A stretch of DNA of 64,000 bases from Thermococcus sp. MV5. Its GTDB lineage: Archaea > Methanobacteriota_B > Thermococci > Thermococcales > Thermococcaceae. The position numbers and the translations under genes were made by a program. The notes beneath the pieces are model-generated. The model saw only the letters and a list, made by a program, of their open reading frames with translations, was not told where the DNA came from and did no database searches. The first letter of the stretch is position 1; the number at the start of each line of letters is the position of its first letter. Positions 1-64,000 of this stretch are shown in pieces. The stretch lies in the NCBI RefSeq assembly GCF_012027425.1, contig NZ_SNUE01000007.1, positions 1 to 64,000 of the forward strand, written 5' to 3'.

Positions 1-89
1 GTTTCGACCCCGGAAGTTAAGCCCGCCAGCGATCTCGGCGGTACTGCCCTCCGAGAGGGGGCGGGAAACCGAGGACGCCGCCGGCCACT
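1..89 (+). rRNA. rrf: 5S ribosomal RNA, 3' part
   Basis: This is the 3' three quarters of an archaeal 5S rRNA; the 5' end lies before the window. The block containing CCCCGGAAGTTAAGC and the G-rich arm GAGAGGGGGCGGGAAACC are diagnostic of loop B/C and helix IV of 5S. The RNA ends near CCGGCCACT and is followed six bases later by tRNA-Asp, the usual 5S-tRNA-Asp arrangement in Thermococcales, so the two are probably one transcript. The exact 3' end is uncertain by a few bases. Confidence 0.93.
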
Positions 90-94
90 CAAAT

Positions 95-172
95 GCCCGG
101 GTGGTGTAGCCAGGCCCATCATGCGGGACTGTCACTCCCGCGACTCGGGTTCAAATCCCGACCCGGGCGCCA
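95..172 (+). tRNA. tRNA-Asp (GTC), CCA encoded
   Basis: A full cloverleaf can be drawn: acceptor GCCCGGG pairs with CCCGGGC, the anticodon loop CTGTCAC (129-135) gives anticodon GTC at 131-133, and the T arm carries GGGTTCAAATCCC. The discriminator is G169 and CCA is encoded at 170-172. It sits directly behind the 5S rRNA and is probably co-transcribed with it. Confidence 0.97.
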
Positions 173-188
173 AGATTCTTTAAGTTTT

Positions 189-974
189 CTAAAGCTTCAA
201 ATGTTTTCTAATTTTCTCCAATTCAACTTTTGCAGTCATGTCAAGATTTATTGGTGTTACACTAACTTTTCTCTCAACTTTCACTATATACATGTCTGTT
301 CCCGGTTCTAGAATATCTTTGGGGCACTGAGTTCCTACTATCCAATAATATGGGTTTCCTTTAGGATCTATTCTCTCTTCAACCGATGGCATATACATTC
401 TTTTTGCAAGTCGCGTGAGTTTTATCGGAGTATCTTTGTTTGCATCAAATGGAATATTAACATTGAGCATATCTACACTTTTGGGCATTCCTTGAGTTAG
501 AACGGCTTTTGCAATTTTTCTTAAGAAAAACTTAGCAATAGAAAAGTCTATTTCTTCACCCTCACCAAATTTATGTTTTTCTCGGTTAACCTCTAAGCTT
601 ATGGCAATACTTGGAATATCATGAGTGGCCGCTTCTATAGCAGCACTCGCTGTTCCAGATATTGTTATCTCGGTACTCATGTTCTCTCCAAGGTTTATCC
701 CACTAATTGCAAGGTCGAATTTTCCAAATCTTGCCATAGCAAAGACTACACAGTCAACGGGCATGCCATCCAGAGCGTAAGCTATCCTTACCCCTTCAAT
801 GTTTATTATTTTAGCTCTTAGGGGTCTGTGGAGAGTCATGGCTCTCCCACTTGCACTTCGCTGGAACATTGGGGCCACAACGTAGATCTCTCCAAGATCT
901 TGAAGGGCCTCGACGGCTGCTTTTATCCCTTTTGAATAGATTCCATCATCATTGGTTATTAAGATTCTAACCAT
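189..974 (-). CDS. surE: 5'/3'-nucleotidase SurE
   Basis: 261 residues, the normal size for SurE, a metal-dependent cytosolic phosphatase that removes phosphate from nucleoside monophosphates. The N-terminal ITNDDG motif supplies Asp9 and Asp10, Ser40 lies in QRSASG, and Asn94 lies in SGINLGEN; these are the expected metal ligands of the family. The start ATG at 974 has GGAGGTTAAGAG just upstream. Its start overlaps by 8 bases the stop of the DUF996 gene at 967-1554, so the two genes are probably one operon. Nothing looks truncated. Confidence 0.95.
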   Translation of the reverse strand: MVRILITNDDGIYSKGIKAAVEALQDLGEIYVVAPMFQRSASGRAMTLHRPLRAKIINIEGVRIAYALDGMPVDCVVFAMARFGKFDLAISGINLGENMSTEITISGTASAAIEAATHDIPSIAISLEVNREKHKFGEGEEIDFSIAKFFLRKIAKAVLTQGMPKSVDMLNVNIPFDANKDTPIKLTRLAKRMYMPSVEERIDPKGNPYYWIVGTQCPKDILEPGTDMYIVKVERKVSVTPINLDMTAKVELEKIRKHLKL

Positions 975-1554
975 CTCTTAACCTCCAAGTCCCGTCGTAT
1001 TTTTTAATATTCTCGGGTAGAGAGAGATAAGCTATTATTTCGAATATTTTCCCGATGATAATCAGTAATGCTCCTATTCCAAATACGATTAATAAAATCG
1101 CCCCTATAAAATACAGGAGCCCTGTTGTTCTGAAGATTCCTACTTCAGTCTCAATGCTTATACTTTCATAACTCTTTTTGAGGTAATAGGATCCAAGAAC
1201 AAAAAGAATCCATGCTAGTATTCCTCCTATTAAGAGACCCTTAATAATTTGTCCAAGGCTCTCTAGTTCTTTTTCTGCTAAGTTCCAAAATATCCCTTGT
1301 AGTACTGTGATCCCTATGACAGAGACAAGTGCAATCAGGAACACAAAAAAGGCCCCTAAGTGGAGTATAAATGCCACTAAATAATCTTTAAATATGTCTT
1401 CCCTATTAACCGCGAGGGAAATCTCTTTTACAGCTAATAAAATCAATACAACTCCTATTATACTTATCAAATTCCCAACTCTTGGGATATTCCCACCAAG
1501 AATCGAAAGTATTGCTCCTACACTCCCGTAAGTTTTTGCTTGAGTTAGCCCCAT
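967..1554 (-). CDS. DUF996-type membrane protein
   Basis: About 195 residues beginning MGLTQAKTYG, a pattern typical of the archaeal DUF996 family of small integral membrane proteins of unknown function. Four to six hydrophobic stretches are visible, with glycine-rich helices (SVGAILSILGG, VGLI-type repeats). I start it at 1554 because the sequence upstream reads GGTGAT with a 4-5 base gap to that ATG, and the family begins here; an in-frame start at 1671 would run into the divergent RaSEA gene. It overlaps surE by 8 bases. The substrate or role is unknown. Confidence 0.75.
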   Translation of the reverse strand: MGLTQAKTYGSVGAILSILGGNIPRVGNLISIIGVVLILLAVKEISLAVNREDIFKDYLVAFILHLGAFFVFLIALVSVIGITVLQGIFWNLAEKELESLGQIIKGLLIGGILAWILFVLGSYYLKKSYESISIETEVGIFRTTGLLYFIGAILLIVFGIGALLIIIGKIFEIIAYLSLPENIKKYDGTWRLRDG

Positions 1555-1645
1555 AATATCACCATAATGCTCTCCATTTTCTTCTATATGAGTATTTCCA
1601 TCAAGCTTAAAAAGGCCTTTCCTAAGCTTTGGTAGGTGAGAATTA

Positions 1646-2617
1646 ATGACCTTTTGGACAAGTGAAGACAATGTTGCTGGGGAAAAAGGGAATGCCCTTT
1701 ATGTTATCCTTCCGACTATTGGATGTTATCGATATAGAATTGGAGAAGCATGTTATATGTGTTCTTACCCTGCAGAGGCTCCAAAAATACCTTGGAGTCA
1801 GGAGGAACTTATTCAATATTTTAAAAAAGCACTGAAAAAGATTGAAGGCAAAAAGGGTCCTATTTCAGTTAGGATATTTACTTCAGGGAGCTTTCTTGAT
1901 GATGGAGAGGTTAAACCTGAAACGAGAAGGGAAATCTTTTCTGTGCTGGCAGAGACTGAGAATGTTGAGGAAATTGTTGTAGAAAGCCGTTCAGAATTGG
2001 TTAGATATGAGACGATCAAGGAATTAGTCAAACTGATCGGGGATAAATATTTTGAAGTGGCCATAGGTTTGGAAACTGCAAATGATGATATAGCTGATGT
2101 TGGGATAAATAAGGGGAATACCTTTGAGGAGTTCGTCAAGGCTAGTGAAATTATTAAAAAAGCAGGGGCTCATGTGAAGACTTATCTGCTCTTTAAACCT
2201 ATTTTCTTGAGCGAAAACGATGCTATTAGGGATATAAAGGAGAGCATAAGGAAAGCGGCTCCATATACAGATACGTTTTCCATTAATATAACGAATATTC
2301 AAAAAGGTACGACATATGAAAGATTATGGGAGAGGGGAGAGTATAGAACGCCTTGGCTCTGGAGTGTTGTAGATGTTCTTAAATGGGCCAAAAATACTTT
2401 TCCTGAAAAAAGGATTCTAAGCGATCCGGTTGGAGCAGGGTCAAAAAGAGGTCCTCATAATTGTAGTAAATGCGATAAAATGGTTGCAAGAGCTATTAGG
2501 GAGTTCTCAAATACTCAAGATTTAAAGTATCTCGAAAAAATCACGCATGAGTGTATTAAAGAGTGGAGATATATAGTGACTGAGGGACTTATGGATTGGC
2601 AGCTTCAGCTCTTGTGA
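1646..2617 (+). CDS. raSEA: Archaeosine synthase radical SAM subunit RaSEA
   Basis: 323 residues of the TIGR01210/COG1244 radical SAM family that, with ArcS, converts preQ0-lysine adduct at position 15 of archaeal tRNA to archaeosine. The N-terminus MTFWTSEDNVAG is typical. The cluster-binding cysteines are Cys27, Cys36 and Cys39 (CX8CX2C in GCYRYRIGEACYMC), the atypical spacing of this family rather than CX3CX2C. GLETAND and a C-terminal CSKCDK pair are also seen. ATG 1646 has GGTGAG at 1635-1640. It is divergent from the DUF996 gene, about 90 bases apart. Confidence 0.9.
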   Translation: MTFWTSEDNVAGEKGNALYVILPTIGCYRYRIGEACYMCSYPAEAPKIPWSQEELIQYFKKALKKIEGKKGPISVRIFTSGSFLDDGEVKPETRREIFSVLAETENVEEIVVESRSELVRYETIKELVKLIGDKYFEVAIGLETANDDIADVGINKGNTFEEFVKASEIIKKAGAHVKTYLLFKPIFLSENDAIRDIKESIRKAAPYTDTFSINITNIQKGTTYERLWERGEYRTPWLWSVVDVLKWAKNTFPEKRILSDPVGAGSKRGPHNCSKCDKMVARAIREFSNTQDLKYLEKITHECIKEWRYIVTEGLMDWQLQLL

Positions 2618-2774
2618 GCTTTCTATTTTTACAAACATCAAAATAATATCCTAGAACCTCAAATTAGAATAGGTTATTGGATGCTTGTTTATGTGCAATA
2701 AAGTGATATATGTTGGCATTTAGAGTCTTAATAGGTAACTTAGTCTCCATCCATATACATAGGTGAGAAAATTT

Positions 2775-2790
2775 TCGAAAACTTTAAATG
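2775..2790 (+). promoter_or_regulatory. TATA box region of the kor operon
   Basis: The gap 2618-2833 has no open frame that looks coding. Near its end, CGAAAACTTTAAATG (2776-2790) matches an archaeal BRE plus TATA element, placing a start site around 2812-2816 and leaving a short leader with GGTGATG at 2824-2830. It would drive the seven oxidoreductase genes downstream. Confidence 0.55.
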
Positions 2791-2833
2791 TTTTACATAA
2801 GTAAAAAGAGTTAGCGGATTGCAGGTGATGCTT

Positions 2834-3091
2834 ATGGCAAATGTCGAAGTTAAAAAGGAAGGATATTTATCTATTGGGAAAACGGAGGCAGTTGAGATAA
2901 GTGTGGACACTTTCCTATGTAAGGGATGTGGTATTTGCATAGAACTCTGTCCAAGGACGGTTTTTGAATGGAGCAAAGAACTTAGTGAAAAAGGCGTTCA
3001 TTATCCTCTCCCCGTGAATGCAGAGAAGTGTGTGAAATGTAAACTTTGTGAACTCCTATGTCCTGACTTTGCTATAGCTGTTAAGTGGTGA
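2834..3091 (+). CDS. korD: 2-oxoglutarate:ferredoxin oxidoreductase, delta (ferredoxin) subunit
   Basis: 85 residues with two complete [4Fe-4S] motifs: Cys29-32-35-39 and Cys66-69-72-76, both CX2CX2CX3CP. It is the electron-carrying subunit that passes electrons from the thiamine-diphosphate site to external ferredoxin. I choose ATG 2834 because GGTGATG ends four bases before it; an ATG further up (2828) lies inside that ribosome site. It is four bases from korA. It is the only delta subunit for the two adjacent oxidoreductases, so it may serve both. Confidence 0.9.
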   Translation: MANVEVKKEGYLSIGKTEAVEISVDTFLCKGCGICIELCPRTVFEWSKELSEKGVHYPLPVNAEKCVKCKLCELLCPDFAIAVKW

Positions 3092-3095
3092 TACT

Positions 3096-4313
3096 ATGAT
3101 ATTTCGTGGAGATGAGCCCGAACAAATAGGGCTCTTGAAGAAGTTGTATCCGAAAGGTAATTACTTCATGCAAGGAGACGAAGCAATAGCATATGGGGCC
3201 CTTTTTGCTGGTTGTAGGTTCTATGCTGGTTATCCGATAACACCGGCGAGTGAGATTGCTGAGACAATGGCAAGAGAACTTCCGAAAGTTAGAGGGTATT
3301 ATATCCAGATGGAGGATGAGATAGCAAGTATAGCGGCAGTTATAGGGGCTTCTTGGACGGGATTTAAGAGCATGACTGCTACGTCTGGCCCCGGATTCAG
3401 TTTAATGCAAGAGAATCTTGGTTATGCTGTGTTTACTGAAACCCCTTTGGTTTTAGTGGATGTCCAAAGAAGTGGTCCATCAACAGGCCAAGCCACTAAA
3501 GGAGCTCAGGGTGACTTTTTCCAAGCAAGATGGGGAACTCATGGCGATCATCCAATAATCGCGATTTCCCCAACAAGTGTGGAAGACAGCTTCTGGGAAA
3601 CAATAAGAGCATTTAACTTGAGTGAGAAGTTTAGAATCCCTGTTGTTCTCCTTGCAGATGGAATAATTGGTCATACGAGAGAGCAAATAAGAATCCCAGA
3701 TCCAGAGGAGGTAGAAATAGTTTATAGAAAGCTTCCAGCTAATGAGGAAGAGTCTAAGTATCCTTTTGGAGATGTTCATGGAGACTTAGTCCCCCCAATG
3801 CCCCTCTTTGGAAATGGATACTTTACTCATGTCACTGGTTCAACGCACAAAGAAAGCGGTCTTAGGGATGTTTATACTCCAGAGGTTCATGATCGCTTAG
3901 TAAGGAGACTTCACAAGAAGCTGGAGGTTCATGAGAGTGAGATCCAAAAGTGGGAGGAGTATTACACTGAAGATGCAGACATTTTACTTGTGAGTTGGGG
4001 AGTTAGCGCAAGACCCTCTCTTGGGGCAGTGATAGAGGCTAGGAAAAGGGGAATAAAGGTGGGCTTGTTTGTTCCGAAGACAGTACATCCTTTCCCTGGG
4101 AGAAGAATTAGAGAACTTTCTAAAAATGTACAAACAATTCTCGTTCCAGAAATGAATCTTGGTCAGATGGTTCTTGAAGTGCAACGTTTTGTGAGGGAAG
4201 AAGTTCCAGTTATAGGTGTGAACAAAATTGGTGGGGTTCCTCTAACAATGGAAGAAATTTTAAAAGAGATAGAAAGCTCAGCCGAGCGTTCTCGTCACCG
4301 TTCGGCGGATTAG
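3096..4313 (+). CDS. korA: 2-oxoglutarate:ferredoxin oxidoreductase, alpha subunit
   Basis: 405 residues of the KorA/PorA family: domain I with YAGYPITPASEI and QMEDEIAS, the TATSGPGFSLM motif, and a C-terminal transketolase-like domain ending in EMNLGQM. The enzyme oxidatively decarboxylates a 2-oxoacid with CoA to acyl-CoA, reducing ferredoxin; gene order korD-A-B-G matches the characterised Pyrococcus 2-oxoglutarate enzyme. GGTGAT precedes the ATG. Its last 12 codons (tail SSAERSRHRSAD) are unusual because a box C/D sRNA lies antisense there. Bases 3720-3802 are identical to the paralogue at 6318-6400. Confidence 0.92.
   Translation: MIFRGDEPEQIGLLKKLYPKGNYFMQGDEAIAYGALFAGCRFYAGYPITPASEIAETMARELPKVRGYYIQMEDEIASIAAVIGASWTGFKSMTATSGPGFSLMQENLGYAVFTETPLVLVDVQRSGPSTGQATKGAQGDFFQARWGTHGDHPIIAISPTSVEDSFWETIRAFNLSEKFRIPVVLLADGIIGHTREQIRIPDPEEVEIVYRKLPANEEESKYPFGDVHGDLVPPMPLFGNGYFTHVTGSTHKESGLRDVYTPEVHDRLVRRLHKKLEVHESEIQKWEEYYTEDADILLVSWGVSARPSLGAVIEARKRGIKVGLFVPKTVHPFPGRRIRELSKNVQTILVPEMNLGQMVLEVQRFVREEVPVIGVNKIGGVPLTMEEILKEIESSAERSRHRSAD
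3720..3802 (+). repeat. 83-bp gene-conversion tract, copy 1 (in korA)
   Basis: Every base of 3720-3802 is the same as 6318-6400 in the paralogous alpha gene, including synonymous positions. It encodes VYRKLPANEEESKYPFG and the following DVHGDLVPPMP. The flanking sequence on both sides differs at many bases, so the identity is far above what divergence of the two genes predicts and points to recent gene conversion. Confidence 0.85.
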
Positions 4314-4328
4314 ATATTCATCATCGCT
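4276..4328 (-). ncRNA. Box C/D sRNA antisense to the korA 3' end; predicted 16S guide
   Basis: On the minus strand: box C ATGATGA (4324-4318), 12-nt guide ATATCTAATCCG, box D' CCGA (4305-4302), 3-nt spacer, box C' GTGACGA (4298-4292), 10-nt guide GAACGCTCGG, box D CTGA (4281-4278). Spacing is canonical. The first guide is complementary to CGGAUUAGAUA, which is part of the universally conserved 790-loop sequence of 16S rRNA; the base five from D' is the first U of GGAUUAG (about E. coli U788). CTTTAAATATC on the minus strand near 4350-4358 is a TATA box at the right distance. The RNA overlaps the end of korA. Confidence 0.8.
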
Positions 4329-4367
4329 AGTTGATGGTGGATGTTGAGATATTTAAAGGTGATGTGT

Positions 4368-5231
4368 ATGGCAAAAGAAATTTATACCAAATATAAGATG
4401 GCAAAATATCTTCGAAAAGAGGCTCTTCCTACAGCTCTCTGCCCTGGCTGTGGGGGAGGCACTGTACTAAACGCATTCGCAAATGCAATTGATCAACTTA
4501 AAATTGATCCGCGGGATTTAGTCGTTGTGAGTGGAATAGGATGCTCTGCATGGATAGCTTCTCCCTACTTTCTAGCTGATACATTACATACAACTCACGG
4601 AAGGGCAATAGCATATGCAACAGGAGTTAAGGTTGGTTTACCGGATAAAAAAGTGGTTGTTATAAGTGGTGATGGTGATTTAGCGGGTATTGGAGGAAAT
4701 CACCTTCTTCATGCTGCTAGAAGAAATATTGACATAACAGTGATCCTAGTCAATAATTTTATTTATGGTATGACAGGCGGGCAGGTGGCCCCGACAACAC
4801 CCTTTGGAGCTGTTACAACTACAACCCCATATAGAAATGTTGAGCATCCATTAAAAATAGCAGAAACCGTAGCGTCTGCTGGAGCATCTTACGTAGCGAG
4901 GTGGACAACTTTTCATGTCTACCAATTAATTGAGAGTATAAAAAAGGCCCTAACTGTAAAAGGCTTCTCCCTTGTTGAGGCAATTTCACAGTGTCCAGTG
5001 CAATTTGGAAGAAGAAACAGGATGAAAACACCAGCAGAGATGCTTAGGTGGTTCCAGAAGAATAGTGTTCCCATAAGTAAGGCCAAGACACTTTCCCCAG
5101 AGGAACTTGAAGGAAAAATCATAGTTGGAGAACTTGTGAATAGAGAAAAACCTGAGTTCACAGAAGAACTTAACTTCCTTATCGAAGAAGTAGCTAAGCA
5201 GTATGGGTTGGGTGATAAAAATGCAGATTAG
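4368..5231 (+). CDS. korB: 2-oxoglutarate:ferredoxin oxidoreductase, beta subunit
   Basis: 287 residues. This subunit binds thiamine diphosphate: GDGD at residues 101-104 and VNN at 128-130 form the cofactor motif, CPGCGGG (Cys25, Cys28) starts the [4Fe-4S] ligand set, and YGMTGGQ is family typical. I start at ATG 4368 because AGGTGATG precedes it by a few bases; an upstream in-frame ATG at 4341 has no ribosome site. The 54-base gap from korA holds the promoter and 5' part of the antisense sRNA. Its stop overlaps korG. Confidence 0.92.
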   Translation: MAKEIYTKYKMAKYLRKEALPTALCPGCGGGTVLNAFANAIDQLKIDPRDLVVVSGIGCSAWIASPYFLADTLHTTHGRAIAYATGVKVGLPDKKVVVISGDGDLAGIGGNHLLHAARRNIDITVILVNNFIYGMTGGQVAPTTPFGAVTTTTPYRNVEHPLKIAETVASAGASYVARWTTFHVYQLIESIKKALTVKGFSLVEAISQCPVQFGRRNRMKTPAEMLRWFQKNSVPISKAKTLSPEELEGKIIVGELVNREKPEFTEELNFLIEEVAKQYGLGDKNAD

Positions 5232-5733
5232 AATAGCTGGATTTGGTGGGCAGGGCGTAATACTAGCAGGAGTTATCCTGGGGGAAGCTGCTGCCATAGA
5301 GGGCCTTAATGTTATCCAAACTCAAGATTATGGCTCTCAAAGTAGAGGAGGCCACTCTATAGCAGATCTCATAATTTCAGAAGAGCCTATTTATGATTTA
5401 ATGGTAACCAAAGCAGATGTTTTACTTGCACTTGCTCAACTTGGTTATAACTCAACAAAAAACTCACTTAAAGAGGATGGGCTTTTAATAATTGACACGG
5501 AACTAGTACATCCTGATAGAGATTATATAGGTGCCCCATTTACTAGAATTGCAGAAGAGAGCACTGGTTTAGCACTAACTGTTAACATGGTGGCATTGGG
5601 GTATTTAGTTGCAAAAACAAATGTTGTTAAAAAGGAAAGCGTTGAAGAGGCTATAAAAAGACGGGTTCCAAGAGGAACTGAAGAAATTAACCTAAAAGCT
5701 TTTAGGATAGGTTATGAGGAGGGATTAAAATGA
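5221..5733 (+). CDS. korG: 2-oxoglutarate:ferredoxin oxidoreductase, gamma subunit
   Basis: 170 residues of the POR/KOR gamma family, starting MQIRIAGFGGQG with the glycine-rich motif at residues 7-12, followed by TQDYGSQSRGG. It forms part of the CoA-handling side of the enzyme. ATG 5221 is preceded by GGTGATAAAA and overlaps the korB stop by 11 bases; the four-base overlap with the next gene shows tight translational coupling. Confidence 0.9.
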   Translation: MQIRIAGFGGQGVILAGVILGEAAAIEGLNVIQTQDYGSQSRGGHSIADLIISEEPIYDLMVTKADVLLALAQLGYNSTKNSLKEDGLLIIDTELVHPDRDYIGAPFTRIAEESTGLALTVNMVALGYLVAKTNVVKKESVEEAIKRRVPRGTEEINLKAFRIGYEEGLK

Positions 5734-6887
5734 GATATCCATTCCCAGTGGGTGCTGCAGACTTTATTCAAGGTGATGAAGCAATATCAAGAGCCGCAAT
5801 TCTGGCAGGATGTAGATTTTTTGCGGGTTACCCAATAACACCAGCTAGTGAAATTTTTGAAGCTATGTCACTTTATATGCCACTTGTTGATGGGGTTAGT
5901 ATTCAGATGGAGGATGAAATAGCGAGTCTAGCGGCGGTCATAGGTGCCTCTTGGGCTGGTGCGAAATCAATGACTGCTACCTCTGGTCCTGGATTCAGTT
6001 TAATGATGGAAAATCTGGGTTATGCTATAATGACTGAGACTCCATTGGTTTTAGTAAATGTCCAAAGAAGCGGCCCCTCAACAGGACAACCCACACTTGC
6101 TGCTCAAGGGGATATTATGCAAGCAATATGGGGAACTCATGGGGATCACAGTGTAATAGTGTTAACTCCTGCAACAGTTCAAGAGGCATTTGACATGACA
6201 ATAAAAGCTTTCAATTTAGCCGAAAAATACAGAACACCAGTGATACTCTTAACTGATGCCGAAGTTGGACATATGAGGGAGAGGGTTTATGCTCCAAATC
6301 CTGATGAGCTTGAACTTGTTTATAGAAAGCTTCCAGCTAATGAGGAAGAGTCTAAGTATCCTTTTGGAGATGTTCATGGAGACTTAGTCCCCCCAATGCC
6401 GATTTTTGGGAAAGGACACCGAACATATGTCACTGGACTAACTCATGATGAGAGAGGAAGGCCCAAGACGGTGGAAAGTGAGATTCATGAGAAGTTAATA
6501 AAGCGTATAGTTGAGAAAATAGAGAAAAACAAAAAGGACATAATTGATTACAATGTATACGAACTTGAAGATGCTGAAATTGCTATTGTGAGCTTTGGGA
6601 TTGTTGCGAGATCCGCAATGAGAGCAGTTAAGGAATTGCGCAAGAGGGGAATTAAAGCAGGACTTCTTAAATTAAACGTTCTATGGCCGTTTGATTTTGA
6701 TCTCATAGAAAGTATAGCGAAAAAAGTTGAGAAGATCTATGTAGCAGAAATGAACCTTGGTCAGCTTTATCACATGGTTAAGGAAGGTTCTAATGGAAAA
6801 GCTCCTGTGGAATTGATCTCTAAGATCGGTGGCGAAATTCATACTCCTCAAGAGATAATAGAGAGAATTGAAGATGATTTGAGGTGA
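5730..6887 (+). CDS. Paralogous 2-oxoacid:ferredoxin oxidoreductase, alpha subunit
   Basis: 385 residues, close in sequence to KorA just upstream, with FAGYPITPASEI, QMEDEIAS, TATSGPGFSLM and EMNLGQLYH. It begins the second enzyme set (A-B-G), equivalent to the uncharacterised XOR locus next to the 2-oxoglutarate enzyme in Pyrococcus. Its substrate cannot be told from sequence. It overlaps korG by ATGA, with GGAGGG upstream. Bases 6318-6400 are identical to korA 3720-3802. Confidence 0.88.
   Translation: MRYPFPVGAADFIQGDEAISRAAILAGCRFFAGYPITPASEIFEAMSLYMPLVDGVSIQMEDEIASLAAVIGASWAGAKSMTATSGPGFSLMMENLGYAIMTETPLVLVNVQRSGPSTGQPTLAAQGDIMQAIWGTHGDHSVIVLTPATVQEAFDMTIKAFNLAEKYRTPVILLTDAEVGHMRERVYAPNPDELELVYRKLPANEEESKYPFGDVHGDLVPPMPIFGKGHRTYVTGLTHDERGRPKTVESEIHEKLIKRIVEKIEKNKKDIIDYNVYELEDAEIAIVSFGIVARSAMRAVKELRKRGIKAGLLKLNVLWPFDFDLIESIAKKVEKIYVAEMNLGQLYHMVKEGSNGKAPVELISKIGGEIHTPQEIIERIEDDLR
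6318..6400 (+). repeat. 83-bp gene-conversion tract, copy 2
   Basis: Identical base for base to 3720-3802 in korA. See that entry; the direction of conversion cannot be told from these two copies alone. Confidence 0.85.
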
Positions 6888-6892
6888 AGAGA

Positions 6893-7738
6893 ATGTATCT
6901 AAAGTCAAGTTACGAGATTAGGGATAAGTACCTTAGAAAAGACATGCTTCCAACAATTTTTTGTCCTGGCTGTGGTATAGGGGCTGTTTTACAGTACACT
7001 CTTAGGGCTATTGATGATCTTGGATTGAATCAGGATGAGATTGTGTGGGTAAGTGGAATAGGATGTTCATCAAGAGTTCCAGGTTATGTTAACTTCGATG
7101 GTTTGCATACGACTCATGGGAGAGCATTAGCTTTCGCAACAGGAATAAAAATGGCCAACCCCAATCTTAAGGTAATTGCCTTTATGGGGGATGGAGATGC
7201 GGCCGCAATAGGTGGTAACCATCTGATTCACGCTATAAGAAGAAATCTTGATATCACAGTGATTTTGATCAATAACTTTACATATGGTATGACAGGGGGA
7301 CAGGTAGCTCCGACAACCCCAAAAGGGCTTAGGGGAACCACAGCACCTTATGGGAGCTTTGAGAACCCATTTGACATAGCTGAGCTTGCTGTAGCTGCTG
7401 GAGCCAACTATGTTGCAAGGTGGAGTGTCTTTAACTACATTCAGGGTATAAACAGTATAAAGAAGGCCCTCCAGAAGAAAGGCTTTACCTTGGTTGAGTT
7501 CCTCTCCCAGTGTCCGATAAGCTTTGGAAGAAGGAACAGATTGAAGACAGGTACAGAGCTGATAAAATGGTACCAACAAATAACAGTGCCTATCAGTAAA
7601 GCAAAGAACATGACTCCAGAAGAACTTGAAGGCAAGGTTGTAATTGGGGAATTTGTTGATAGGGATAGACCAAGTCTGGTAGAAGAGTACGAGGCATACA
7701 AAAAGAGAGCGAAAAAAATGATGGGGTGGGAAGAATGA
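6893..7738 (+). CDS. Paralogous 2-oxoacid:ferredoxin oxidoreductase, beta subunit
   Basis: 281 residues. Cys24 and Cys27 in FCPGCG, GDGDAAAIGGNH and ILINNFTYGMTGGQ mark the thiamine-diphosphate and iron-sulfur sites as in KorB. I prefer ATG 6893 to the in-frame GTG at 6884 because GAGGTGA (6881-6887) overlaps the GTG and lies five bases from the ATG. It closely follows the alpha gene and its end overlaps the gamma gene by 4 bases. Confidence 0.88.
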   Translation: MYLKSSYEIRDKYLRKDMLPTIFCPGCGIGAVLQYTLRAIDDLGLNQDEIVWVSGIGCSSRVPGYVNFDGLHTTHGRALAFATGIKMANPNLKVIAFMGDGDAAAIGGNHLIHAIRRNLDITVILINNFTYGMTGGQVAPTTPKGLRGTTAPYGSFENPFDIAELAVAAGANYVARWSVFNYIQGINSIKKALQKKGFTLVEFLSQCPISFGRRNRLKTGTELIKWYQQITVPISKAKNMTPEELEGKVVIGEFVDRDRPSLVEEYEAYKKRAKKMMGWEE

Positions 7739-8295
7739 GAAAAGAAGTTCTCATAGGTGGCTTTGGCGGTCAGGGAGTTATCTTAGCAAGTGTCATTCTT
7801 GGAAGGGCTGCAACGGTATATGAAGGCCTTTATGCAGTTCAAACTCAGGCATATGGTCCAGAATCTAGAGGAGGAGCAAGCAGAGCGGAAGTTGTTATAA
7901 GTAATGAACCTGTAGATTACCCAAAGGCATTAAATCCAGAGTATGCACTCCTTCTTTCCCAACAAGCATATGAAAAGTACCTTCCTGTTGTTAAAGAAGG
8001 CGGTATAGTTATAGTGGAGAAAGACCTTGTTCCAAACAGAAATGAAGAGCTCGAGAGAAAATTCAAAGTTTATGAGCTTCCCTTAACTGAAATAGCTGAG
8101 GAAACTACTGGTCTCAGTTTGACAATGAATATCCTTACTCTTGGATTTTTAGTGAAATTAACTGGGATAGTTAGTGAAGAAGCAATAGAAAAAGCCGTGC
8201 TTGACTCGATTCCTAAGGGTACAGAGCACCTTAATTTAAGGGCTTTAAAGAAGGGTTTTGAGCTCGGGGAAAAAGCTCTTAATGGGGAACTTTAA
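7735..8295 (+). CDS. Paralogous 2-oxoacid:ferredoxin oxidoreductase, gamma subunit
   Basis: 186 residues beginning [14 protein letters not shown], the gamma-subunit glycine motif at residues 8-14, then [14 protein letters not shown] 7735 is preceded by GGGGTGGGA; the in-frame GTG 7726 lies within that site. It closes the seven-gene oxidoreductase cluster. No delta subunit follows, so electrons must leave through the KorD at 2834 or through the beta-subunit cluster. Confidence 0.87.
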
Positions 8296-8353
8296 TTTTC
8301 TTGTTTTCTTTCTCCGCAAGATTTATTATGAATGTCTTGCTATTTCTTTTAGT

Positions 8354-8818
8354 ATGCTGATAAATAAAACTAAAAACCAAGTATGGAATGGAAGAGTAAA
8401 AGTTGCAGATACATTTTTCAAGCGATTTAGGGGATTAATGCTTACTCCAGATGTTAACTATGCATTGGTGTTTATTCTACCGGTGGAAAGCAGAATAAAT
8501 GCCTCAATTCATATGTTTTTCATGTTTCAGAGCATAGATGTTCTCTTTCTTGACTCCTCTCGAAAAGTGGTTGACCTTAAGCGCGCAAAGCCGTGGAGGG
8601 TTTATACGCCAAAGGAGAGTGCAAGATATATAATTGAAGCTCCAGTAGGTGTTATAAATGCTATCCATGCTGAAATAGGAGACGAAATTGACTGGCAAGT
8701 AGAGGAAGAGAGAAAAGCTGTTCCTTCTCCTACAAGTGCGATTAATAAGATAAACATAAAAAGTTCAAATGGTGTTATAAGCTTGGCTGAGCCTAAACCA
8801 AAGCTTAAAGGGAAATGA
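8354..8818 (+). CDS. DUF192 family protein
   Basis: 154 residues of the DUF192 (COG1430) family: [35 protein letters not shown] and [21 protein letters not shown] are the family blocks. The family is a small beta-sheet domain of unknown function. ATG 8354 is chosen because family members begin about here (MLINKTK); the longer frame from 8258 overlaps the oxidoreductase gene and adds a hydrophobic stretch that family members usually lack in archaea. The last 35 residues are a low-complexity tail. The next gene starts two bases after the stop. Confidence 0.75.
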
Positions 8819-8819
8819 T

Positions 8820-9500
8820 ATGCTTGACAGTATTATCGAGTGCATAAAAACAAAATTGAAAAGAACAGAGAACTTAGATGATGAACTTTATTCCTTGATT
8901 CTGTATGGCTCTTTTGTGAGAGGAGATTTTATTGAAGGAGTTAGTGATCTGGATTTCTTTGCTGTAATAAAGGATAATGAAAAAGTTATTGCTCCCTTAA
9001 AAATAGTTTTAGAGGAATGCTGTGCTAATCTAGGCGCTGTTGAGATTGATTTAGCGTGGGAGTACCTTGAGAATTTAGATGATCCATTACATACAGGATT
9101 TCCATTTAAATTTTTAACAATATACCAGCAGGACTTTTTAGAGCATCATGTTGTAATATATGGAGACGATATAACTTCCTTACTTCCGAGATACCATTTT
9201 AAGGATCTTTTGAAGTGGAGAATTGAAAGGTTACTGGCTTCAATGAATCAGTTCAGTGGAAATTTAAAGATGCTACATATAGGTGCTGGAGAAGTAGTCC
9301 GTCTTCTGGCCATTATCCATGGTGCTAGAAGCCTTAGAAAAAAGGAGGTGTTAAGGGTTCTTGAGATAATTGGAGATATAGAAGCATTGGAAATTTATAA
9401 GGCGTATCTTAATGGCAGGGGGTTAAGATTTAGTGAAGATTATCTTAAAGAGTTCGTTCGCTCTAGGTGTGAAATACTCAAAAAACAGCAAAATCTATAG
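8820..9500 (+). CDS. Minimal nucleotidyltransferase-domain protein
   Basis: 226 residues. The N-terminal half is a nucleotidyltransferase fold: GSFVRG at residues 30-35 and SDLDFF with Asp43 and Asp45 give the GS...DxD catalytic pattern of MNT-like enzymes. The C-terminal half is helical and may be a substrate-binding or HEPN-like segment. It follows the DUF192 gene by one base and converges with trm5b, overlapping it by 23 bases. Target unknown; a toxin-antitoxin role is possible but no HEPN partner is adjacent. Confidence 0.72.
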   Translation: MLDSIIECIKTKLKRTENLDDELYSLILYGSFVRGDFIEGVSDLDFFAVIKDNEKVIAPLKIVLEECCANLGAVEIDLAWEYLENLDDPLHTGFPFKFLTIYQQDFLEHHVVIYGDDITSLLPRYHFKDLLKWRIERLLASMNQFSGNLKMLHIGAGEVVRLLAIIHGARSLRKKEVLRVLEIIGDIEALEIYKAYLNGRGLRFSEDYLKEFVRSRCEILKKQQNL

Positions 9501-10470
9501 CTATGTTGTATTGATATGGAGCATAGGGCCTTACTTTCCTTTTCTCCAAGATCTTAATTTCCCTTCCAAGGTTTTTTGCAATTTCCTTTATTTTCTTTTC
9601 GTGCTCTCCAAAAAGATCATCCTCATGTGAGAAACCGTAATAATGGATTATTCCTTCACGTCTCACACTTACCATTGCTTCTTCTAGGAAGTAGTGTGCG
9701 AACTTGGGAAGATTCATAATAACCCTATCCGCCTTTATTTGTCCAGCAACTTTTCTTACATCTCCGAGGATGGGAATGACATTTTTAACCTTGTTCAGTT
9801 TTTTATTCTCTTCTAAATATCGTATGGCCCAAGGATTGATGTCACATGCAAAAATAAGCTTTGCCTTCTTTGCTAGAAGAATTGAATAAGGCCCCACGCC
9901 TGCAAACATATCAAAAACTATTTCTCCTCTTTGAACTTTTTTGAAGATTCTCATTCTTTCTGTAGCTAATCTTGGGGAGAAGTATACCTTTCCGACATCT
10001 AATTTTAGCCTGATTCCGTTTTCTCGATGAATGGTTTCGGTTTTTTGCTCTCCAGCGAGATGGATGAGTTCCCTCACTCTGTACTTTCCTAAGACTTTGC
10101 TACCCTTTGCAAACACAGCTGTTATATGCTTATGCACCTGTAATATGGCCTTACCAATATTTTTTCCATATGGGGTTAATTCATCAGGTAGTTCCAGTAT
10201 AGCTATCTCTCCAATAATATCGAATGAGGAGGGTAAGAGTGGGAGGAGCTCTTGAGGAACCTTAACAACTTCTCTATAACTATGTGGCCGTTTAGACACT
10301 TGCTCAAAAGTTGTTTCAACTAGTTCAAATCCTTCTATTCTTTCTTTCACTGGAAAAACCACGAAATCTCCAGTAGTCTTGACTTTAAATCTATTGTCCA
10401 GTAAATTAAGCTCAAGAAGAGTTTTCCTCACGCTTTCTGCTTCTTTTTTTGGAACTTTTACCCCCAACAT
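9478..10470 (-). CDS. trm5b: tRNA (guanine37-N1)-methyltransferase Trm5b
   Basis: About 330 residues. It methylates N1 of G37 in tRNA using S-adenosylmethionine. The Rossmann motif FDMFAGVGPYSILLAK and ACDINPWA are the SAM site, and the NLPK motif in RVIMNLPKFAHYF is typical of Trm5. The N-terminal D1-type domain and the R-E-L-I-HLAGEQKTETIHRENG segment support subfamily b. I start at MLGVKVPKKE (10470), with GTGATGA just upstream; an ATG at 10476 is also possible. tRNA-Glu lies divergently upstream. Confidence 0.88.
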   Translation of the reverse strand: MLGVKVPKKEAESVRKTLLELNLLDNRFKVKTTGDFVVFPVKERIEGFELVETTFEQVSKRPHSYREVVKVPQELLPLLPSSFDIIGEIAILELPDELTPYGKNIGKAILQVHKHITAVFAKGSKVLGKYRVRELIHLAGEQKTETIHRENGIRLKLDVGKVYFSPRLATERMRIFKKVQRGEIVFDMFAGVGPYSILLAKKAKLIFACDINPWAIRYLEENKKLNKVKNVIPILGDVRKVAGQIKADRVIMNLPKFAHYFLEEAMVSVRREGIIHYYGFSHEDDLFGEHEKKIKEIAKNLGREIKILEKRKVRPYAPYQYNIAIDFAVF

Positions 10471-10556
10471 TCTCATCACTAAAAGAATTTTCGAAGAGCT
10501 TAAAAGAATTTTGAGCGAAAAGTTTTTAAATAAATTTCAAGGTTACGATATTGGAC

Positions 10557-10634
10557 GCCCCGGTGGTGTAGCCCGGTCAAACATGCGGGCCTTTCGAGCC
10601 CGCGCCCCGGGTTCAAATCCCGGCCGGGGCACCA
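10557..10634 (+). tRNA. tRNA-Glu (TTC), CCA encoded
   Basis: Acceptor GCCCCGG pairs with CCGGGGC at 10624-10630, discriminator A, then CCA 10632-10634. The anticodon stem GCGGGC/GCCCGC closes a loop CTTTCGA, anticodon TTC. The T loop reads GGGTTCAAATCCC. A TATA element, AAGTTTTTAAATAAA, lies about 30 bases upstream (near 10520-10534). Confidence 0.97.
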
Positions 10635-10724
10635 AAATTCTTCTGCATGGTAATCAAAAACTTCTAGTTTTTAGAACAAGTTAAGCTTTTAAACCCTAAC
10701 TTGGATAAATAATCCAGGGAGAAT

Positions 10725-11723
10725 ATGAAAAAATTAATACCTTTATTGCTTTCATCTATTGTCTTAGTACTCCTAGGAATAGTTGTGGGTTCTGTTAGGA
10801 TACCGTTTAGAGAAATTGTTTCATCATTCAGTTTGAAAACTTTGAAAATGGCACTTTCAAGTCCAAATTCACTTAAAGGCAATACTTATATTATACTTCA
10901 AATAAGGTTGCCGAGGGTTTTATTAGCATATTTTGTTGGAGTAAGTCTGGCATCTGCTGGTACGGCTTCTCAAGCTCTTTTTAAAAATCCGCTCGCAGAT
11001 CCATACATTATCGGAATAAGTGGAGGTGCTGCAGTGGGGGCTTCAATAGCAGCCCTCTATTTTCCGCGTTATATGGGATTTTTCGCCTTACTTGGTGCGC
11101 TATTAGCAGTTTCTACTGTTTACAGGATTGCAAAAGTGAATGGTCATATTCCAGTGGATACTTTGCTTCTAGCTGGAATTGCACTTGGATTTTTCACAAG
11201 TGCCTTGACCTCTTATCTTCTTTATGTGGGGAGAGAGAGTGTCCACAATGCGATTTTCTGGCTAATGGGCACATTTAATGGAGCAGTGTGGAAGGAAGTG
11301 AGGTTGGTTATGCTCTCATCAGTTTTGGGAACATTATTCTTATTTATGAGCTGGAAAGAATTAAATTTGCTTCTTTTGGGAGAAGAGAGCATTTCAATTG
11401 GGCTGGATATCAATTTGTATCGGAAACTCATTATAGGTGTTATATCACTCCTCACTTCTTTTGCCGTAGCAACCAGTGGGATAATAGGGTTCGTGGGTCT
11501 AATAAGCCCTCATGCCATGAGATTGGTATTTGGACCTAATCATAAGAGATTACTTCCCGCTTCTGCGCTTTTTGGTGGTAGCTTAATGGTATTTGCTGAT
11601 CTTCTTGCGAGAAGTTTACTCAGTCCCACTGAAGTACCAGTAGGAATAATAACTGCCCTTTTTGGTGCTCCATTTTTTATCTATCTTTTAATGAAGAAGA
11701 AGAGAGGTGAGCTCCTTGGTTAA
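10725..11723 (+). CDS. ABC importer permease, FecCD/BtuC family
   Basis: 332 residues, the usual length for a cobalamin/iron-siderophore permease, with about ten hydrophobic segments. PRVLLAYFVGVSLASAG, QALFKNPLADPYIIGISGGA and the coupling motif GIIGFVGLISPHAMRL are family signatures. It acts in the membrane with the ATPase at 11716. AGCTTTTAAACC (about 10683-10694) is a TATA candidate and GGGAG precedes the ATG. The binding protein expected in the operon is present only as a stub at 12500. Confidence 0.9.
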   Translation: MKKLIPLLLSSIVLVLLGIVVGSVRIPFREIVSSFSLKTLKMALSSPNSLKGNTYIILQIRLPRVLLAYFVGVSLASAGTASQALFKNPLADPYIIGISGGAAVGASIAALYFPRYMGFFALLGALLAVSTVYRIAKVNGHIPVDTLLLAGIALGFFTSALTSYLLYVGRESVHNAIFWLMGTFNGAVWKEVRLVMLSSVLGTLFLFMSWKELNLLLLGEESISIGLDINLYRKLIIGVISLLTSFAVATSGIIGFVGLISPHAMRLVFGPNHKRLLPASALFGGSLMVFADLLARSLLSPTEVPVGIITALFGAPFFIYLLMKKKRGELLG

Positions 11724-12435
11724 GCTTGAAGTCAAGATATCTTTTTCATATTGGAAAAAGGAGGTTCTTAAGAATGTTTTCTTCTCCACTAAACGGGGAA
11801 AACTTTTGGCTATTGTGGGCCCTAATGGAGCTGGAAAATCAACACTTCTCAAGTGTTTGGTTGGAATTTTAAAGCCCCAAGGGTATGCAAAATTGGATGA
11901 TATAGACCTGTTGAGCTTAAAACCAAAAGAACGAGCTCACTATGTCTCTTACGTCCCTCAAACGTCCTATCCAGAATTTGCTTTCACTGTTGAAGAGTTT
12001 GTTGAACTTGGAACTTATGCCACTGGAGGAAGTGTGGAAAAGGCTCTAAATCGAGTTGGGATGGGAAACAGGAGTCATGAACTGGTGACAAAGTTGAGTG
12101 GTGGAGAATATCAGCTAATTTTGATAGCAAGGGCATTGGCACAAGGAAGCGAAGTTATGCTGCTTGATGAACCCACATCTCATTTAGACATTAATCATGC
12201 CCTTCAGGTAATGAACCTCTTAAAAGAACTGAAAGAGGAGAAAATTATTATAGCCGTTATGCATGATTTGAATCTCGCATTGAATTATGCGGATATTCTT
12301 TTAGTTCTCAATAATGGGAAAGTTCATTGGATGGGCACTCCATCAGATCTCGTCCCAGAAATCCTGGAGGAAGTTTACCATGTAAAAGCAAGGATAAAAG
12401 ATGTTGAGGGTCTGAGGCTTGTCACAGCATTTTAA
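11716..12435 (+). CDS. ABC importer ATPase, FepC/BtuD family
   Basis: About 239 residues. Walker A GPNGAGKST, signature LSGGEYQ and Walker B VMLLDEPTSHLD, followed by the switch histidine in AVMHDLN, are all intact. It powers the permease encoded just before; the two genes overlap. I favour the TTG at 11716 since GAGGTGAG (11704-11711) sits five bases before it; a GTG at 11707 is inside that ribosome site. Substrate (iron chelate, cobalamin or similar) is inferred from family only. Confidence 0.88.
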   Translation: MVKLEVKISFSYWKKEVLKNVFFSTKRGKLLAIVGPNGAGKSTLLKCLVGILKPQGYAKLDDIDLLSLKPKERAHYVSYVPQTSYPEFAFTVEEFVELGTYATGGSVEKALNRVGMGNRSHELVTKLSGGEYQLILIARALAQGSEVMLLDEPTSHLDINHALQVMNLLKELKEEKIIIAVMHDLNLALNYADILLVLNNGKVHWMGTPSDLVPEILEEVYHVKARIKDVEGLRLVTAF

Positions 12436-12499
12436 TGTTTCCTTTTCCAAAAACCTAATATAATACATCATCAATATTCACTGAGGGTGATACTAGGCT

Positions 12500-12637
12500 A
12501 TGGAAAAAAGACATCTTAGCCTGATTTTTATTCTGCTAATACTTAGCGTAACTTTCGCTGGATGCATAACTCAAACAAATACTAAAACAGAAACTCTCGT
12601 TATTCCAGGTCCCACCAGTGACGACTTTAGTCCTTGA
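12500..12637 (+). pseudogene. Truncated lipoprotein (substrate-binding protein stub)
   Basis: An ATG at 12500 opens 45 codons that begin as a lipoprotein signal peptide: MEKRHLSLIFILLILSVTFA, then Cys22 in a FAGC lipobox, then a Thr-rich linker (TQTNTKTETL). The frame stops at 12635 inside the end of the convergent NTPase gene. Position behind permease and ATPase genes is where the binding protein of such importers is often found. The signal plus linker with no mature domain suggests a deletion that removed the rest. It could still be expressed as a tiny lipoprotein. GGTGAT lies upstream. Confidence 0.6.
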
Positions 12638-13148
12638 AAGAGAATAATGCCTTCAGTTCTTTGATAACTTCATCTTTAATTTTTTCTCTATTTTCAGTGG
12701 TAAGCACGTAGAGTTTTCCCATCCCTCTAAAGCGTTCGGTGTATCTTCTGTGCACTGTTGCTAAGAGAGGTTTCTCTTTTTTGAGAACTTCGTTGATTAT
12801 CTTAGCAAACTCCCTGCTTTTATATTCCATGGCCCCTATTTCATCAATGATTATAAGGTCTGCTTCACTTATTGCCCTTCTTATTGCAGATACTCCGACT
12901 CTATTTAAGTCTTCAAGGTTAACAACGTATTTTCCAACTCGTGGATAGCCTTCTCCAACCCATGCGAGGATTCCTTCTTCTTTGGTGTCTATTGCTTTAA
13001 TCTTAAATCCCACTCTCCTACCTTTTTTCCTTACTTCTTGTGTCGTGAACCCTCCAATCTTTAGGCCTATGCCTTGCATTTCTTCTGCAACTTTTAAAAC
13101 AAGAGTGGTCTTTCCAACTCCCGGTAACCCGGTTACGAAGAGTCTCAT
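12627..13148 (-). CDS. Nucleoside-triphosphatase THEP1 family
   Basis: 173 residues with P-loop GLPGVGKTT at residues 7-15 and the Walker B region LIIDEIGAMEY, the THEP1/DUF265 pattern. Members hydrolyse ATP, GTP and other NTPs in vitro; the biological role is unclear. LLATVHRRYTERF is also typical. ATG 13148 is preceded by GGTGATAAT. Its stop overlaps the lipoprotein stub by 11 bases. Confidence 0.9.
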   Translation of the reverse strand: MRLFVTGLPGVGKTTLVLKVAEEMQGIGLKIGGFTTQEVRKKGRRVGFKIKAIDTKEEGILAWVGEGYPRVGKYVVNLEDLNRVGVSAIRRAISEADLIIIDEIGAMEYKSREFAKIINEVLKKEKPLLATVHRRYTERFRGMGKLYVLTTENREKIKDEVIKELKALFSFKD

Positions 13149-13240
13149 ATTATCACCGAGAAAATATAAAGAAAAGAAAATTTAATAATTTGTCGAAAAA
13201 TAAATAATGAACAGAGATTGTTCAGTCTGTTTTTATCTAT

Positions 13241-14416
13241 CTAGCCCTTACCGGGTCTATACTTATTCTTTTCTCTCTCTTTCCATTTCTCTCTTATCAT
13301 TAGTTTCTCTGTGTGGAACTTTTCTTTTATCATCTCCCTCAGCTGGTTAATTAACTCCTCTGCTCGTTCGTAGTCGCCTTCTTTGAATGCATCCTTGAGT
13401 TCCTCAAGTAGTGTTCTTTCTTCCATCATGTTAAGTCCTATTTTCTCGAATTTAGTTGTAATTCGTTCGAGTTTCTCTATTCTGATTTTGATTTTGAGGG
13501 TTTGATTTGTCCTGATCATGATTTCTCGTTTTTCACCTGCCATTCTAATCACAGCTTCTGCATGTGCTTTGGCTGCTATTGCTTGGCCATAAGCTTTTCC
13601 GTATTTTCCTTCATCGTATGCTTCTTTAGCATTTTCAAGTTCCTTCTCTGCAAGGAGTAGAAGTCTCTCGGCAGCTGGAACTTTCACACTTTCGTTTTCC
13701 AATAGCTCCTTAGCAAGTAGTGTTTTGGTCTCAGCAATTTCTATGGCCTCCCATGCCATTTCAGCTGTTATATTGACTTCCTCTTTGGTTACGTTGACTT
13801 TCAGTTCTTTTCTTATCTTTTTTTCCATTATTTCTGTCGCATTTTCTGAAAATGGTGTTTTTATTATTACAATATGAGTTACTTTGATCATGGCAAGTAT
13901 CTGAGTTTGGTTCTCAGTCTTGTTAGTGTCTATATACACAGGAAAAGCCTTTTCGACCTTAATTTTCTTGAGGGCTCCTATGTCTCGGCCGTGGGCAATG
14001 ACAATCTTACTGTTATCTAAAATCTCTGGATAGTTTTCAAAGACATACTCTAGCACTTTAATATTTGTCTCATATCTGTCATCTCCCCATATTCTTGCCC
14101 ATTTTATTCCCATATCGTCTAGATCTTCCTCATAGTTCTTAGGCACAGCCGCCGGGCCGCCTATGATTAAGACTTTATCCGGAGCAATGCTCATTATTTC
14201 AGCTATTATGTTTGGATCGTACACTCCCCACGATGTTATGAGTATTGTGAGGTTCATGCTCTCTCCTAACTTTTGTGCAAGTGTTAGGTCAGCTTCATTA
14301 TCACTTACGAGTATTACAAGAGTGAGGCCATTTTCTTCAGTTGCTGTAGTGGTGGGTACTATGCTCAGCAAAAGGAGGATTCCAAACAGTCCAACAAATA
14401 CTTTTTTCGCCATCAT
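13241..14416 (-). CDS. Secreted cell-wall-binding-repeat-like protein with C-terminal coiled coil
   Basis: 391 residues. A signal peptide (VFVGLFGILLLLSIVPTTTA) is followed by one domain resembling the cell wall binding repeat 2 family: VLIIGGPAAVPKNYEEDL and ARIWGDDRYETN. From about residue 205 it becomes Lys/Glu-rich helix, likely coiled coil, including an AKELLENAKEAYDEGKYGKA-like repeat-rich stretch. Probably extracytoplasmic and surface associated; no S-layer anchor is evident. GAGGTGAT precedes ATG 14416. Thermococcales carry several relatives; the ligand is unknown. Confidence 0.7.
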   Translation of the reverse strand: MMAKKVFVGLFGILLLLSIVPTTTATEENGLTLVILVSDNEADLTLAQKLGESMNLTILITSWGVYDPNIIAEIMSIAPDKVLIIGGPAAVPKNYEEDLDDMGIKWARIWGDDRYETNIKVLEYVFENYPEILDNSKIVIAHGRDIGALKKIKVEKAFPVYIDTNKTENQTQILAMIKVTHIVIIKTPFSENATEIMEKKIRKELKVNVTKEEVNITAEMAWEAIEIAETKTLLAKELLENESVKVPAAERLLLLAEKELENAKEAYDEGKYGKAYGQAIAAKAHAEAVIRMAGEKREIMIRTNQTLKIKIRIEKLERITTKFEKIGLNMMEERTLLEELKDAFKEGDYERAEELINQLREMIKEKFHTEKLMIREKWKEREKNKYRPGKG

Positions 14417-14670
14417 GGTGTATCACCTCACTTATTATTAGAGAAAAACATCTATTTAAGCTTTTTTCATGAAATCGTTTTGTTTTGTTTTTGTTTGTTC
14501 AAAAATAATCTCCTTCAAAAGAGTTTGAATGTATCATTGTTAAATACTGTTTTTGAGTGTTTACGAATGTTTAAAGAGGACTGTAAGACCTCTTTATGAA
14601 AATTCTACACTTAATCTTTTAGTTTAGGCGATGAAAAAGTATTAAGAGTGAAAACTTGTTGAGTAAAAGC

Positions 14671-14681
14671 AAACTTTAAAT
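14671..14681 (+). promoter_or_regulatory. TATA box for mtnA
   Basis: AAACTTTAAAT at 14671-14681 is a good archaeal TATA element and would put transcription start near 14705, just before ATG 14714. The rest of the gap 14417-14670 is A+T-rich, with runs of T and no credible open frame or RNA that I can see. Confidence 0.55.
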
Positions 14682-14713
14682 CATTCAGTGAAGAAAGGAT
14701 GGTGGTGGTTGGA

Positions 14714-15778
14714 ATGAAAATAAAGTATAAACCTGAGGAATTGACGAGACTTCCTAGAAGCGTGGAATTTAGAGAGGGGAAGGTCCATATAATCGATCAG
14801 CTCTTGCTTCCAAAAGAGTTTAAAGTAATATCATTGGAGACTATTGAAGAGGTGGCCAGGGCAATAAGAACTCTACAGGTTAGGGGAGCTCCGGCTATAG
14901 GTGCAACCGCTGCTTATGGGCTTGCACTGCTTGCTGAAAAGTGTAAAATAGAAAATAAAGAGAAGTTTTTAGATGAGTTCTACGGAGCTTTTGAGGTTTT
15001 AAAGAATACACGACCAACAGCTGTAAATCTTTTCTGGGCTCTTAATAGGATTAAGGATATTGTGGAAGAACACAGAGAGGAGAGTCTTGATAAAATAAAA
15101 AGTCTGATCGTTGAAGAGGCACATAAAATAGCAGATGAGGACGTAGAGGCAAACCTCAGAATGGGTCATTATGGGGCTGAAATTCTTCCTGAAGGGAACA
15201 TTTTAACTCATTGTAATGCTGGAAGCTTAGCAACAGTGCATCTCGGTACAGTAGGAGCAGCTTTGAGAGTAATGCACAGAGAAGGTAAATTGAAGCTCTT
15301 ATGGGTGGATGAGACAAGGCCAGTTCTCCAGGGGGCTAGACTCTCAGCTTGGGAGTACCATTATGATGGGATTCCATTAAAACTGATAAGTGATAACATG
15401 GCAGGCTTTGTAATGCAACAAGGAAAAGTAGATGCAATAATTGTTGGGGCAGATAGAATTGTGGCAAATGGTGATTTTGCCAATAAGATTGGGACTTACT
15501 CTTTAGCAGTACTTGCAAAGGAGCACAACATACCCTTCTTCACAATTGCACCTTTGTCGACAATAGACATGAGTCTTAAGAGTGGTAAAGAAATCCCAAT
15601 TGAAGAGCGACCAAGGGATGAAGTCTTAACATGCGGGGGATGTAAAATAGCTCCGGATGTCGATGTTTACAACCCGGCTTTTGACGTAACTCCGCACAAA
15701 TACCTCACAGCAATAATCACCGATAGGGGGGTAGTCTATCCTCCTTTTGAGAGAAATTTAAAGAAACTCTTTGAATAA
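14714..15778 (+). CDS. mtnA: S-methyl-5-thioribose-1-phosphate isomerase
   Basis: 354 residues of the eIF2B-related isomerase family. RGAPAIG at residues 57-63, the catalytic Cys167 in THCNAGSLAT and Asp247 in VGADRIVANGDF are those of MtnA, which converts 5-methylthioribose 1-phosphate to methylthioribulose 1-phosphate in methionine salvage. The N-terminal LPRSVEF block separates it from ribose-1,5-bisphosphate isomerase. ATG 14714 has GGTGGT upstream; an in-frame ATG at 14699 is an alternative. MTA phosphorylase, the preceding step, is at 59946. Confidence 0.88.
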   Translation: MKIKYKPEELTRLPRSVEFREGKVHIIDQLLLPKEFKVISLETIEEVARAIRTLQVRGAPAIGATAAYGLALLAEKCKIENKEKFLDEFYGAFEVLKNTRPTAVNLFWALNRIKDIVEEHREESLDKIKSLIVEEAHKIADEDVEANLRMGHYGAEILPEGNILTHCNAGSLATVHLGTVGAALRVMHREGKLKLLWVDETRPVLQGARLSAWEYHYDGIPLKLISDNMAGFVMQQGKVDAIIVGADRIVANGDFANKIGTYSLAVLAKEHNIPFFTIAPLSTIDMSLKSGKEIPIEERPRDEVLTCGGCKIAPDVDVYNPAFDVTPHKYLTAIITDRGVVYPPFERNLKKLFE

Positions 15779-15803
15779 GTTTCAATTTGTCATGGTGAGG
15801 GAT

Positions 15804-16946
15804 ATGAAGTTCTTTGGCTTAAAGACAAGGATAATAATTGGAGAAGGAAGCCTTCGATATGTTCAGAGTATTGCAAGAAATTATGAGAGAGTTATGGTCC
15901 TTTCCAGCAAATCTATGCGAATTCACGGGTTTCTCAATGAGGTTATGGACTATGTGGAAGAAGCTGGGGCAGATGTGGATGCCATGGAAGGGTTACCTGC
16001 TGAACCTGATTATGAAGATGTTGAAGAGTTAATACCGAGAGTTAAGGCTTTTTCTCCAGATTTGCTTATAGCTCTTGGAGGGGGAAGTGTAATAGATATC
16101 ACAAAGGCCGTAAAGGTCTTCTATGATGCACCGGAACTCGGCTTTGAGGAGGTAGCATTTTTTAGCAGGTTTACAAAGCCTGCAAAGGCTATACCAAAAC
16201 TTAAAACCCCATTAGTGGCAATCCCATCTACAAGTGGGGCTGGAAGTGAGGTCTCTGCTGCGAGCGTGCTCAGGAAAGACGGAGTAAAATACAACCTCGT
16301 TTCATATGAGATTGCTCCGGAGTATGCGATTCTTGATCCACGGCTGCCAAGAACAATGCCAGAGGACGTTGCTAGAAATTCAGGTTTAGACGTTTTAGTT
16401 CATGGAATTGAGGCATACACCACTAATTCCACAACTCCATTCAGTGATGCCATGGCGATAAAAGCAATAAAAACTGTTTTTAAGTGGCTCCCATTGTCTG
16501 TTAAAGGAGATGAGAAAGCTAGGGAGAAAGTTCATTATGCGGCAACAATGGCAGGAATAGCGTTTTTAAATGCTCGTCTTGGCATGTGCCATAGTATGAG
16601 TCATAAAGCTGCTTGGATAGCTCCACATGGCCTGCTTAATGCGATCTTCTTACCATACGTAATTGAATTCAATATGAAGAGTGAGTATGCAAGGAAAAAG
16701 TATGCAGAGATAGCTAGAGAGGTTGGATTTAATACAGCTGAGGAACTTATTGAAGTTGTGAAGGAATTCAATGAGATGCTTGGTGTTCCAGCACTTAGTA
16801 AGGTAGTGAATGAGGATGTATTCCTCTTGAAAGTCAGTGAAATGGCAGATATGGCCTATGCTGACCCATTGATAAGCTTTAACCCTGTTGAACCAAGTGT
16901 GGATGATATCAAGGAGCTTTATAGAAAGGCGTACTATGCCGAGTAG
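15804..16946 (+). CDS. Iron-containing alcohol dehydrogenase
   Basis: 380 residues of the group III ADH family. GGGSVID (from residue 92) binds NAD(P); metal ligands expected from the family are Asp196, His200 (GLDVLVHGIEAY), His263 and His275 (CHSMSHKAAWIAPHG). PSTSGAGSEVS is also conserved. It likely interconverts an alcohol and aldehyde. ATG 15804 is preceded by GGTGAGG; the longer frame from 15771 lacks a ribosome site. It is 25 bases after mtnA and probably co-transcribed. Confidence 0.9.
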   Translation: MKFFGLKTRIIIGEGSLRYVQSIARNYERVMVLSSKSMRIHGFLNEVMDYVEEAGADVDAMEGLPAEPDYEDVEELIPRVKAFSPDLLIALGGGSVIDITKAVKVFYDAPELGFEEVAFFSRFTKPAKAIPKLKTPLVAIPSTSGAGSEVSAASVLRKDGVKYNLVSYEIAPEYAILDPRLPRTMPEDVARNSGLDVLVHGIEAYTTNSTTPFSDAMAIKAIKTVFKWLPLSVKGDEKAREKVHYAATMAGIAFLNARLGMCHSMSHKAAWIAPHGLLNAIFLPYVIEFNMKSEYARKKYAEIAREVGFNTAEELIEVVKEFNEMLGVPALSKVVNEDVFLLKVSEMADMAYADPLISFNPVEPSVDDIKELYRKAYYAE

Positions 16947-16957
16947 TTTTTAAACCC
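16946..16957 (+). promoter_or_regulatory. Promoter giving a leaderless lhr mRNA
   Basis: GTTTTTAAACCC at about 16946-16957 is a TATA element whose centre is some 25 bases before ATG 16976. No ribosome binding site lies before that ATG, so transcription probably starts at or next to the start codon, giving a leaderless message. Confidence 0.6.
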
Positions 16958-16975
16958 TCTTTCACTTTTTCTATC

Positions 16976-19726
16976 ATGCACTTTCTCTTAAAAAGGGCAA
17001 TACAAGAAAGATTTGGAAGTCTTAATGAGCTCCAAATAAGGGCTTTTGAAGAGGTTAGTTCTGGAAGGAGTGTCCTAATTGTTGCTCCTACCGGTAGTGG
17101 AAAGACTGAGGCTGCAGTGTTACCAGTTTTTAATGCAATCCTCGAAGAAGGCCTGAAACCAATTTCTGTTCTCTATATAGCACCTTTAAAGGCCCTTAAT
17201 AGGGATTTACTTGATAGGTTAATCTGGTGGGGAGAAAAACTTAATTTGGATGTGGCAGTTAGGCATGGAGACACTTCTGCATATAGGAAATCTAAACAAG
17301 TGAAAAAGCCTCCTCATATGTTAATAATAACTCCTGAAACCCTTGGAGTTATTCTCACAATGAAGTCTCTTCGCAAAGCTCTATCCAATGTCAGGTTTGT
17401 AATTGTTGATGAGATAGTGGAACTTGTTGATAATAAAAGGGGAATACAACTTAGCTTAGCTCTTGAAAGATTGGCGGAAATAACTGATTTCCAGAGAATT
17501 GGACTTTCTGCAACTGTAGGAAATGAAGAAGAAATCAAAGCATGGCTTAAAGCTGATATTGTCATAAAACCCACAATAACTAAGAGGTGTAAGGTTAAGG
17601 TTTTATTCCCACAACCTGATGAAAAGGACTTTGAACTTTCCAGAGAGCTTAGTATTCCATTGGATGTTGCTACTCGACTCAGAGTGCTCTGGGAGATAAT
17701 AGAGCGATATGAAAGGGGATTGATTTTTACAAACACAAGGCAGTTTGCTGAGATTTTAGCTCATAGACTTAAGGCCTGGGGAAAGCCCGTTGAAGTTCAT
17801 CATGGGAGCCTCTCAAAAGAGGCTAGAATTCAAGCAGAAAGAGCTCTTAAAGAGGGAAAAGTAAAGGCCCTTGTATGTACATCATCAATGGAGCTTGGAA
17901 TAGACATAGGGGATGTGGATGTTGTAGTCCAGTATATGAGTCCAAGACAGGTAAACAGGCTTGTCCAACGGATTGGAAGGTCAAAACATAGGGTAGGAGA
18001 GATAAGCGAAGGTTATATCATCACGACAAATATGGAAGACTATTTGGAAAGTTTAATAATCGCTAAGAGGGCCCTAGAAGGTAAGCTAGAAGCTGTGAGA
18101 CCCTATGAAAATGCTCTAGATGTTCTGGCTCATTTTGTAGTTGGGCTTCTAATAGAACGCAAAAAACTTCCAAGGGAAGTCCCATTTGAAATAGCTAAAA
18201 GGGCATACTCTTATAGAAATCTAAGCTGGGACGAGTATGGTGCGGTTCTAAACATGTTAAATGATGCTCGGTTAGTAGGTTATGATGAAGAGAGCGGGTT
18301 ATTATACCTGAGAAGGGGGGCATATCAGTACTATTATGAGAATCTTTCCACGATTCCAGATGAAATTAGTTACAGGGTTTTTGACATCAAAACTGGTAAA
18401 ATTGTTGGTCGTCTGGATGAGAAGTTTGTGATGGATCTTGAAGAAGGAATGGAGTTTATCATGCATGGGAGGAGCTGGATAATTTTGGGGATAGATGAGG
18501 AGAGTAGGCTTCTTAAAGTTAGGGAAAGTAAAAGCTTAGAAAGTGCAGTTCCAAGCTGGGAAGGCGAGATGATCCCCGTGCCGTTTGAGGTGGCTATTGA
18601 AGTTGGGAAACTTAAAAGAGACCTTCTTTTTGATGTTGTCTCCGCTAAGAGAGTAATATCAAATGTAGGTTTTGATGAAAAAGAGCTTGAATTTGTGAGG
18701 ACACTTCTTGAAAAGCAAAAACCTTTGGGAACGGATAGGGATATTGGGATAGAGTCCACTCCAAAAGCTCTTGTGATTCATGCTGATTTTGGGAACCAGG
18801 TTAACGAGAGTATTGGAAGATTTCTCATGGCATTTTTGACAGCAAAGTATGGCAAAGTATTTGCAATGAAAGCTCAAGCTCATGCGATAGTACTTCACAC
18901 TCCGTTCCAGCTCAATCCCAATGAAGTCAAGAACCACCTCCTTCAAGACCACAGGGTTCTCGAGTTTGTGATAGCTAGAGAATTGAGAGGGAGCACGGCC
19001 TATCGGTGGAGAATGCTCAATGTGGCAAAAAGAATGGGGGCTCTAAGAAGGGAGGCTAAAATAAGAAAAGTCGAGAGGCTTTTTGAAGGCACAATTATTG
19101 AGAAAGAGACTTTAAATGAACTTTTCCATGATAAACTTGATATTAAGCAGGCGGAAACAGTTTTAAAGGCCCTAAAGGAGGGTAAAATTAGAATCAAAGT
19201 AAATCTGGGGAGAGAACCCTCTCCACTTGCAACTCTTAACTTAACTGTTGGTGGAGAGTTTCTAGTAAGTGGGGAACTGGAAAAGGATGAAATATTGATT
19301 CTCTTCAAAGAGCGTCTCTTAAATACGGAAGTAGCTTTAGTATGCACAAATTGTGGATGGAGGAGTACTACAAGAGTTTCACGCTTAAAAAACCGAGTTA
19401 AAGATCTACAATGCCCCAAATGCTCTTCTCTAATGATAGCTGTAGCTCATCCAATAGATGCTGAGCTCTTTGTTTCGGCTTTAAAGAAGCTTAAACGTAG
19501 GGAAAAATTAGAAAAAGAAGAAGAAAGTGCCTATAGGAGATTACTAAAAGCAAGTGATCTTGTAAAAGCCTATGGGTTTGATGGGGTCTTGGCCTTGGCG
19601 AGCTATGGGGTAGGTCCAGATACGGCTGCAAGGCTTTTAAGTCAATATCGAGGAGAGGTTCTTCTTGTGGCTCTTCTTGAGGCTGAGAGGAGATATATAA
19701 GAACAAGACGGTTTTGGAAAGAGTGA
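16976..19726 (+). CDS. Lhr-type superfamily 2 helicase
   Basis: 916 residues. RecA-like domain 1 has Walker A APTGSGKTEA and motif III LSATVGN; domain 2 has YMSPRQVNRLVQRIGRSKHR. It continues into the winged-helix and Lhr core domains, with a zinc-ribbon pair CTNCGW and CPKCS near residues 785-820. Members act on branched DNA or RNA in repair and RNA surveillance; the length and zinc ribbon suggest archaeal Lhr2. Motif II reads VDEIVEL where most members have DEIH. No close neighbour shares its function. Confidence 0.85.
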   Translation: MHFLLKRAIQERFGSLNELQIRAFEEVSSGRSVLIVAPTGSGKTEAAVLPVFNAILEEGLKPISVLYIAPLKALNRDLLDRLIWWGEKLNLDVAVRHGDTSAYRKSKQVKKPPHMLIITPETLGVILTMKSLRKALSNVRFVIVDEIVELVDNKRGIQLSLALERLAEITDFQRIGLSATVGNEEEIKAWLKADIVIKPTITKRCKVKVLFPQPDEKDFELSRELSIPLDVATRLRVLWEIIERYERGLIFTNTRQFAEILAHRLKAWGKPVEVHHGSLSKEARIQAERALKEGKVKALVCTSSMELGIDIGDVDVVVQYMSPRQVNRLVQRIGRSKHRVGEISEGYIITTNMEDYLESLIIAKRALEGKLEAVRPYENALDVLAHFVVGLLIERKKLPREVPFEIAKRAYSYRNLSWDEYGAVLNMLNDARLVGYDEESGLLYLRRGAYQYYYENLSTIPDEISYRVFDIKTGKIVGRLDEKFVMDLEEGMEFIMHGRSWIILGIDEESRLLKVRESKSLESAVPSWEGEMIPVPFEVAIEVGKLKRDLLFDVVSAKRVISNVGFDEKELEFVRTLLEKQKPLGTDRDIGIESTPKALVIHADFGNQVNESIGRFLMAFLTAKYGKVFAMKAQAHAIVLHTPFQLNPNEVKNHLLQDHRVLEFVIARELRGSTAYRWRMLNVAKRMGALRREAKIRKVERLFEGTIIEKETLNELFHDKLDIKQAETVLKALKEGKIRIKVNLGREPSPLATLNLTVGGEFLVSGELEKDEILILFKERLLNTEVALVCTNCGWRSTTRVSRLKNRVKDLQCPKCSSLMIAVAHPIDAELFVSALKKLKRREKLEKEEESAYRRLLKASDLVKAYGFDGVLALASYGVGPDTAARLLSQYRGEVLLVALLEAERRYIRTRRFWKE

Positions 19727-19733
19727 AAAGATA

Positions 19734-20786
19734 CTACATTTTCCCAAAAATTTTATTTACTTCTCTTAGGAACTCACTGGCGCTAACCACGTCTCTAACA
19801 TCTATACGTTCATGTTTGGTGTGTGAGATGTCAAGGTTCCCTGGCCCGAAGACAATAGTTCTTGTACCGTTGTACACAAAGTTTATGGCGTCTGTCCAGC
19901 TCCGCATTCCTCCAAATTCGTCTAGACCCACCGCATCCATGGCCTTTTTAGCTATTTGGACGATCTCTTCATCCTCCTCAAGTTCATATCCATCCCATAT
20001 CTCAGTATACTCATATTTGAGTGTATATTCTTCAAGTATTGGTTCCATGAGGTCTAGAATATCCTCGACCTCTTGCTCTGGTAATAATCTTGCCTCAAAT
20101 CGTCCCCTACATAAAGCGGGGATTAAATAATATGGGTTCTCACATATCAGTTCTTGAAGGCCAATGTACGCATCGAAGTATTTGCCCTTCTGGTTAAAGG
20201 GCTCAAGAGCCTTGAGTTCTTCAATCATTTTGTAAGCTTGGTCGATTGCATTTATTCCGCTTTCTGGGCAGGCACCATGGGCCTCTTTTCCATCTACTTC
20301 GAAATATGCTTCAATGTTACCTGCGTGAGCTACATGTACTTCTAAGTCCGTAGGCTCAAGTACGATAGCCATCTTTGGTTTGTAACGTTCCATGAACAAT
20401 GCTGAGCCCATTCCGCCTTTTTCTTCATCACTCACAAAGACGACTCCAACGTTTAGTTCGCCATTCTCTTTTTTCAAACTCTCCAACATGAGGAGTACAC
20501 TGGCAAGTCCACCTTTTACGTCACTTGCTCCAGTACCATAAACTATATTTCCTCTCACGAAAGGTTTTGCTCTTATATCTATTGTGTCCATGTGAACCTC
20601 AAAGAAGAGTTCAGCTTCGGGATTGACAACTAAATCAATTACTCTTCCATCACTCTCTATATGGACTTCATAGTCAAGTTTATGAAGGAATTCCATTATG
20701 TGTAATGCAAGGCGATCTTCATGGTCTGAAGGGGAAGGAATCTTTAATAGCTCAACTAAAATTTCTTTTGCCCTTTCGGCTTTCAT
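19734..20786 (-). CDS. M20 family metallo-hydrolase (ArgE/DapE/LysK type)
   Basis: 350 residues. Zinc-binding and catalytic residues are visible: His65 and Asp67 (EVHMDTID), Asp89 (GASDVKGG), Glu121-Glu122 (VSDEEKGG), the ligand Glu in LEPTD and a C-terminal His in LDISHTKHE. The dimerisation domain is present between. Members remove acyl groups from amino acids or peptides; no lysine or arginine genes adjoin, so the substrate is open. ATG 20786 has GGTGACC upstream; the GTG nine bases earlier lies inside this site. Confidence 0.85.
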   Translation of the reverse strand: MKAERAKEILVELLKIPSPSDHEDRLALHIMEFLHKLDYEVHIESDGRVIDLVVNPEAELFFEVHMDTIDIRAKPFVRGNIVYGTGASDVKGGLASVLLMLESLKKENGELNVGVVFVSDEEKGGMGSALFMERYKPKMAIVLEPTDLEVHVAHAGNIEAYFEVDGKEAHGACPESGINAIDQAYKMIEELKALEPFNQKGKYFDAYIGLQELICENPYYLIPALCRGRFEARLLPEQEVEDILDLMEPILEEYTLKYEYTEIWDGYELEEDEEIVQIAKKAMDAVGLDEFGGMRSWTDAINFVYNGTRTIVFGPGNLDISHTKHERIDVRDVVSASEFLREVNKIFGKM

Positions 20787-20901
20787 TTGGGTCACCTAAT
20801 ATGATATAAAGTTCCACATTTATAAACACTTGGGATAAGCGGAAAATTCTAAGCTTATATTTCTTTATCTAAAAAATAAAGCATGCCCAATAAAGAGAAG
20901 G

Positions 20902-22464
20902 TCAATGGAGAACTTTTGAGGCGAGATTTAAGACCACATTTATATAGCTGTTGTAATCTAGTGTTTGTACCACTGCAGGTGCTATGAGCTTGTCTACGAT
21001 GACTGGTGCCATTAGTCCAATTGCAAGACATGTTAATGCTAACAGCAGACAAATTAGGCTCATGCTGAGGGGTTCTTTGGTTTTTATATCTTCTCTCGGT
21101 TTTCCAAACCATATGACGTAGAAGATGCGCATGTATGCAATCAACGCAATTATCGAGCTTATAACAAGGATCCAAGCCAGGATCAAGTTTTTATCAATGA
21201 AGGCGTTGAATAATAATAGTTTGCTGAAGAACACGTTAAGTGGTGGGATCCCGACCAAGCTTAATGTTGCAATTGCTAGTGAGAAGGTAGCAATTGGCAT
21301 TCTTCTTCCCACTCCAGCCAACTCTTCAATGTTCCTAGATCCAATAGCATGAATGAAGATCCCGGCCGCGAGGAATAATAATGCCTTGGCAATGGAATGA
21401 TTAACCAAATGGAACAACGCTGCTTGTAGGCCTACTTCTGTCCCCAACCCCACAGCCATGAAAAGGTAACCCATATGCATTATAGTTGAATACGCTATAA
21501 GCTTCTTAACATCTTTTTGCACATTCATCATCAAAGCACTAAAAAGTGCGGAAAGGGCACCAAGAGCAATGACAATAACACTGAGCAGGCTGACCACGTG
21601 AGCCAAGTCTGGAGCTAAAGAACCGCCATAAACAGTGTACAAAAATCTAATTAACGCATAAACACCAACATTAACGACCAAACCGGAGAGGATTGCTGAA
21701 ATTGGACTTGGCGCTGCTGGGTGGGCCTCTGGAAGCCAGAAGTGGTTTGGGACAATGGCCGCCTTGATAAGGAACGCCCACGTGGCTAACGCTAAAGCAA
21801 CACCCGAGGCAATTACGATGTTACCAGCTGGTGTTCCACTAACTGGGAAGTTTAGGCCATGAACCTTTGCAGATAAATCGGCGAAATTAACCGTACCAAA
21901 TACGCCATAAAACACTCCTAAGGCGAGGAAATACATTGTTGTTCCAGCAGCCCCTATTAAAGCGTATTTTAATCCAGCAAAAACTGAATCACCCCTGTCA
22001 CGATAAAACATTACTAATGCATAAGCTGCTATGCTTGTGACTTCAATCATAACGAAGAGGTTGAAAGCATCACCTGTCAGGAGAACTCCGAGCAGACCAG
22101 CCTCAAGGCTAAGGTAGAGTGTGTAATACCACTCCAAGCCTTCATCGTGTTCAAGATAACGATAACTGTAGATTGCAATTAAAAACATTAATCCAGCGGT
22201 GAGCAAGGCAATTAGGGCATTTAACTTGTCCACCTCATATACAATTCCAATTGGAGCAATCCATTTGCCGAAAGTATAGATTAGGGGAGTGTTTGAAGAG
22301 TAGACCAAGTGAAACAGTCTATATGAAGAGATTAAAGCTAATCCAGTTCCAATTAGAGCATAAAGTTGAATGATTTTTCTGTTTCCCTTGACTAGGATTG
22401 AGAATAATGGGAGTGCAAATGCAAAGACGATTGGAATTATCGGGGTTAAACCAACAACATTCAT
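20902..22464 (-). CDS. Mrp-type antiporter subunit D (proton-translocating)
   Basis: About 520 residues with some 14 hydrophobic segments and the antiporter-like core: LEAGLLGVLLTGDAFNLFVMIE, LPEAHPAAPSPISAILSGL and the Lys/His-bearing helix MGYLFMAVGLG. It is homologous to MrpD/MbhH and NuoL/M/N. It is the last gene of the CO island on the minus strand. ATG 22464 follows GAGGTGGCAAAGA. In the complex it would move H+ or Na+ driven by the hydrogenase. Confidence 0.88.
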   Translation of the reverse strand: MNVVGLTPIIPIVFAFALPLFSILVKGNRKIIQLYALIGTGLALISSYRLFHLVYSSNTPLIYTFGKWIAPIGIVYEVDKLNALIALLTAGLMFLIAIYSYRYLEHDEGLEWYYTLYLSLEAGLLGVLLTGDAFNLFVMIEVTSIAAYALVMFYRDRGDSVFAGLKYALIGAAGTTMYFLALGVFYGVFGTVNFADLSAKVHGLNFPVSGTPAGNIVIASGVALALATWAFLIKAAIVPNHFWLPEAHPAAPSPISAILSGLVVNVGVYALIRFLYTVYGGSLAPDLAHVVSLLSVIVIALGALSALFSALMMNVQKDVKKLIAYSTIMHMGYLFMAVGLGTEVGLQAALFHLVNHSIAKALLFLAAGIFIHAIGSRNIEELAGVGRRMPIATFSLAIATLSLVGIPPLNVFFSKLLLFNAFIDKNLILAWILVISSIIALIAYMRIFYVIWFGKPREDIKTKEPLSMSLICLLLALTCLAIGLMAPVIVDKLIAPAVVQTLDYNSYINVVLNLASKVLH

Positions 22465-22475
22465 TCTTTGCCACC

Positions 22476-22961
22476 TCACTCGAAAATCTTCTTAGCAAAG
22501 CGTTCAAAATCCTCGCAAATTTTTTTCTTTGCTTCTTTAGGTTCTTCTGTAATTACATTAATCCAATTTGCATACATATGTTTGTCATCCAACTCAACTA
22601 CGACAGTTCCAGGAGTGTTCGTTATTGAATTTGCAATGAGGGTTTTTGCATAATCAGTCTTCACTTCAATTGGCACTTTAACAATTCCAGCTTGGTATTT
22701 CCCAGTTATTACCCTCATCATCACATCCAAGTGTGCCTTTGTTTCTGCGACAAGCATGTACCAGATGAAGTAAATCACGCCCCAGAGCCACCTGAGTGGA
22801 TTTAAAGCCTTAGCATCATTTTGGACGAGGTGTTTTCCGACAAGCAGGCCCACTCCAACAGCAACAATTACCCCTGTAACTAAGTCGAATGGCTTTGTTG
22901 AACCAGTAAATAGGATGTAAGTGATGAATGTCAATACTGCAGTAGAGATTACACCCCTCAT
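22476..22961 (-). CDS. Mrp-type antiporter subunit E
   Basis: 161 residues, MrpE/MnhE family: an N-terminal two-helix membrane part, the basic RWLWGVIYFIWYMLVAETKAH segment and a soluble C-terminus with ITNTPGTVVVEL, which is family specific. It overlaps the subunit C gene by 4 bases. Subunit E precedes D here, unlike the D-E order of bacterial mrp operons. Confidence 0.87.
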   Translation of the reverse strand: MRGVISTAVLTFITYILFTGSTKPFDLVTGVIVAVGVGLLVGKHLVQNDAKALNPLRWLWGVIYFIWYMLVAETKAHLDVMMRVITGKYQAGIVKVPIEVKTDYAKTLIANSITNTPGTVVVELDDKHMYANWINVITEEPKEAKKKICEDFERFAKKIFE

Positions 22962-23371
22962 ACTCTACCCTCCCTAAGTAGAGTAGACTGCTCTTCACCA
23001 AGCTTTCTTGCATCCACAGTCCCGTATAAACGGTAAATTTGAATTATTGCAAAGGCTATGAGCACGTTTACAGCCATTCCAATGACGACGGCAGTGATTA
23101 CAAATGCCTGTGGGAGGGGATCAACCGCGGTGCTCAGAAAGCTCTCAAGTGCGCTCTTCTCAAGGTTCGGAAGGACGGGGGGAGCTACCGGGTAGATTAA
23201 GCGATATCCGAGTAAAACGACAAGCAAGTTAGCGGTGTCAGTGAAGATTGTCAATGCAATGAGTTTTTTGGTTAAGTTAGGTCTTCTCGCAATTCCATAG
23301 AGGCTTATCATGACTGTTGCAATTAGAGATAATACAATGACCGCCCAGATGAACGTCATGACTTCATTCAT
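22958..23371 (-). CDS. Mrp-type antiporter subunit C (NuoK-like)
   Basis: 137 residues with three hydrophobic helices. LTIFTDTANLLVVLLGY and DPLPQAFVITAVVIGMAVNVL are the conserved MrpC/MnhC and NuoK blocks; the Pro-Leu-Pro-Gln-Ala motif is characteristic. It overlaps the genes on both sides (ATGA-type coupling upstream and downstream). Confidence 0.9.
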   Translation of the reverse strand: MNEVMTFIWAVIVLSLIATVMISLYGIARRPNLTKKLIALTIFTDTANLLVVLLGYRLIYPVAPPVLPNLEKSALESFLSTAVDPLPQAFVITAVVIGMAVNVLIAFAIIQIYRLYGTVDARKLGEEQSTLLREGRV

Positions 23372-24134
23372 TGGCCTCCCTCCTCAAGAGCTTCTTGAAT
23401 ATTTTTTCCGGAATTGCTAGGAGTAAGAATACTGCCGTGAATCCAGCTCCAACTGCTAGGAATTCAAAGAAGTTGTAGTAAATCAATGAACCACTTACAA
23501 GCTGTCCTCCAAGCTCGACTGGAAAAATCGGTTGGTTCTGCATTATGAAGCCACCGCTGAGGAGCGGGATTAATGCCACTAATCCCATTCCAAGTAATCC
23601 CACGGAACGGAGAATCAATGCCATTGTCTTGTCGAGACCGTTCTCTTCTAGGGCATACTTTGAGTATGCGACTATTATTAAGAGTGGGGCAATTGCTAGT
23701 GCTGAACCGCCTTGGAAGCCACCACCAGGGGTTAAGTGGCCGTGCAAAGCTATTGAAGCCGAAACTGCAAGAATCATGACTACAATAATTCGTGTAACCG
23801 ACTTTATAACAAGAGTTAACCCAACCCTAAACTCTTTTGTCTTTTGTTTCGCCTCCTCTTCTTGCTTCTTATTTAGTCTGAAGAGTGTTAAGCTTCCAAT
23901 TATTGCAATAAAGAATACCGAAGTTTCGAAGAGAGTATCAAGCCCACGGTAGTCCCAGAGGATTGAGGTCACAACTTCAGGACTCTTTGCGGAGTAATCC
24001 CCAAAGTAGCTATTCTCCAAGTAGAATTCGCCTAGCGGTCTTAGTTCGGTTTGTTGTGGGAGTTTGGGAGTGATGTGGTAGGCTAATCCAAATATTGTGA
24101 TAAGCATGATTATGAGTGGAACTAACCTCTTCAT
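23364..24134 (-). CDS. Mrp antiporter subunit: MrpA C-terminal (MbhE-like) fused to MrpB
   Basis: 256 residues in two parts. The first (to about residue 95) contains DYRGLDTLFETSVFFIAIIG, the segment found at the C-terminus of MrpA or as MbhE. The second has ILAVSASIALHGHLTPGGGFQGG and ends with FFEFLAVGAGFTAVFLLLAI, the MrpB domain. Thus two units that are separate in Mbh hydrogenases are one polypeptide here. ATG 24134 is preceded by GAGGTGGCGTAAA. Confidence 0.83.
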   Translation of the reverse strand: MKRLVPLIIMLITIFGLAYHITPKLPQQTELRPLGEFYLENSYFGDYSAKSPEVVTSILWDYRGLDTLFETSVFFIAIIGSLTLFRLNKKQEEEAKQKTKEFRVGLTLVIKSVTRIIVVMILAVSASIALHGHLTPGGGFQGGSALAIAPLLIIVAYSKYALEENGLDKTMALILRSVGLLGMGLVALIPLLSGGFIMQNQPIFPVELGGQLVSGSLIYYNFFEFLAVGAGFTAVFLLLAIPEKIFKKLLRREANE

Positions 24135-24135
24135 T

Positions 24136-24390
24136 TTACGCCACCTCATATCTTTCTGTTTTACTTACCACAAAGACCAATAGTGCAGAATAGATACCAA
24201 CGGCCACTGCTACGTAAGCTAGAACGATGTCTGGTGCCATTAGAATGTAAAATGCAATAGCATAAGCAATGGCTTGGACTGCTGAGAAGCCAATGGCCTT
24301 GAGTAAATCCTTCTCTATTATGGCAAGGTAGGAAAATATTAATCCAATGATTACTGTGATGAGGAGCATTAACAAGTGGATTTCAATCAT
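24136..24390 (-). CDS. DUF4040/MbhD-like antiporter subunit
   Basis: 84 residues, two to three helices: SYLAIIEKDLLKAIGFSAVQAIAYAIAFYI and ILMAPDIVLAYVAVAVGIYSA. The APDI(V)LA motif is that of DUF4040, the helix pair usually found in the C-terminal part of MrpA or as MbhD. ATG 24390 follows GGAGGTGGAAGA. It overlaps the subunit G gene by 4 bases. Confidence 0.82.
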   Translation of the reverse strand: MIEIHLLMLLITVIIGLIFSYLAIIEKDLLKAIGFSAVQAIAYAIAFYILMAPDIVLAYVAVAVGIYSALLVFVVSKTERYEVA

Positions 24391-24737
24391 TCTTCCACCT
24401 CCAAGTGGTCGCATTTTGGCTCCCACTTGACAATTTTAGTTTTGTGGGCAGCATAGGCCAAAGCATGAGAACCAGCTGGTGCTGCAAGTAAGACGATTAT
24501 TCCAGTCACGAAACTGGCTCCCGCGATTGCATACTTGTGAGGCAAGAAGTCTGCTCCGAGTGCAAGGAAGCCAACACCAAATAACGGCACTACTGCTCCA
24601 CCAATAGTTCCTACTGTGGCAGCGTGTAAACGAATGTAAAAGTTTGGGAACTTTAATAGTCCGAGAGCACCAAACAGATCACAAATCCCACCAATGGTTA
24701 TCATGATCGCTCCCAAGTAGAATAAAATCTCGCTCAC
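24387..24737 (-). CDS. Mrp-type antiporter subunit G
   Basis: 116 residues of MrpG/MnhG: GAIMITIGGICDLFGALGLLKFPNFYIRLHAATVGTIGG is the family core, three membrane helices. The start is GTG 24737 with GGAGGTGGGAGT before it, coupled by four bases to the subunit F stop. The 60-base longer open frame lies inside the F gene and is not used in my view. Confidence 0.87.
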   Translation of the reverse strand: MSEILFYLGAIMITIGGICDLFGALGLLKFPNFYIRLHAATVGTIGGAVVPLFGVGFLALGADFLPHKYAIAGASFVTGIIVLLAAPAGSHALAYAAHKTKIVKWEPKCDHLEVEE

Positions 24738-25018
24738 ACTCCCACCTCCTTGCCAACTAGGTACTTCGCAACGTAAATGTCTAGCAGGTAGGCCCACAAT
24801 GCTAGTGTTATTGCTCCACTAATAAGAAACGCCGATTTAAAGTAAATTGCGAGAATCGCCATGAATGCAGCGATGTCAAAGGAGAGGCAATCAACTGCTA
24901 GGATTATATCCACTATCGTTGGACCCTTAAATGCCCTAATCGCATAGATGATGAACGCCAACAGGTAAAGAGGAATCACAAATTTCATCAAAAGAAAGAA
25001 ACTATTTTCAAGACTCAT
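24734..25018 (-). CDS. Mrp-type antiporter subunit F
   Basis: 94 residues, three helices, with IRAFKGPTIVDIILAVDCLSFDIAAF, the conserved region of MrpF/MnhF carrying the intramembrane Asp. ATG 25018 is preceded by GGAGAGCAAAA. It overlaps the end of the hydrogenase small subunit gene by 11 bases, the junction between hydrogenase and antiporter modules. Confidence 0.87.
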   Translation of the reverse strand: MSLENSFFLLMKFVIPLYLLAFIIYAIRAFKGPTIVDIILAVDCLSFDIAAFMAILAIYFKSAFLISGAITLALWAYLLDIYVAKYLVGKEVGV

Positions 25019-25586
25019 TTTTGCTCTCCTCCGAAGTTTTAACAATTATTTGAGGTAAAAAGTGTCTTGTTTCCCTTGCCTCCTCAAAGAGAACTTCAAT
25101 TGTATCCGTTGTCTTCTCGTCAAGTTCTTCGATGTAAATTTCTTTTTTCTGTTTCTGCTTTACTAAGCCTCTTGCAACCCCTACAGCATAGATTATTGCT
25201 TCTGGCTTAGGAGGACAGCCCGGAATGTAAATTGTTGTAGGAGGCTCAATACCATATTCTTCCTGGAGGATTTTGTACAGCTCTTTCACGCCCCCAATTA
25301 CGGCATATGTGTCGTACCATATTCCTCCACCACAAGCACAGGATCCAATAGCTAAAACTATTTTTGGCTCTGGGACTGCCTTAAATGCTTCAATGACCTT
25401 TGGCAGGCATTCCCTTGTGACTGGGCCTGTAAAAGCTATCGCATCAGCATGTCTTGGTGAACCAACAAGCTTAATTCCGAGTCTTTCAACATCTTGCTTG
25501 GGAGTGAATATATTAAGTACTTCAATGTCACAGCCGTTGCAGCTTCCACTGTTTAAGTGAAAAACCCACAAACTCTTCTCAAACAT
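25008..25586 (-). CDS. Energy-converting [NiFe] hydrogenase small subunit (NuoB-like)
   Basis: 192 residues. The four ligands of the proximal [4Fe-4S] cluster are Cys16 and Cys19 (SGSCNGCD), Cys83 (GSCACGGG) and Cys124 (PGCPPKPE). It relays electrons from the ferredoxin-like subunit to the Ni-Fe site. The C-terminal 50 residues are charged and beyond the NuoB core. ATG 25586 is preceded by GGTGGGGGAT; it overlaps the end of the ferredoxin-like subunit. Confidence 0.9.
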   Translation of the reverse strand: MFEKSLWVFHLNSGSCNGCDIEVLNIFTPKQDVERLGIKLVGSPRHADAIAFTGPVTRECLPKVIEAFKAVPEPKIVLAIGSCACGGGIWYDTYAVIGGVKELYKILQEEYGIEPPTTIYIPGCPPKPEAIIYAVGVARGLVKQKQKKEIYIEELDEKTTDTIEVLFEEARETRHFLPQIIVKTSEESKNES

Positions 25587-26094
25587 ATCCCCCACCTTTC
25601 CCAAAGATCAATTTCTCAGAAACTTTCTTTGCTCTACATTCTGGGCATAGAAACATCATTTCTCTTTCCCAAGGCTGAAGCTCCTTTGCTGTGTAAAGTA
25701 AATGTCTAAATGTATCAAAGGGTTTACCACATTCTTCACAACGAACCATTTGAAGTTCTACTATTTGGTGGAGGTCTTCGTCAGATAATGTTGCAAGCTC
25801 AAACTCTTTAGTTAACTTTATTGCCTCCGTGGGACATACATCTTGACAGCGAGCACAGAAGATGCACCTTCCTATGAAGAGGTGAACTACTCTAACTCCA
25901 CTTTCCAAGTCATCATAAACCTGTAATGCTTGAGGAGGGCAGGCATTTGAACATGCTGTGCAACCAATGCATTTTTCTGGGTCGATTATTGGTTTTCCCC
26001 TAAATCCTTCTGGAACTTCAAGTGGGACAAAAGGATACTTTTCTGTTACTCTTCCAATGCTTATAGCCTTGGTAATAAGCTTAAATCTCCCCAT
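25579..26094 (-). CDS. Hydrogenase ferredoxin-like subunit (NuoI-like)
   Basis: 171 residues. Two [4Fe-4S] motifs: Cys42-45-48-52 and Cys77-80-83-87. A second pair of cysteine knuckles, Cys119/Cys122 and Cys150/Cys153, could bind zinc and is typical of the formate- or CO-linked group 4 hydrogenase subunits. It connects CooF electrons to the small subunit. GGGGGGC lies upstream of the ATG, three bases after the large subunit stop. Confidence 0.9.
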   Translation of the reverse strand: MGRFKLITKAISIGRVTEKYPFVPLEVPEGFRGKPIIDPEKCIGCTACSNACPPQALQVYDDLESGVRVVHLFIGRCIFCARCQDVCPTEAIKLTKEFELATLSDEDLHQIVELQMVRCEECGKPFDTFRHLLYTAKELQPWEREMMFLCPECRAKKVSEKLIFGKGGGYV

Positions 26095-26097
26095 TGC

Positions 26098-27708
26098 TTA
26101 GAGCCCCCCAAGATAATTATCAAGAGAGCACCTGTATACCTTTTCTCCATCCACAATAACAATGTGATCTGTACACGAGAAACAAGGGTCTATTGAGGCT
26201 ATTATTATCGGTGCATCGGCCAGTTTCTCTCCCTTGAGCATTATAGGGACTGCAGGTAAGTTATTGTAAGTTGGCGCTCTAGGATGCCATCTGTAAACTC
26301 TATTGCCCTCCCCCATTATGGCAAAGTGCACGTCTTCTCCCCTCGGAGCTTCAGTTGCTCCAACACAGATGGTGTATTCCGGGAGTTCATAATCCTCGTT
26401 TAGAATGTCTCCTGGGGGTAGTTGGTCTAAAGCCTGCTCAATGAGCCAGATGCTTTCAAGCACTTCTTCATATCTAACCAGAAATCTTGAAAGAACGTCC
26501 CCGTCCTTATATACGGGCACTTTGAACTCCAAGTCTCCATAAGCGGCATATGGATGATCTCTCCTTACATCAGTGTCAATGTCAGAACCTCTAGCAGTTG
26601 GGCCAACTACACCTATTTCTCTCCCTTCCTTCTTTGAGAGAACTCCAATCCCCTTCATTCTATTTATTAACTCTCTCATTTGTGTAGCATTGTCAAAAAT
26701 CTCTCTTATATCTTTTTTCGTCTTATCTAAAATTTCCAAGAGTCTTTTCTTTTTGTTTTCATCTATATCTCTTCTAACTCCACCAATAAGATTCATTCCG
26801 TAGGTTTTTCTATTTCCTGTCAAAAGCTCCGCCAAGTCCATGAATGTCTCTCTTATCCGCCATGTGTGCATGAATCCGGACTCAAAGCCGAGTAAATGGA
26901 AAGCAACGCCAAGCCAGAGCATATGTGAGTGCACTCTTTCGAGCTCAAGGAGTATGGTCCTTATGTAGAGGGCTCTCTCTGGGACTTCAATTTTGGCGGC
27001 ATCTTCAATCGCTTGAACATATGCACAGTTATGAGTATAACCGCAAATTCCACAAATCCTCTCAGCCAAGAATGGTATCTGATTTATTGTCATCCTCCCT
27101 TCTGCTAATTTTTCCATTCCTCTATGGACATGAAATCCTCTGTAAACTGCCCCAACTATTTCCTCACCTTTAACACACAGCTCAAACACTTCTGGCTCAT
27201 GAAGTGCTGGATGATAGGGACCAACTGGAACCTCTATAACTCCAGGTTTTTTCTCTCTCTTTTGCTTAAACTCAACTCTTGGGGGCCTTTCATTGTAATG
27301 AAAGTCTTTTCTAAGTGGATAAACACCTTCAGGCCAATCATCAGGTAGAATAAGCCTCAACGGCTCTGGATGCTCATCAAAGAAAATTCCCAACATATCC
27401 ATTACTTCTCTTTCGGCCCAGTTTGCGCCGCTTATAATGGGGGTAATTGAGGGAATCCTTAAGTTGCTTGCAACTGCTTTGATGATTATATATCTTCCTT
27501 CAGCTTCGCAGTTAAAGATGTGATACACTGAAAAACCTACTCCCAATAAGCGCTCATCAACGCCAGCTCCAGTTGCATAATAACAGCCTGCTTTGAAAAG
27601 TAGCTCTGAAGTAGTTCTGAGCTTATCATTGGGTATCAATGCCACAGTAACCTTTTCATCGTGTCTCAGAATTTTAGCATTGTTGCTTTTTAAGATTTCA
27701 AGGATCAC
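26098..27708 (-). CDS. Energy-converting [NiFe] hydrogenase large subunit, NuoC-NuoD fusion
   Basis: About 536 residues. The first 150 form the NuoC-like domain (AEREVMDMLGIFF is typical), the rest the catalytic NuoD-like domain. Both nickel motifs are complete: RICGICGYTHNC and DPCFSC, so this is a hydrogenase and not a Ni-less complex I subunit. After DPCFSCTDH 22 residues remain. The start is uncertain: GTG 27708 has GGTG six bases before, while longer frames to 27738 overlap the NuoH-like gene more. Confidence 0.9.
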   Translation of the reverse strand: MILEILKSNNAKILRHDEKVTVALIPNDKLRTTSELLFKAGCYYATGAGVDERLLGVGFSVYHIFNCEAEGRYIIIKAVASNLRIPSITPIISGANWAEREVMDMLGIFFDEHPEPLRLILPDDWPEGVYPLRKDFHYNERPPRVEFKQKREKKPGVIEVPVGPYHPALHEPEVFELCVKGEEIVGAVYRGFHVHRGMEKLAEGRMTINQIPFLAERICGICGYTHNCAYVQAIEDAAKIEVPERALYIRTILLELERVHSHMLWLGVAFHLLGFESGFMHTWRIRETFMDLAELLTGNRKTYGMNLIGGVRRDIDENKKKRLLEILDKTKKDIREIFDNATQMRELINRMKGIGVLSKKEGREIGVVGPTARGSDIDTDVRRDHPYAAYGDLEFKVPVYKDGDVLSRFLVRYEEVLESIWLIEQALDQLPPGDILNEDYELPEYTICVGATEAPRGEDVHFAIMGEGNRVYRWHPRAPTYNNLPAVPIMLKGEKLADAPIIIASIDPCFSCTDHIVIVDGEKVYRCSLDNYLGGL

Positions 27709-27710
27709 TT

Positions 27711-28592
27711 TCACCACCCCACTATAGCGATCATCCACACAATCAATGCCACTATGGAGGCCCGTTTCAGTATCTCAATGGCTTGGTCAATCCTGAATCT
27801 TCCATAGTAAGCTTCGAATGTTGAATAAATCACTGAGAGGATTATTGTGCCAATGAGATAACAAATGAGTCTTATTGGGTTCTGGATTGGAATAATGAAA
27901 TCTAAAAGCAAGCTGTAAAGGAGAAGGCGCTTCAGAAAGATGGAATACTTAAGTAAGCCAAGATGTTTTCCGCTGTATTCAATTAGAGGGCCTTCAATTA
28001 TTTCGGGTTCAGCTTCGGCAATGTCAAAGGGCAATCTAGTACTTGCAACGTATATCACAAGGAAAAGTAGGAGCAATGCAAGGACTGAGGAAATCCTAAA
28101 AGGCAAAGGAAATAATCGATCAAGACTCAGGCTTTTGCCTATTACAGCTATCGTACCTACGATAAATGCCAAAAGTAGTTCTTCACTCATAAAGAGAGAA
28201 ACATCTCTGTTTGAACCTATCTGAGCATATGCATTTCCTGAGGAAAACGCTCCTATGACAAAGCATAAAGTTGCCAAACCAAGAAGATAGACAACAACTA
28301 TAAGGTCTCCGATGAAGTTTGTTGAGGCAGGCAAGAGTGTTGGGATTATTAGATAAGCTGTTAGGATAGATGTAAAAGTTATGTAGGGAGCGAGCTTGTA
28401 GAGGGGTTTAACAGAATCTTGAGGTTCAATTGTGGGTCTCTTGAAGAGCTTTATCAAGTCCCACCATGTCTGAAGGATTGATGGGCCTTGTCTATTCTGC
28501 AAGCGTGCTCTGATTTTCCTCTCAAAACCATCTATTAGGGGGCTAATAATCAGGGCAAATGCCAAGTTGACTGCTATGAAAATGATGCTCAT
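27711..28592 (-). CDS. Hydrogenase membrane anchor subunit (NuoH-like)
   Basis: 293 residues, about eight helices. DGFERKIRARLQNRQGPSILQTWWDLIKLFKR and PFDIAEAEPEIIEGPLIEYSGK are the NuoH/HycD signature loops. It holds the hydrogenase arm in the membrane and links it to the antiporter-like subunits. It overlaps the preceding gene by ATGA. Confidence 0.92.
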   Translation of the reverse strand: MSIIFIAVNLAFALIISPLIDGFERKIRARLQNRQGPSILQTWWDLIKLFKRPTIEPQDSVKPLYKLAPYITFTSILTAYLIIPTLLPASTNFIGDLIVVVYLLGLATLCFVIGAFSSGNAYAQIGSNRDVSLFMSEELLLAFIVGTIAVIGKSLSLDRLFPLPFRISSVLALLLLFLVIYVASTRLPFDIAEAEPEIIEGPLIEYSGKHLGLLKYSIFLKRLLLYSLLLDFIIPIQNPIRLICYLIGTIILSVIYSTFEAYYGRFRIDQAIEILKRASIVALIVWMIAIVGW

Positions 28593-30496
28593 AGTCCAAC
28601 ACCCCCCAATACTGCCACTAGAATCACTATCAGAACCATTGCAATAGATAGCATTGAGTCCAAGTCATAGGAGAAAACTTCAAACTTGGTTCCAAGTATT
28701 CTCCCAATCTCCGCAACTTTTTGCACAAATCTCTTACTGGCGTCACCTAGGGTGTAGACTTCCCTGAAAACCTCTCTAAAGTCCCTGTAATAAGCATCAG
28801 CGGGCATGCTTATGTTGAGGTCTTCACTTCTCCCAGTCTTCCAAGTTGGCACAACCTCACCCCTTGAAGGAATAAGCAGCAAGACTATTAGTGTCGAAAC
28901 TAGCAAGAATGCAAAGATTATTATTGGCGAATAGCTGCCAGTTCTCGGCACAACAAGAGAAGGATAAACTACAAGAGAGGCTAACGGAATGCCTATTGAA
29001 CCTAAAGCTTGGGATATCATTTTCAATGGGATAAAAGGATAAATTCCAAATGCTATACACAGCAAAGCTAAGAGAAGCTGGGGAGCAGACATTAAAAGCG
29101 GAACTTCCTTTGCATCAATTTCCTTAACTGGGGGTTTTGTAAAGATTGCTGTAAAGTACTTTACAAAAGTTCCAAGGGTTACAGCGCTTATGAAAATTGC
29201 AATTATTCCAAAGAGTGAAGTTGCTGGTGACGAGAGTGTTGAAATATAGATCATCCATTTGCTTACAAATCCATTGAGAGGGGGCACACCTGCTATTGCA
29301 AGTGACCCTATCAAGGCAGTGGAAGCAGTTAGAGGCATCTTCTTTGCTAAGCTACCCAAATAGTTTAAATCTCTTGTGCCAGTTTCATACATCACTGAAC
29401 CGGCCGTAAGGAAGAGAAGGCCTTTGAAGAAAGCATGGCTCATTGTATGGAAGAGTGCAGCGGCTAGAGCTATCCCCCCAAAAAGCTGATTTCCACTTGC
29501 GAGGAAGTAAATCCCAGCTCCCATTGGCAAAAGGATGTATCCGATATTGTCTATACTTGAAAAAGCCAATAAACGTTTTGAATCTTCCTGGAGCAAAGCG
29601 TACATCATACTGAAGAAAAGTGTAAGAACTCCAAATATGGCTATTATAATTCCAATTTCTGGTTTCAATGGGAAGAAGCTAAGAAAAAAGCGGAACATCA
29701 TATATATGGGTAGTTTAATCATGATTCCGCTTAGTAATGCCGAAACATTGCTTGGGGCCTCTGGGTGAGCATCTGGAAGCCATGAATGGAGTGGTACCAT
29801 GGAGGCTTTGACCCCGAGCCCCACGAGCAATGAGAACGTTAGGGTATAGAGGATTGTCGAATGAACTGAGAGATAAGCTGGCAGAACATTAGCGATTTCA
29901 GAGTAGTTGGCATTAAAGTTCGTAGCTTTGAGAATTATCAGTATAAGAGCTAAAACAATAAATTCAGCTCCAGCTTTTGTCATGCAGAAGTACTTGAATG
30001 CTGCTCTTACGGCCTTCTCCTTTCTCTGTTCAAATGCAACCAAGAACTGTGAAAACAGGGTCATAAGCTCCCAGAAGATTATAAACCACAGCAAATTCCA
30101 GCATATCACCACAAGGTACATTGTCAGTATGAAAAGAGGATAGTTGAAAGTGTAAACACGCATATCCTCCCTCTCAAAATACCTTTCCATATATTCGATG
30201 CCATAAACTGATGTACAAAGGCTTAAGATTCCTAATATCAACAGAAAAAAGGCGGAGAGTGCATCAACTCTAAAAACAAGATAGTTAAGAGATGCAAAAA
30301 ATGAGGGTGAATTGAACAAGTTGTATTTAAGCTCAATGGTTGTTTTAAGTCCCAAGACCCCATTATATATTATTACTGCTGATGCCACTGCTGATAATAT
30401 GCTTACTATCTTGAGAGCTACTTTTGCCTTTGATAGCCCTACCAATGCTGCTATAATTAACACACCAATGGGTATCAACAACATCTGAGCTTCCAT
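28589..30496 (-). CDS. Hydrogenase-associated antiporter-like membrane subunit (NuoL/HyfB-like)
   Basis: 635 residues, around 15 helices. Motifs of the NuoL/M/N family include WELMTLFSQFLVAFEQRKEKA, LPDAHPEAPSNVSALLSGIMIK and HAFFKGLLFLTAGSV. The C-terminal 110 residues form an extra soluble and helical stretch ending in one more membrane helix, as in HycC/HyfB. I take ATG 30496, which overlaps the cooT stop; GGTGAACA lies upstream. It probably carries an ion channel driven by H2 production. Confidence 0.9.
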   Translation of the reverse strand: MEAQMLLIPIGVLIIAALVGLSKAKVALKIVSILSAVASAVIIYNGVLGLKTTIELKYNLFNSPSFFASLNYLVFRVDALSAFFLLILGILSLCTSVYGIEYMERYFEREDMRVYTFNYPLFILTMYLVVICWNLLWFIIFWELMTLFSQFLVAFEQRKEKAVRAAFKYFCMTKAGAEFIVLALILIILKATNFNANYSEIANVLPAYLSVHSTILYTLTFSLLVGLGVKASMVPLHSWLPDAHPEAPSNVSALLSGIMIKLPIYMMFRFFLSFFPLKPEIGIIIAIFGVLTLFFSMMYALLQEDSKRLLAFSSIDNIGYILLPMGAGIYFLASGNQLFGGIALAAALFHTMSHAFFKGLLFLTAGSVMYETGTRDLNYLGSLAKKMPLTASTALIGSLAIAGVPPLNGFVSKWMIYISTLSSPATSLFGIIAIFISAVTLGTFVKYFTAIFTKPPVKEIDAKEVPLLMSAPQLLLALLCIAFGIYPFIPLKMISQALGSIGIPLASLVVYPSLVVPRTGSYSPIIIFAFLLVSTLIVLLLIPSRGEVVPTWKTGRSEDLNISMPADAYYRDFREVFREVYTLGDASKRFVQKVAEIGRILGTKFEVFSYDLDSMLSIAMVLIVILVAVLGGVGL

Positions 30497-30717
30497 CACT
30501 GTTCACCAGCTTTTATTTCATCTCCACTTGAGAGTTTCAAATACACCTTATGAGAAATGAAATCGATATACTCAATTCTGTATCCCTCAAGAGTGAGCTC
30601 TTTTCCAAGCAAATTTTTGACAATAATCTTGTTATCCTTAATTTCGAGCAAAGTTACGTCTGTCATAACTACCTCAGCTTTCTCATCTTCGAGAACTATG
30701 ACCTTAGACTGGCACAT
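30496..30717 (-). CDS. cooT: CooT family nickel-binding protein
   Basis: 73 residues. It begins MCQSKVIV, with Cys2 at the place where CooT proteins bind nickel, followed by a small beta-barrel pattern (VTLLEIKDNKIIVKNLLGKEL). Position between cooC and the hydrogenase genes supports a role in nickel delivery to CODH. It starts one base from the cooC stop and overlaps the next gene by one base. Small and easily missed by annotation. Confidence 0.78.
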   Translation of the reverse strand: MCQSKVIVLEDEKAEVVMTDVTLLEIKDNKIIVKNLLGKELTLEGYRIEYIDFISHKVYLKLSSGDEIKAGEQ

Positions 30718-31524
30718 TCATCCCACCTTTGAACGCTTTTTTATGCTCAGTATCTTTTTTGCAAGGGCGTCAACGTCCTTATATATTGGAGAATCCTTTG
30801 GGATTGCGTCAACGCCCTTTCCTTCATTATCAACAGAGATAACGCTTTCATCAAAGCTTACAATGTGGTAGGGGGTTGAATCTGAGAAGATTTTTGCAAA
30901 AAGATGGGAAGCTTCGAGAAAGTCGTAAACCTTATTTATTACGAGAAATATGTTTGAGATGCTAAGCTGTTTTCCCATTTCTATGAGTTTTCTTGCTATC
31001 ATTAAGGATTTTAGGGTTGGCTCTGCCACACATATCATTAAGTCAAATTTCTCTGCCAGTCCACGTCCGAATACTTCCGCCCCGGCTTCACTGTCTACAA
31101 TCACAATATCCTTTTCAGAAAGCAGGACATGCATTAAAAAAGCTCTTGCAAGGGCTACTGCTGGACATAGGCAGCCTTCTTTACTTTGCTCTATGCTTCC
31201 AATGACTACAAGTTTCAAATTTGGCTTTATTGTTATGCCATACTGGTCGGCCAAATCATCAACCTTTGGAGTTAGCGAGAACAGAACTCCCCAACCTTCA
31301 CCAGGTCTTGCTCCGGTTCTCTCCTCCGCAAGCTTATCATTTCGTGAAAGCGGTACAATTTCTAGAGCTTTTTCAAAAGGGATTCCTAGGCTTTGAGCGA
31401 GATTGGGAACCGAATCCGTATCTAAAGTCAGTATGTTATACCCTTTGTCAGCTAAGATATAAGCTAACAATGCTGAAATTGTGGTTTTTCCGACGCCTCC
31501 TTTTCCAGCAACAAGTATCTTCAT
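30718..31524 (-). CDS. cooC: CooC-type ATPase for CODH nickel insertion
   Basis: 268 residues of the MinD/SIMIBI class. The deviant P-loop GKGGVGKTT is at residues 7-15 and Cys118-X-Cys120 (EGCLCPA) is the metal-binding pair of CooC dimers. DSEAGAEVFGRG is the switch region. It inserts nickel into the CODH C-cluster in an ATP-dependent way. ATG 31524 has GGAGGTC seven bases upstream. Confidence 0.9.
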   Translation of the reverse strand: MKILVAGKGGVGKTTISALLAYILADKGYNILTLDTDSVPNLAQSLGIPFEKALEIVPLSRNDKLAEERTGARPGEGWGVLFSLTPKVDDLADQYGITIKPNLKLVVIGSIEQSKEGCLCPAVALARAFLMHVLLSEKDIVIVDSEAGAEVFGRGLAEKFDLMICVAEPTLKSLMIARKLIEMGKQLSISNIFLVINKVYDFLEASHLFAKIFSDSTPYHIVSFDESVISVDNEGKGVDAIPKDSPIYKDVDALAKKILSIKKRSKVG

Positions 31525-31599
31525 TTTAATGACCTCCAATGATTAAATTGCACTTCTTCTATAATTGCTTTTTTAAAATTAGAGACTAAAAATGAAAAG

Positions 31600-33501
31600 T
31601 CAAAGGGGCCATTTGAGTTTCTTTCTTTTTTCAATTATTACGTTGTAAATTGTTTCTGCTGCTTTCACAGGATCTGGCTCGACGTAGAATTTTCCTCCAA
31701 TGAGATCCTCGACGTCATCTGTGAGGAGTTTGGTGACTTTCTGGCTTCCGAGAACTGGTGGAACAACACCTAGGTGGGTGAATACACCGCTTGCAACGAA
31801 GTAGGTCCCTATTGAGACTGCTTTTTCGCTCATCCATTCTGGAGCAGAGCCGGCTGCCGGCAGGTCTGGAATGTCAACTCCCAAAGCATCGGCAAGAGCT
31901 CCGAGGACGATTAGAATCCTTGAACAGTCAACACAGCTTCCCATGTGCAGACATGGTGGAATTCCGAGTGCCTCACACACCGCTTTAAGTCCCTCTCCTG
32001 CCATCTTAGCAGCTCCAGGTATCATTAAACCATCCATTGCTGCAGCAATTCCCCAGCAACCAGTTCCAACTACCAAAATGTCTCTCTTTATGAGTTCTTT
32101 GGCTATTGTTACATGGCTGTGATTGTGCTTAACCTTTGGGTTGTTGCATCCAACAATTCCAACGACTCCTTTAATTGTGCCCTCTTTAAGTGCATTAATG
32201 AGAGGTTCAAGGGTTCCTCCCAAAGCCTCAAGAATTGCCTCGACACTGAAGCCTGCAACGACTTCACTCTTGTGTTTTGGAATGTAAACTCTCTCCTTTG
32301 GTCTGTTCTGGAAGTTTTCAATTGCAATTTTGATTATCTCCTTGGCAATTTCATCTGCTTTCTCTGGTTTGAACTCTATGTGCACTGCTCCAGGTATGTG
32401 ACCTTTTGGCTCGGTTGTGATTATCTTTGTGTGGTAGCATCCAGCCACATCAACTAATGCAGGCATTAAGCATTGGTAATCCACAATCATAGCCTCAACG
32501 GCGCCTGTTATTATTGCTAATTCTTGCATCAGGAAGTTTCCGGCCGGAGGAATGCCAAGCCGCATCAAAACTTCATTCCCGGTACAGCACATTCCCACAA
32601 CATTTACTCCCTTGGCCCCGTGCTTCTTTGCTAGCTTTTGCATCTCCTCGCTTTGGGCGACCTCACATATCTTCATTGAGAGTACTGGATTGTGGCCGTG
32701 GACAACTATATTCACATAATCCTCTTTGAGAACACCCAAGTTTGCAACAGTTTTAATCGGTTTTGGTGTTCCGAAGAGGATGTCACTTAGATAAGTAGCC
32801 ATCATTGAGCCGCTCCAGCCATCGGCCAATGCTGTTCTAACGCCGTGAAGGAGAAGTGAGGCTGGATCTGCATCGACACCTATATGCGTTCTGTGCATGC
32901 ATTCACAAATTTCCCTATCAATTGCTCTCGGTAGAACTCCAAGCCTCTCCCAGACTTTAATTCTCTTCTTAGGTGCCGTTGCCATGAGTAACTTCATTGG
33001 TTCATCATCAGGCTTTCCGAACTCTAATTCTAGGATATGTGCAACCTCCAGGCCTATTTCGCTTTCAGTTTTTCCTTCAATATTAATGCCAAGAATTTGA
33101 GCTAACCCTTTAAGTTTCTCAACGTCTGTCAGCTTGTATCCCTTGAACTCCCCTGTTGTTGCTCCTCTAAACACATGAACAATATCTCTTGCATGATCGC
33201 TGTGTGCTGCAGCACCAGCTGCAATCATTCTTAGAAGGTTTCTTGCAACTATTGTGTCTGCATCTGCTCCACAAACACCTCTAGTTGGCCCAGCGCCGAA
33301 TGGGTCGATTCTACATGGCCCCATGTTACAGTTTCTACAACACACTCCCAGTAGTCCAAATCCACATTGGGGTTGTTGCTCCAAAAAGCGATGCCAAGCA
33401 GTTTTTACGCCTTCTTCTTCCCCTTTTTCAATTAGATCAGCGACTCCCTTGGTTTTGGACACCTGCTTTGCAGGTACCTTAAACTTTATGTATTCCGCCA
33501 T
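31600..33501 (-). CDS. cooS: Anaerobic carbon monoxide dehydrogenase catalytic subunit
   Basis: 633 residues, normal for Ni-Fe CODH. D-cluster ligands Cys46/Cys54 and B-cluster ligands Cys55, Cys58, Cys63, Cys77 match the family spacing. C-cluster residues are present in VHGHNP, GMCCTGNE, VGCNNP, GTGCWG and GSCVDCSR. It oxidises CO + H2O to CO2 with two electrons passed to CooF. GAGGTGGTTGAG precedes ATG 33501; the longer frame overlaps cooF and is unlikely. Confidence 0.96.
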   Translation of the reverse strand: MAEYIKFKVPAKQVSKTKGVADLIEKGEEEGVKTAWHRFLEQQPQCGFGLLGVCCRNCNMGPCRIDPFGAGPTRGVCGADADTIVARNLLRMIAAGAAAHSDHARDIVHVFRGATTGEFKGYKLTDVEKLKGLAQILGINIEGKTESEIGLEVAHILELEFGKPDDEPMKLLMATAPKKRIKVWERLGVLPRAIDREICECMHRTHIGVDADPASLLLHGVRTALADGWSGSMMATYLSDILFGTPKPIKTVANLGVLKEDYVNIVVHGHNPVLSMKICEVAQSEEMQKLAKKHGAKGVNVVGMCCTGNEVLMRLGIPPAGNFLMQELAIITGAVEAMIVDYQCLMPALVDVAGCYHTKIITTEPKGHIPGAVHIEFKPEKADEIAKEIIKIAIENFQNRPKERVYIPKHKSEVVAGFSVEAILEALGGTLEPLINALKEGTIKGVVGIVGCNNPKVKHNHSHVTIAKELIKRDILVVGTGCWGIAAAMDGLMIPGAAKMAGEGLKAVCEALGIPPCLHMGSCVDCSRILIVLGALADALGVDIPDLPAAGSAPEWMSEKAVSIGTYFVASGVFTHLGVVPPVLGSQKVTKLLTDDVEDLIGGKFYVEPDPVKAAETIYNVIIEKRKKLKWPL

Positions 33502-33511
33502 CTCAACCACC

Positions 33512-34147
33512 TCAATACCACTTAACTTCCGAATAGGATGCATAAATATTCTTTGGGCTTACTTTTTCTTCTTCTTTCTTTTCTTCAACAACAGGCTTCA
33601 TGTATACAATGCCTGGGACTTTTAAGCCTGAGATAAGTTCTTCCGCTCTTTCTCTTCTAATCTCATGCAGAATTTCCTCAAGAGACCCAAACTTCAATGC
33701 TTTAGTGGGGCAGGCTTCTACACATGCTGGCTCTCTGCCCTCCCGAACCCTCTCAATGCATGAATCACACTTCAGAACAACCTTGTATTCTGCCTCGTAT
33801 TTCGGATGTCCAAATGGACATGCCATAACACACATCAAACAGCCAATACACTTATTGGAATTGAGAACTACAAAGCCCTCCTCACTCTTCTTTATTGCTC
33901 CTGTCGGACACACACGTATACATGGAGCGTCTTCGCAATGCTGACATCTTAGTGGGACATTGAAGAAATCTGCAACCACGACTTTTAGCCTCGGTTTGGG
34001 TGTTGGTGTTTCAAAGATTGCTCCAAATAGTGTTTTGCTCATTGAATGTTCTATAGCACACGCTATTTCACAAGACCTGCATCCCATGCATTTCTCGGGG
34101 TCAATGTAAATTGTTGGTCTCTCTAAATTTGTTCCAAGAGGCAGCAT
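33512..34147 (-). CDS. cooF: CooF-like four-cluster ferredoxin
   Basis: 211 residues with four [4Fe-4S] cysteine groups of the DMSO-reductase B/HycB type: CMGCRSCEIAC from Cys20, CQHCEDAPCIRVCP, CIGCLMCVMACP and CDSCIERVREGREPACVEACP. It shuttles electrons from CooS to the hydrogenase. The last 35 residues are a charged tail (VVEEKKEEEK). GAGGTGATAACA precedes ATG 34147. It is the first gene of the long operon; its regulatory gap to corR is 104 bases. Confidence 0.93.
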   Translation of the reverse strand: MLPLGTNLERPTIYIDPEKCMGCRSCEIACAIEHSMSKTLFGAIFETPTPKPRLKVVVADFFNVPLRCQHCEDAPCIRVCPTGAIKKSEEGFVVLNSNKCIGCLMCVMACPFGHPKYEAEYKVVLKCDSCIERVREGREPACVEACPTKALKFGSLEEILHEIRRERAEELISGLKVPGIVYMKPVVEEKKEEEKVSPKNIYASYSEVKWY

Positions 34148-34178
34148 TGTTATCACCTCGAAAAAAGGATAAGCAAAG

Positions 34179-34214
34179 GAACTTAATAATAAACTCGTGT
34201 TCGGCAAATAAACT
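34179..34214 (-). promoter_or_regulatory. cooF promoter region with 8-bp direct repeat
   Basis: On the minus strand AGTTTATT occurs twice, at 34214-34207 and 34195-34188, 19 bases apart, close to two helical turns. The second copy merges into TTTATTATTAAG, a possible TATA element about 20-25 bases before a start site that would precede the GAGGTGAT of cooF. The repeats are a candidate operator for CorR; this is inference. Confidence 0.35.
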
Positions 34215-34251
34215 AAAAATTCCCTGATTTATTCATGCACAAAAACACACT

Positions 34252-35364
34252 TTAGTATTCATAAAGTGATACTATTGCTCTTTCTCTAATCTCTTTGTAC
34301 TCCTTCAGAAGATCTTTAGCAAAATCTGTTAGAATTGTTATTCCCTTCTTTCTTCCTCCTCTAACGGATATAATCAAGGAGATGTCCAGCTTTTCTTCGA
34401 GGCTTTTTATTTTTTCCCAATATGTTGACGGGGAGACTCCAAGAACTTTACATGCACCTCTAAAGGAGTTAATCTGGGATATTAATTCTAAAAGCTCTAA
34501 AACCTCTCCAGGAATCTCGACACCCTCTTTTGTCACAAATGAGACCTGTATTTTAGGGGAAAGTCTAATGACTTTTTGACTTACCGGGCATGGTGAAAAA
34601 AGCATTTTTCTTAAATCTTCTCTTGTTATCCTCTTGTAGTTCACCTCGAATTTCGAAAGTGGGCACTTTGAAAAATTTCCATAGGGGTTTAGATATAGGG
34701 TTCTACAGTTCTCGGCGCTTGGAGAGGTAAGTAATGTTACTGGATAATTGTCTATAAAGATTTTAATGGCATTATAGAAATATTTCCTTCCATAATGGAG
34801 GCCAATTTCGACATTTTCTTTCTTCACAATTTTTTCGAGGAATTTGTCTGTATATGGAGATGTGTAGAAGCTTGGTCCTAAAATTATTTTCAATCCATAA
34901 CTTTTGCATAGATCAATTATTGAAAAGAGCTCTGCAAAATCAGAGTTAGAATCCAGTAGAATGTATGCTTCAAGGTTGTCTATACCTTGGGAAAGGAGCA
35001 TTTTCACTATCTGAAGGCTTGATTTTAAATCTTTATAAGTATGGATAATCAGAGAGATAAAATCAACATTTTCAAGGAAGGTTTTGTGAAGGAAACTTCT
35101 TGAAACAGACACTGGAAGGAAGAGGGTAATATTTCTGCAGAATTTCCCCATCTCTCTAGTTATGACATCAATCTTTGGATGAAGGAGAGGATTTGGACAT
35201 ATCAAAACTCCCTCATCAAATTTGAAATCTTCAAGATTAGAGGTGAGTACCTCCAATGCTTCAAGAGGTAGCATTACTCCAACACAACTAAACTTCTCTT
35301 TCCAAGGGCATGCTAAACAATTACTATCGCATTTGCTCGAAGGTTGAACTGCTAAGATATTCAT
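34252..35364 (-). CDS. corR: CorR: CO-responsive regulator, radical-SAM-like domain plus ModE-type HTH
   Basis: 370 residues in two parts. The first 270 look like a radical SAM barrel: Cys12, Cys16 and Cys19 in KCDSNCLACPW form a CX3CX2C motif, with further cysteines downstream (ENCRTLYLNPYGNFSKCP resembles a SPASM-like region). The last 80 are a winged helix of the ModE/LysR N-terminal kind (SFRGACKVLGVSPSTYWEKI, then VRGGRKKGITILTDFA). It sits between corQ and cooF, the position of corR, the activator of the CO cluster in T. onnurineus. Start ATG overlaps corQ. Confidence 0.78.
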   Translation of the reverse strand: MNILAVQPSSKCDSNCLACPWKEKFSCVGVMLPLEALEVLTSNLEDFKFDEGVLICPNPLLHPKIDVITREMGKFCRNITLFLPVSVSRSFLHKTFLENVDFISLIIHTYKDLKSSLQIVKMLLSQGIDNLEAYILLDSNSDFAELFSIIDLCKSYGLKIILGPSFYTSPYTDKFLEKIVKKENVEIGLHYGRKYFYNAIKIFIDNYPVTLLTSPSAENCRTLYLNPYGNFSKCPLSKFEVNYKRITREDLRKMLFSPCPVSQKVIRLSPKIQVSFVTKEGVEIPGEVLELLELISQINSFRGACKVLGVSPSTYWEKIKSLEEKLDISLIISVRGGRKKGITILTDFAKDLLKEYKEIRERAIVSLYEY

Positions 35365-35915
35365 CACTCAAATATCACCTCAAATCCACAGAAGGAGTTG
35401 CCAAGTCCCCAGCAGTAAATTTCACGCGTTATATTTTTTCCAACAAGATCTTCCATGACTCCTTGAATCAATCCAGCTTCAAAGTCACATAGGGTTCTCC
35501 CAATAGGGGGTGCCTGATAACAGCTGATGCACTCATATATGTTCACTTTCATTCTGCTGAAGGACTCTTCTATAATGTCAAGGAGCCCTATCTTCTGATT
35601 TAGAAATACTTTTGGCAGATCATCAATGCTTTTAATTTCACCGGTTTCTACCAATCTGCAGGCTAAATTATACCCCGCACCTCTTAGAATTAGAGTTCTT
35701 AAGGACGGGCTGTATTTAAGCATGCCATATAGGATCATTCTAAAAGTCCTCACGTATTCTCTATCCTCTGGAGAAATTTTCGTAAAAAACGGCCGTACAA
35801 TATTGAAATAATTCTCAGGAGTTAGTTTAACTTCCTCCCTAAGTTTCTTTTTACTTTTGACCTCCGCTTTATAAATTTCCCTCCACTTTTCTATTAGAAT
35901 ACCAACGTCTTCCAT
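35364..35915 (-). CDS. corQ: CorQ: V4R-domain partner of CorR
   Basis: 183 residues. The C-terminal half (from about residue 125) is a V4R (4-vinyl reductase) small-molecule-binding domain: YECISCYQAPPIGRTLCDFEAG and a cysteine-rich end. Cys129, Cys132, Cys143, Cys168 and Cys176 could ligate a metal or cluster. The N-terminal half is helical. Four-base-type overlap with corR suggests a stoichiometric pair. corQR is known in T. onnurineus as the CO-responsive regulator; the sensing chemistry is not settled by sequence. Confidence 0.78.
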   Translation of the reverse strand: MEDVGILIEKWREIYKAEVKSKKKLREEVKLTPENYFNIVRPFFTKISPEDREYVRTFRMILYGMLKYSPSLRTLILRGAGYNLACRLVETGEIKSIDDLPKVFLNQKIGLLDIIEESFSRMKVNIYECISCYQAPPIGRTLCDFEAGLIQGVMEDLVGKNITREIYCWGLGNSFCGFEVIFE

Positions 35916-36119
35916 AATTCATCAACGATAATTTTTGTATATATCCACTATAAGATTTTTGGTTACAGATTAAGATAATGGGATCTGACCGAAAAACCCA
36001 AAAACCATGGAGAGTATATGATGTGGGGGAAATGTGGAGTTAAAAGCTTTGAATTCCACTCCCCTATTTGACCTTTGTTCCGAAACAAACTTCCCCAATA
36101 GGCCTCTTAATTAATTGAG

Positions 36120-36237
36120 ATGATGAACGCCGGGTGTAACTAATGAATCAGGGCGATGAAGAGATTCATCCCTCCTGACGGGACAAGTCCTCGGATGAGG
36201 AGGCGGTCCCCCCTCGAGCCTTTTTGAGGTGAACAAC
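36120..36237 (+). promoter_or_regulatory. Structured 5' leader of the metallo-hydrolase gene
   Basis: The gap 35916-36237 becomes unusually G+C-rich at 36120. Hairpin 1 (36149-36177) has a perfect GATGAA/TTCATC stem closed by a GAGA tetraloop and an outer CAGG/CCTG. Hairpin 2 (about 36179-36211) pairs GGGAC with GTCCC around CCTC/GAGG. Then CCTC (about 36211-36214) can pair with the GAGG of the ribosome binding site at 36226-36229. TTAATTAATTG (36107-36117) may be the TATA box. Upstream, 36025-36110 also holds imperfect inverted repeats. A riboswitch-like or protein-bound leader is possible, as is an independent ncRNA. Confidence 0.5.
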
Positions 36238-36927
36238 ATGATTCCTATAGAGATACCCCCTAATACTGTCATGCTCAGAGGAGTGGGATATGATTCAAAT
36301 ATTTATCTCTTTCGAGATGGAGAAGAGGGACTTATAGTCGATACTGGGACTGGAGTTTACTGGCACAGGTATTTTGAGGTTTTTGAACGTGAAGATTACA
36401 TTAGGGGGCTTAAACGTGTTATTATCTTAAGCACGCATGAACATTTCGACCATGTGGGTGGTAACAGGAGGTTTAAAGAATTTTTTGAGAGAATGGGACT
36501 TGAAGTAAGTTTTGCGGCTCATGAAGTTGCAGCAGAGGTTCTTGAGAAGGGTGATGACTACGTGATACTTTCCTATGCTTATGGAAGAAAGTTTGCTCCC
36601 CAAAGGGTGGACCTGTTTATTAAAGATAAGGATGTGTTAAGAATTGGGAGGAAAGAATTGATTGTTATTCATACTCCCGGCCATACGGCAGGTAGCATTT
36701 GTATATATGAACCCAAAGAGAAGCTCCTTTTTACAGGAGATACCTTATTTAAGGGCTCTGTAGGTAGAACTGACCTGCCAACCGGGGATTTTAAGGACCT
36801 CATAACTTCTTTAGAAAAATTAGGGGGAATTGAAGTAGATATTGCTCTGCCTGGGCATGGGAGGCCCATACTTGATTGGAAAAAGAACCTTAAAGATCTT
36901 CAAAAATACTTGGGGGTTATTGAGTGA
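36238..36927 (+). CDS. Metallo-beta-lactamase fold hydrolase
   Basis: 229 residues. The metal-binding motif is STHEHFDHVGG with His67, His69, Asp71 and His72; further ligands are in TPGHTAGS, FTGDTLF and LPGHG. The overall pattern fits glyoxalase II-like or thioesterase-like members; substrate unknown. ATG 36238 has GAGGTGA at 36226-36232. The gene is divergent from corQ, has the structured leader described above, and overlaps the DUF504 gene by 4 bases. Confidence 0.85.
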   Translation: MIPIEIPPNTVMLRGVGYDSNIYLFRDGEEGLIVDTGTGVYWHRYFEVFEREDYIRGLKRVIILSTHEHFDHVGGNRRFKEFFERMGLEVSFAAHEVAAEVLEKGDDYVILSYAYGRKFAPQRVDLFIKDKDVLRIGRKELIVIHTPGHTAGSICIYEPKEKLLFTGDTLFKGSVGRTDLPTGDFKDLITSLEKLGGIEVDIALPGHGRPILDWKKNLKDLQKYLGVIE

Positions 36928-37187
36928 GAAAGGGCTTTGTCAAGGAAGTGTTATCCAAGCTTAAATATGATCCTCGTGAAAATGAGGAGGATTATTATAT
37001 CATCATAGAACATAGAGGCGCTTATGGAGATATAAAAAAGATTCCTGTCAAACTGATAACTCTTGGACATGGGTATTTTTTCATTGAAGATACACAAATT
37101 CCTTACCATAGAATTCTTGCAGTAGTTAGAAAAGATGGAAAAATAATATGGAAAAAACGTGGATTAGGAGATAAATTCAAATTCTGA
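36924..37187 (+). CDS. DUF504/MJ1316-domain protein
   Basis: 87 residues. VLSKLKYDPRENEEDYYIIIEHRG and IPYHRILAVVRKDGKIIWKKRG are the DUF504 (UPF0248, MJ1316) blocks; the domain has been proposed to bind cyclic RNA ends. The start is GTG 36924 overlapping the upstream stop (GTGA). Its 3' end overlaps the convergent DUF835 gene by 24 bases. Confidence 0.82.
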   Translation: MRKGFVKEVLSKLKYDPRENEEDYYIIIEHRGAYGDIKKIPVKLITLGHGYFFIEDTQIPYHRILAVVRKDGKIIWKKRGLGDKFKF

Positions 37188-38114
37188 AATTAGAAGCTCC
37201 TTCTTCTTTTCTTCAAATGTGTTCAGCTCCCCAGAAATTAGTAAAAAACTTTTACTCACAATTGCATGGTCTTTTAGGTATGTCAGTATTTCAAAGAGCT
37301 TTTTGAATCCAATTTTGGCATTAAGGTGTTCAATTCCCTCTATTGCGAGTATGGTGTCTCCTTGCTTCAAAAAGTCTATCATGAACTTCTTGGAGTCTTC
37401 AAAGCGCTCTGGTGAGATTGAACCGACTACTGGAATGTTTGTTATCCAATAAACCTCTATCTCTCTCTTAAAGAGCCTTTTAATAGTTTCTGGATCATCT
37501 CGTGTTATAACCATGCTTCTTCTGTTGTCTAAAATGTTCATAAGGAAGTAACGGGATTTGAACTTACTTGAGAAAAGATATCCTCCCGGGGAAGGCTCTT
37601 TGAGCTTAACTTCATCTTCAGATAGCGCAAGGAGCAAGTCGTAGAGTTCTTTTAATTCCTCATAATGTTGTTGTGCTTTTCTTGACATTTGGGAAAGAAT
37701 TAACTTCAACTTTTCATCAATGGAAACTCTTGCTAAAATTTCATAAATCTCCTTTTCTAGCAGTTCATTGTTCATGCATACACGGAGAACCTTTAAATAC
37801 TCAGTAACACTAGTCAAAGTCTTTTGAGGAGGTTTGATATCAAGAAGCGGTAAGTCAAGTTCTATTGGTTTTTCTTCTGGATAAAGGAGTTTGAATTCGT
37901 TATAAAGTTCATCTCTATGTTTAAGATTTTCTTCAGAAAGCATAGAAAAGAGAGCTTTTGCACTCTCTATATAGCTGTTTTCAGAAAGTTTTTTATAATA
38001 CTCGCTCTCTTTTTCTTTATTAGGTATCAAATAACTCAGAATTTCTTTTGGAGACCTATCTTTAAGATACTTAATGATTTGATCGTTCTGTATTAGATGT
38101 GACCAAATCTCCAT
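37164..38114 (-). CDS. DUF835 protein with helical, ferritin-like N-terminus
   Basis: 316 residues. The C-terminal 130 (from about GGYLFSSKFKSRYFL) are a DUF835 domain, with ITRDDPETIKRLF, VYWITNIPVVGSISPERFED and TILAIEGIEHLNAKIGF; this domain resembles a decayed RecA/KaiC-type fold. The first 180 residues are helical, with two E-x-x-H-like segments reminiscent of ferritin-like proteins. A second DUF835 protein with a membrane N-terminus is at 47434. Function unknown; a signalling or regulatory role is only a guess. Confidence 0.72.
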   Translation of the reverse strand: MEIWSHLIQNDQIIKYLKDRSPKEILSYLIPNKEKESEYYKKLSENSYIESAKALFSMLSEENLKHRDELYNEFKLLYPEEKPIELDLPLLDIKPPQKTLTSVTEYLKVLRVCMNNELLEKEIYEILARVSIDEKLKLILSQMSRKAQQHYEELKELYDLLLALSEDEVKLKEPSPGGYLFSSKFKSRYFLMNILDNRRSMVITRDDPETIKRLFKREIEVYWITNIPVVGSISPERFEDSKKFMIDFLKQGDTILAIEGIEHLNAKIGFKKLFEILTYLKDHAIVSKSFLLISGELNTFEEKKKELLISEFEFIS

Positions 38115-38146
38115 TCTATCCCCCTCTACTTTTTAGTTAGTTTAAA

Positions 38147-38162
38147 TAGAAAAGCTTTTCTA
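38147..38162. promoter_or_regulatory. 16-bp perfect palindrome between divergent genes
   Basis: TAGAAAAGCTTTTCTA at 38147-38162 reads the same on both strands. It lies between the divergent DUF835 and TatD genes and partly overlaps TTTAAATAG (38141-38149), a TATA candidate. Likely a dimeric regulator site; A+T composition makes chance occurrence less remote than usual. Confidence 0.4.
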
Positions 38163-38193
38163 TGCTTTGGGCTATGGCGTTAGGAGGGTAAAA

Positions 38194-38955
38194 ATGATAG
38201 ATGCTCACGCTCACGTGGAGATGTTTAAGAAAGAGGTTTCATCCATTATAATGGAGAGTAAAGAAGAATTAAAAGCTATAGTGGATTCAATAACTGAGTA
38301 CAGAAAGTTCCATGTGTGGAAAAATTGGGAGCTTTTGAAACCTTACTTTGGCTTTATATTTCCTACCTTGGGATTTGCACCTAATGAAGCTCGGAGAGGT
38401 AACTGGGAGAAGGTTAAAAAGGTAGAGGATTTCATTTGGCAACATAAGGATGAGATAGTTGCAGTTGGGGAGATAGGTCTTGATTATTACTATACCCAGA
38501 CGGAAAAAGAAAGAGAAAACCAGAGAGCGATATTTGACTATTTTCTTGGTGTTGCGGAGGAGTTAAAGCTCCCTGTAGTCATACATGCTAGAGATGCTGA
38601 AAGAATAGCCTTTGAAATGGTTCAAAGAAGAGGGTTAAAGGCTTATTTTCACTCCTATAGTGGAGACATTGATGTTGCTAAGGAAATTGTTGAAAATGAC
38701 CATTTTATTGGCATAAACACGGGTATAGTTTTTATCCCAGAAATCGAGAATGTCACGAGAGCTCTTGAAATTGAGAGCCTTCTTGTTGAGACTGATGCTC
38801 CATATATGAGTCCGTTTAAAGGTGAAAAGAACAAACCTCAGTACATAAAAGTTGCTATTGAAAGAATATCAGAAATCAAGGAAATTGGCTTTGATGAAGT
38901 TGAACAGATAACAGAAAGGAATACGTTAGAATTTTTCAGACTGAATTTAGGGTGA
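38194..38955 (+). CDS. TatD-related metal-dependent hydrolase
   Basis: 253 residues. MIDAHAHVEMF gives the His5-X-His7 pair; GEIGLDYYY, VVIHARDAERIA, HSYSGD and VETDAPYMSP supply the other metal ligands of TatD-type DNases. Probably a cytoplasmic nuclease. TAGGAGGGTAAA precedes ATG 38194. A small Thermococcales gene follows with overlap of the ribosome site, suggesting an operon. Confidence 0.86.
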   Translation: MIDAHAHVEMFKKEVSSIIMESKEELKAIVDSITEYRKFHVWKNWELLKPYFGFIFPTLGFAPNEARRGNWEKVKKVEDFIWQHKDEIVAVGEIGLDYYYTQTEKERENQRAIFDYFLGVAEELKLPVVIHARDAERIAFEMVQRRGLKAYFHSYSGDIDVAKEIVENDHFIGINTGIVFIPEIENVTRALEIESLLVETDAPYMSPFKGEKNKPQYIKVAIERISEIKEIGFDEVEQITERNTLEFFRLNLG

Positions 38956-38960
38956 GGAAA

Positions 38961-39260
38961 ATGGAAGAAATTGAAAAGGTTAAACTCTTGTGTGAAAAGC
39001 TTGGAGAAGAGAATATGGTAAGGGCGATAGACTCATTTGTAGCTCTTCAAAAAGGACTTTCGAGTAAGAAAGGTGAGGACTTTGTAAATATATCGATTTT
39101 AGGTTTCATTGAAGGAATGCTGGTGAGTTTCCAAAGAAAATATCCAGAAAACAAAGATGTTCAAACTCTTCTAGAAGAAGTGAAGGCAAAGAGAGAGGGG
39201 CTTGAAGAGAAGTTCAAAAGAGCAAAGGTGCCACTTTTTGAGGGAAATAATAGTACTTAA
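38961..39260 (+). CDS. Small helical protein, probably DUF3216
   Basis: 99 residues, almost all helix (EEIEKVKLLCEKLGEENMV, DSFVALQKGLSSKKGEDFV, LGFIEGMLVSFQRKYP). It resembles the DUF3216 family restricted to Thermococcaceae, but I recognise it only by pattern. ATG 38961 follows GGTGAGGAAA, which also holds the stop of the TatD gene. No function can be assigned. Confidence 0.6.
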   Translation: MEEIEKVKLLCEKLGEENMVRAIDSFVALQKGLSSKKGEDFVNISILGFIEGMLVSFQRKYPENKDVQTLLEEVKAKREGLEEKFKRAKVPLFEGNNST

Positions 39261-39261
39261 C

Positions 39262-39328
39262 TATCAGCCCTGGCTGTATTCATCATAGCCAAAGGGCTCG
39301 GGCCGTAGGGAAGGTTCATCACAAGCCC
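39262..39328 (-). ncRNA. Box C/D sRNA between convergent genes
   Basis: On the minus strand: box C GTGATGA (39322-39316), 14-nt guide ACCTTCCCTACGGC, D' CCGA (39301-39298), 11-nt spacer, C' ATGATGA (39286-39280), 12-nt guide ATACAGCCAGGG, box D CTGA (39267-39264). AATTTAAAAG (39360-39351) is a TATA element some 30 bases before box C. It fills the gap between the DUF3216 and DHPS-like genes. The predicted targets are CCCUGGCUGUAU (methylation at the fifth base) and GCCGUAGGGAAGGU; I could not place them. Confidence 0.7.
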
Positions 39329-39365
39329 GCCAAAATAACTTCTCCGTTTACTTTTAAATTTTTTG

Positions 39366-40880
39366 TTAGTAGAGCTCTTTGAAGAGCTCGCCTTCTTGAA
39401 GGTAGGTTCGTTTGAGCTTAAGGGCTGTTTTCGCCTTTTCTAGTTCCCTACCTAGATAAAAGGCATGTCTTGGAGAGATTTTGAAGTTTTCGAGGATTGT
39501 GTCGATTATTGCATTTGGTTTGTCTCCGACAACGGTTAAAACCTGATCAGTGCCCTTATGTGCTATGACCCAGATTTTGTTATCTTTGAGGAATATCCGG
39601 AAGTAAATGCCTTCTAACTTAATCTCTCTTTCTCTAGCATTTATAACGGGTGAATCTATGATATACTCCACTTTTTCACTTTTCTTCTCTTTAAGGATGA
39701 GAAGATCAAAACCTAGGTCTTTGGGCACGTTGAATAACATCATATCCAGGGCTATTTTGAGTTCTTTAACACCCCCTCTGCATTTTGGACTAACTTCGGT
39801 GGTTAAGAGCAAAGAGATGTTAAGTTCTTTTGCGATTCCGGCCAAAATAGCGTTTATACCAACACTATCCGCATCAATCATTTCTACGACGTTACCAACA
39901 CCAGCCAATAGAACGTCCTTTGAATTTCTCTCACGATAAAATTGAAAAGCACTTAAAGACCGTGTTAGATGAGGGATGTGTTCAAGAATTGGATCCAAGA
40001 TAATTCTCTTATAACCAAGGCTAATTGCTTTTTCTTTGAGTTTCTCTAAAAATTCGACTCTTTCTTTTGGATTTTCTGGGAAATATCCTTTTTTCTGATT
40101 AGTTGGAATTAAGACAACTGGTTTTTTTGTAACAAGAGCGTCAACATTGCCTTCGTCCACACTTAAAAGGAGATCTACATAGTTCAACGCGTTCTCAAGT
40201 TCTTGTTCATTTAGGGAATCGAAACTTATAGGAGGGTTAAAACCATTTCTCCTTAAGCTTTCTCTGATTTTGGGGATGTTTTCAATAAATTCAAGATTTT
40301 CTTCTCCGCTTATCATCCCTACATCTATGATGTCGGCACCATTCTTTAGGTAATATATAGCCTTTTCCACGATTTTGTTTAGATCAAGTTTGGGTGCATC
40401 CACGATTTCTGCGACAATCCTCTGAGGAAAGTCTAATCCAACGGGTAAATTCCCTACCAAAAAATTGTATGGCTTCTTAAGAGCTTTTTCGATGTAATTT
40501 TTATTTTTTGTTTTATTTTTTATGTCTTCCACTCTTTTTAGTGCATCAATTTGAAATAGTTCATCAGCAGGAGTCTCTTTGCTTAGTTTAAAACCATTTC
40601 TAAGAGCCTTGAGTGTTTGAGGGATGTCATATGCATATTTGGGCCCTTTGAAAGTTGGGATTCCCAAGGCCTCTTCAATTTCCTGAGTAGAGCCTTTAAT
40701 TAATCCTGGAACCATAATTAGGTCGTAGTTCTTTATTTTGGCCTGTTTTAAGTAATTGATTATCATTCTTGGAGTTAGAAAAGCTGCGACACTAACCGGA
40801 CAAACAAAGACATCACATCCTTTTCCATATTGTCTCACTAGAGGCTCTGCAATTTTCCCCGTGACTAAGAGGATTTTCAT
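39366..40880 (-). CDS. Dihydropteroate synthase-like protein (TIGR00284/MJ0107 type)
   Basis: 504 residues in three parts: an N-terminal domain (MKILLVTGKIAEPLVRQYGKG), a pterin-binding TIM barrel (GADIIDVGMISGEE, ISFDSLNEQEL, VVLIPTNQKKGYFP, IILDPILEHI, SLLLTTEVSPKCRGGV) and a C-terminal domain of about 130 residues. The family is archaeal and is thought to act in folate or modified-pterin synthesis. ATG 40880 has no ribosome site, but TATATTTATC some 25 bases upstream suggests a leaderless message. Confidence 0.8.
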   Translation of the reverse strand: MKILLVTGKIAEPLVRQYGKGCDVFVCPVSVAAFLTPRMIINYLKQAKIKNYDLIMVPGLIKGSTQEIEEALGIPTFKGPKYAYDIPQTLKALRNGFKLSKETPADELFQIDALKRVEDIKNKTKNKNYIEKALKKPYNFLVGNLPVGLDFPQRIVAEIVDAPKLDLNKIVEKAIYYLKNGADIIDVGMISGEENLEFIENIPKIRESLRRNGFNPPISFDSLNEQELENALNYVDLLLSVDEGNVDALVTKKPVVLIPTNQKKGYFPENPKERVEFLEKLKEKAISLGYKRIILDPILEHIPHLTRSLSAFQFYRERNSKDVLLAGVGNVVEMIDADSVGINAILAGIAKELNISLLLTTEVSPKCRGGVKELKIALDMMLFNVPKDLGFDLLILKEKKSEKVEYIIDSPVINAREREIKLEGIYFRIFLKDNKIWVIAHKGTDQVLTVVGDKPNAIIDTILENFKISPRHAFYLGRELEKAKTALKLKRTYLQEGELFKELY

Positions 40881-40980
40881 GGTTTGGTATTGGGGATAAA
40901 TATATTTAGAGATTTTGCCTAAACATCGTTCCAACCTGAAAGCCCTTGGATGAAAATGAGAGAAGGAAATGTTATCCCTG

Positions 40981-41013
40981 GTCTCCTCCCCGCCCTAAAG
41001 GGTGAGGGTTTCA
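40981..41013 (+). repeat. G+C-rich hairpin, IS605-end-like, copy A
   Basis: CCCCGCCCTAAAGGGTGAGGG in this segment folds as a nine-pair stem with a short AA loop, one G-U pair and a bulged A, led by TCTCCT and followed by TTTC. The reverse complement of 58732-58772 is very similar. Such hairpins resemble the right-end/omega-RNA stem of archaeal IS200/IS605 elements. No transposase is near, so it would be a relic. It lies 70 bases before an ABC transporter gene. Confidence 0.4.
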
Positions 41014-41088
41014 TATAGTAACGACGTTTACCAGAACAGAAACCTATAAAATACAGTATGAACTTATCCAAATTTAGGTGTAAACATT

Positions 41089-41850
41089 ATGATTAGGGTT
41101 GAAGGACTCTCTAAAAAGTTTGGGGAGAAGATTGTACTTAATAAAATCAGTTTTAGTGTCAATGATGGTGAGATTTATGGATTATTGGGACCAAATGGAA
41201 GTGGAAAGTCCACAACAATGAAAATTCTTGTTGGGATACTAAAGCCAACTGCGGGAAAAGTGGATATTAATGGGATTGACCCCTCAACGGATCCAATAAG
41301 AGTTAAAGAAATCTCGGGCTATGTCCCAGAAACACCTGTTCTATATGAGAGCTTAACCCCTACGGAGTTTTTCAACTTCATTGCTAGTATTAGAGGGGTC
41401 TCTGAAAATCTCTTGGAAGAAAGGGTCAACTATCTTGTTGAAGCGTTTGGAATTGAAGAATATCTTGACCAGTTTATTGGAACTCTTAGTTTTGGGACCC
41501 AACAGAAGATTTCATTAATTTCTGCTTTGCTTCATGATCCTCAGGTGCTTATTCTTGATGAGGCCATGAATGGTCTTGATCCTAAGAGTGCTAGGATCTT
41601 AAGAGAGCTCTTACTTGAGTTTAAAAGGGAGGGAAAAAGTATACTCTTTTCTACTCATATTTTGCCTTTAGCAGAGATGATATGTGATAGAATTGGGTTG
41701 ATATATGGAGGAGGGATTATTGCAGAGGGGACAATAGAGGAGTTGAAGGAGAGGGTCCAGGAGGAGAATCTTGAGGACATATTCCTTAAGCTTACGGAGA
41801 GTAAGGAGGAGATTTACAATATAGTTCAGGCTTTAAAAGGAGCGTTATAG
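41089..41850 (+). CDS. ABC transporter ATP-binding protein (exporter type)
   Basis: 253 residues. Walker A GPNGSGKSTT, signature LSFGTQQK, Walker B VLILDEAMNGLD and the H-loop FSTHILPL are present. The pattern is that of type-V exporter ATPases (CcmA/NatA-like). It pairs with the membrane protein just downstream. ACCTATAAAATAC (about 41043-41055) is a TATA element and TTAGGTG precedes the ATG. Confidence 0.9.
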   Translation: MIRVEGLSKKFGEKIVLNKISFSVNDGEIYGLLGPNGSGKSTTMKILVGILKPTAGKVDINGIDPSTDPIRVKEISGYVPETPVLYESLTPTEFFNFIASIRGVSENLLEERVNYLVEAFGIEEYLDQFIGTLSFGTQQKISLISALLHDPQVLILDEAMNGLDPKSARILRELLLEFKREGKSILFSTHILPLAEMICDRIGLIYGGGIIAEGTIEELKERVQEENLEDIFLKLTESKEEIYNIVQALKGAL

Positions 41851-41860
41851 GTGATTTTTA

Positions 41861-43342
41861 ATGATCGGCACTCTTTACCGTGAACTTCATTATCAAATAG
41901 CTAAACGGAATCCTCTCATTGCAAACGATGAAAAGCAGTTTAAAAAAGCTATCAAAAATGCAATGAGTATTAAGCGTGGCGTTGGGCTACAAGTTTTAGC
42001 TTTTTTGCCTTTTGGACTTATAATGGCTTCTACTTTTGTTTTCACAAGTGATAAGATAGTTCTTGCTTCATTGATGGTTTCTCTATCTCTTCTTCCCTTT
42101 ATTTTTGCTATGTACGTGACTGCGATTCAAACTTCGTATATTCTCTCAGTTGGAATTTTTGAACCTTTGAAGTATCTTCCAATAAGACTTGGGTCAAAAT
42201 ATCTTAGTGGGCTGTTATTGCTTGAGATTTTCCCAGCTTTGGCCACAGTGCTCCCAAGCGTCTTCGTCTTAATGGCAAAGTATCCATATCCGGGATTACT
42301 TGGGGTCTTTTGGGTATTTATGGGCCTCTTTTTAGGTCACACATTAGGACTTATTGCAGTAAACTTTTTCTCTCTTAAAATTCAGCATAGGGCGGGGAAG
42401 GGACAGTCCATTAGAAATATTGCAAGGATTGTGCTCGTCCTCCTCTTTATAAGTATGTTTATGGTGATGAATTACCTTCAGTATTATATACGGGATCATT
42501 CAGAAGAGGTCGCGAGGATAGTTGGAAAATATTTTATTGCATATCCTTTTTCAGTAGCCTCTATTTTTGATCCATTAAGGAGTCTTGTTCTTCTTGGTAC
42601 GTATTTCTGTGTATTTGGAGTCCTATATTATCTGACTCTTAGAAGTGTATGGGGTAAAATACTAGAGCCCGCTGTAGTTTCGGAAAAACACATCGTGACT
42701 AGATTTAAAGCAAAGACCACGAATAAAATCCTTGTCATACTCTTCAAGGATTTTAAGATATTTTTACGAAAGCCTGCAATGCTCGTTGCATTCCTGCTTC
42801 CAATTTATATACTTTTTCCAACGCTTATTTCCTCCTTTAGAGAGGGACATCTTAGCTTGGTGGAAGTTCTTCCTCTTCTCTTTATAATTGGCCTCGTTTC
42901 TGTTCCTGGTGCTGATGCAGTTCTCAAAGTTGAAGGGAAAGCCTTGGACTTTTTAAGGACACTTCCTCTGAAAAAGAGAGAATTTATGGTTGGAAAAGTT
43001 TTATCTATGGCCACTGTGCCGATTTTGTTAGGGATCGCTCTTGTAGGTATTGGAAGTTATTATGACTACAAGGTGGTAGTTTTATTTCCATATGCAATCT
43101 TGCTTCCATTGATAGCGTCTTTCACGACCATGTTGTACTTTTTCCATTATTCCGGAGAAGAGATTGGAATACCGGATCTCAAGTGGATTCATGTTATTTT
43201 TATGTTTATCCTAGTGGGGGCTATTTTCGTGGTTATAGCTATTCCTCTTCTCTTGAGCCTTGAAAATATTTTTATAAGTCAGGTTATAGGCTTTGCAATT
43301 CTATTAATCTTGATATTTCTTATACAGAGTTCTAACAGGTGA
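41861..43342 (+). CDS. ABC transporter membrane protein
   Basis: 493 residues with about 12 hydrophobic segments and no enzymatic motif. It starts ten bases after the ATPase stop with AGGTGAT upstream, so it is the permease of this exporter. The charged loops LRTLPLKKREFMVGK resemble coupling helices in two-subunit exporters. Substrate unknown. Its end overlaps the convergent Mth938-domain gene by 11 bases. Confidence 0.85.
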   Translation: MIGTLYRELHYQIAKRNPLIANDEKQFKKAIKNAMSIKRGVGLQVLAFLPFGLIMASTFVFTSDKIVLASLMVSLSLLPFIFAMYVTAIQTSYILSVGIFEPLKYLPIRLGSKYLSGLLLLEIFPALATVLPSVFVLMAKYPYPGLLGVFWVFMGLFLGHTLGLIAVNFFSLKIQHRAGKGQSIRNIARIVLVLLFISMFMVMNYLQYYIRDHSEEVARIVGKYFIAYPFSVASIFDPLRSLVLLGTYFCVFGVLYYLTLRSVWGKILEPAVVSEKHIVTRFKAKTTNKILVILFKDFKIFLRKPAMLVAFLLPIYILFPTLISSFREGHLSLVEVLPLLFIIGLVSVPGADAVLKVEGKALDFLRTLPLKKREFMVGKVLSMATVPILLGIALVGIGSYYDYKVVVLFPYAILLPLIASFTTMLYFFHYSGEEIGIPDLKWIHVIFMFILVGAIFVVIAIPLLLSLENIFISQVIGFAILLILIFLIQSSNR

Positions 43343-43685
43343 TATGGAATATTCCGAGGACTTTCTCATCTTTTCTGAGCTCGTTGAATATTTTTATCGC
43401 TTCATTGGTGGGTCTTTCAATAACTCTTTTTCCTTTCATAAGGTCTTTGCTCTCTGGGAGGAGGGAAAGGATACCATAAATTCCAGTTCCAACTACGAGC
43501 ACATTAAAATCTTCTTCCAGATACTCTTTTAACTCGTCAGGGTCGAGCTTGTGGCTCGTACCATGTTTTTTCTTGGATATCCACTTCTTTCGCTTTTCAA
43601 TCTTTCCGGAAGGGTAGATAACAATGTCATGAGTATAGTCTACTCCATTCACAGTTATTCTCCCAAATTCCACTCTCTCAATCAT
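43332..43685 (-). CDS. Mth938/DUF498-domain protein
   Basis: 117 residues. IERVEFGRITVNGVDYTHDIVIYPSGKIEKR, FNVLVVGTGIYG and RPTNEAIKIFNEL are the blocks of the Mth938-like fold, also found in NDUFAF3. No enzymatic function is established. ATG 43685 follows GGTGAGAAAA and the gene overlaps the NUDIX gene upstream by 8 bases. Confidence 0.82.
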   Translation of the reverse strand: MIERVEFGRITVNGVDYTHDIVIYPSGKIEKRKKWISKKKHGTSHKLDPDELKEYLEEDFNVLVVGTGIYGILSLLPESKDLMKGKRVIERPTNEAIKIFNELRKDEKVLGIFHITC

Positions 43686-44202
43686 TTTTCTCACCTAATA
43701 ACCTTAAGGCATCGTTTATGATTTCTCTATGGTCAAAAGCAAGTTTAAGGTCTTTTAATTCACTAATTCCAAAAACTTTGGCCTCTTTAGCATCATCACC
43801 ACCCTTTAATGTGCCTTTGCCTTTGGCTAAAAAAGCTGTTGTGACGGTATGACCTCTTGGGTCTCTATTAGGATCACTGTAAACTCCAATAAGCTTTATA
43901 AGTTCTACATCAAGGCCCGTTTCTTCTTTTGCCTCTCTTATTGCTGCGTCTTCTACCTTCTCACCGTATTCTACAAATCCACCTGGTAGGGCCCAATGGC
44001 CTTTGTAAGGCTCATTACGACGCTGTATCAGGACTATACCGTCTTTATAGAGGATCACTAGATCCACGGTTAAACCTATACACCGATATGCTTCTACCCT
44101 AAGCTGAGGGTGTTTAGTCTTAATGAGCTTTTTTATTTCTTCTTTAAGAGGGGTAATATTGTACCCCTTTGGAGTTTTTATAAGCAGGATATATCTTTCC
44201 AT
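43678..44202 (-). CDS. NUDIX hydrolase
   Basis: 174 residues. The NUDIX box is complete: GGFVEYGEKVEDAAIREAKEETGL region with Gly, the REAKEE core and the closing GL. The N-terminal 40 residues are basic and may bind nucleic acid or a nucleotide. Relatives include ADP-ribose pyrophosphatases; substrate not determined. ATG 44202 follows GGTGTCCCAT. Confidence 0.88.
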   Translation of the reverse strand: MERYILLIKTPKGYNITPLKEEIKKLIKTKHPQLRVEAYRCIGLTVDLVILYKDGIVLIQRRNEPYKGHWALPGGFVEYGEKVEDAAIREAKEETGLDVELIKLIGVYSDPNRDPRGHTVTTAFLAKGKGTLKGGDDAKEAKVFGISELKDLKLAFDHREIINDALRLLGEKND

Positions 44203-44248
44203 ATGGGACACCTTGCTTAGTAATAACTCACGTGGATTTAACCACTGT

Positions 44249-45088
44249 TTATTTCTCGCTGTCTACTTTCTCAACTTCTACAAATTTAGCCTTTTCTGAA
44301 ACCTCATTAAGTGAAAAATCAAAATTTCTTTTTTCTAAGAACATTGCTGTGAATGCGTTGGCGCTCTTCAGAGCTGGAATAAAGGGTAGTGTCTTGTAAA
44401 AGTAAGAGAAGGCCGCTAAAAATACATCTCCTGCCCCAGTAGATTCTTTAACGTCTTTTTTTATAGGTTTATATAGATACCTTTGTCCTTCGTGATATGC
44501 GGTCCCACTTTCAGGGCCGTTAGATATTAACAAGACATCCACTTTTTTTGGATCTATATTATTTAAATGCTTGAATTCATTAACATCCGCATGAAGGATC
44601 TTTACTTTGCTTAGGAAACTTCCATCAATATCTTTTAATATTATACTCTCGTTTTTTACTTCTCTAATGAACCCTTGGATATCTACGGCTAGCCATTTCT
44701 CTTTAAACTTGTGCACTATCTCAGGCGGAATTTCATTTGCCACTGGATTCAGTAAGATCATGTCAAATTTCCCCTCTGGAATTTCTTCCAAAGAAAATGG
44801 TTCTGCTTTTGATAGAAGTCTAAGGGTTCTCCTGTTTTCATTGATGTATTTTAACTCATATGTCGTACTGTTTTTTGAGGGGATGATTATAACAGAAATT
44901 CCATGTTCTTCAAGTTCATTTAGCCATGAGATTGGAAAGTTCTCCCCAAGTTTGGTTAGAACCACTACCTCACAGAACTTTGAGAGTGCTAAAGATGAGT
45001 AATAAGCACCACCACCAACTCTCTCGATCCTCTCGCTTCCTTTTAATATTATGTCGTGCGTTATATGTCCAATTACTAAGCACCTCAT
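44249..45088 (-). CDS. PfkB family sugar kinase
   Basis: 279 residues. GGGAYYSSLALSKF is the N-terminal sugar-binding motif and STGAGDVFLAAFSY the C-terminal PfkB signature with the catalytic Asp. Substrate could be a sugar, nucleoside or inositol. ATG 45088 follows GGGTGGAAGA. It is divergent from the aldolase-family gene, with about 47 bases between, which suggests shared control. Confidence 0.86.
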   Translation of the reverse strand: MRCLVIGHITHDIILKGSERIERVGGGAYYSSLALSKFCEVVVLTKLGENFPISWLNELEEHGISVIIIPSKNSTTYELKYINENRRTLRLLSKAEPFSLEEIPEGKFDMILLNPVANEIPPEIVHKFKEKWLAVDIQGFIREVKNESIILKDIDGSFLSKVKILHADVNEFKHLNNIDPKKVDVLLISNGPESGTAYHEGQRYLYKPIKKDVKESTGAGDVFLAAFSYFYKTLPFIPALKSANAFTAMFLEKRNFDFSLNEVSEKAKFVEVEKVDSEK

Positions 45089-45135
45089 TTCTTCCACCCG
45101 CAAGGTTTAATTAGGTTAAGGTTCTTTTTAAATTG

Positions 45136-46017
45136 ATGCCTATGTTTGAGGGTATTTTTGTTCCTCATGTAACACCCTTTGATGATAGAGAAGAGATAAA
45201 TGAGGAGATACTGAGAGAACTTGTTCATTATTTTGCTGACGCAAAGCTTAATGGACTGGTAACCTTGGGAAGCAATGGTGAATTTCCCTATCTTAGCTTT
45301 GAAGAGAAATTAAGGGTTTTGAAGATTGTCAGAGAGGAGTCTCTTCTTCCTGTTATAGCTGGGGTTGCTGAGAATTCAACTAGAGAGACTATTCAGCTTG
45401 CAAAAGAAGCTTGGGATATTGGTGTTGATGCAGTTCTCATTGCCCCACCATATTACTTTAAGCCCAATAAACGCGAACTTTTGGCTCATTATTCAAGGAT
45501 AGCTTATGAGGTAGATATTCCTATTTTACTTTATAATGTTCCAAAGTTCACTGCAGTTAATATTGATCTTGATACAATTGAAGAACTTGTGGAGGAGCAT
45601 TCAAATATTGTGGGAATAAAAGAGTCCAGTGGATCAATAGGTAGAATAGCCGAACTTATAAGAAGAGTGGGAGACAAAATAAACATTTTGGCTGGAACGG
45701 CAGATGTAATGTATCCTTCATGGCTTTTGGGAGCACATGGGGCTGTTGTTGCGGTAGCCAATGTCGCTCCAAGACTTTGTGTGGAACTGTATAACGCATT
45801 TCTTGAGAAAAAGTATGAAAGAGCTAGGAAACTGCAACTCATGGTAAACTACCTTAATGAGGTTGTTGTTAAGAGATATAATCAGATAAGTGCTATAAAA
45901 GAAGCTATGAGAATGTGTGGGCTTGAAGTAGGTTATCCCAGAATGCCTGCTCTTCCCTTGGATGAGGAAGCTTTAGAGGATATAGAGCAAGTTCTGTTGG
46001 ATATCGGTCTCATTTAG
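45136..46017 (+). CDS. DapA/KDG-aldolase family lyase
   Basis: 293 residues, a TIM barrel of the dihydrodipicolinate synthase/N-acetylneuraminate lyase family. GSNGEFPYLSFEEK, ILLYNVPKFTAVN (Tyr) and IVGIKESSG with the Schiff-base lysine are seen. With a PfkB kinase divergently adjacent, a sugar-acid (KDG-type) aldolase is a reasonable guess, DapA less so as no lysine genes are near. GGTTTAATTAGG about 25 bases upstream is a TATA candidate and no ribosome site precedes the ATG, so the mRNA may be leaderless. Confidence 0.78.
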   Translation: MPMFEGIFVPHVTPFDDREEINEEILRELVHYFADAKLNGLVTLGSNGEFPYLSFEEKLRVLKIVREESLLPVIAGVAENSTRETIQLAKEAWDIGVDAVLIAPPYYFKPNKRELLAHYSRIAYEVDIPILLYNVPKFTAVNIDLDTIEELVEEHSNIVGIKESSGSIGRIAELIRRVGDKINILAGTADVMYPSWLLGAHGAVVAVANVAPRLCVELYNAFLEKKYERARKLQLMVNYLNEVVVKRYNQISAIKEAMRMCGLEVGYPRMPALPLDEEALEDIEQVLLDIGLI

Positions 46018-46094
46018 TATACAATTCTGTGAACAACTTATGGTTTAAAAAAGAATTAAAAACCAGTTCCCGTACCCATTTTTAGGTGAGAAAA

Positions 46095-46319
46095 ATGTGT
46101 TTGGCAATACCTGCTAAGGTTATTGAAATTAAGGATAACGTTGCTATAGTAGATTTTGGAGGAGTTAAACGAGAAGCGAGAATAGACTTCGTAAAAGATG
46201 TCAAAGTGGGGGATTATGTTATAGTCCACACTGGGTTTGCTATTGAAAAGCTTGATGAGAAGACTGCTCTTGAGAGTCTTAAAGCTTGGGAAGAGGTTAT
46301 GAAGGCCATGGAGGAATGA
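46095..46319 (+). CDS. hypC: Hydrogenase maturation chaperone HypC
   Basis: 74 residues beginning MCLAIPAKV, with the essential Cys2, and VDFGGVKREARIDFV, typical of HypC/HupF. It carries the Fe(CN)2CO unit with HypD to the hydrogenase large subunit. AGGTGAG precedes ATG 46095. The hypD start follows the stop by two bases. It probably serves the hydrogenase of the CO island and others in the cell. Confidence 0.94.
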   Translation: MCLAIPAKVIEIKDNVAIVDFGGVKREARIDFVKDVKVGDYVIVHTGFAIEKLDEKTALESLKAWEEVMKAMEE

Positions 46320-46321
46320 AC

Positions 46322-47431
46322 ATGGAGCTTTCAATCTTCCAAGATAGGGAATTAGCTCAAAAAATATTGAGAGCTATAAAGAAAGAGGCTGAAAAAATAG
46401 GAAGAGAAGTAAAACTTATGCATGTCTGTGGGACTCATGAGGATACAGTTACTAGAAATGGAATAAGGTCCCTTCTCCCCGAGAACGTTAAAATAATGAG
46501 TGGTCCGGGGTGTCCAGTTTGTATTACACCTGCAGAAGATATAGCGACAATGATGGAGATAGTTCGGAAGGCAAAGGAGGAGGGTGAGGACGTTATCCTG
46601 ACGACTTTTGGTGACATGTATAAGATCCCGACTGCAATCGGTAGCTTTGCAGATTTAAAAAGTGAAGGTTTTGATGTTAGGGTTGTTTATTCAATATATG
46701 ATTCTTATAAGATCGCTCTTAAAGAGAGTAATAGACTTGTTGTTCACTTCTCTCCAGGTTTTGAAACCACAACAGCTCCAGCGGCAGGAATATTAAAAGA
46801 GGTTATTGAGAGGGAAATCGAGAATTTTAAAATATATTCTGTTCACCGACTAACTCCCCCTGCAGTGGAGGCACTAATAAAGCAGGGAACAGTCTTTGAT
46901 GGATTGGTAGATCCTGGACATGTGTCCACTATCATAGGGGTTAAGGGATGGGAATACATAACAAAGGAATATGGTGTTCCTCAAGTTGTGGCAGGTTTTG
47001 AACCGGTTGATTTCCTTATGGGTGTGTTCATGCTCCTAAGGACTATACGGAAAGGGGAAGCTAAGATAGAAAATCAGTATACAAGGGTCGTTAAATATGA
47101 GGGAAATGTGGAAGCTCAGAAGACTATAGAAGCTATTTTTGAGGTTGTAGATGCAAAATGGAGGGCCCTAGGGGTAATACCTAATAGTGGTCTGGAGCTC
47201 AAAGGGGAATACAAAGACTATGAAATAAGAACCCTCTTTAAGATTAAGCCTCCAGAACTTCCAGATTTAGAAAAAGGCTGTATATGCGGAGCAATACTAA
47301 GGGGTCTAGCCTTACCTACTCAGTGTCCTCTATTTGGAAAAACATGCACTCCAAGGAATCCGGTTGGTCCATGCATGGTATCTTATGAGGGCACATGTCA
47401 GATATTTTACAAATATGGTGCACTCTTTTAA
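46322..47431 (+). CDS. hypD: Hydrogenase maturation protein HypD
   Basis: 369 residues. Conserved motifs are HVCGTHEDT, GPGCPVCITP, FETTTAP, and the C-terminal cluster ligands in GCICGAILRG, PTQCPLFGKTCTP and VGPCMVSYEGTC. It is the scaffold on which the Fe(CN)2CO group is built. ATG 46322 is seven bases after GGAGG; an ATG at 46316 is too close to that site. hypC and hypD form an operon. Confidence 0.95.
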   Translation: MELSIFQDRELAQKILRAIKKEAEKIGREVKLMHVCGTHEDTVTRNGIRSLLPENVKIMSGPGCPVCITPAEDIATMMEIVRKAKEEGEDVILTTFGDMYKIPTAIGSFADLKSEGFDVRVVYSIYDSYKIALKESNRLVVHFSPGFETTTAPAAGILKEVIEREIENFKIYSVHRLTPPAVEALIKQGTVFDGLVDPGHVSTIIGVKGWEYITKEYGVPQVVAGFEPVDFLMGVFMLLRTIRKGEAKIENQYTRVVKYEGNVEAQKTIEAIFEVVDAKWRALGVIPNSGLELKGEYKDYEIRTLFKIKPPELPDLEKGCICGAILRGLALPTQCPLFGKTCTPRNPVGPCMVSYEGTCQIFYKYGALF

Positions 47432-47433
47432 TT

Positions 47434-48267
47434 TTATTCTATTACTGGGAACTCCTTCCTTAATATTGCCCATTGGTTTTTATTCCATGCCTCTGGAGAA
47501 ATTACTAGGAGGACTATTGAATTCGTTAAAACAGCATAATCTTTAATGCTGGAAAGAAACTTAAACATCCTCTCAAAGCTGTTTTCAAGAGCAAGGTACT
47601 CCAATCCCTCTATCAACACTGCTTTAGGAATATTGTCTTTTTTGAGAAAGTCCACTATCAAATGCCCTAGGTACTCAAGGTTTGTGGGGCGTATGCACTG
47701 TTCACATTCTACTTTTGTGAGCCACATTATGGGGGTTTTCTTAACTCCAAAAAATGTTTTCACTTTGTCAGGCGAAGTTCGGGAGATAATAAACCCAGGA
47801 CGCTCTTGTAAAATACTTAAGAAAATCTCTTTCTCCTTTCCGGGAGTTACAATATAAGAGCCTGAAGTTAACCCAACATCCGGGTTGTCCGAGTCTTTTA
47901 GAGATCTCTCTTTGATGACTTCTATTGTATACCTACTCACAAGTGCCTCAAAAAGTGATGCAAATGCATAAAGAAACAGCAGTTGGAATATTATCCATAT
48001 ATTATCTGCAATCCATTTAGACTTTTCTATAAATTCTTCGGTGAAGTAATCTGAAAAATATGCTGGAGCATAGAGGCACTCTGCGATAAACCATACCACT
48101 GTGGCAATGAGCAAAGCATCATAAAACTTTCCTGCACCCATATATCGCTCCTTAAATGGTTTCCTGAACTTGAGAGCTAGAGCTATTGTTATTATATTGA
48201 TTAGGAGAGTGATCCCTTCATTAAACTCTTCACTTAGGAGGATTTCAACAATCCCCATTATGTCCAC
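47434..48267 (-). CDS. Membrane-anchored DUF835 protein
   Basis: 277 residues. The N-terminal 115 carry three or four hydrophobic helices (LLINIITIALALKF, FYDALLIATVVWFIAE, IWIIFQLLFLYAFASLF). The rest is a DUF835 domain: GSYIVTPGKEKEIFLSIL, IMWLTKVECEQCIRPTNLEYL and AVLIEGLEYLALENSFERM. The domain is shared with 37164-38114. It converges with hypD, two bases apart. Function unknown. Start may instead be ATG 48258. Confidence 0.72.
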   Translation of the reverse strand: MDIMGIVEILLSEEFNEGITLLINIITIALALKFRKPFKERYMGAGKFYDALLIATVVWFIAECLYAPAYFSDYFTEEFIEKSKWIADNIWIIFQLLFLYAFASLFEALVSRYTIEVIKERSLKDSDNPDVGLTSGSYIVTPGKEKEIFLSILQERPGFIISRTSPDKVKTFFGVKKTPIMWLTKVECEQCIRPTNLEYLGHLIVDFLKKDNIPKAVLIEGLEYLALENSFERMFKFLSSIKDYAVLTNSIVLLVISPEAWNKNQWAILRKEFPVIE

Positions 48268-48390
48268 TTTTCCTAGGTGTGCAACACATGTTAATAAATT
48301 TTTTGATCAAAAGAACAAGAATCAGATAACTACAAAAGGAATAAAGACAAATATTCACTGATTTTCTTAAACTTTGAAGTGAATACAAAG

Positions 48391-48446
48391 GCTCGGAGGG
48401 TGTTCACGTCATCACTCTTCAGCATGCTTGCTAATCGTCATTGCCT
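48391..48446 (-). ncRNA. Box C/D sRNA in the gap before alanine aminotransferase
   Basis: On the minus strand: box C ATGACGA (48441-48435, one change from consensus), 12-nt guide TTAGCAAGCATG, D' CTGA (48422-48419), 3-nt spacer, C' GTGATGA (48415-48409), 12-nt guide CGTGAACACCCT, box D CCGA (48396-48393), flanked by a GGC/GCC terminal stem. Spacing is canonical. CTTTAAAAAAG about 30 bases upstream of box C is a TATA box. Predicted targets AGGGUGUUCACG and CAUGCUUGCUAA not placed. The rest of the gap 48268-48568 is A+T-rich. Confidence 0.68.
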
Positions 48447-48568
48447 GAAATAACTACGTTTTTTCTTTTTTAAAGCTATCTCTCAAATATGAAGGACAAT
48501 TCTACAATAAGAAAAATTTTTATGCTTGGAAAACAAATATTCTTGACTTAATTTGGAAGGTGATAGTT

Positions 48569-49762
48569 ATGATAAAGGCATCTAAAAGGGCTATGGCTAT
48601 TGAGTATGCTATTAGAGACGTCGTTCTCCCAGCAAGAGAACTTGAAAAACAAGGTGTTAAAATTATCAAACTGAATATAGGAGATCCAGTAAAGTTTGAT
48701 TTTCAACCACCAGAGCACATGAAAAAAGCCTATTGTGAGGCCATAATGGAAGGTCACAACTATTATGGAGACAGTGAGGGAGATAAAGACCTTAGAGCAG
48801 CCATAGTAGAAAGGGAAAAGAAAAAGAATGGAGTTGATATAACACCAGAGGACGTTCAGGTTACGGCAGCTGTTACCGAAGCTTTGCAATTTATCTTCGG
48901 GGCGTTGATAGATGGAGGGGAAGAGATACTTATCCCCGGTCCAAGTTATCCACCTTACGTGGCTTTGGTCCACTTTTATGGTGGGGCCCCAGTAGCCTAT
49001 AAGACGATTGAGGAAGAGGGTTGGCAGCCGGATATTGATGATATGAGGAAAAAAATAAGCGACAAGACAAGGGCCATAGCAGTCATAAATCCAAACAACC
49101 CAACTGGTGCATTATATGAAAAGAAAACTCTTCAGGAGATAATTGATCTCGCTGGAGAATATGACATACCAATAATAAGCGATGAGATCTACGATCTTAT
49201 GACATACGAAGGAAAGCACGTTTCTCCAGCTTCTCTAACTAAAGATGTGCCTGTGATAATAATGAATGGCCTTTCAAAGGTTTATTTCGCAACAGGTTGG
49301 CGTTTAGGATACATGTGTTTCGTTGATCCAGAGAACAAGCTGGCTGAAGTAAGGGAGGCCATTGGAAAGCTGGCGAGAATTAGACTTTGTCCAAACACTC
49401 CTGCTCAAAAGGCAGCCATAGCTGGCCTTACAGGCCCAATGGATTATTTAGAGGAATACATGGCAAAGCTTAAAGAGAGAAGAGATTACATTTACAAGCG
49501 CCTAAATGAAATACCCGGAATAAGCACTCAAAAACCAGAGGGAGCTTTCTACATCTTCCCCAAGATTGAGGATGGCCCATGGAAGAATGACAAGGAATTC
49601 GTCCTTGATGTTCTCCATAATGCTCACGTGCTATTTGTCCACGGCTCTGGATTTGGGGAAGGTGGAGAAATGCACTTCCGTTCAATATTCTTAGCCCCAG
49701 TCCCAATTCTTGAGGAGGCCATGGATAACCTAGAGAGGTTTATGAAGGAGAGGCTTGGGTGA
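48569..49762 (+). CDS. Alanine aminotransferase (class I PLP enzyme)
   Basis: 397 residues. Lys237 in NGLSKVYFATGWRLGY is the pyridoxal-phosphate lysine; AINPNNPTGA-like NPNNPTGA, SDEIYDLMTYEG and the final HFRSIF arginine are the class I residues. The sequence follows closely the characterised P. furiosus alanine aminotransferase as I remember it, so pyruvate/alanine is the likely pair. This is the route by which Thermococcales dump reductant as alanine. GGTGATAGTT precedes ATG 48569. Confidence 0.85.
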   Translation: MIKASKRAMAIEYAIRDVVLPARELEKQGVKIIKLNIGDPVKFDFQPPEHMKKAYCEAIMEGHNYYGDSEGDKDLRAAIVEREKKKNGVDITPEDVQVTAAVTEALQFIFGALIDGGEEILIPGPSYPPYVALVHFYGGAPVAYKTIEEEGWQPDIDDMRKKISDKTRAIAVINPNNPTGALYEKKTLQEIIDLAGEYDIPIISDEIYDLMTYEGKHVSPASLTKDVPVIIMNGLSKVYFATGWRLGYMCFVDPENKLAEVREAIGKLARIRLCPNTPAQKAAIAGLTGPMDYLEEYMAKLKERRDYIYKRLNEIPGISTQKPEGAFYIFPKIEDGPWKNDKEFVLDVLHNAHVLFVHGSGFGEGGEMHFRSIFLAPVPILEEAMDNLERFMKERLG

Positions 49763-49801
49763 TTTTCTTTTTTCAACTTATTATTTTGGGTTTCTGAGGC
49801 T

Positions 49802-50046
49802 ACAAGTTTGTGTGCATTGACCGAGAGAAAAGAATGCTTTTTTGTAGAGGTTAAATGAGCTGGAGAAAACGAAGCTGTTAGAGTTGTCTTTGAGCAGATA
49901 GTGAGGCAGTTTCTTGTGAGGCTCAATAAAGCCGGAAGCTACCATTTCACTTCACAAAAATTGGCCATTGGTGGCACAAAAATGAAGAGATTGATATACT
50001 CGCCTTAAACGAGTGGGAGATGAAAGCGCTGTCAAGAATTAGATTT
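49802..50046 (+). pseudogene. Remnants of DUF234-type archaeal ATPase C-termini
   Basis: Broken coding fragments on the plus strand: CALTERKECFFVEVK (from about 49811) hits a TGA at 49856, the frame continues as GENEAVRVVFEQIVRQFLVR, and after a one-base shift near 49957 reads KIGHWWHKNEEIDILALNEW. The last is the hallmark of the DUF234 domain of archaeal AAA ATPases. The VEVK piece normally comes after, not before, the WWHKNEEIDILALN piece, so two copies or a rearrangement are implied. Confidence 0.6.
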
Positions 50047-50051
50047 ATAGT

Positions 50052-51188
50052 TTACGGGAGCTCCTTCTCCATGCTCTCTCTTGCTAACTCAAGAAGACTC
50101 CTTGGAGTCAGAACTTCAATCCCCTCGGGTTCCCTTTCGAGAACTTCTTCATTCGGAACCACCAAAACCCTTCGGCAGTCGAATCTTGACAGCTTCTCTT
50201 CAATCTTCCTTATCTCCTCGCGCTTTACCCTCTCCTTCCACTTGACCTCTCCGACAAGCTCAAGCCTCTTGAATCCCTGAAGGGCTATGTCCAGCTCGAG
50301 CTCCGGCATCTCAACCCTCACTGGTCTAAGTCCATAGACCTTGGCGAGCAAGTCTTCGACGAAGCTCTCCACGTGCTTTGGAAGCTTTTCATCAATGGCC
50401 TTTCTTATAAACTCCACTGGCGTTTCAAGCTCGGTGTAGGCGTACTTTGCCCCAAGGTAGAAGTGGAGGTCGAGAAGGGGAGAAGCTATTGAGTAGCGGA
50501 AACGCCTCTTCTTTCCAAAGATGGGTTTTTTCCGTATTAATCCCATGGACGAAAGCACCTTTAGATACTTCTGAATGCTTGAAACCGATTCCAGAAGTCC
50601 TTTGGAGAGTAGATAGGTCGCAATCTCTCCGCTTTTTGATTTTCCATCTGCTATTGAGTGGAACACTGCTTGATAGACCTCCGAGAAGAAAATCTCTTCC
50701 TCAGTGAAGGTTTCGCCGATAAGGTCTTCGATTATTGGTCCTGAAGAGCGGAGGTAATCGGATAAAAACTCCCTCATTGGCGGTCTGTAGAGTGGGAGGA
50801 GCATCGGCTCGCGAAGGTAAACCGAGGTTTCAATCAGCTCTTTCCCCTCAAGCTCTTTTGACATCTCAACCAGGATTTCTCGCTCGTCTATGAGGTCGAT
50901 TTTTACAGGAAATACTATTCCCAGGAGGGGACTTTCTTTCATTGAGAGGAGTTTCATCGAGAGCCAAAGGGTGGAGGTTACCGGGATTAGGTCCTCTTCA
51001 GTCCTGCTTGGATGAGCATGAAGGAGATCAAGAAATTTCTCTGGGAGACGGTGGAATTCATCAACGACAAGAATTTCTTTTCCAAGGAGGTTTGTGAATT
51101 CCTTCCAGAATTCATCATAGACCAGCCTTCTCCCATTAGTTCTGTCCATTATGGTGCCATCTCGATTCACGAAGTAGTACCTGTATTC
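50052..51188 (-). pseudogene. Archaeal AAA ATPase with DUF234, 5'-truncated
   Basis: An open frame of about 378 codons encodes ILVVDEFHRLPEKFLDLLHA (Walker B), a sensor-like VTSTLWLSMKLL, a winged helix (IATYLLSKGLLESVSSIQKYLKVLSSMGLI) and the nuclease-like DUF234 end (LELVGEVKWKERVKREEIRKI). The first part with the Walker A P-loop is missing: coding similarity runs back to EYRYYFVNRDG and is cut by a TGA at 51191-51189. No start with a ribosome site exists. It is therefore a truncated copy, though long enough to be annotated as a gene. Confidence 0.68.
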
Positions 51189-51220
51189 TCATTGGAATCG
51201 TTAAAAAGTTTTCGTTCTTA

Positions 51221-51559
51221 GAAAATTCTAGAAAGAATCATTCCGACTAGAATTATCTCGTGGGGTCCCAGCCACATTTAGCATGTCCTTCACCCAGTAT
51301 CTCCCACTCGAAAGCCTCGCTTTTTAGGGGTGCAGGGGTTTTAAAGCTAGTTTGTGAAGAACGAAACCCTTAAATAGCTTCTAATCTAATAGGGCCCTGA
51401 AAAGGCCGCTCTATGACAAAAACACCTTTAAGCGTGGCCCTTGCAGATAACTCCCCAATCCGCTTTGAGGTAGGGGTAATGAGATTGAGACTGGGCCCCG
51501 GGCCGAATCGAAACCGGTAATGGGGAGGGTCTTTCCCCATTACCCCGTCCTAAAAAGGG
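51221..51559. other. Unexplained structured region, possible ncRNA
   Basis: This 339-base gap has no normal gene but is not random. CCCTTAAATAGC (51368-51379) is a TATA box that would start a plus-strand RNA near 51395-51400. That RNA would be G+C-rich and end in a perfect 11-bp stem, GGTAATGGGGA with TCCCCATTACC (51518-51546). A 35-codon frame from ATG 51413 to the TAA at 51518 lies inside. On the minus strand 51335-51257 reads openly as PLKSEAFEWEILGEGHAKCG and then stops, like a gene tail. I cannot name any of it. Confidence 0.45.
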
Positions 51560-51763
51560 TCATCCTCCAGAAACGACTGGAATGACTTCAACATAGTCCT
51601 CGTCTTTAACGGGATCATCTTCTAAAGCTACTTTCCCATTTACCTTTGCTATCGCACTTTCTGTATTGAATCCAACTGTCTTGAGCACGTCTTTAACTCT
51701 CATGCCTGTCTGGTACTCTATCTCTCTCTCGATTTTTCTTCCAATAACCTTGACCTTAATCAT
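51560..51763 (-). CDS. Ubiquitin-like small archaeal modifier protein (SAMP/MoaD/ThiS fold)
   Basis: 67 residues ending in VVSGG. The C-terminal diglycine and the IEYQTGMRVKDVLKTVG pattern place it with ThiS, MoaD and SAMP proteins, which are adenylated by an E1-like enzyme to carry sulfur or to be joined to proteins. No moa, thi or E1 gene is adjacent. GGTGAGGTC precedes the ATG at 51763. Confidence 0.83.
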   Translation of the reverse strand: MIKVKVIGRKIEREIEYQTGMRVKDVLKTVGFNTESAIAKVNGKVALEDDPVKDEDYVEVIPVVSGG

Positions 51764-51845
51764 GAGACCTCACCCGAGGAGCATTTTATCTGACATTTTT
51801 AACTTTGTCGAAAGTTTCTTTAAATTAAATATAAAATTCCAAATG

Positions 51846-51899
51846 TGGTGATGGTCGTGGCCCGGCGCTGAAAGATGATGAGAGCTATCACACCTGAGA
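51846..51899 (+). ncRNA. Box C/D sRNA upstream of tRNA-Arg
   Basis: Box C GTGATGG (51848-51854), 13-nt guide TCGTGGCCCGGCG, D' CTGA (51868-51871), 3-nt spacer, C' ATGATGA (51875-51881), 12-nt guide GAGCTATCACAC, box D CTGA (51894-51897). The internal boxes are perfect and the spacing canonical. TTTAAATTAAATATAAAA (51818-51835) supplies a TATA box. The second guide pairs with GUGUGAUAGCUC, which shares nine bases with the conserved 23S GUGAUAGCUGGUU segment; that link is tentative. Confidence 0.78.
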
Positions 51900-51943
51900 C
51901 AGAACTCTCCTTGTCTCTTATATAAAACAATAAAGAACTCTTC

Positions 51944-52021
51944 TGGCGGACCGGCGGGGATTCGAACCCCGGACCCTCGGCTTAGGAGGCCGATGCCCTA
52001 TCCTGGCTAGGCTACCGGTCC
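51944..52021 (-). tRNA. tRNA-Arg (CCT), CCA encoded
   Basis: Read on the minus strand: acceptor GGACCGG (52021-52015) pairs with CCGGTCC, discriminator G, CCA encoded at 51946-51944. The anticodon stem TCGGC/GCCGA encloses CTCCTAA, anticodon CCT. The T loop GGGTTCGAATCCC is standard. No intron. Confidence 0.96.
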
Positions 52022-52137
52022 ACTCCCGTTTTCCTATCCCTTCTTACTCGCTTATAAATTTTGTGTTAAACTATTTTGTTTAACGGGAATCCAAGGGTAT
52101 TTAAAGTATTTTTCAAATTCTTTTTTGGTGTGGAAGA

Positions 52138-52581
52138 ATGGTGGATGAGCTTGATAGAAAGATAATTTCAATCCTTCAAAAAGATGCTAGACTTTCTTAT
52201 AGAGAGATAGCCAAGAAATTGGGAATTGCTGTTGGGACAGTTTATAACAGGCTTAAAAAGCTGGAAGAGGAAAAAGTGATCTTGGGCTTTAGTCCAAAGC
52301 TTGATTACAGTAAGTTGGGTTATGATCTGACAACGATCATTGGAGTTAGGGCTCAAGGAAAGAGAATCATTGAGATTGAGCGGGAAATAGCCAAAGATCC
52401 CCATGTGGCATGTGTATATGACGTAACTGGAGAGTATGACATAATTGTGATTGCAAAGTTTAGAGGGAGAGAGGACATGAATAAATTTGTGAAGAAACTT
52501 CTCAGGATAGATGGGGTAGAAAAAACTTACACTCATGTTGCTATGGAAGTGGTGAAGGAAGACCTAACATTAGAGGTTTAA
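52138..52581 (+). CDS. Lrp/AsnC family transcriptional regulator
   Basis: 147 residues. The N-terminal HTH (LDRKIISILQKDARLSYREIAKKLGIAVGTVYNRLKKLEE) is followed by a RAM ligand-binding domain (VACVYDVTGEYDIIVIAKFRGREDMNKFV). It resembles the archaeal Lrp regulators that bind amino acids and control metabolism or themselves. TATTTAAAG (about 52097-52105) is a good TATA box, and GGTGTGGAAGA precedes the ATG. The end overlaps the next, convergent gene by 12 bases. Confidence 0.9.
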   Translation: MVDELDRKIISILQKDARLSYREIAKKLGIAVGTVYNRLKKLEEEKVILGFSPKLDYSKLGYDLTTIIGVRAQGKRIIEIEREIAKDPHVACVYDVTGEYDIIVIAKFRGREDMNKFVKKLLRIDGVEKTYTHVAMEVVKEDLTLEV

Positions 52582-52920
52582 GAAAGTGTCTATGAACCGT
52601 TTGGCAAGACTTTGAACACTTTCTGCAGGAAGTTTTACTTTTTTTCCATTTACGGTGCCTTCAAATATCAGGGGAGTTGGGGTTAGTGTTTTAATGGCTT
52701 CAAATTCTGCATGTTCTTCGAGAGTCTCTTTGAGGACTCTCTTATACTCTTCCAGTGATACCATTTTTATAATACCCCAAATTTCTATGAACTCTCCACA
52801 TTCCTCAATTGGACAAATAAATCTAAATTCCTTGTTTAACTCTGTTTCCACCATTATACTTTTGCCCATAACGTTGTATATCATAAATCTATCTTCCGTT
52901 TGGATATTCTCAACTTCCAT
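52570..52920 (-). CDS. Conserved hypothetical protein
   Basis: 116 residues that I do not recognise. It has no signal peptide or membrane segment. Two cysteines (FICPIEECGEF) are close together and could bind metal, and the C-terminal half (LEEYKRVLKETLEEHAEFEAIKTL, then LPAESVQSLAKRFIDTFL) is helical. GGAGGCCTCCCA lies before ATG 52920. It follows the PRT-type regulator gene (52951) by 30 bases on the same strand, so they may be co-transcribed. Codon use looks like its neighbours. Confidence 0.62.
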   Translation of the reverse strand: MEVENIQTEDRFMIYNVMGKSIMVETELNKEFRFICPIEECGEFIEIWGIIKMVSLEEYKRVLKETLEEHAEFEAIKTLTPTPLIFEGTVNGKKVKLPAESVQSLAKRFIDTFLNL

Positions 52921-52950
52921 TGGGAGGCCTCCGAAAGTAAGATAACAAAA

Positions 52951-53664
52951 TCAAAGTTGGATCATAATATCCACGGGGATCTTATATTCCTCGTTTATTC
53001 TTTCAACTACGTTACCAACGCTTATCAGGAAGAACATCCCTACAGGGGTGGCATTTGCCTGCTTACACATTTCCAATAATGCCTTTTGAGTTTCTCCACT
53101 CCTCACAACATCATCTACTATGAGTACATTTTCTCCTTTTTTAATGGCCCAATAGGGGAGATAAAGTGTCATAACACTACCAGAAGAACTTGATACATAA
53201 TTCACCTCATAAAATTTCTCTACACCAACCTCTCTTTTCTTTTTGGCATAAACTACGTCAACACCAAGTTCATTTCCGATGTGGATTGCTAGAGGGATAC
53301 CATCTGTGGCAGCCGTTAGTATTTTGTCTATCTTTATTTCTCTATATTTTGATGCAATGTTCTCAGCAATGAGGCTCATTAAGTCACTATCACTAAGAAT
53401 CTTCAAATTATCAAACAACCCATGCTTATCAAATATTATCCTCCGCCTAACCTCTTCTTCTAGGTTTAGGTAGGGTGAGAGTATCTCTATTAACTCTTTA
53501 GTCCTCTGTGTACTTGGGAGGACTTTCCCTCTTACATACCTATTTAGCACTGTAATTGGAAGGCCTGTAATTCTTGATAACTCTTCATAGGTGTAATTCT
53601 TCTTCAAAAGCCTTAAAATCCTGATAACTCGAAGTTTTTCCTTGACAGCTTCTATTTGACTCAA
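52951..53664 (-). CDS. HTH-phosphoribosyltransferase regulator (GfcR/PurR-like)
   Basis: 237 residues. An N-terminal HTH (YEELSRITGLPITVLNRYVRGKVLPS) is joined to a type I phosphoribosyltransferase domain with the PRPP loop VLIVDDVVRSGETQ. Archaeal members regulate sugar or nucleotide genes and may sense PRPP or phosphorylated sugars. The start is TTG 53664, six bases after GGAGGTG. The upstream gap is A+T-rich with a TATA-like ATGTATAAATATG at about 53703-53715. Confidence 0.84.
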   Translation of the reverse strand: MSQIEAVKEKLRVIRILRLLKKNYTYEELSRITGLPITVLNRYVRGKVLPSTQRTKELIEILSPYLNLEEEVRRRIIFDKHGLFDNLKILSDSDLMSLIAENIASKYREIKIDKILTAATDGIPLAIHIGNELGVDVVYAKKKREVGVEKFYEVNYVSSSSGSVMTLYLPYWAIKKGENVLIVDDVVRSGETQKALLEMCKQANATPVGMFFLISVGNVVERINEEYKIPVDIMIQL

Positions 53665-53728
53665 GCTCCCACCTCCTGTTGGTAGATAATATTGACAGAA
53701 AAATGTATAAATATGTTTCGGTTAGGCT

Positions 53729-54253
53729 TCAAATTGTAAGATTTTCTGGTTTATAGTGTGTGTTTGAAATTCCCAGTTTATGCTGGTATTCTCTAATAAC
53801 GTCGCCAAAGTATCTGAGGACAAGTTCAAGTGTAATAGGTTCCCCCTCAGGATGGTTAATCCCCTTACAGAAAGAATCTTCTTTGAGGTATACTTCAAGG
53901 GTTAGGCCATGTCTAACTAAAATAAAGGGATAGAGTTTACATGCAAGTGGTCGGTGGGAGTATATCTTGCACTTACCATCTTCCTGAAGGAAGGGGCAAG
54001 CCTCGTCGAATGGTCTCTTTTTCAGACCATACCCTAAAAATTTGTTCCCGCGATAGAACATTTTCTCATAATCAACAAATTCCCACGCGTTGTACCCAAG
54101 ATCCTCTATTTTGGCGATGTCTTCATCCCTTAAAGGTATGTCTAACTCAATGCAGCATCTACCACATCCTGGTAAGCACTTAAATTTAAAAGAAGGATCA
54201 TTTTCAATTTGGAGAGTATCTAAATGGATTGTGGCTACCCACCTTTTTTCCAC
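53729..54253 (-). CDS. YkgJ-family cysteine-cluster protein
   Basis: 174 residues. The CLPGCGRCCIELDIPL motif and CPFLQEDGKCKIYSHRPLACKLYPF supply the eight-cysteine set of the UPF0153/YkgJ family, thought to bind zinc or an iron-sulfur cluster. Function is not established. Start GTG 54253 follows GGTGATAAAAAG. It lies 12 bases after the small RAM-domain gene. Confidence 0.84.
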   Translation of the reverse strand: MEKRWVATIHLDTLQIENDPSFKFKCLPGCGRCCIELDIPLRDEDIAKIEDLGYNAWEFVDYEKMFYRGNKFLGYGLKKRPFDEACPFLQEDGKCKIYSHRPLACKLYPFILVRHGLTLEVYLKEDSFCKGINHPEGEPITLELVLRYFGDVIREYQHKLGISNTHYKPENLTI

Positions 54254-54265
54254 CTTTTTATCACC

Positions 54266-54505
54266 TCAGCTCCCATAGGAGCTTGCTATTAATGTCTCGG
54301 TCATTTCTATCTCCCGTATTTTTCTCAAAACTGTGTCATGAAATTCATCGAGGGCCTTGATATTATCTACTTCAACACGGAGTATAATATCATATTCTCC
54401 GTAAACCTTGTATATCTCCTTAACTTGAGAAACTCCATTCAGTTTGTCGTATACCAAATCTTCATTTCCGGGCTTAACAATAATCAACACAAAGGCCTCT
54501 ATCAT
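54266..54505 (-). CDS. Stand-alone Lrp/AsnC ligand-binding (RAM) domain protein
   Basis: 79 residues made of one RAM domain: [48 protein letters not shown]. There is no HTH, so it cannot bind DNA by itself; it may pair with Lrp proteins and modulate them. The start overlaps the SRP54 stop (ATGA). Confidence 0.83.
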
Positions 54506-55848
54506 AGACCAAACCCTCCAACATTAAACTTCCTGGCCATCTTGGCCAATTTTCTTTTATCCATACCCTTAAAGAATTTTTTCATTTGATTGTATTGGTT
54601 GAGTAACTCTCTCACATCTTTTGGTGTTGTGCCTGAACCGCGGGCTATTCTCTTTATCCGGGAATAGTTTATTATTTCGGGATTTTCAAGTTCCTCCTCA
54701 GTCATGGAGTCCATAATAACTTTGAATTTCTTTAATCTGGCTTCACTGACTTTTATCATTTCGTCGGGAATGGAGTACCCCATTCCTGGGATCATCTTCA
54801 ATATTTGCTGAAGGGGCCCCATTTTACTCATGGCCTCAAGTTGGGCGTACATATCCTTGAGGTTGAATTTCCCTCTGAGGAACTTTTCTACATCCTCTTC
54901 TTTAAACTCTACTTCCTTGCTCAGCTCTTCAAACTTCTCTAGCAGCCCTTGGATGTCTCCAAGTCCGAGAAGCCTTGACACAAATCTTTTCGGGTCAAAT
55001 GGTTCAAGATCATCTATTTTCTCTCCTACACCAATGAATTTTATTGGAGCGCCAGTAGCGACTACTGCGGATAAAGCCCCTCCTCCTTTTGCAGAACCAT
55101 CAAGTTTGGTAACAATAATCGATCCAATGGGGGTTGCCTCTTTGAAGGCTAAAGCCTGGTTATATGCCTGTTGCCCGATAGTACCGTCTATTACGAGGAT
55201 GACTTCATGTGGATCTATTGTATCGCTTATTTGTCTCATTTCCTTAATTAAGCCTTTCTCTTCCTTATGTCTTCCAGCAGAGTCGACTATTATCACATCT
55301 ACTCCTTTCTTTCTGAAATACTCAACACCTTCTTTTGCAAGTTTTATTGCATCTTTTTCCTCGGGATCTCCAAAGACTTCGATACCATGGGATTCTACAA
55401 GCTGTTTAAGCTGGTGATAAGCACCAGGACGCCATGTGTCTGAACACACCACTCCAACTTTGTAACCGTGTTTCTGAAAATAGCGAGCCAGCTTTGCAAC
55501 ACTTGTAGTTTTTCCAGAACCTTGGATACCTACTGTCAAAAGTATAGTGGGTTTTGCTTTGATTTCAATTGGCTTGGCCTCTTTTCCTAGGAAGTTTGTA
55601 AGTTCCTCATACACTATCTTTATTATATGCTCTTTTTTGGAGACCCCAGCAGGGGGTTTTTCCTCTAGGGCCCTCTTTTCTATTTTTTTGGTTAAATCAA
55701 GAACAAGACGAACATTAACATCACTCGTGATTAAAGCTCTCTGAATATCTCTAACAACCTCTCTCACAAGGGCTTCATCAACTGTGCTTGCACGTGTAAG
55801 CTTTCTCAGAGCATTGTTTAATGACTGTCCTAGTTTATCAAGCACCAT
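54502..55848 (-). CDS. srp54: Signal recognition particle GTPase SRP54
   Basis: 448 residues. N domain (residues 1-85), G domain with [37 protein letters not shown] and [15 protein letters not shown], and a methionine-rich M domain from about 300 ([27 protein letters not shown]) that binds 7S RNA and signal sequences. It directs ribosomes making membrane or secreted proteins to the Sec channel. ATG 55848 follows GGTGAGAAAA; a start at 55860 is inside this site. Confidence 0.96.
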
Positions 55849-56218
55849 TTTTCTCACCATATATAAAGGCGTTTGTAAGTTTATAATTCTTAGGTTTTAG
55901 AACGGAGATATAATGCTCTTATAGGAGAAACTCAATTTAAGGTCCTTTATCTAGACAATCCTGTACATTAGATGAGTAATCCTGATATCTGTGCGTTTTT
56001 CAAAGAACTATGGATTTTCATGTCTATTTGGATCCAAAAACAAGCTGAAAATCTTTTTAGGTCGAATAGACTTTCACATGGATAGTTGAAGATTAAAATG
56101 AGCTCGGAGGGGGTAGAAGGTGGAGTGACTTTTGAGACTTTATGAGTATTTCTTTGTGAGGGGGGCTGGAAAAAGAAAAAGAAGGTCCTTAATTGGGGAA
56201 CTCTCATGTATTGATCTC
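55849..56218. other. Intergenic stretch without a recognised gene
   Basis: This 370-base gap lies between the SRP54 start and the MFS stop. Short open frames on both strands have poor codon patterns (long Phe/Pro/Lys runs) and no ribosome sites. TATAAAGGCG-type sequence next to SRP54 is its likely promoter region. I see no repeat, tRNA or box C/D pattern. Confidence 0.5.
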
Positions 56219-57502
56219 TTACACTAATTTTGTTCCTTTTGTTTCTTTTCCAAGGATAAAGACGTCAAAAGCACCTATTATTGATACAATCGCTATTACC
56301 AGCACCGCTATTCCAACTGTGGATGTTTCCATGATTCTTCCTGCTAGTATTGGGGCTAATCCCCCACCGATTCTGGCCATTGCACCGGCCCAACCAGTTC
56401 CGCTTCCCCTAACTTCTGTTGGATAGAGTTCGGGAGTATATGCATATATGGCTCCCCATGCTCCTAGGTTGAAGAAACTGAAGAGCACGGCACTAGTGAG
56501 GATCATTGATACATTTCCAGAACTTGCGTAGTTGTAAAACATTACTCCCGCGAGCCCTGAGAGAAGTAAATATCCTGAAAGCGTTTTTCTTCTTCCAATT
56601 TTTTCTAAGAGATAAGCGGCGCTCCAATAACCAGGCAGCTGGGCTATGGCAGTTATTATAAAGTATTGGAAGCTTTTAAACACTGTTATTTTAAGAGTAG
56701 CCGCTAAGAACTTTGGAAGCCATACAAAAAACCCGTAATAGGCAAAAGCGATGCTAAACCATGCAATTGATAACATTAGAGTAATTTTTCCATATTTCTG
56801 CCAGAGCTCTAGAACAGTAACTTTTGCTCTTGTTTCCTGTGGTTGTTCCACTTTTGCTTTGACTCCAAATATTCTTTCTAGTATTTTCTCAGCATCCCTG
56901 GTTTTTCCCTTCAGAGCCAAGAATCTCGGGGATTCTGGGAGCCACAGTATTAAGGGTAATAGTGCCAAGACCGAGCCTCCAAAGAGGAGCATGCTTCTCC
57001 AGCTGGCTTTTAAGATTATTGCAACTATTCCTATTACTATTGTACCGATTGCCCAAAAGCTTTCGAGAACTGAGATCATTGCTCCTCTGATTTTTGTAGG
57101 CATGAATTCTGCAAAGTATGAGCTCGCTACAGGAAGGGCCCCTCCAAGGCCTAAACCTACGATAAATCTGAGACCAATAAGTTGGTCCAATGTACCTGCA
57201 AAGCTGCTTGCAATACTACCAAGGCCAAAAAGGGTAATTGCTAGTCCTAAAGCTTTTTTTCTTCCAAGATAGTCGGATAGTGTTCCAAATGACCATGCTC
57301 CAACTAACATTCCCCAGAGTGCTGCAGAACCCATTGCACCAAGCTTGCTTAGGCTCCCTTGAAAGGTAGGTTCCTTACTTATAAGAGGGATTACAAAACT
57401 TACTGAGAGCGTGTTTATCGCTATAAAAGCCCATATGGTTCCAAGTATACCCAAAAGTGAATAATGAAACCTTCCGAATTTCGCTTTATCTATAACCTCC
57501 AC
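56219..57502 (-). CDS. MFS transporter, sugar/organic-acid porter type
   Basis: About 427 residues, 12 helices. The loop 2-3 signature GTLSDYLGRKKALG, the mid-protein LPESPRFLALKGK and ELYPTEVRGSGTGW are typical of the SV2/AAHS/sugar porter group. Substrate unknown. I place the start at GTG 57502, where GGTGAGTGAA is upstream; the longer frame to 57574 would run through the operator palindrome. The palindrome lies over the likely transcription start, so the gene is probably under a dedicated repressor. Confidence 0.82.
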   Translation of the reverse strand: MEVIDKAKFGRFHYSLLGILGTIWAFIAINTLSVSFVIPLISKEPTFQGSLSKLGAMGSAALWGMLVGAWSFGTLSDYLGRKKALGLAITLFGLGSIASSFAGTLDQLIGLRFIVGLGLGGALPVASSYFAEFMPTKIRGAMISVLESFWAIGTIVIGIVAIILKASWRSMLLFGGSVLALLPLILWLPESPRFLALKGKTRDAEKILERIFGVKAKVEQPQETRAKVTVLELWQKYGKITLMLSIAWFSIAFAYYGFFVWLPKFLAATLKITVFKSFQYFIITAIAQLPGYWSAAYLLEKIGRRKTLSGYLLLSGLAGVMFYNYASSGNVSMILTSAVLFSFFNLGAWGAIYAYTPELYPTEVRGSGTGWAGAMARIGGGLAPILAGRIMETSTVGIAVLVIAIVSIIGAFDVFILGKETKGTKLV

Positions 57503-57509
57503 TTCACTC

Positions 57510-57527
57510 ACCGAACATCTGTTCGGT
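57510..57527. promoter_or_regulatory. 18-bp operator-like palindrome
   Basis: ACCGAACATCTGTTCGGT consists of two perfect 8-base arms around a 2-base centre. It stands between the MFS gene start and the divergent DUF89 gene, beside AATTTAAAAAAG, a TATA candidate for the MFS gene, so that it would cover the transcription start. A dimeric repressor site is likely; the protein is unknown. Confidence 0.65.
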
Positions 57528-57572
57528 AAACACTTTTTTAAATTTGTTTTAAATTTTGAAGTAGGTGGGAGC

Positions 57573-58418
57573 ATGAGAATTCATTATGAATGTTTCATGT
57601 GTATTGCTGATCAGTGTCAGAGAATCATTGAAATGTCAACAGATGACTTGGAGAAACGGAAAAAAGCAGCAGTTTTTGCAGCAAAACTCATGAGTAAACT
57701 TAAGGAAGATTCAATCTCGGGAATAGTTGCTAGTGAAATATTTTCTGAGCTCTATAAGTTTCTTGGGGTTGAGGATCCATTTAAGGAATATAAAGAACGC
57801 TCAAATGAGCTTGCGAAAAAAGTTTTGGGCAGTATTGAAAAAAATTTGGACATTGATCTTAAGACTGCCCTTAAGCTTTCAATAGTTGGAAACATCATTG
57901 ATTTTGCAGTAGGGTATTCTCTAGAAAAAATAGAGGAGGACATTATCCAGTTGATTAATGAAGACCTGTACATTGACAACTCAAAGGAGCTTTTTGACAG
58001 ACTTAAGGATGCAAAGATACTTCTTTACCTCACCGATAATTGTGGGGAGATATATTTCGACAAGCTCTTTTTGAAAAAAATACGTGAAGAATTTCCCGAT
58101 ATTAAGGTATATATTGCTGGAAAAGAGCAGCCTGCTATTAACGATGTTACGGTGGAAGACCTAAGAAATGCAGGCCTTCAAGAAGTTGGAGAAATAGTGT
58201 CCACAGGCTTTGGAATTGTAGGGGTCCCGTTTGACAGGATTTCTGGGAAGTTTAAAGAGATCTTTGAAAGTGCCGACATAATTATAGCAAAAGGTCAAGC
58301 AAACTTTGAGACATTAAACGAGCTCGGCGATGATAGAATATTCCATCTGTTGAAGGCAAAATGTAAACCGATTGCGAGAGAGTTAAGGGTTCCACAGGGG
58401 GCCATCCTATGTATATAG
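57573..58418 (+). CDS. DUF89 (damage-control phosphatase-like) protein
   Basis: 281 residues. The N-terminal HYECFMC cysteine pair, TDNCGEIYFDKL with the metal-binding Asp-Asn, and AKGQANFETLNEL are signatures of archaeal DUF89 proteins, metal-dependent phosphatases proposed to clear damaged phosphometabolites. GTAGGTGGGAGC precedes the ATG. It is divergent from the MFS transporter and shares its operator region. Confidence 0.84.
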   Translation: MRIHYECFMCIADQCQRIIEMSTDDLEKRKKAAVFAAKLMSKLKEDSISGIVASEIFSELYKFLGVEDPFKEYKERSNELAKKVLGSIEKNLDIDLKTALKLSIVGNIIDFAVGYSLEKIEEDIIQLINEDLYIDNSKELFDRLKDAKILLYLTDNCGEIYFDKLFLKKIREEFPDIKVYIAGKEQPAINDVTVEDLRNAGLQEVGEIVSTGFGIVGVPFDRISGKFKEIFESADIIIAKGQANFETLNELGDDRIFHLLKAKCKPIARELRVPQGAILCI

Positions 58419-58500
58419 ACATTTGACGATATTAATGTTGACAAGCATCGATTAGAAAACCTTTTATACCGTGGAGTTGTATAATATAATGGTGATACCT

Positions 58501-58710
58501 ATGCCAACTATGATTAAAAAGGATTTGAAAAAGTTTATGAAGGAATTAAAGCTTCATTATGACGATGTTTGGCGTGTTCCTTCTAGTGAATACCTTAAAC
58601 AACCAGATTTCGTTGTAGTTGATCCCAAGACGGGCAAAAAAATAAAAGTTAGTTTTGTGTCATTGGATGACGGAGAAGTTGTCAGTGTAGTATATGACGA
58701 CCTTAGCTAA
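58501..58710 (+). CDS. Small conserved hypothetical protein
   Basis: 69 residues beginning MPTMIKKDLKKFMKE. It has an N-terminal helix, then VVDPKTGKKIKVSFVSLDDGEVVSVV, likely beta strands. I do not recognise the family. ATG 58501 follows GGTGATACCT, and CTTTTATACC some 40 bases upstream is a promoter candidate. The good ribosome site and normal codon use support a real gene. Confidence 0.65.
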   Translation: MPTMIKKDLKKFMKELKLHYDDVWRVPSSEYLKQPDFVVVDPKTGKKIKVSFVSLDDGEVVSVVYDDLS

Positions 58711-58731
58711 TTTCGTTTTTTGACTTTCCTC

Positions 58732-58772
58732 CGTTTCAAGCTTCGCCTTTTACGGCGGGGAGGAGGTCAGGT
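58732..58772 (-). repeat. G+C-rich hairpin, IS605-end-like, copy B
   Basis: On the minus strand the segment reads GACCTCCTCCCCGCCGTAAA and then AGGCGAAGCTTGAAACG. The core stem is CGCC/GGCG with a GTAAAA loop. It shares TCCTCCCCGCC, TAAA, GG and GAAG with copy A at 40981. It lies just after the small gene at 58501, in a gap that otherwise holds only the promoter of the next gene. Confidence 0.4.
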
Positions 58773-58857
58773 ATTTCTTTACGACACTTATTTTGTGTAT
58801 ATAAAATTGTGAAAAGCGTTAAATATTTCTTTGTCTAATTTTTCTTGATGATGAGAC

Positions 58858-59904
58858 ATGGAAGAGGATATTATCAACACAATTTTTGATCTAGTCGAGA
58901 TGATTGCAGATCCAAAAGTTAGGGCAATTACTTATGCGCGTATTGGCTTGGAACTTTTTAGAATAGAGGATCCCAGGTATATACAAGCATTTAGAAAATC
59001 TTTTGGAGCTGCAGAGCTTGTTGAGGATATACGTGAGCTGGTTGACATTCTTATAAACATTGGGATATACATAGGCGAGACAAACAAGAATTCAGCAGTT
59101 AAGGTTTTTGGGCATGTTGTAGAACTTGTTGACGCATTGCCTTCTCAAGACAGAGACAGAACATTAGAGAAAATAATAAGATCAATGCTGAAGCTTGGGA
59201 TCACTGAACATGCGCTCTCATATGCAGTGCTGATCAGGGACAGTAAAATAAGGAATGAGGTGCTTTTCTCAATCCTCAAGAAATATCTCTCTGACGGGGA
59301 CTTGAAGAATGCTATTCGGGTTTCAAAGGAAGTTCTTGAAGAACCTTGGAGCTCTAAGGCAAAATCAGAGATCTTAAAGTTCCATATCGATAGAGGTGAA
59401 ATTGAAAATGCATTGGAAATTTTCAATACTATCGAAGAGAACAGGGCGAAGTTGCTCATAGAGATTGCTGAGGAGCTTATGAAGTATCCTGAGTATCTCT
59501 CTAAGTTTCTCAACTCATTGGGAGAGGATGAGCTAAGAGAAGTGTCTAAGAATTTATTGGGTATTCTAATCGATTCCCCAAGAAGGGAATACATAGACAT
59601 AGTAGAGGAGATTGCAAGAAAAGTGCCCGATGAGACCATTAAAGTGAAAACTGTAGCTTTCTTGAATAGACTCGGGGAGATGGAAAAGGCCCTAAAATAT
59701 GCAAAGGAGATAAAAGATGATTATCTACGATCCTTAGCCTTCGGAGAGGTGGCAATAGCCTACCTTAAACAGCAAGACCTAGACAGGGCTATAGAAGTTG
59801 TAATGAATGTTAAAGACCCCAGATGGAACTCGCGACTTCTGGGAGAGATACTTGTTAGGGTATTCAAATTGGCAACAGAAGAAAGTTTGGAGGAAAAGCA
59901 TTAG
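58858..59904 (+). CDS. Helical-repeat (TPR-like) protein
   Basis: 348 residues of repeated helix pairs: MLKLGITEHALSYAVLIRD, YLSDGDLKNAIRVSKEVLEE, HIDRGEIENALEIFNTIEE, FLNRLGEMEKALKYAKEIKD and YLKQQDLDRAIEVVMNVKD align as about 34-residue TPR-like units. No signal or membrane segment, so a cytoplasmic scaffold. GCGTTAAATATTTC (58817-58830) is a TATA element 28-40 bases before ATG 58858, giving a very short leader with no strong ribosome site. Function unknown. Confidence 0.7.
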   Translation: MEEDIINTIFDLVEMIADPKVRAITYARIGLELFRIEDPRYIQAFRKSFGAAELVEDIRELVDILINIGIYIGETNKNSAVKVFGHVVELVDALPSQDRDRTLEKIIRSMLKLGITEHALSYAVLIRDSKIRNEVLFSILKKYLSDGDLKNAIRVSKEVLEEPWSSKAKSEILKFHIDRGEIENALEIFNTIEENRAKLLIEIAEELMKYPEYLSKFLNSLGEDELREVSKNLLGILIDSPRREYIDIVEEIARKVPDETIKVKTVAFLNRLGEMEKALKYAKEIKDDYLRSLAFGEVAIAYLKQQDLDRAIEVVMNVKDPRWNSRLLGEILVRVFKLATEESLEEKH

Positions 59905-59945
59905 CTTTAAATTCTCTTCTTTTAACTATTTTTGGTGGTGTTTTG

Positions 59946-60746
59946 ATGGTAAGAATAGCCATAATCGGTGGATCAGGGGTATATGATCCAAAACTTCTTC
60001 AAAATTTGAGGGAAGAAGTCATGAGGACTCCCTATGGGGATATTAAAGTCAAGGTTGGGACATATAAGGGGGAGGAAGTAGCATTTTTGGCAAGACATGG
60101 AGAAAGGCACAGCGTCCCTCCCCACAAGATAAACTACCGGGCTAACATATGGGGGTTGCATGAGCTTGGTGTTGAGAGGATATTATCAACTTCGGCAGTG
60201 GGTTCATTAAATGAGGCCATGAAACCTGGGGATTTTGTGATACTGGATCAACTGATAGACTTTACCAAAAACAGGACATATACATTCTATGATGGGGAAG
60301 ATGCCCTCCATGAGAGAAAATTTGTGGCTCATGTTGATTTCACAGATCCTTACTGTCCAGAGCTTAGGGATTCTTTAATTAGGGCTGCAAGAGAACTTGG
60401 CTTCAGCTACCATCCGAGGGGGACTTATGCTGCAATGGAAGGCCCAAGGTTTGAAACAAGGGCTGAAATTAGGGCCTTGAGAATATTGGGTGCAGATGTT
60501 GTAGGGATGACACAGTCACCTGAGGCTATCTTAGCTAGAGAACTAGAAATGTGCTATGCTAGTGTTGCTATAGTGACTAACTACGCCGCAGGAATAAGCA
60601 AAACTAAGCTTACTCATTCAGAAGTAGTTGAACTTATGCAACAGAAAAGTGAGGAGATTAAGCTTCTCCTCATGAGAGCCGTTGAATACATCCCAAAAAT
60701 TAGAAGATGTGCGTGCAAAGATGCTTTAAAAGGTGCTACCGGTTGA
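59946..60746 (+). CDS. 5'-Methylthioadenosine phosphorylase
   Basis: 266 residues. IIGGSGVYD, the phosphate-binding RHGERHSVPPHKINYRANIW, AMEGPRFETRAEI and NYAAGIS match the MTAP/PNP family. The C-terminus has a CAC motif (CX1C), as in the very thermostable P. furiosus MTAP II. It cleaves MTA to adenine and methylthioribose 1-phosphate, feeding MtnA at 14714. Relatives that act on methylthioinosine cannot be excluded. Start ATG 59946; GGTGGTG upstream. Confidence 0.86.
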   Translation: MVRIAIIGGSGVYDPKLLQNLREEVMRTPYGDIKVKVGTYKGEEVAFLARHGERHSVPPHKINYRANIWGLHELGVERILSTSAVGSLNEAMKPGDFVILDQLIDFTKNRTYTFYDGEDALHERKFVAHVDFTDPYCPELRDSLIRAARELGFSYHPRGTYAAMEGPRFETRAEIRALRILGADVVGMTQSPEAILARELEMCYASVAIVTNYAAGISKTKLTHSEVVELMQQKSEEIKLLLMRAVEYIPKIRRCACKDALKGATG

Positions 60747-60849
60747 TTTTCGTTGACTTTAGTCTTATTTCCTTGAACTCTTACTTTTTGAGTTTAAAAG
60801 AAACTTGGTTTTGTGGGTGATGCGTTTCAGTGGTGAAAGAGGTGATATC

Positions 60850-61176
60850 ATGGTTTTGAAGATTAATTTAGAGGATAAGATTAAAGAAATTAACAAACCG
60901 TGGTCTCCAGTTGAAATAGCTCGGATTAACGAATACGTAATCAGAATGGCTCTATTTGATGGTGAGTACCACTGGCATAAGCATACAAATGAGGATGAGC
61001 TTTTTTATGTATATAAAGGGAGTATAGTGATTCAACTAAAGGATCAGTCTGACGTAATCTTACACGAAGGTGAAATGGTAGTGGTGCCAAAGGGCATTGA
61101 ACACTGTCCTAAAGCTTTGAAACCATCATACGTCTTAATGTTTGAACCTGCAGTATTGAAAAGTAAAGGGGATTAG
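60850..61176 (+). CDS. Small cupin-domain protein
   Basis: 108 residues, a single cupin barrel. Motif 1 is YHWHKHTNEDELFYVYKG with two histidines and a glutamate; motif 2 is VVVPKGIEHCP with one histidine, the usual metal ligands. Substrate unknown. GGTGATATC precedes ATG 60850, an excellent ribosome site that decides against the start 45 bases upstream. Confidence 0.84.
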   Translation: MVLKINLEDKIKEINKPWSPVEIARINEYVIRMALFDGEYHWHKHTNEDELFYVYKGSIVIQLKDQSDVILHEGEMVVVPKGIEHCPKALKPSYVLMFEPAVLKSKGD

Positions 61177-61235
61177 AGTGAAAATGGGTAAGTCTTTTAT
61201 CATGCCTTGAAGGGCTTTATGAGTGAGAAAGGCAG

Positions 61236-61871
61236 TTATATCACAACTTCCACACCGTCGATTTCGTTATTTACTGACTTCACGACACTAAAAGAGAACA
61301 TTCTCTCTTTCTTAGTTACCCGAATCACAGTAGTTGCCATATCCTCAAACAATAACAAAGCATAAGGGACACTTTTCTCTAATAAATCAGTAGTAATAAA
61401 GTAGAATGCTATCCTTTTGGTTCCAGTGAAAGAGAGAACTGTGTTCATAGTAGTTAAAGTATCTTGCTTAGAGTCAGCTATTAATAAAAGTTTTTCAAAG
61501 CCCAAAACAGGATTAACTACTTTGTCATTTGGTGAGATGGAGTTGAGGATCCTCTTATACTCACTCTCTCTAATGGAGGGTTCTTCGAGACTAATACGCC
61601 CGAGAATTTGACCAACCTCAAGCCTGCCTCCAGCCTTTATCACTTTAATATCATCCAGAATACTTGTATCAAAACCAGCTAACTCCAAATGAATCTTATA
61701 CATGTAAAGGGTGTCTAAAACATCATCCACTACCACAGTGTTTCCATTCTCTCTAGCCCAACTTATCAAGTGATAAAATCCTAAAACTGGACTCGTCACT
61801 GAGTCATGTTCAATTAAGACAGTCTCTCCATATTTTATTGAATTCCAAATTTTATGAAGGCTCTGTTTCAC
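61236..61871 (-). CDS. DUF257 family protein
   Basis: 211 residues of the Thermococcales-restricted DUF257 family: SIKYGETVLIEHDSVTSPVLGFYHLISW, VVDDVLDTLYMYKIHLELAG and YFITTDLLEKSVPYALLLFEDMATTVI. The fold is RecA-like without a P-loop, distantly like DUF835. Function unknown. Start GTG 61871 is six bases after GGAGGTG; a GTG at 61880 is part of that site. Confidence 0.8.
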   Translation of the reverse strand: MKQSLHKIWNSIKYGETVLIEHDSVTSPVLGFYHLISWARENGNTVVVDDVLDTLYMYKIHLELAGFDTSILDDIKVIKAGGRLEVGQILGRISLEEPSIRESEYKRILNSISPNDKVVNPVLGFEKLLLIADSKQDTLTTMNTVLSFTGTKRIAFYFITTDLLEKSVPYALLLFEDMATTVIRVTKKERMFSFSVVKSVNNEIDGVEVVI

Positions 61872-62077
61872 ACGGGCCACCTCCCATAACCCGATATTGG
61901 AAGTATTCCTTAAATATTTTGTGCAGATTTAAGCTCAAATATTGTAGAAGTTCTAATTTTTATACGGAAATACTGAAAAAATCACGAAAATAATAAAATT
62001 TCCTGAAATTTGTAAATTATTGAGAAAGTAATTATCCTCAGCCATGTTCCAAATAGTAGTCAAAATGGACAAACTAA

Positions 62078-62248
62078 CGGCTCTTATTTGGAAGATTTGG
62101 GCGAAAAAGACGAAAGAAATGTGTTTATTCGTATCTTTATGAGGATTTGCTTGTGGAGGTTCGTAAAAGAGGCTATAATATTCCACAGGTGGCTAATATG
62201 GTTCTCGCAGCAATAGTTTCACCAGAAAACACTTTAGAAAAACTTTAA
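62078..62248 (+). pseudogene. Remnant of a small gene
   Basis: The 390-base gap 61872-62258 is mostly A+T-rich, but 62078-62248 on the plus strand stays open and its end reads like protein: YEDLLVEVRKRGYNIPQVANMVLAAIVSPE, then a stop. There is no start codon with a ribosome site, and TAA at 62075 closes it upstream. Probably the 3' end of a lost gene, or a gene with an odd start. Family not recognised. Confidence 0.35.
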
Positions 62249-62258
62249 AAACAGATTA

Positions 62259-62336
62259 TGGTGCGGTGGCCGGGATTTGAACCCGGGCCCGCGGCGTGGC
62301 AGGCCGCTGTCCTAGGCCAGGCTAGACTACCACCGC
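62259..62336 (-). tRNA. tRNA-Gly (GCC), CCA encoded
   Basis: Minus strand: acceptor GCGGTGG (62336-62330) pairs with CCACCGC, discriminator A, CCA encoded at 62261-62259. The anticodon stem GCGGC/GCCGC closes loop CTGCCAC, anticodon GCC. T loop GGGTTCAAATCCC. Confidence 0.97.
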
Positions 62337-62393
62337 CCAAGCTCGGTAGATAATCAATTGCAGACGCTTTATAAATCTTTCGCTGAGATATTT

Positions 62394-63101
62394 TCAAATT
62401 CCGCCACTTTCTTTGATCTTTCTTCTAATGTTGGGGTCTCTATCGGCTATTCTTTTCAATGCCTCTTCAAAGCTCATCCAATCGGGCACCTCTTCATTGA
62501 GATAAATTCCTGTCCTTCCTATTGAGTCTCTTCTTGTAAGTATCTTTACCCTCTCTTGTACAAGTTCGATGCTCACTCCAAGAGCCTTTGCAACTTCGCT
62601 TTCTCTCCCCACAACTTCCTTCTCCACGTGGCCTTTATTTGTAGGAACTATCAGAATCAGCTTCTTATTAACTCCAGGAACTCTTAGATTTGTCTTGACT
62701 CCCCAAATATTGACCATTCCTCCCCATTTATAAAATTCGAATTCCCTGTCAGTAGGATTTATAAGAGGGAATGTTACCGTTGTCTCTTCATCAATCTCGA
62801 TATGGGCCTTTATTAAATGCCATGGAGTGGCCATTACAATCCTTCTATTTTGAAAGGGGATCTTCTCCAGGCTAAGCTCAACTAAAAAGCTTGAGATCTT
62901 ATAGGGGATGATTATATCTATATCACTGTCTTTTCTCACGTCTCCCCTAGCAACGCTTCCATAAACATAGGGATCAAACTGTTCCAGCCTTTCCATTATT
63001 TTTAATGCCTTTTCCCTTTTTTCCCTTAAAATTGCCCATCTTTTAGGGGAATAGACCACTTCTCTCTCGTCCCACACTCTCACAACTTTTTCTCTTGGCA
63101 T
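62394..63101 (-). CDS. Nucleotidyltransferase-domain protein (COG1665 type)
   Basis: 235 residues. YVYGSVARGDVRKDSDIDIII gives the GS...DxD catalytic motif of the nucleotidyltransferase superfamily; a second half with ATPWHLIKAHIEIDEETTVTFPLINPTDREF and an HTH-like VAKALGVSIELVQERVKIL follows. Archaeal, function unknown, probably acts on nucleic acid ends. The divergent gene at 63185 lies 83 bases away. Confidence 0.75.
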   Translation of the reverse strand: MPREKVVRVWDEREVVYSPKRWAILREKREKALKIMERLEQFDPYVYGSVARGDVRKDSDIDIIIPYKISSFLVELSLEKIPFQNRRIVMATPWHLIKAHIEIDEETTVTFPLINPTDREFEFYKWGGMVNIWGVKTNLRVPGVNKKLILIVPTNKGHVEKEVVGRESEVAKALGVSIELVQERVKILTRRDSIGRTGIYLNEEVPDWMSFEEALKRIADRDPNIRRKIKESGGI

Positions 63102-63184
63102 GCTTAATGATTTGTGTAATTCTTTTTAAGTATCACCGATACTTTTTAATAACTCCACAATAATTGTTGAAAGGAGGTGGAAAA

Positions 63185-63601
63185 ATGCCAGTACTTGGTA
63201 TTAATATTACTAAAGTGGAGATGGAGAAGCAGGGAGGAATTGCAAGTAAAGTGGAGATTAACCTTTCACCAAAAGTTGAGGAGGTAAGGTTGGGAGAGAT
63301 AAAGACTCCCTCGGGCAAGGTAAATGGTATCGAAGTCCTTTTCACATATCAAATAGGCTATAGACCCGATATAGCGCGTGCTTCAATAAGCGGTGCGGTA
63401 TTTTACCTCCCACCACAAAAAGAGAAGATTGACGAAATACTTGATAACTGGGAGAAGGAGAAAAAGATTCCTCCAGAGATGTTTGCAGAGATCGTGAACT
63501 TCATCACAAACGAGGTAACACCGCTGTTAATGCTTATCTCAAAAGAGATGCGGATTCCCTACCCAATTCCAGTGCCTAGGGTTTCTATAAAGCAGCCTTG
63601 A
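63185..63601 (+). CDS. Conserved archaeal hypothetical protein
   Basis: 138 residues. Strand-rich first half (GINITKVEMEKQGGIASKVEINLSP, VLFTYQIGYRPDIARASISGAVFYL) and a helical end with EIVNFITNEVTPLLMLISKEMRIPYPIPVPRV. The layout of beta sheet followed by an amphipathic helix and a Pro-rich tail recalls SecB-like chaperones, but I would not assign it. GGAGGTGGAAAA precedes ATG 63185. Confidence 0.65.
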   Translation: MPVLGINITKVEMEKQGGIASKVEINLSPKVEEVRLGEIKTPSGKVNGIEVLFTYQIGYRPDIARASISGAVFYLPPQKEKIDEILDNWEKEKKIPPEMFAEIVNFITNEVTPLLMLISKEMRIPYPIPVPRVSIKQP

Positions 63602-63665
63602 TTTTTCTTTTGCCTCTTTCAAAACACTTATAAAGGCAATGTGTTATCCTTTTTCGGTGGTTGTG

Positions 63666-63894
63666 ATGAGGGGGGATTTACTTTGCTTTACCCAAATCAG
63701 CTCTTCAAGTCTTCAATGCCTTAGAGGATAGGCCAATATCTTCTAAAGAGCTAGCAAGAAAAACCAACCTTTCTGAAAGGACTGTCAGATATGCGTTGAA
63801 AGTTTTGAAGGAAAATGGGCTTGTTGAGGAGATATTTTTCTTACGCGATGCCCGAAGAAGAGGGTATAAACGAAAGAAACTCACTCCGGGCTGA
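63666..63894 (+). pseudogene. Frameshifted winged-helix DNA-binding protein
   Basis: ATG 63666, with GGTGGTTGTG before it, opens MRGDLLC, then one extra T in GCTTTACCC (about 63684-63690) throws the frame. In the next frame it reads LPKSALQVFNALEDRPISSK, then ELARKTNLSERTVRYALKVL and KENGLVEEIFFLRDARRRGY, a MarR/ArsR-like HTH that ends at TGA 63892. One base loss restores a 75-residue protein. Real mutation or sequencing error cannot be told. TATAAAGGC (about 63629-63637) is a TATA box. Confidence 0.7.
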
Positions 63895-64000
63895 GGCCTT
63901 CCACTTTTTGAAGGCCTTTTTTAATTTCTGGATACCTGGTTTCAAAAACAAGTTCCGCTATTTCAATTGCTTGAGCATAGGCTTCTCGTTTTGCGTAGAA
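63881..64000 (-). CDS. C-terminal end of an unidentified protein (cut by window)
   Basis: The minus strand is open from the window edge to TGA 63883-63881, giving 39 residues: AKREAYAQAIEIAELVFETRYPEI, then KKGLQKVEGLSPE. Helical and charged, codon use normal. It overlaps the end of the frameshifted winged-helix gene by 14 bases. The perfect AGGCCTTC/GAAGGCCT stem at 63894-63918 lies within its coding sequence. Family not recognisable from this part. Confidence 0.55.
   Translation of the reverse strand, partial: FYAKREAYAQAIEIAELVFETRYPEIKKGLQKVEGLSPE

Follow-up and report, generated by a model that had tools for sequence, protein, structure and literature searches.

Structure prediction confirms that the sensor domain of the archaeal regulator CorR has a radical SAM fold, most like that of MoaA. 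The domain keeps its predicted cluster cysteines and has lost a key motif for SAM binding, and CorR has acquired a DNA-binding tail; together these features make it a good candidate for an iron-sulfur (Fe-S) sensor of CO or redox state. CorR and its neighbor CorQ are the known CorQR system; new here are a set of seven fixed cysteines in CorR, the loss of the GGE motif, and a conserved DNA element, CCGAACACG.

The window analyzed is a 64,000-nt stretch of a 1.98 Mb Thermococcus-type draft genome, in which the locus reads along the minus strand as corQ, corR, cooF, cooS and cooC, with genes for hydrogenase and antiporter continuing as far as about 20902. corQ (35364-35915) encodes 183 residues and corR (34252-35367) encodes 371 from a GTG start, or 370 from the ATG at 35364, from which CorR residues are numbered below. 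The corQ stop and the corR start overlap by four bases, and both frames are open. After them come cooF (33512-34147, with its ATG at 34147), encoding a ferredoxin-like partner of CO dehydrogenase (CODH) with Fer4 domains; cooS (31600-33543), encoding the Ni-CO dehydrogenase itself (TIGR01702, 783 bits); a cooC-like ATPase gene with CbiA/ParA-type domains (30718-31539); and the part of the CODH cluster that encodes the membrane-bound hydrogenase and the Na+/H+ antiporter (about 20902 to 30499), all on the minus strand. The window thus shows the CorQR arrangement, a V4R gene and then an HTH gene directly before cooF-cooS. Elsewhere on the minus strand, 37164-38114 encodes a protein that combines DUF835 with a weak rubrerythrin-like region.

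All complete loci examined have corR together with cooF and cooS, and corQ adjoins corR in all loci except one, in genome G405. The CODH genes accompany hydrogenase genes in Thermococcales and hdr genes in a Korarchaeal genome (G150) and in an Archaeoglobales MAG (L037). The electron partner thus differs between lineages, whereas the association of the regulator with CODH persists. Two corQ genes appear damaged, through either sequencing error or real loss: one is frameshifted near its 3' end (L004, genome G031), and in the other the open frame starts late (L008, genome G021). A contig binned as Thermotogota (L035) also bears a Thermococcus-like corQR-cooFS locus. Because this locus groups inside the Thermococcus sequences, the contig is probably mis-binned, and we reject it as a bacterial occurrence of corQR.

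The CorQR system of Thermococcus onnurineus NA1 was reportedly the subject of a 2015 study by Kim and coworkers (AEM 81:1708). In the literature, CorQR is named as a CO-responsive activator of the T. onnurineus CODH cluster, and a delta-CorR strain that overexpresses corQR appears among the high hydrogen producers. Accessible papers that cite the pair characterize the two proteins only as a LysR-type HTH protein (CorR) and a 4-vinyl reductase (CorQ), and make no mention of a radical SAM fold for CorR. The first-pass annotation had placed the adjacent CODH cluster under control of the pair by analogy with this organism, and our comparison supports the CODH link. One locus in our set (L054) holds exactly the published 36-bp footprint of the T. 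onnurineus EnfR repressor, and the window CorR is 52% identical to the CorR of that locus (51-52% across L054 and L055). The likeness to T. onnurineus is therefore one of orthology, with an orthologous V4R and HTH pair before the CODH cluster in both.

Our view of the CorR fold is based on 21 sequences, drawn from Thermococcales, one Archaeoglobales MAG, six loci of Korarchaeia and a further MAG with a divergent copy. The AlphaFold2 model computed with them (pLDDT 85.5, pTM 0.73) comprises six strand-helix units, followed in turn by a sheet of three strands, a hairpin that bears C220 and C234, and the HTH. When the model was compared with the PDB by Foldseek, the first four matches were MoaA structures (E 1.7e-9 to 5.4e-8, TM 0.53-0.59; best match 2fb2_B, E=1.7e-9), followed by other radical SAM enzymes and then by ModE, matched through its HTH. 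Residues 1 to about 270 are thus assigned to a MoaA-like domain, predicted to form the partial (beta/alpha)6 TIM barrel of the radical SAM superfamily. The first-pass annotation had proposed a radical SAM scaffold and had named in advance, as the test of it, such a barrel with the three cysteines together at its mouth; the prediction bears out the barrel. An earlier AlphaFold2 run with 10 close sequences reached a pLDDT of 55.6 and gave Foldseek matches to the HTH alone; it was replaced once the Korarchaeal relatives had been added.

Profile comparisons lend support that is independent of the structure model. Aligned by hhalign with single radical SAM sequences, the sensor-domain profile of CorR gives probabilities of 91-95% and E-values down to 6.6e-8, whereas the best of 47 other ORFs in the window reaches a probability of 2%. 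A protein of the same genome that was picked solely by its Pfam Radical_SAM match (L090) aligns to the CorR profile with E=1.1e-6. Across 394 archaeal genomes, the proteins that the profile finds outside its own family are of radical SAM type in 19 of the 19 loci examined. Searches of CorR with Pfam, NCBIfam and PDB sequences do not detect the domain: PF04055 does not match the window CorR, and the Korarchaeal CorR reaches E=0.016 and 15.8 bits, below the gathering threshold of 29.5. A separate, ordinary radical SAM protein, matched by PF04055 at 46.7 bits, is encoded on the plus strand of the window at 1640-2614.

Of the 11 cysteines in CorR, seven are universal (12, 16, 19, 56, 220, 234 and 259). 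Over the 21 sequences, whose identities fall to 23%, 15 sensor-domain columns are invariant (C12, C16, C19, L32, C56, P57, L97, L123, G157, P208, C220, G229, C234, P235 and C259), and the share of cysteine among them, 7/15, has a hypergeometric P of 3.5e-8. Cys12, Cys16 and Cys19 (codons in 35308-35331, minus strand) form a CX3CX2C motif, as had been read from the window alone; it follows strand 1, coincides with the cluster motif in the hhalign alignments and is invariant in all 21 sequences. Shuffled CorR sequences contain such a motif by chance in 0.7% of cases anywhere and in 0.09% within the first 40 residues.

The second group, Cys220, Cys234 and Cys259 (region 34588-34707, minus strand), resembles an auxiliary-cluster motif, and the spacing C220-x8-G-x4-C234 is the same as in the auxiliary motif of MoaA-type radical SAM proteins. 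CorR therefore has in common with MoaA and the SPASM/Twitch enzymes the fold, the CX3CX2C after strand 1 and the C-x8-G-x4-C element. Compared with the CX2CX13C of MoaA, the CX13C part is present, whereas the first cysteine is missing in Thermococcales and sits at -4 in most Korarchaeal members. That only three cysteines are universal at this site counts against an Fe-S reading.

The region between corR and cooF holds a likely operator. In 18 aligned intergenic sequences from Thermococcales and Archaeoglobales, CCGAACACG is invariant and lies 44-48 bp ahead of the cooF start, with an A+T-rich, TATA-like stretch following it closely. Its window copy is at 34196-34204 (minus strand), 48 bp ahead of the cooF ATG and beside a TATA-like stretch at about 34182-34193; one copy is observed in the window against 0.07 expected, and the second of the two in the genome falls within an archaellin-like coding ORF. 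Many loci carry a matching TGTTC 7-8 bases upstream, which makes an inverted repeat, and the window has a weaker version of it. In the Archaeoglobales MAG L037 the element occurs twice (2751-2759 and 9127-9135), one copy standing before cooF and one before the hdrA operon that adjoins corQR, which suggests a shared CorR regulon. CCGAACACG is our leading candidate for the operator of CorR. We considered it as part of the EnfR site and rejected this, as it stops 3 bases short of the EnfR footprint in T. onnurineus. The corR-cooF gap of Korarchaeal loci contains TTCGGAA (L058, L062 and L072) or TCGGAACA (L061), possibly a diverged operator.

We propose, with roughly even confidence, that CorR is an activator with a repurposed MoaA-like sensor domain, which would sense through Fe-S chemistry and act with CorQ at CCGAACACG. 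Two clusters would most likely be held, one by C12/C16/C19, near which C56 occupies the former SAM site, and one by C220/C234/C259 at the auxiliary site; the first might have C56 as its fourth ligand. Either CO would bind an open iron site, most plausibly on the three-cysteine auxiliary cluster, or CO would drive a change of redox state. Such an event would alter the CorR dimer so that its ModE-type HTH binds CCGAACACG, and CorR placed there, close ahead of the TATA region of cooF, would recruit the transcription machinery. CorQ, a putatively zinc-stabilized V4R protein translated from the mRNA that also encodes CorR, would be an obligatory partner, presumably in a complex with CorR.

Direct CO sensing by the predicted CorR clusters is plausible. 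A sensor of redox or of Fe-S and iron status, to which CO would matter indirectly through reduced ferredoxin or poisoned clusters, is in our judgment a doubtful alternative. A predicted Fe-S protein with possibly all-cysteine ligation would suit redox sensing, and the V4R regulator MsvR is redox-responsive through its three V4R cysteines (C206, C232 and C240). However, CorQR is described as CO-responsive in the literature, and the genes regulated here are CO-specific.

The sensor might also be CorQ, whose V4R domain had been noted in the first-pass annotation together with five cysteines in the last 55 residues. Both observations are accurate: PF02830 matches with E=9.8e-13 (48.4 bits, cut-off 31), and Cys129, Cys132, Cys143, Cys168 and Cys176 lie in that stretch, with Cys86 in addition. 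The accompanying idea that these cysteines might hold an Fe-S cluster fares less well, and we set it aside. The residues universal across the CorQ family are C143, E165, C168 and C176, while Korarchaeal members lack C129 and C132. In MopR-type V4R domains, three cysteines and one glutamate form a structural zinc site, whose ligands in DmpR are Cys151, Glu172, Cys177 and Cys185. The cysteine spacings are 25 and 8 in CorQ versus 26 and 8 in DmpR and MsvR, and the glutamate spacing is two off the published DmpR value. Because its universal residues match this site, CorQ is most likely a zinc-stabilized ligand or partner domain. The C..E..C..C site is common to CorQ and the V4R regulators DmpR, MopR, PoxR and MsvR; unlike them, CorQ is without a DNA-binding or AAA+ domain, and in Thermococcales and Archaeoglobales it has an extra CX2C. 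A PDB sequence search with CorQ found nothing.

If CorQ were to sense CO or a metabolite in its V4R pocket, CorR would simply bind DNA and its clusters would be structural or would tune stability. We consider this unlikely, even though V4R is a sensor fold in other regulators, which counts against CorR as the sensor; in DmpR and MopR the effector is bound by the V4R domain, which carries this zinc site too, and the near-constant adjacency of corQ to corR would fit as well. However, apart from the zinc ligands and a handful of other residues, CorQ has little in common between Korarchaeia and Thermococcales, whereas the seven cysteines of CorR are retained. In G405, moreover, a divergent CorR-like gene (L114:10210-11247) ends a cooF-cooS-cooC-hydrogenase cluster without a V4R neighbor; the sole V4R gene of this MAG, which has 6% contamination, is a 265-codon frame on another contig. 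This case weakly suggests that CorR carries the essential sensing part.

The first-pass annotation had called the cysteine pattern standard for radical SAM proteins, and this held for the three-cysteine motif but not for the GGE motif, which is absent after strand 2 in all 21 CorR sequences. The residues that hhalign aligns with the radical SAM GGEP are C56-P57-N58-P59 (codons 35188-35199, minus strand). C56-P57 is invariant in 21/21 and CP[ND]P is present in 20, the most divergent sequence (L078) having CPW. A GGE-like motif was found by regular expression in 24 of 43 comparison proteins, the other 19 failing the same expression, versus none of the 21 CorR sequences; we used the GGE result alone, a loose expression for the TNG and SLD landmarks being too permissive. 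Given those 19, the loss of GGE alone does not exclude SAM use. Variation of this region outside the CorR family is also seen in a radical SAM-like protein (L065:1456-2277) with MNDPF at the expected GGEP. The loss combined with a fixed Cys-Pro in its place suggests that CorR no longer carries out SAM radical chemistry. With the cluster cysteines kept and GGE replaced, the Fe-S ligands seem to have been retained and SAM handling lost, and CorR is probably no longer a SAM enzyme. It differs from MoaA and the SPASM/Twitch enzymes in this replacement and in its added C-terminal HTH.

We regard as quite improbable a reading in which CorR would still be catalytically active, a radical SAM enzyme with an attached DNA-binding domain that modifies a partner or takes SAM as its co-effector. 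The fold and the CX3CX2C motif would accommodate this, as would the aspartate that most Korarchaeal CorR members have at the Glu position of the GGE region, but the uniform absence of GGE and the near-uniform C-P-[ND]-P argue against it.

The DNA-binding part of CorR, a ModE/LysR-type winged helix at residues about 286-368, is matched by PF00126 (E=3.8e-7), by the NCBIfam ModE domain (E=8.4e-10) and by the solved ModE-like structure 2ijl (E=1.4e-7), in agreement with the ModE-type HTH first assigned to it. The full ModE model scores 38.6 bits against a cut-off of 98.5 and covers the HTH part only, and no molybdate-binding domain was found in CorR. This winged helix is common to ModE/LysR-type regulators; LysR-type proteins, however, have an N-terminal HTH and a C-terminal effector domain, whereas in CorR Pfam finds HTH_1 only, placed C-terminally, and no LysR effector domain. 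That the CX3CX2C is a coincidence and CorR an ordinary LysR-type regulator, as annotated, is barely credible: Pfam does see the HTH alone, but the predicted fold, the profile results and the missing effector domain contradict this reading.

The well-described CO sensors of carboxydotrophs, CooA and RcoM, are both heme-based. Like CorQR they exert CO-responsive control over CODH genes, but they are heme proteins of other folds, and Pfam finds no such domains in CorQ or CorR. Searches of an open-access library found no radical SAM transcription factor and no CO regulator like CorR. CorR may be the first described transcription factor derived from a radical SAM enzyme fold that has abandoned SAM chemistry, bears a cysteine in place of the SAM motif and senses CO directly through its clusters, a combination we advance tentatively and at somewhat less than even confidence. 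If true, it would represent a non-heme principle of biological CO sensing in Thermococcales and Korarchaeia and would show a route from an Fe-S enzyme fold to a gene switch. CorR with its candidate operator would also offer a control point for engineered CO-to-hydrogen strains, and the fixed seven-cysteine set, one member of which lies at the SAM site, narrows the search for CO sensing in archaea to a definite place and to a few residues worth mutating.
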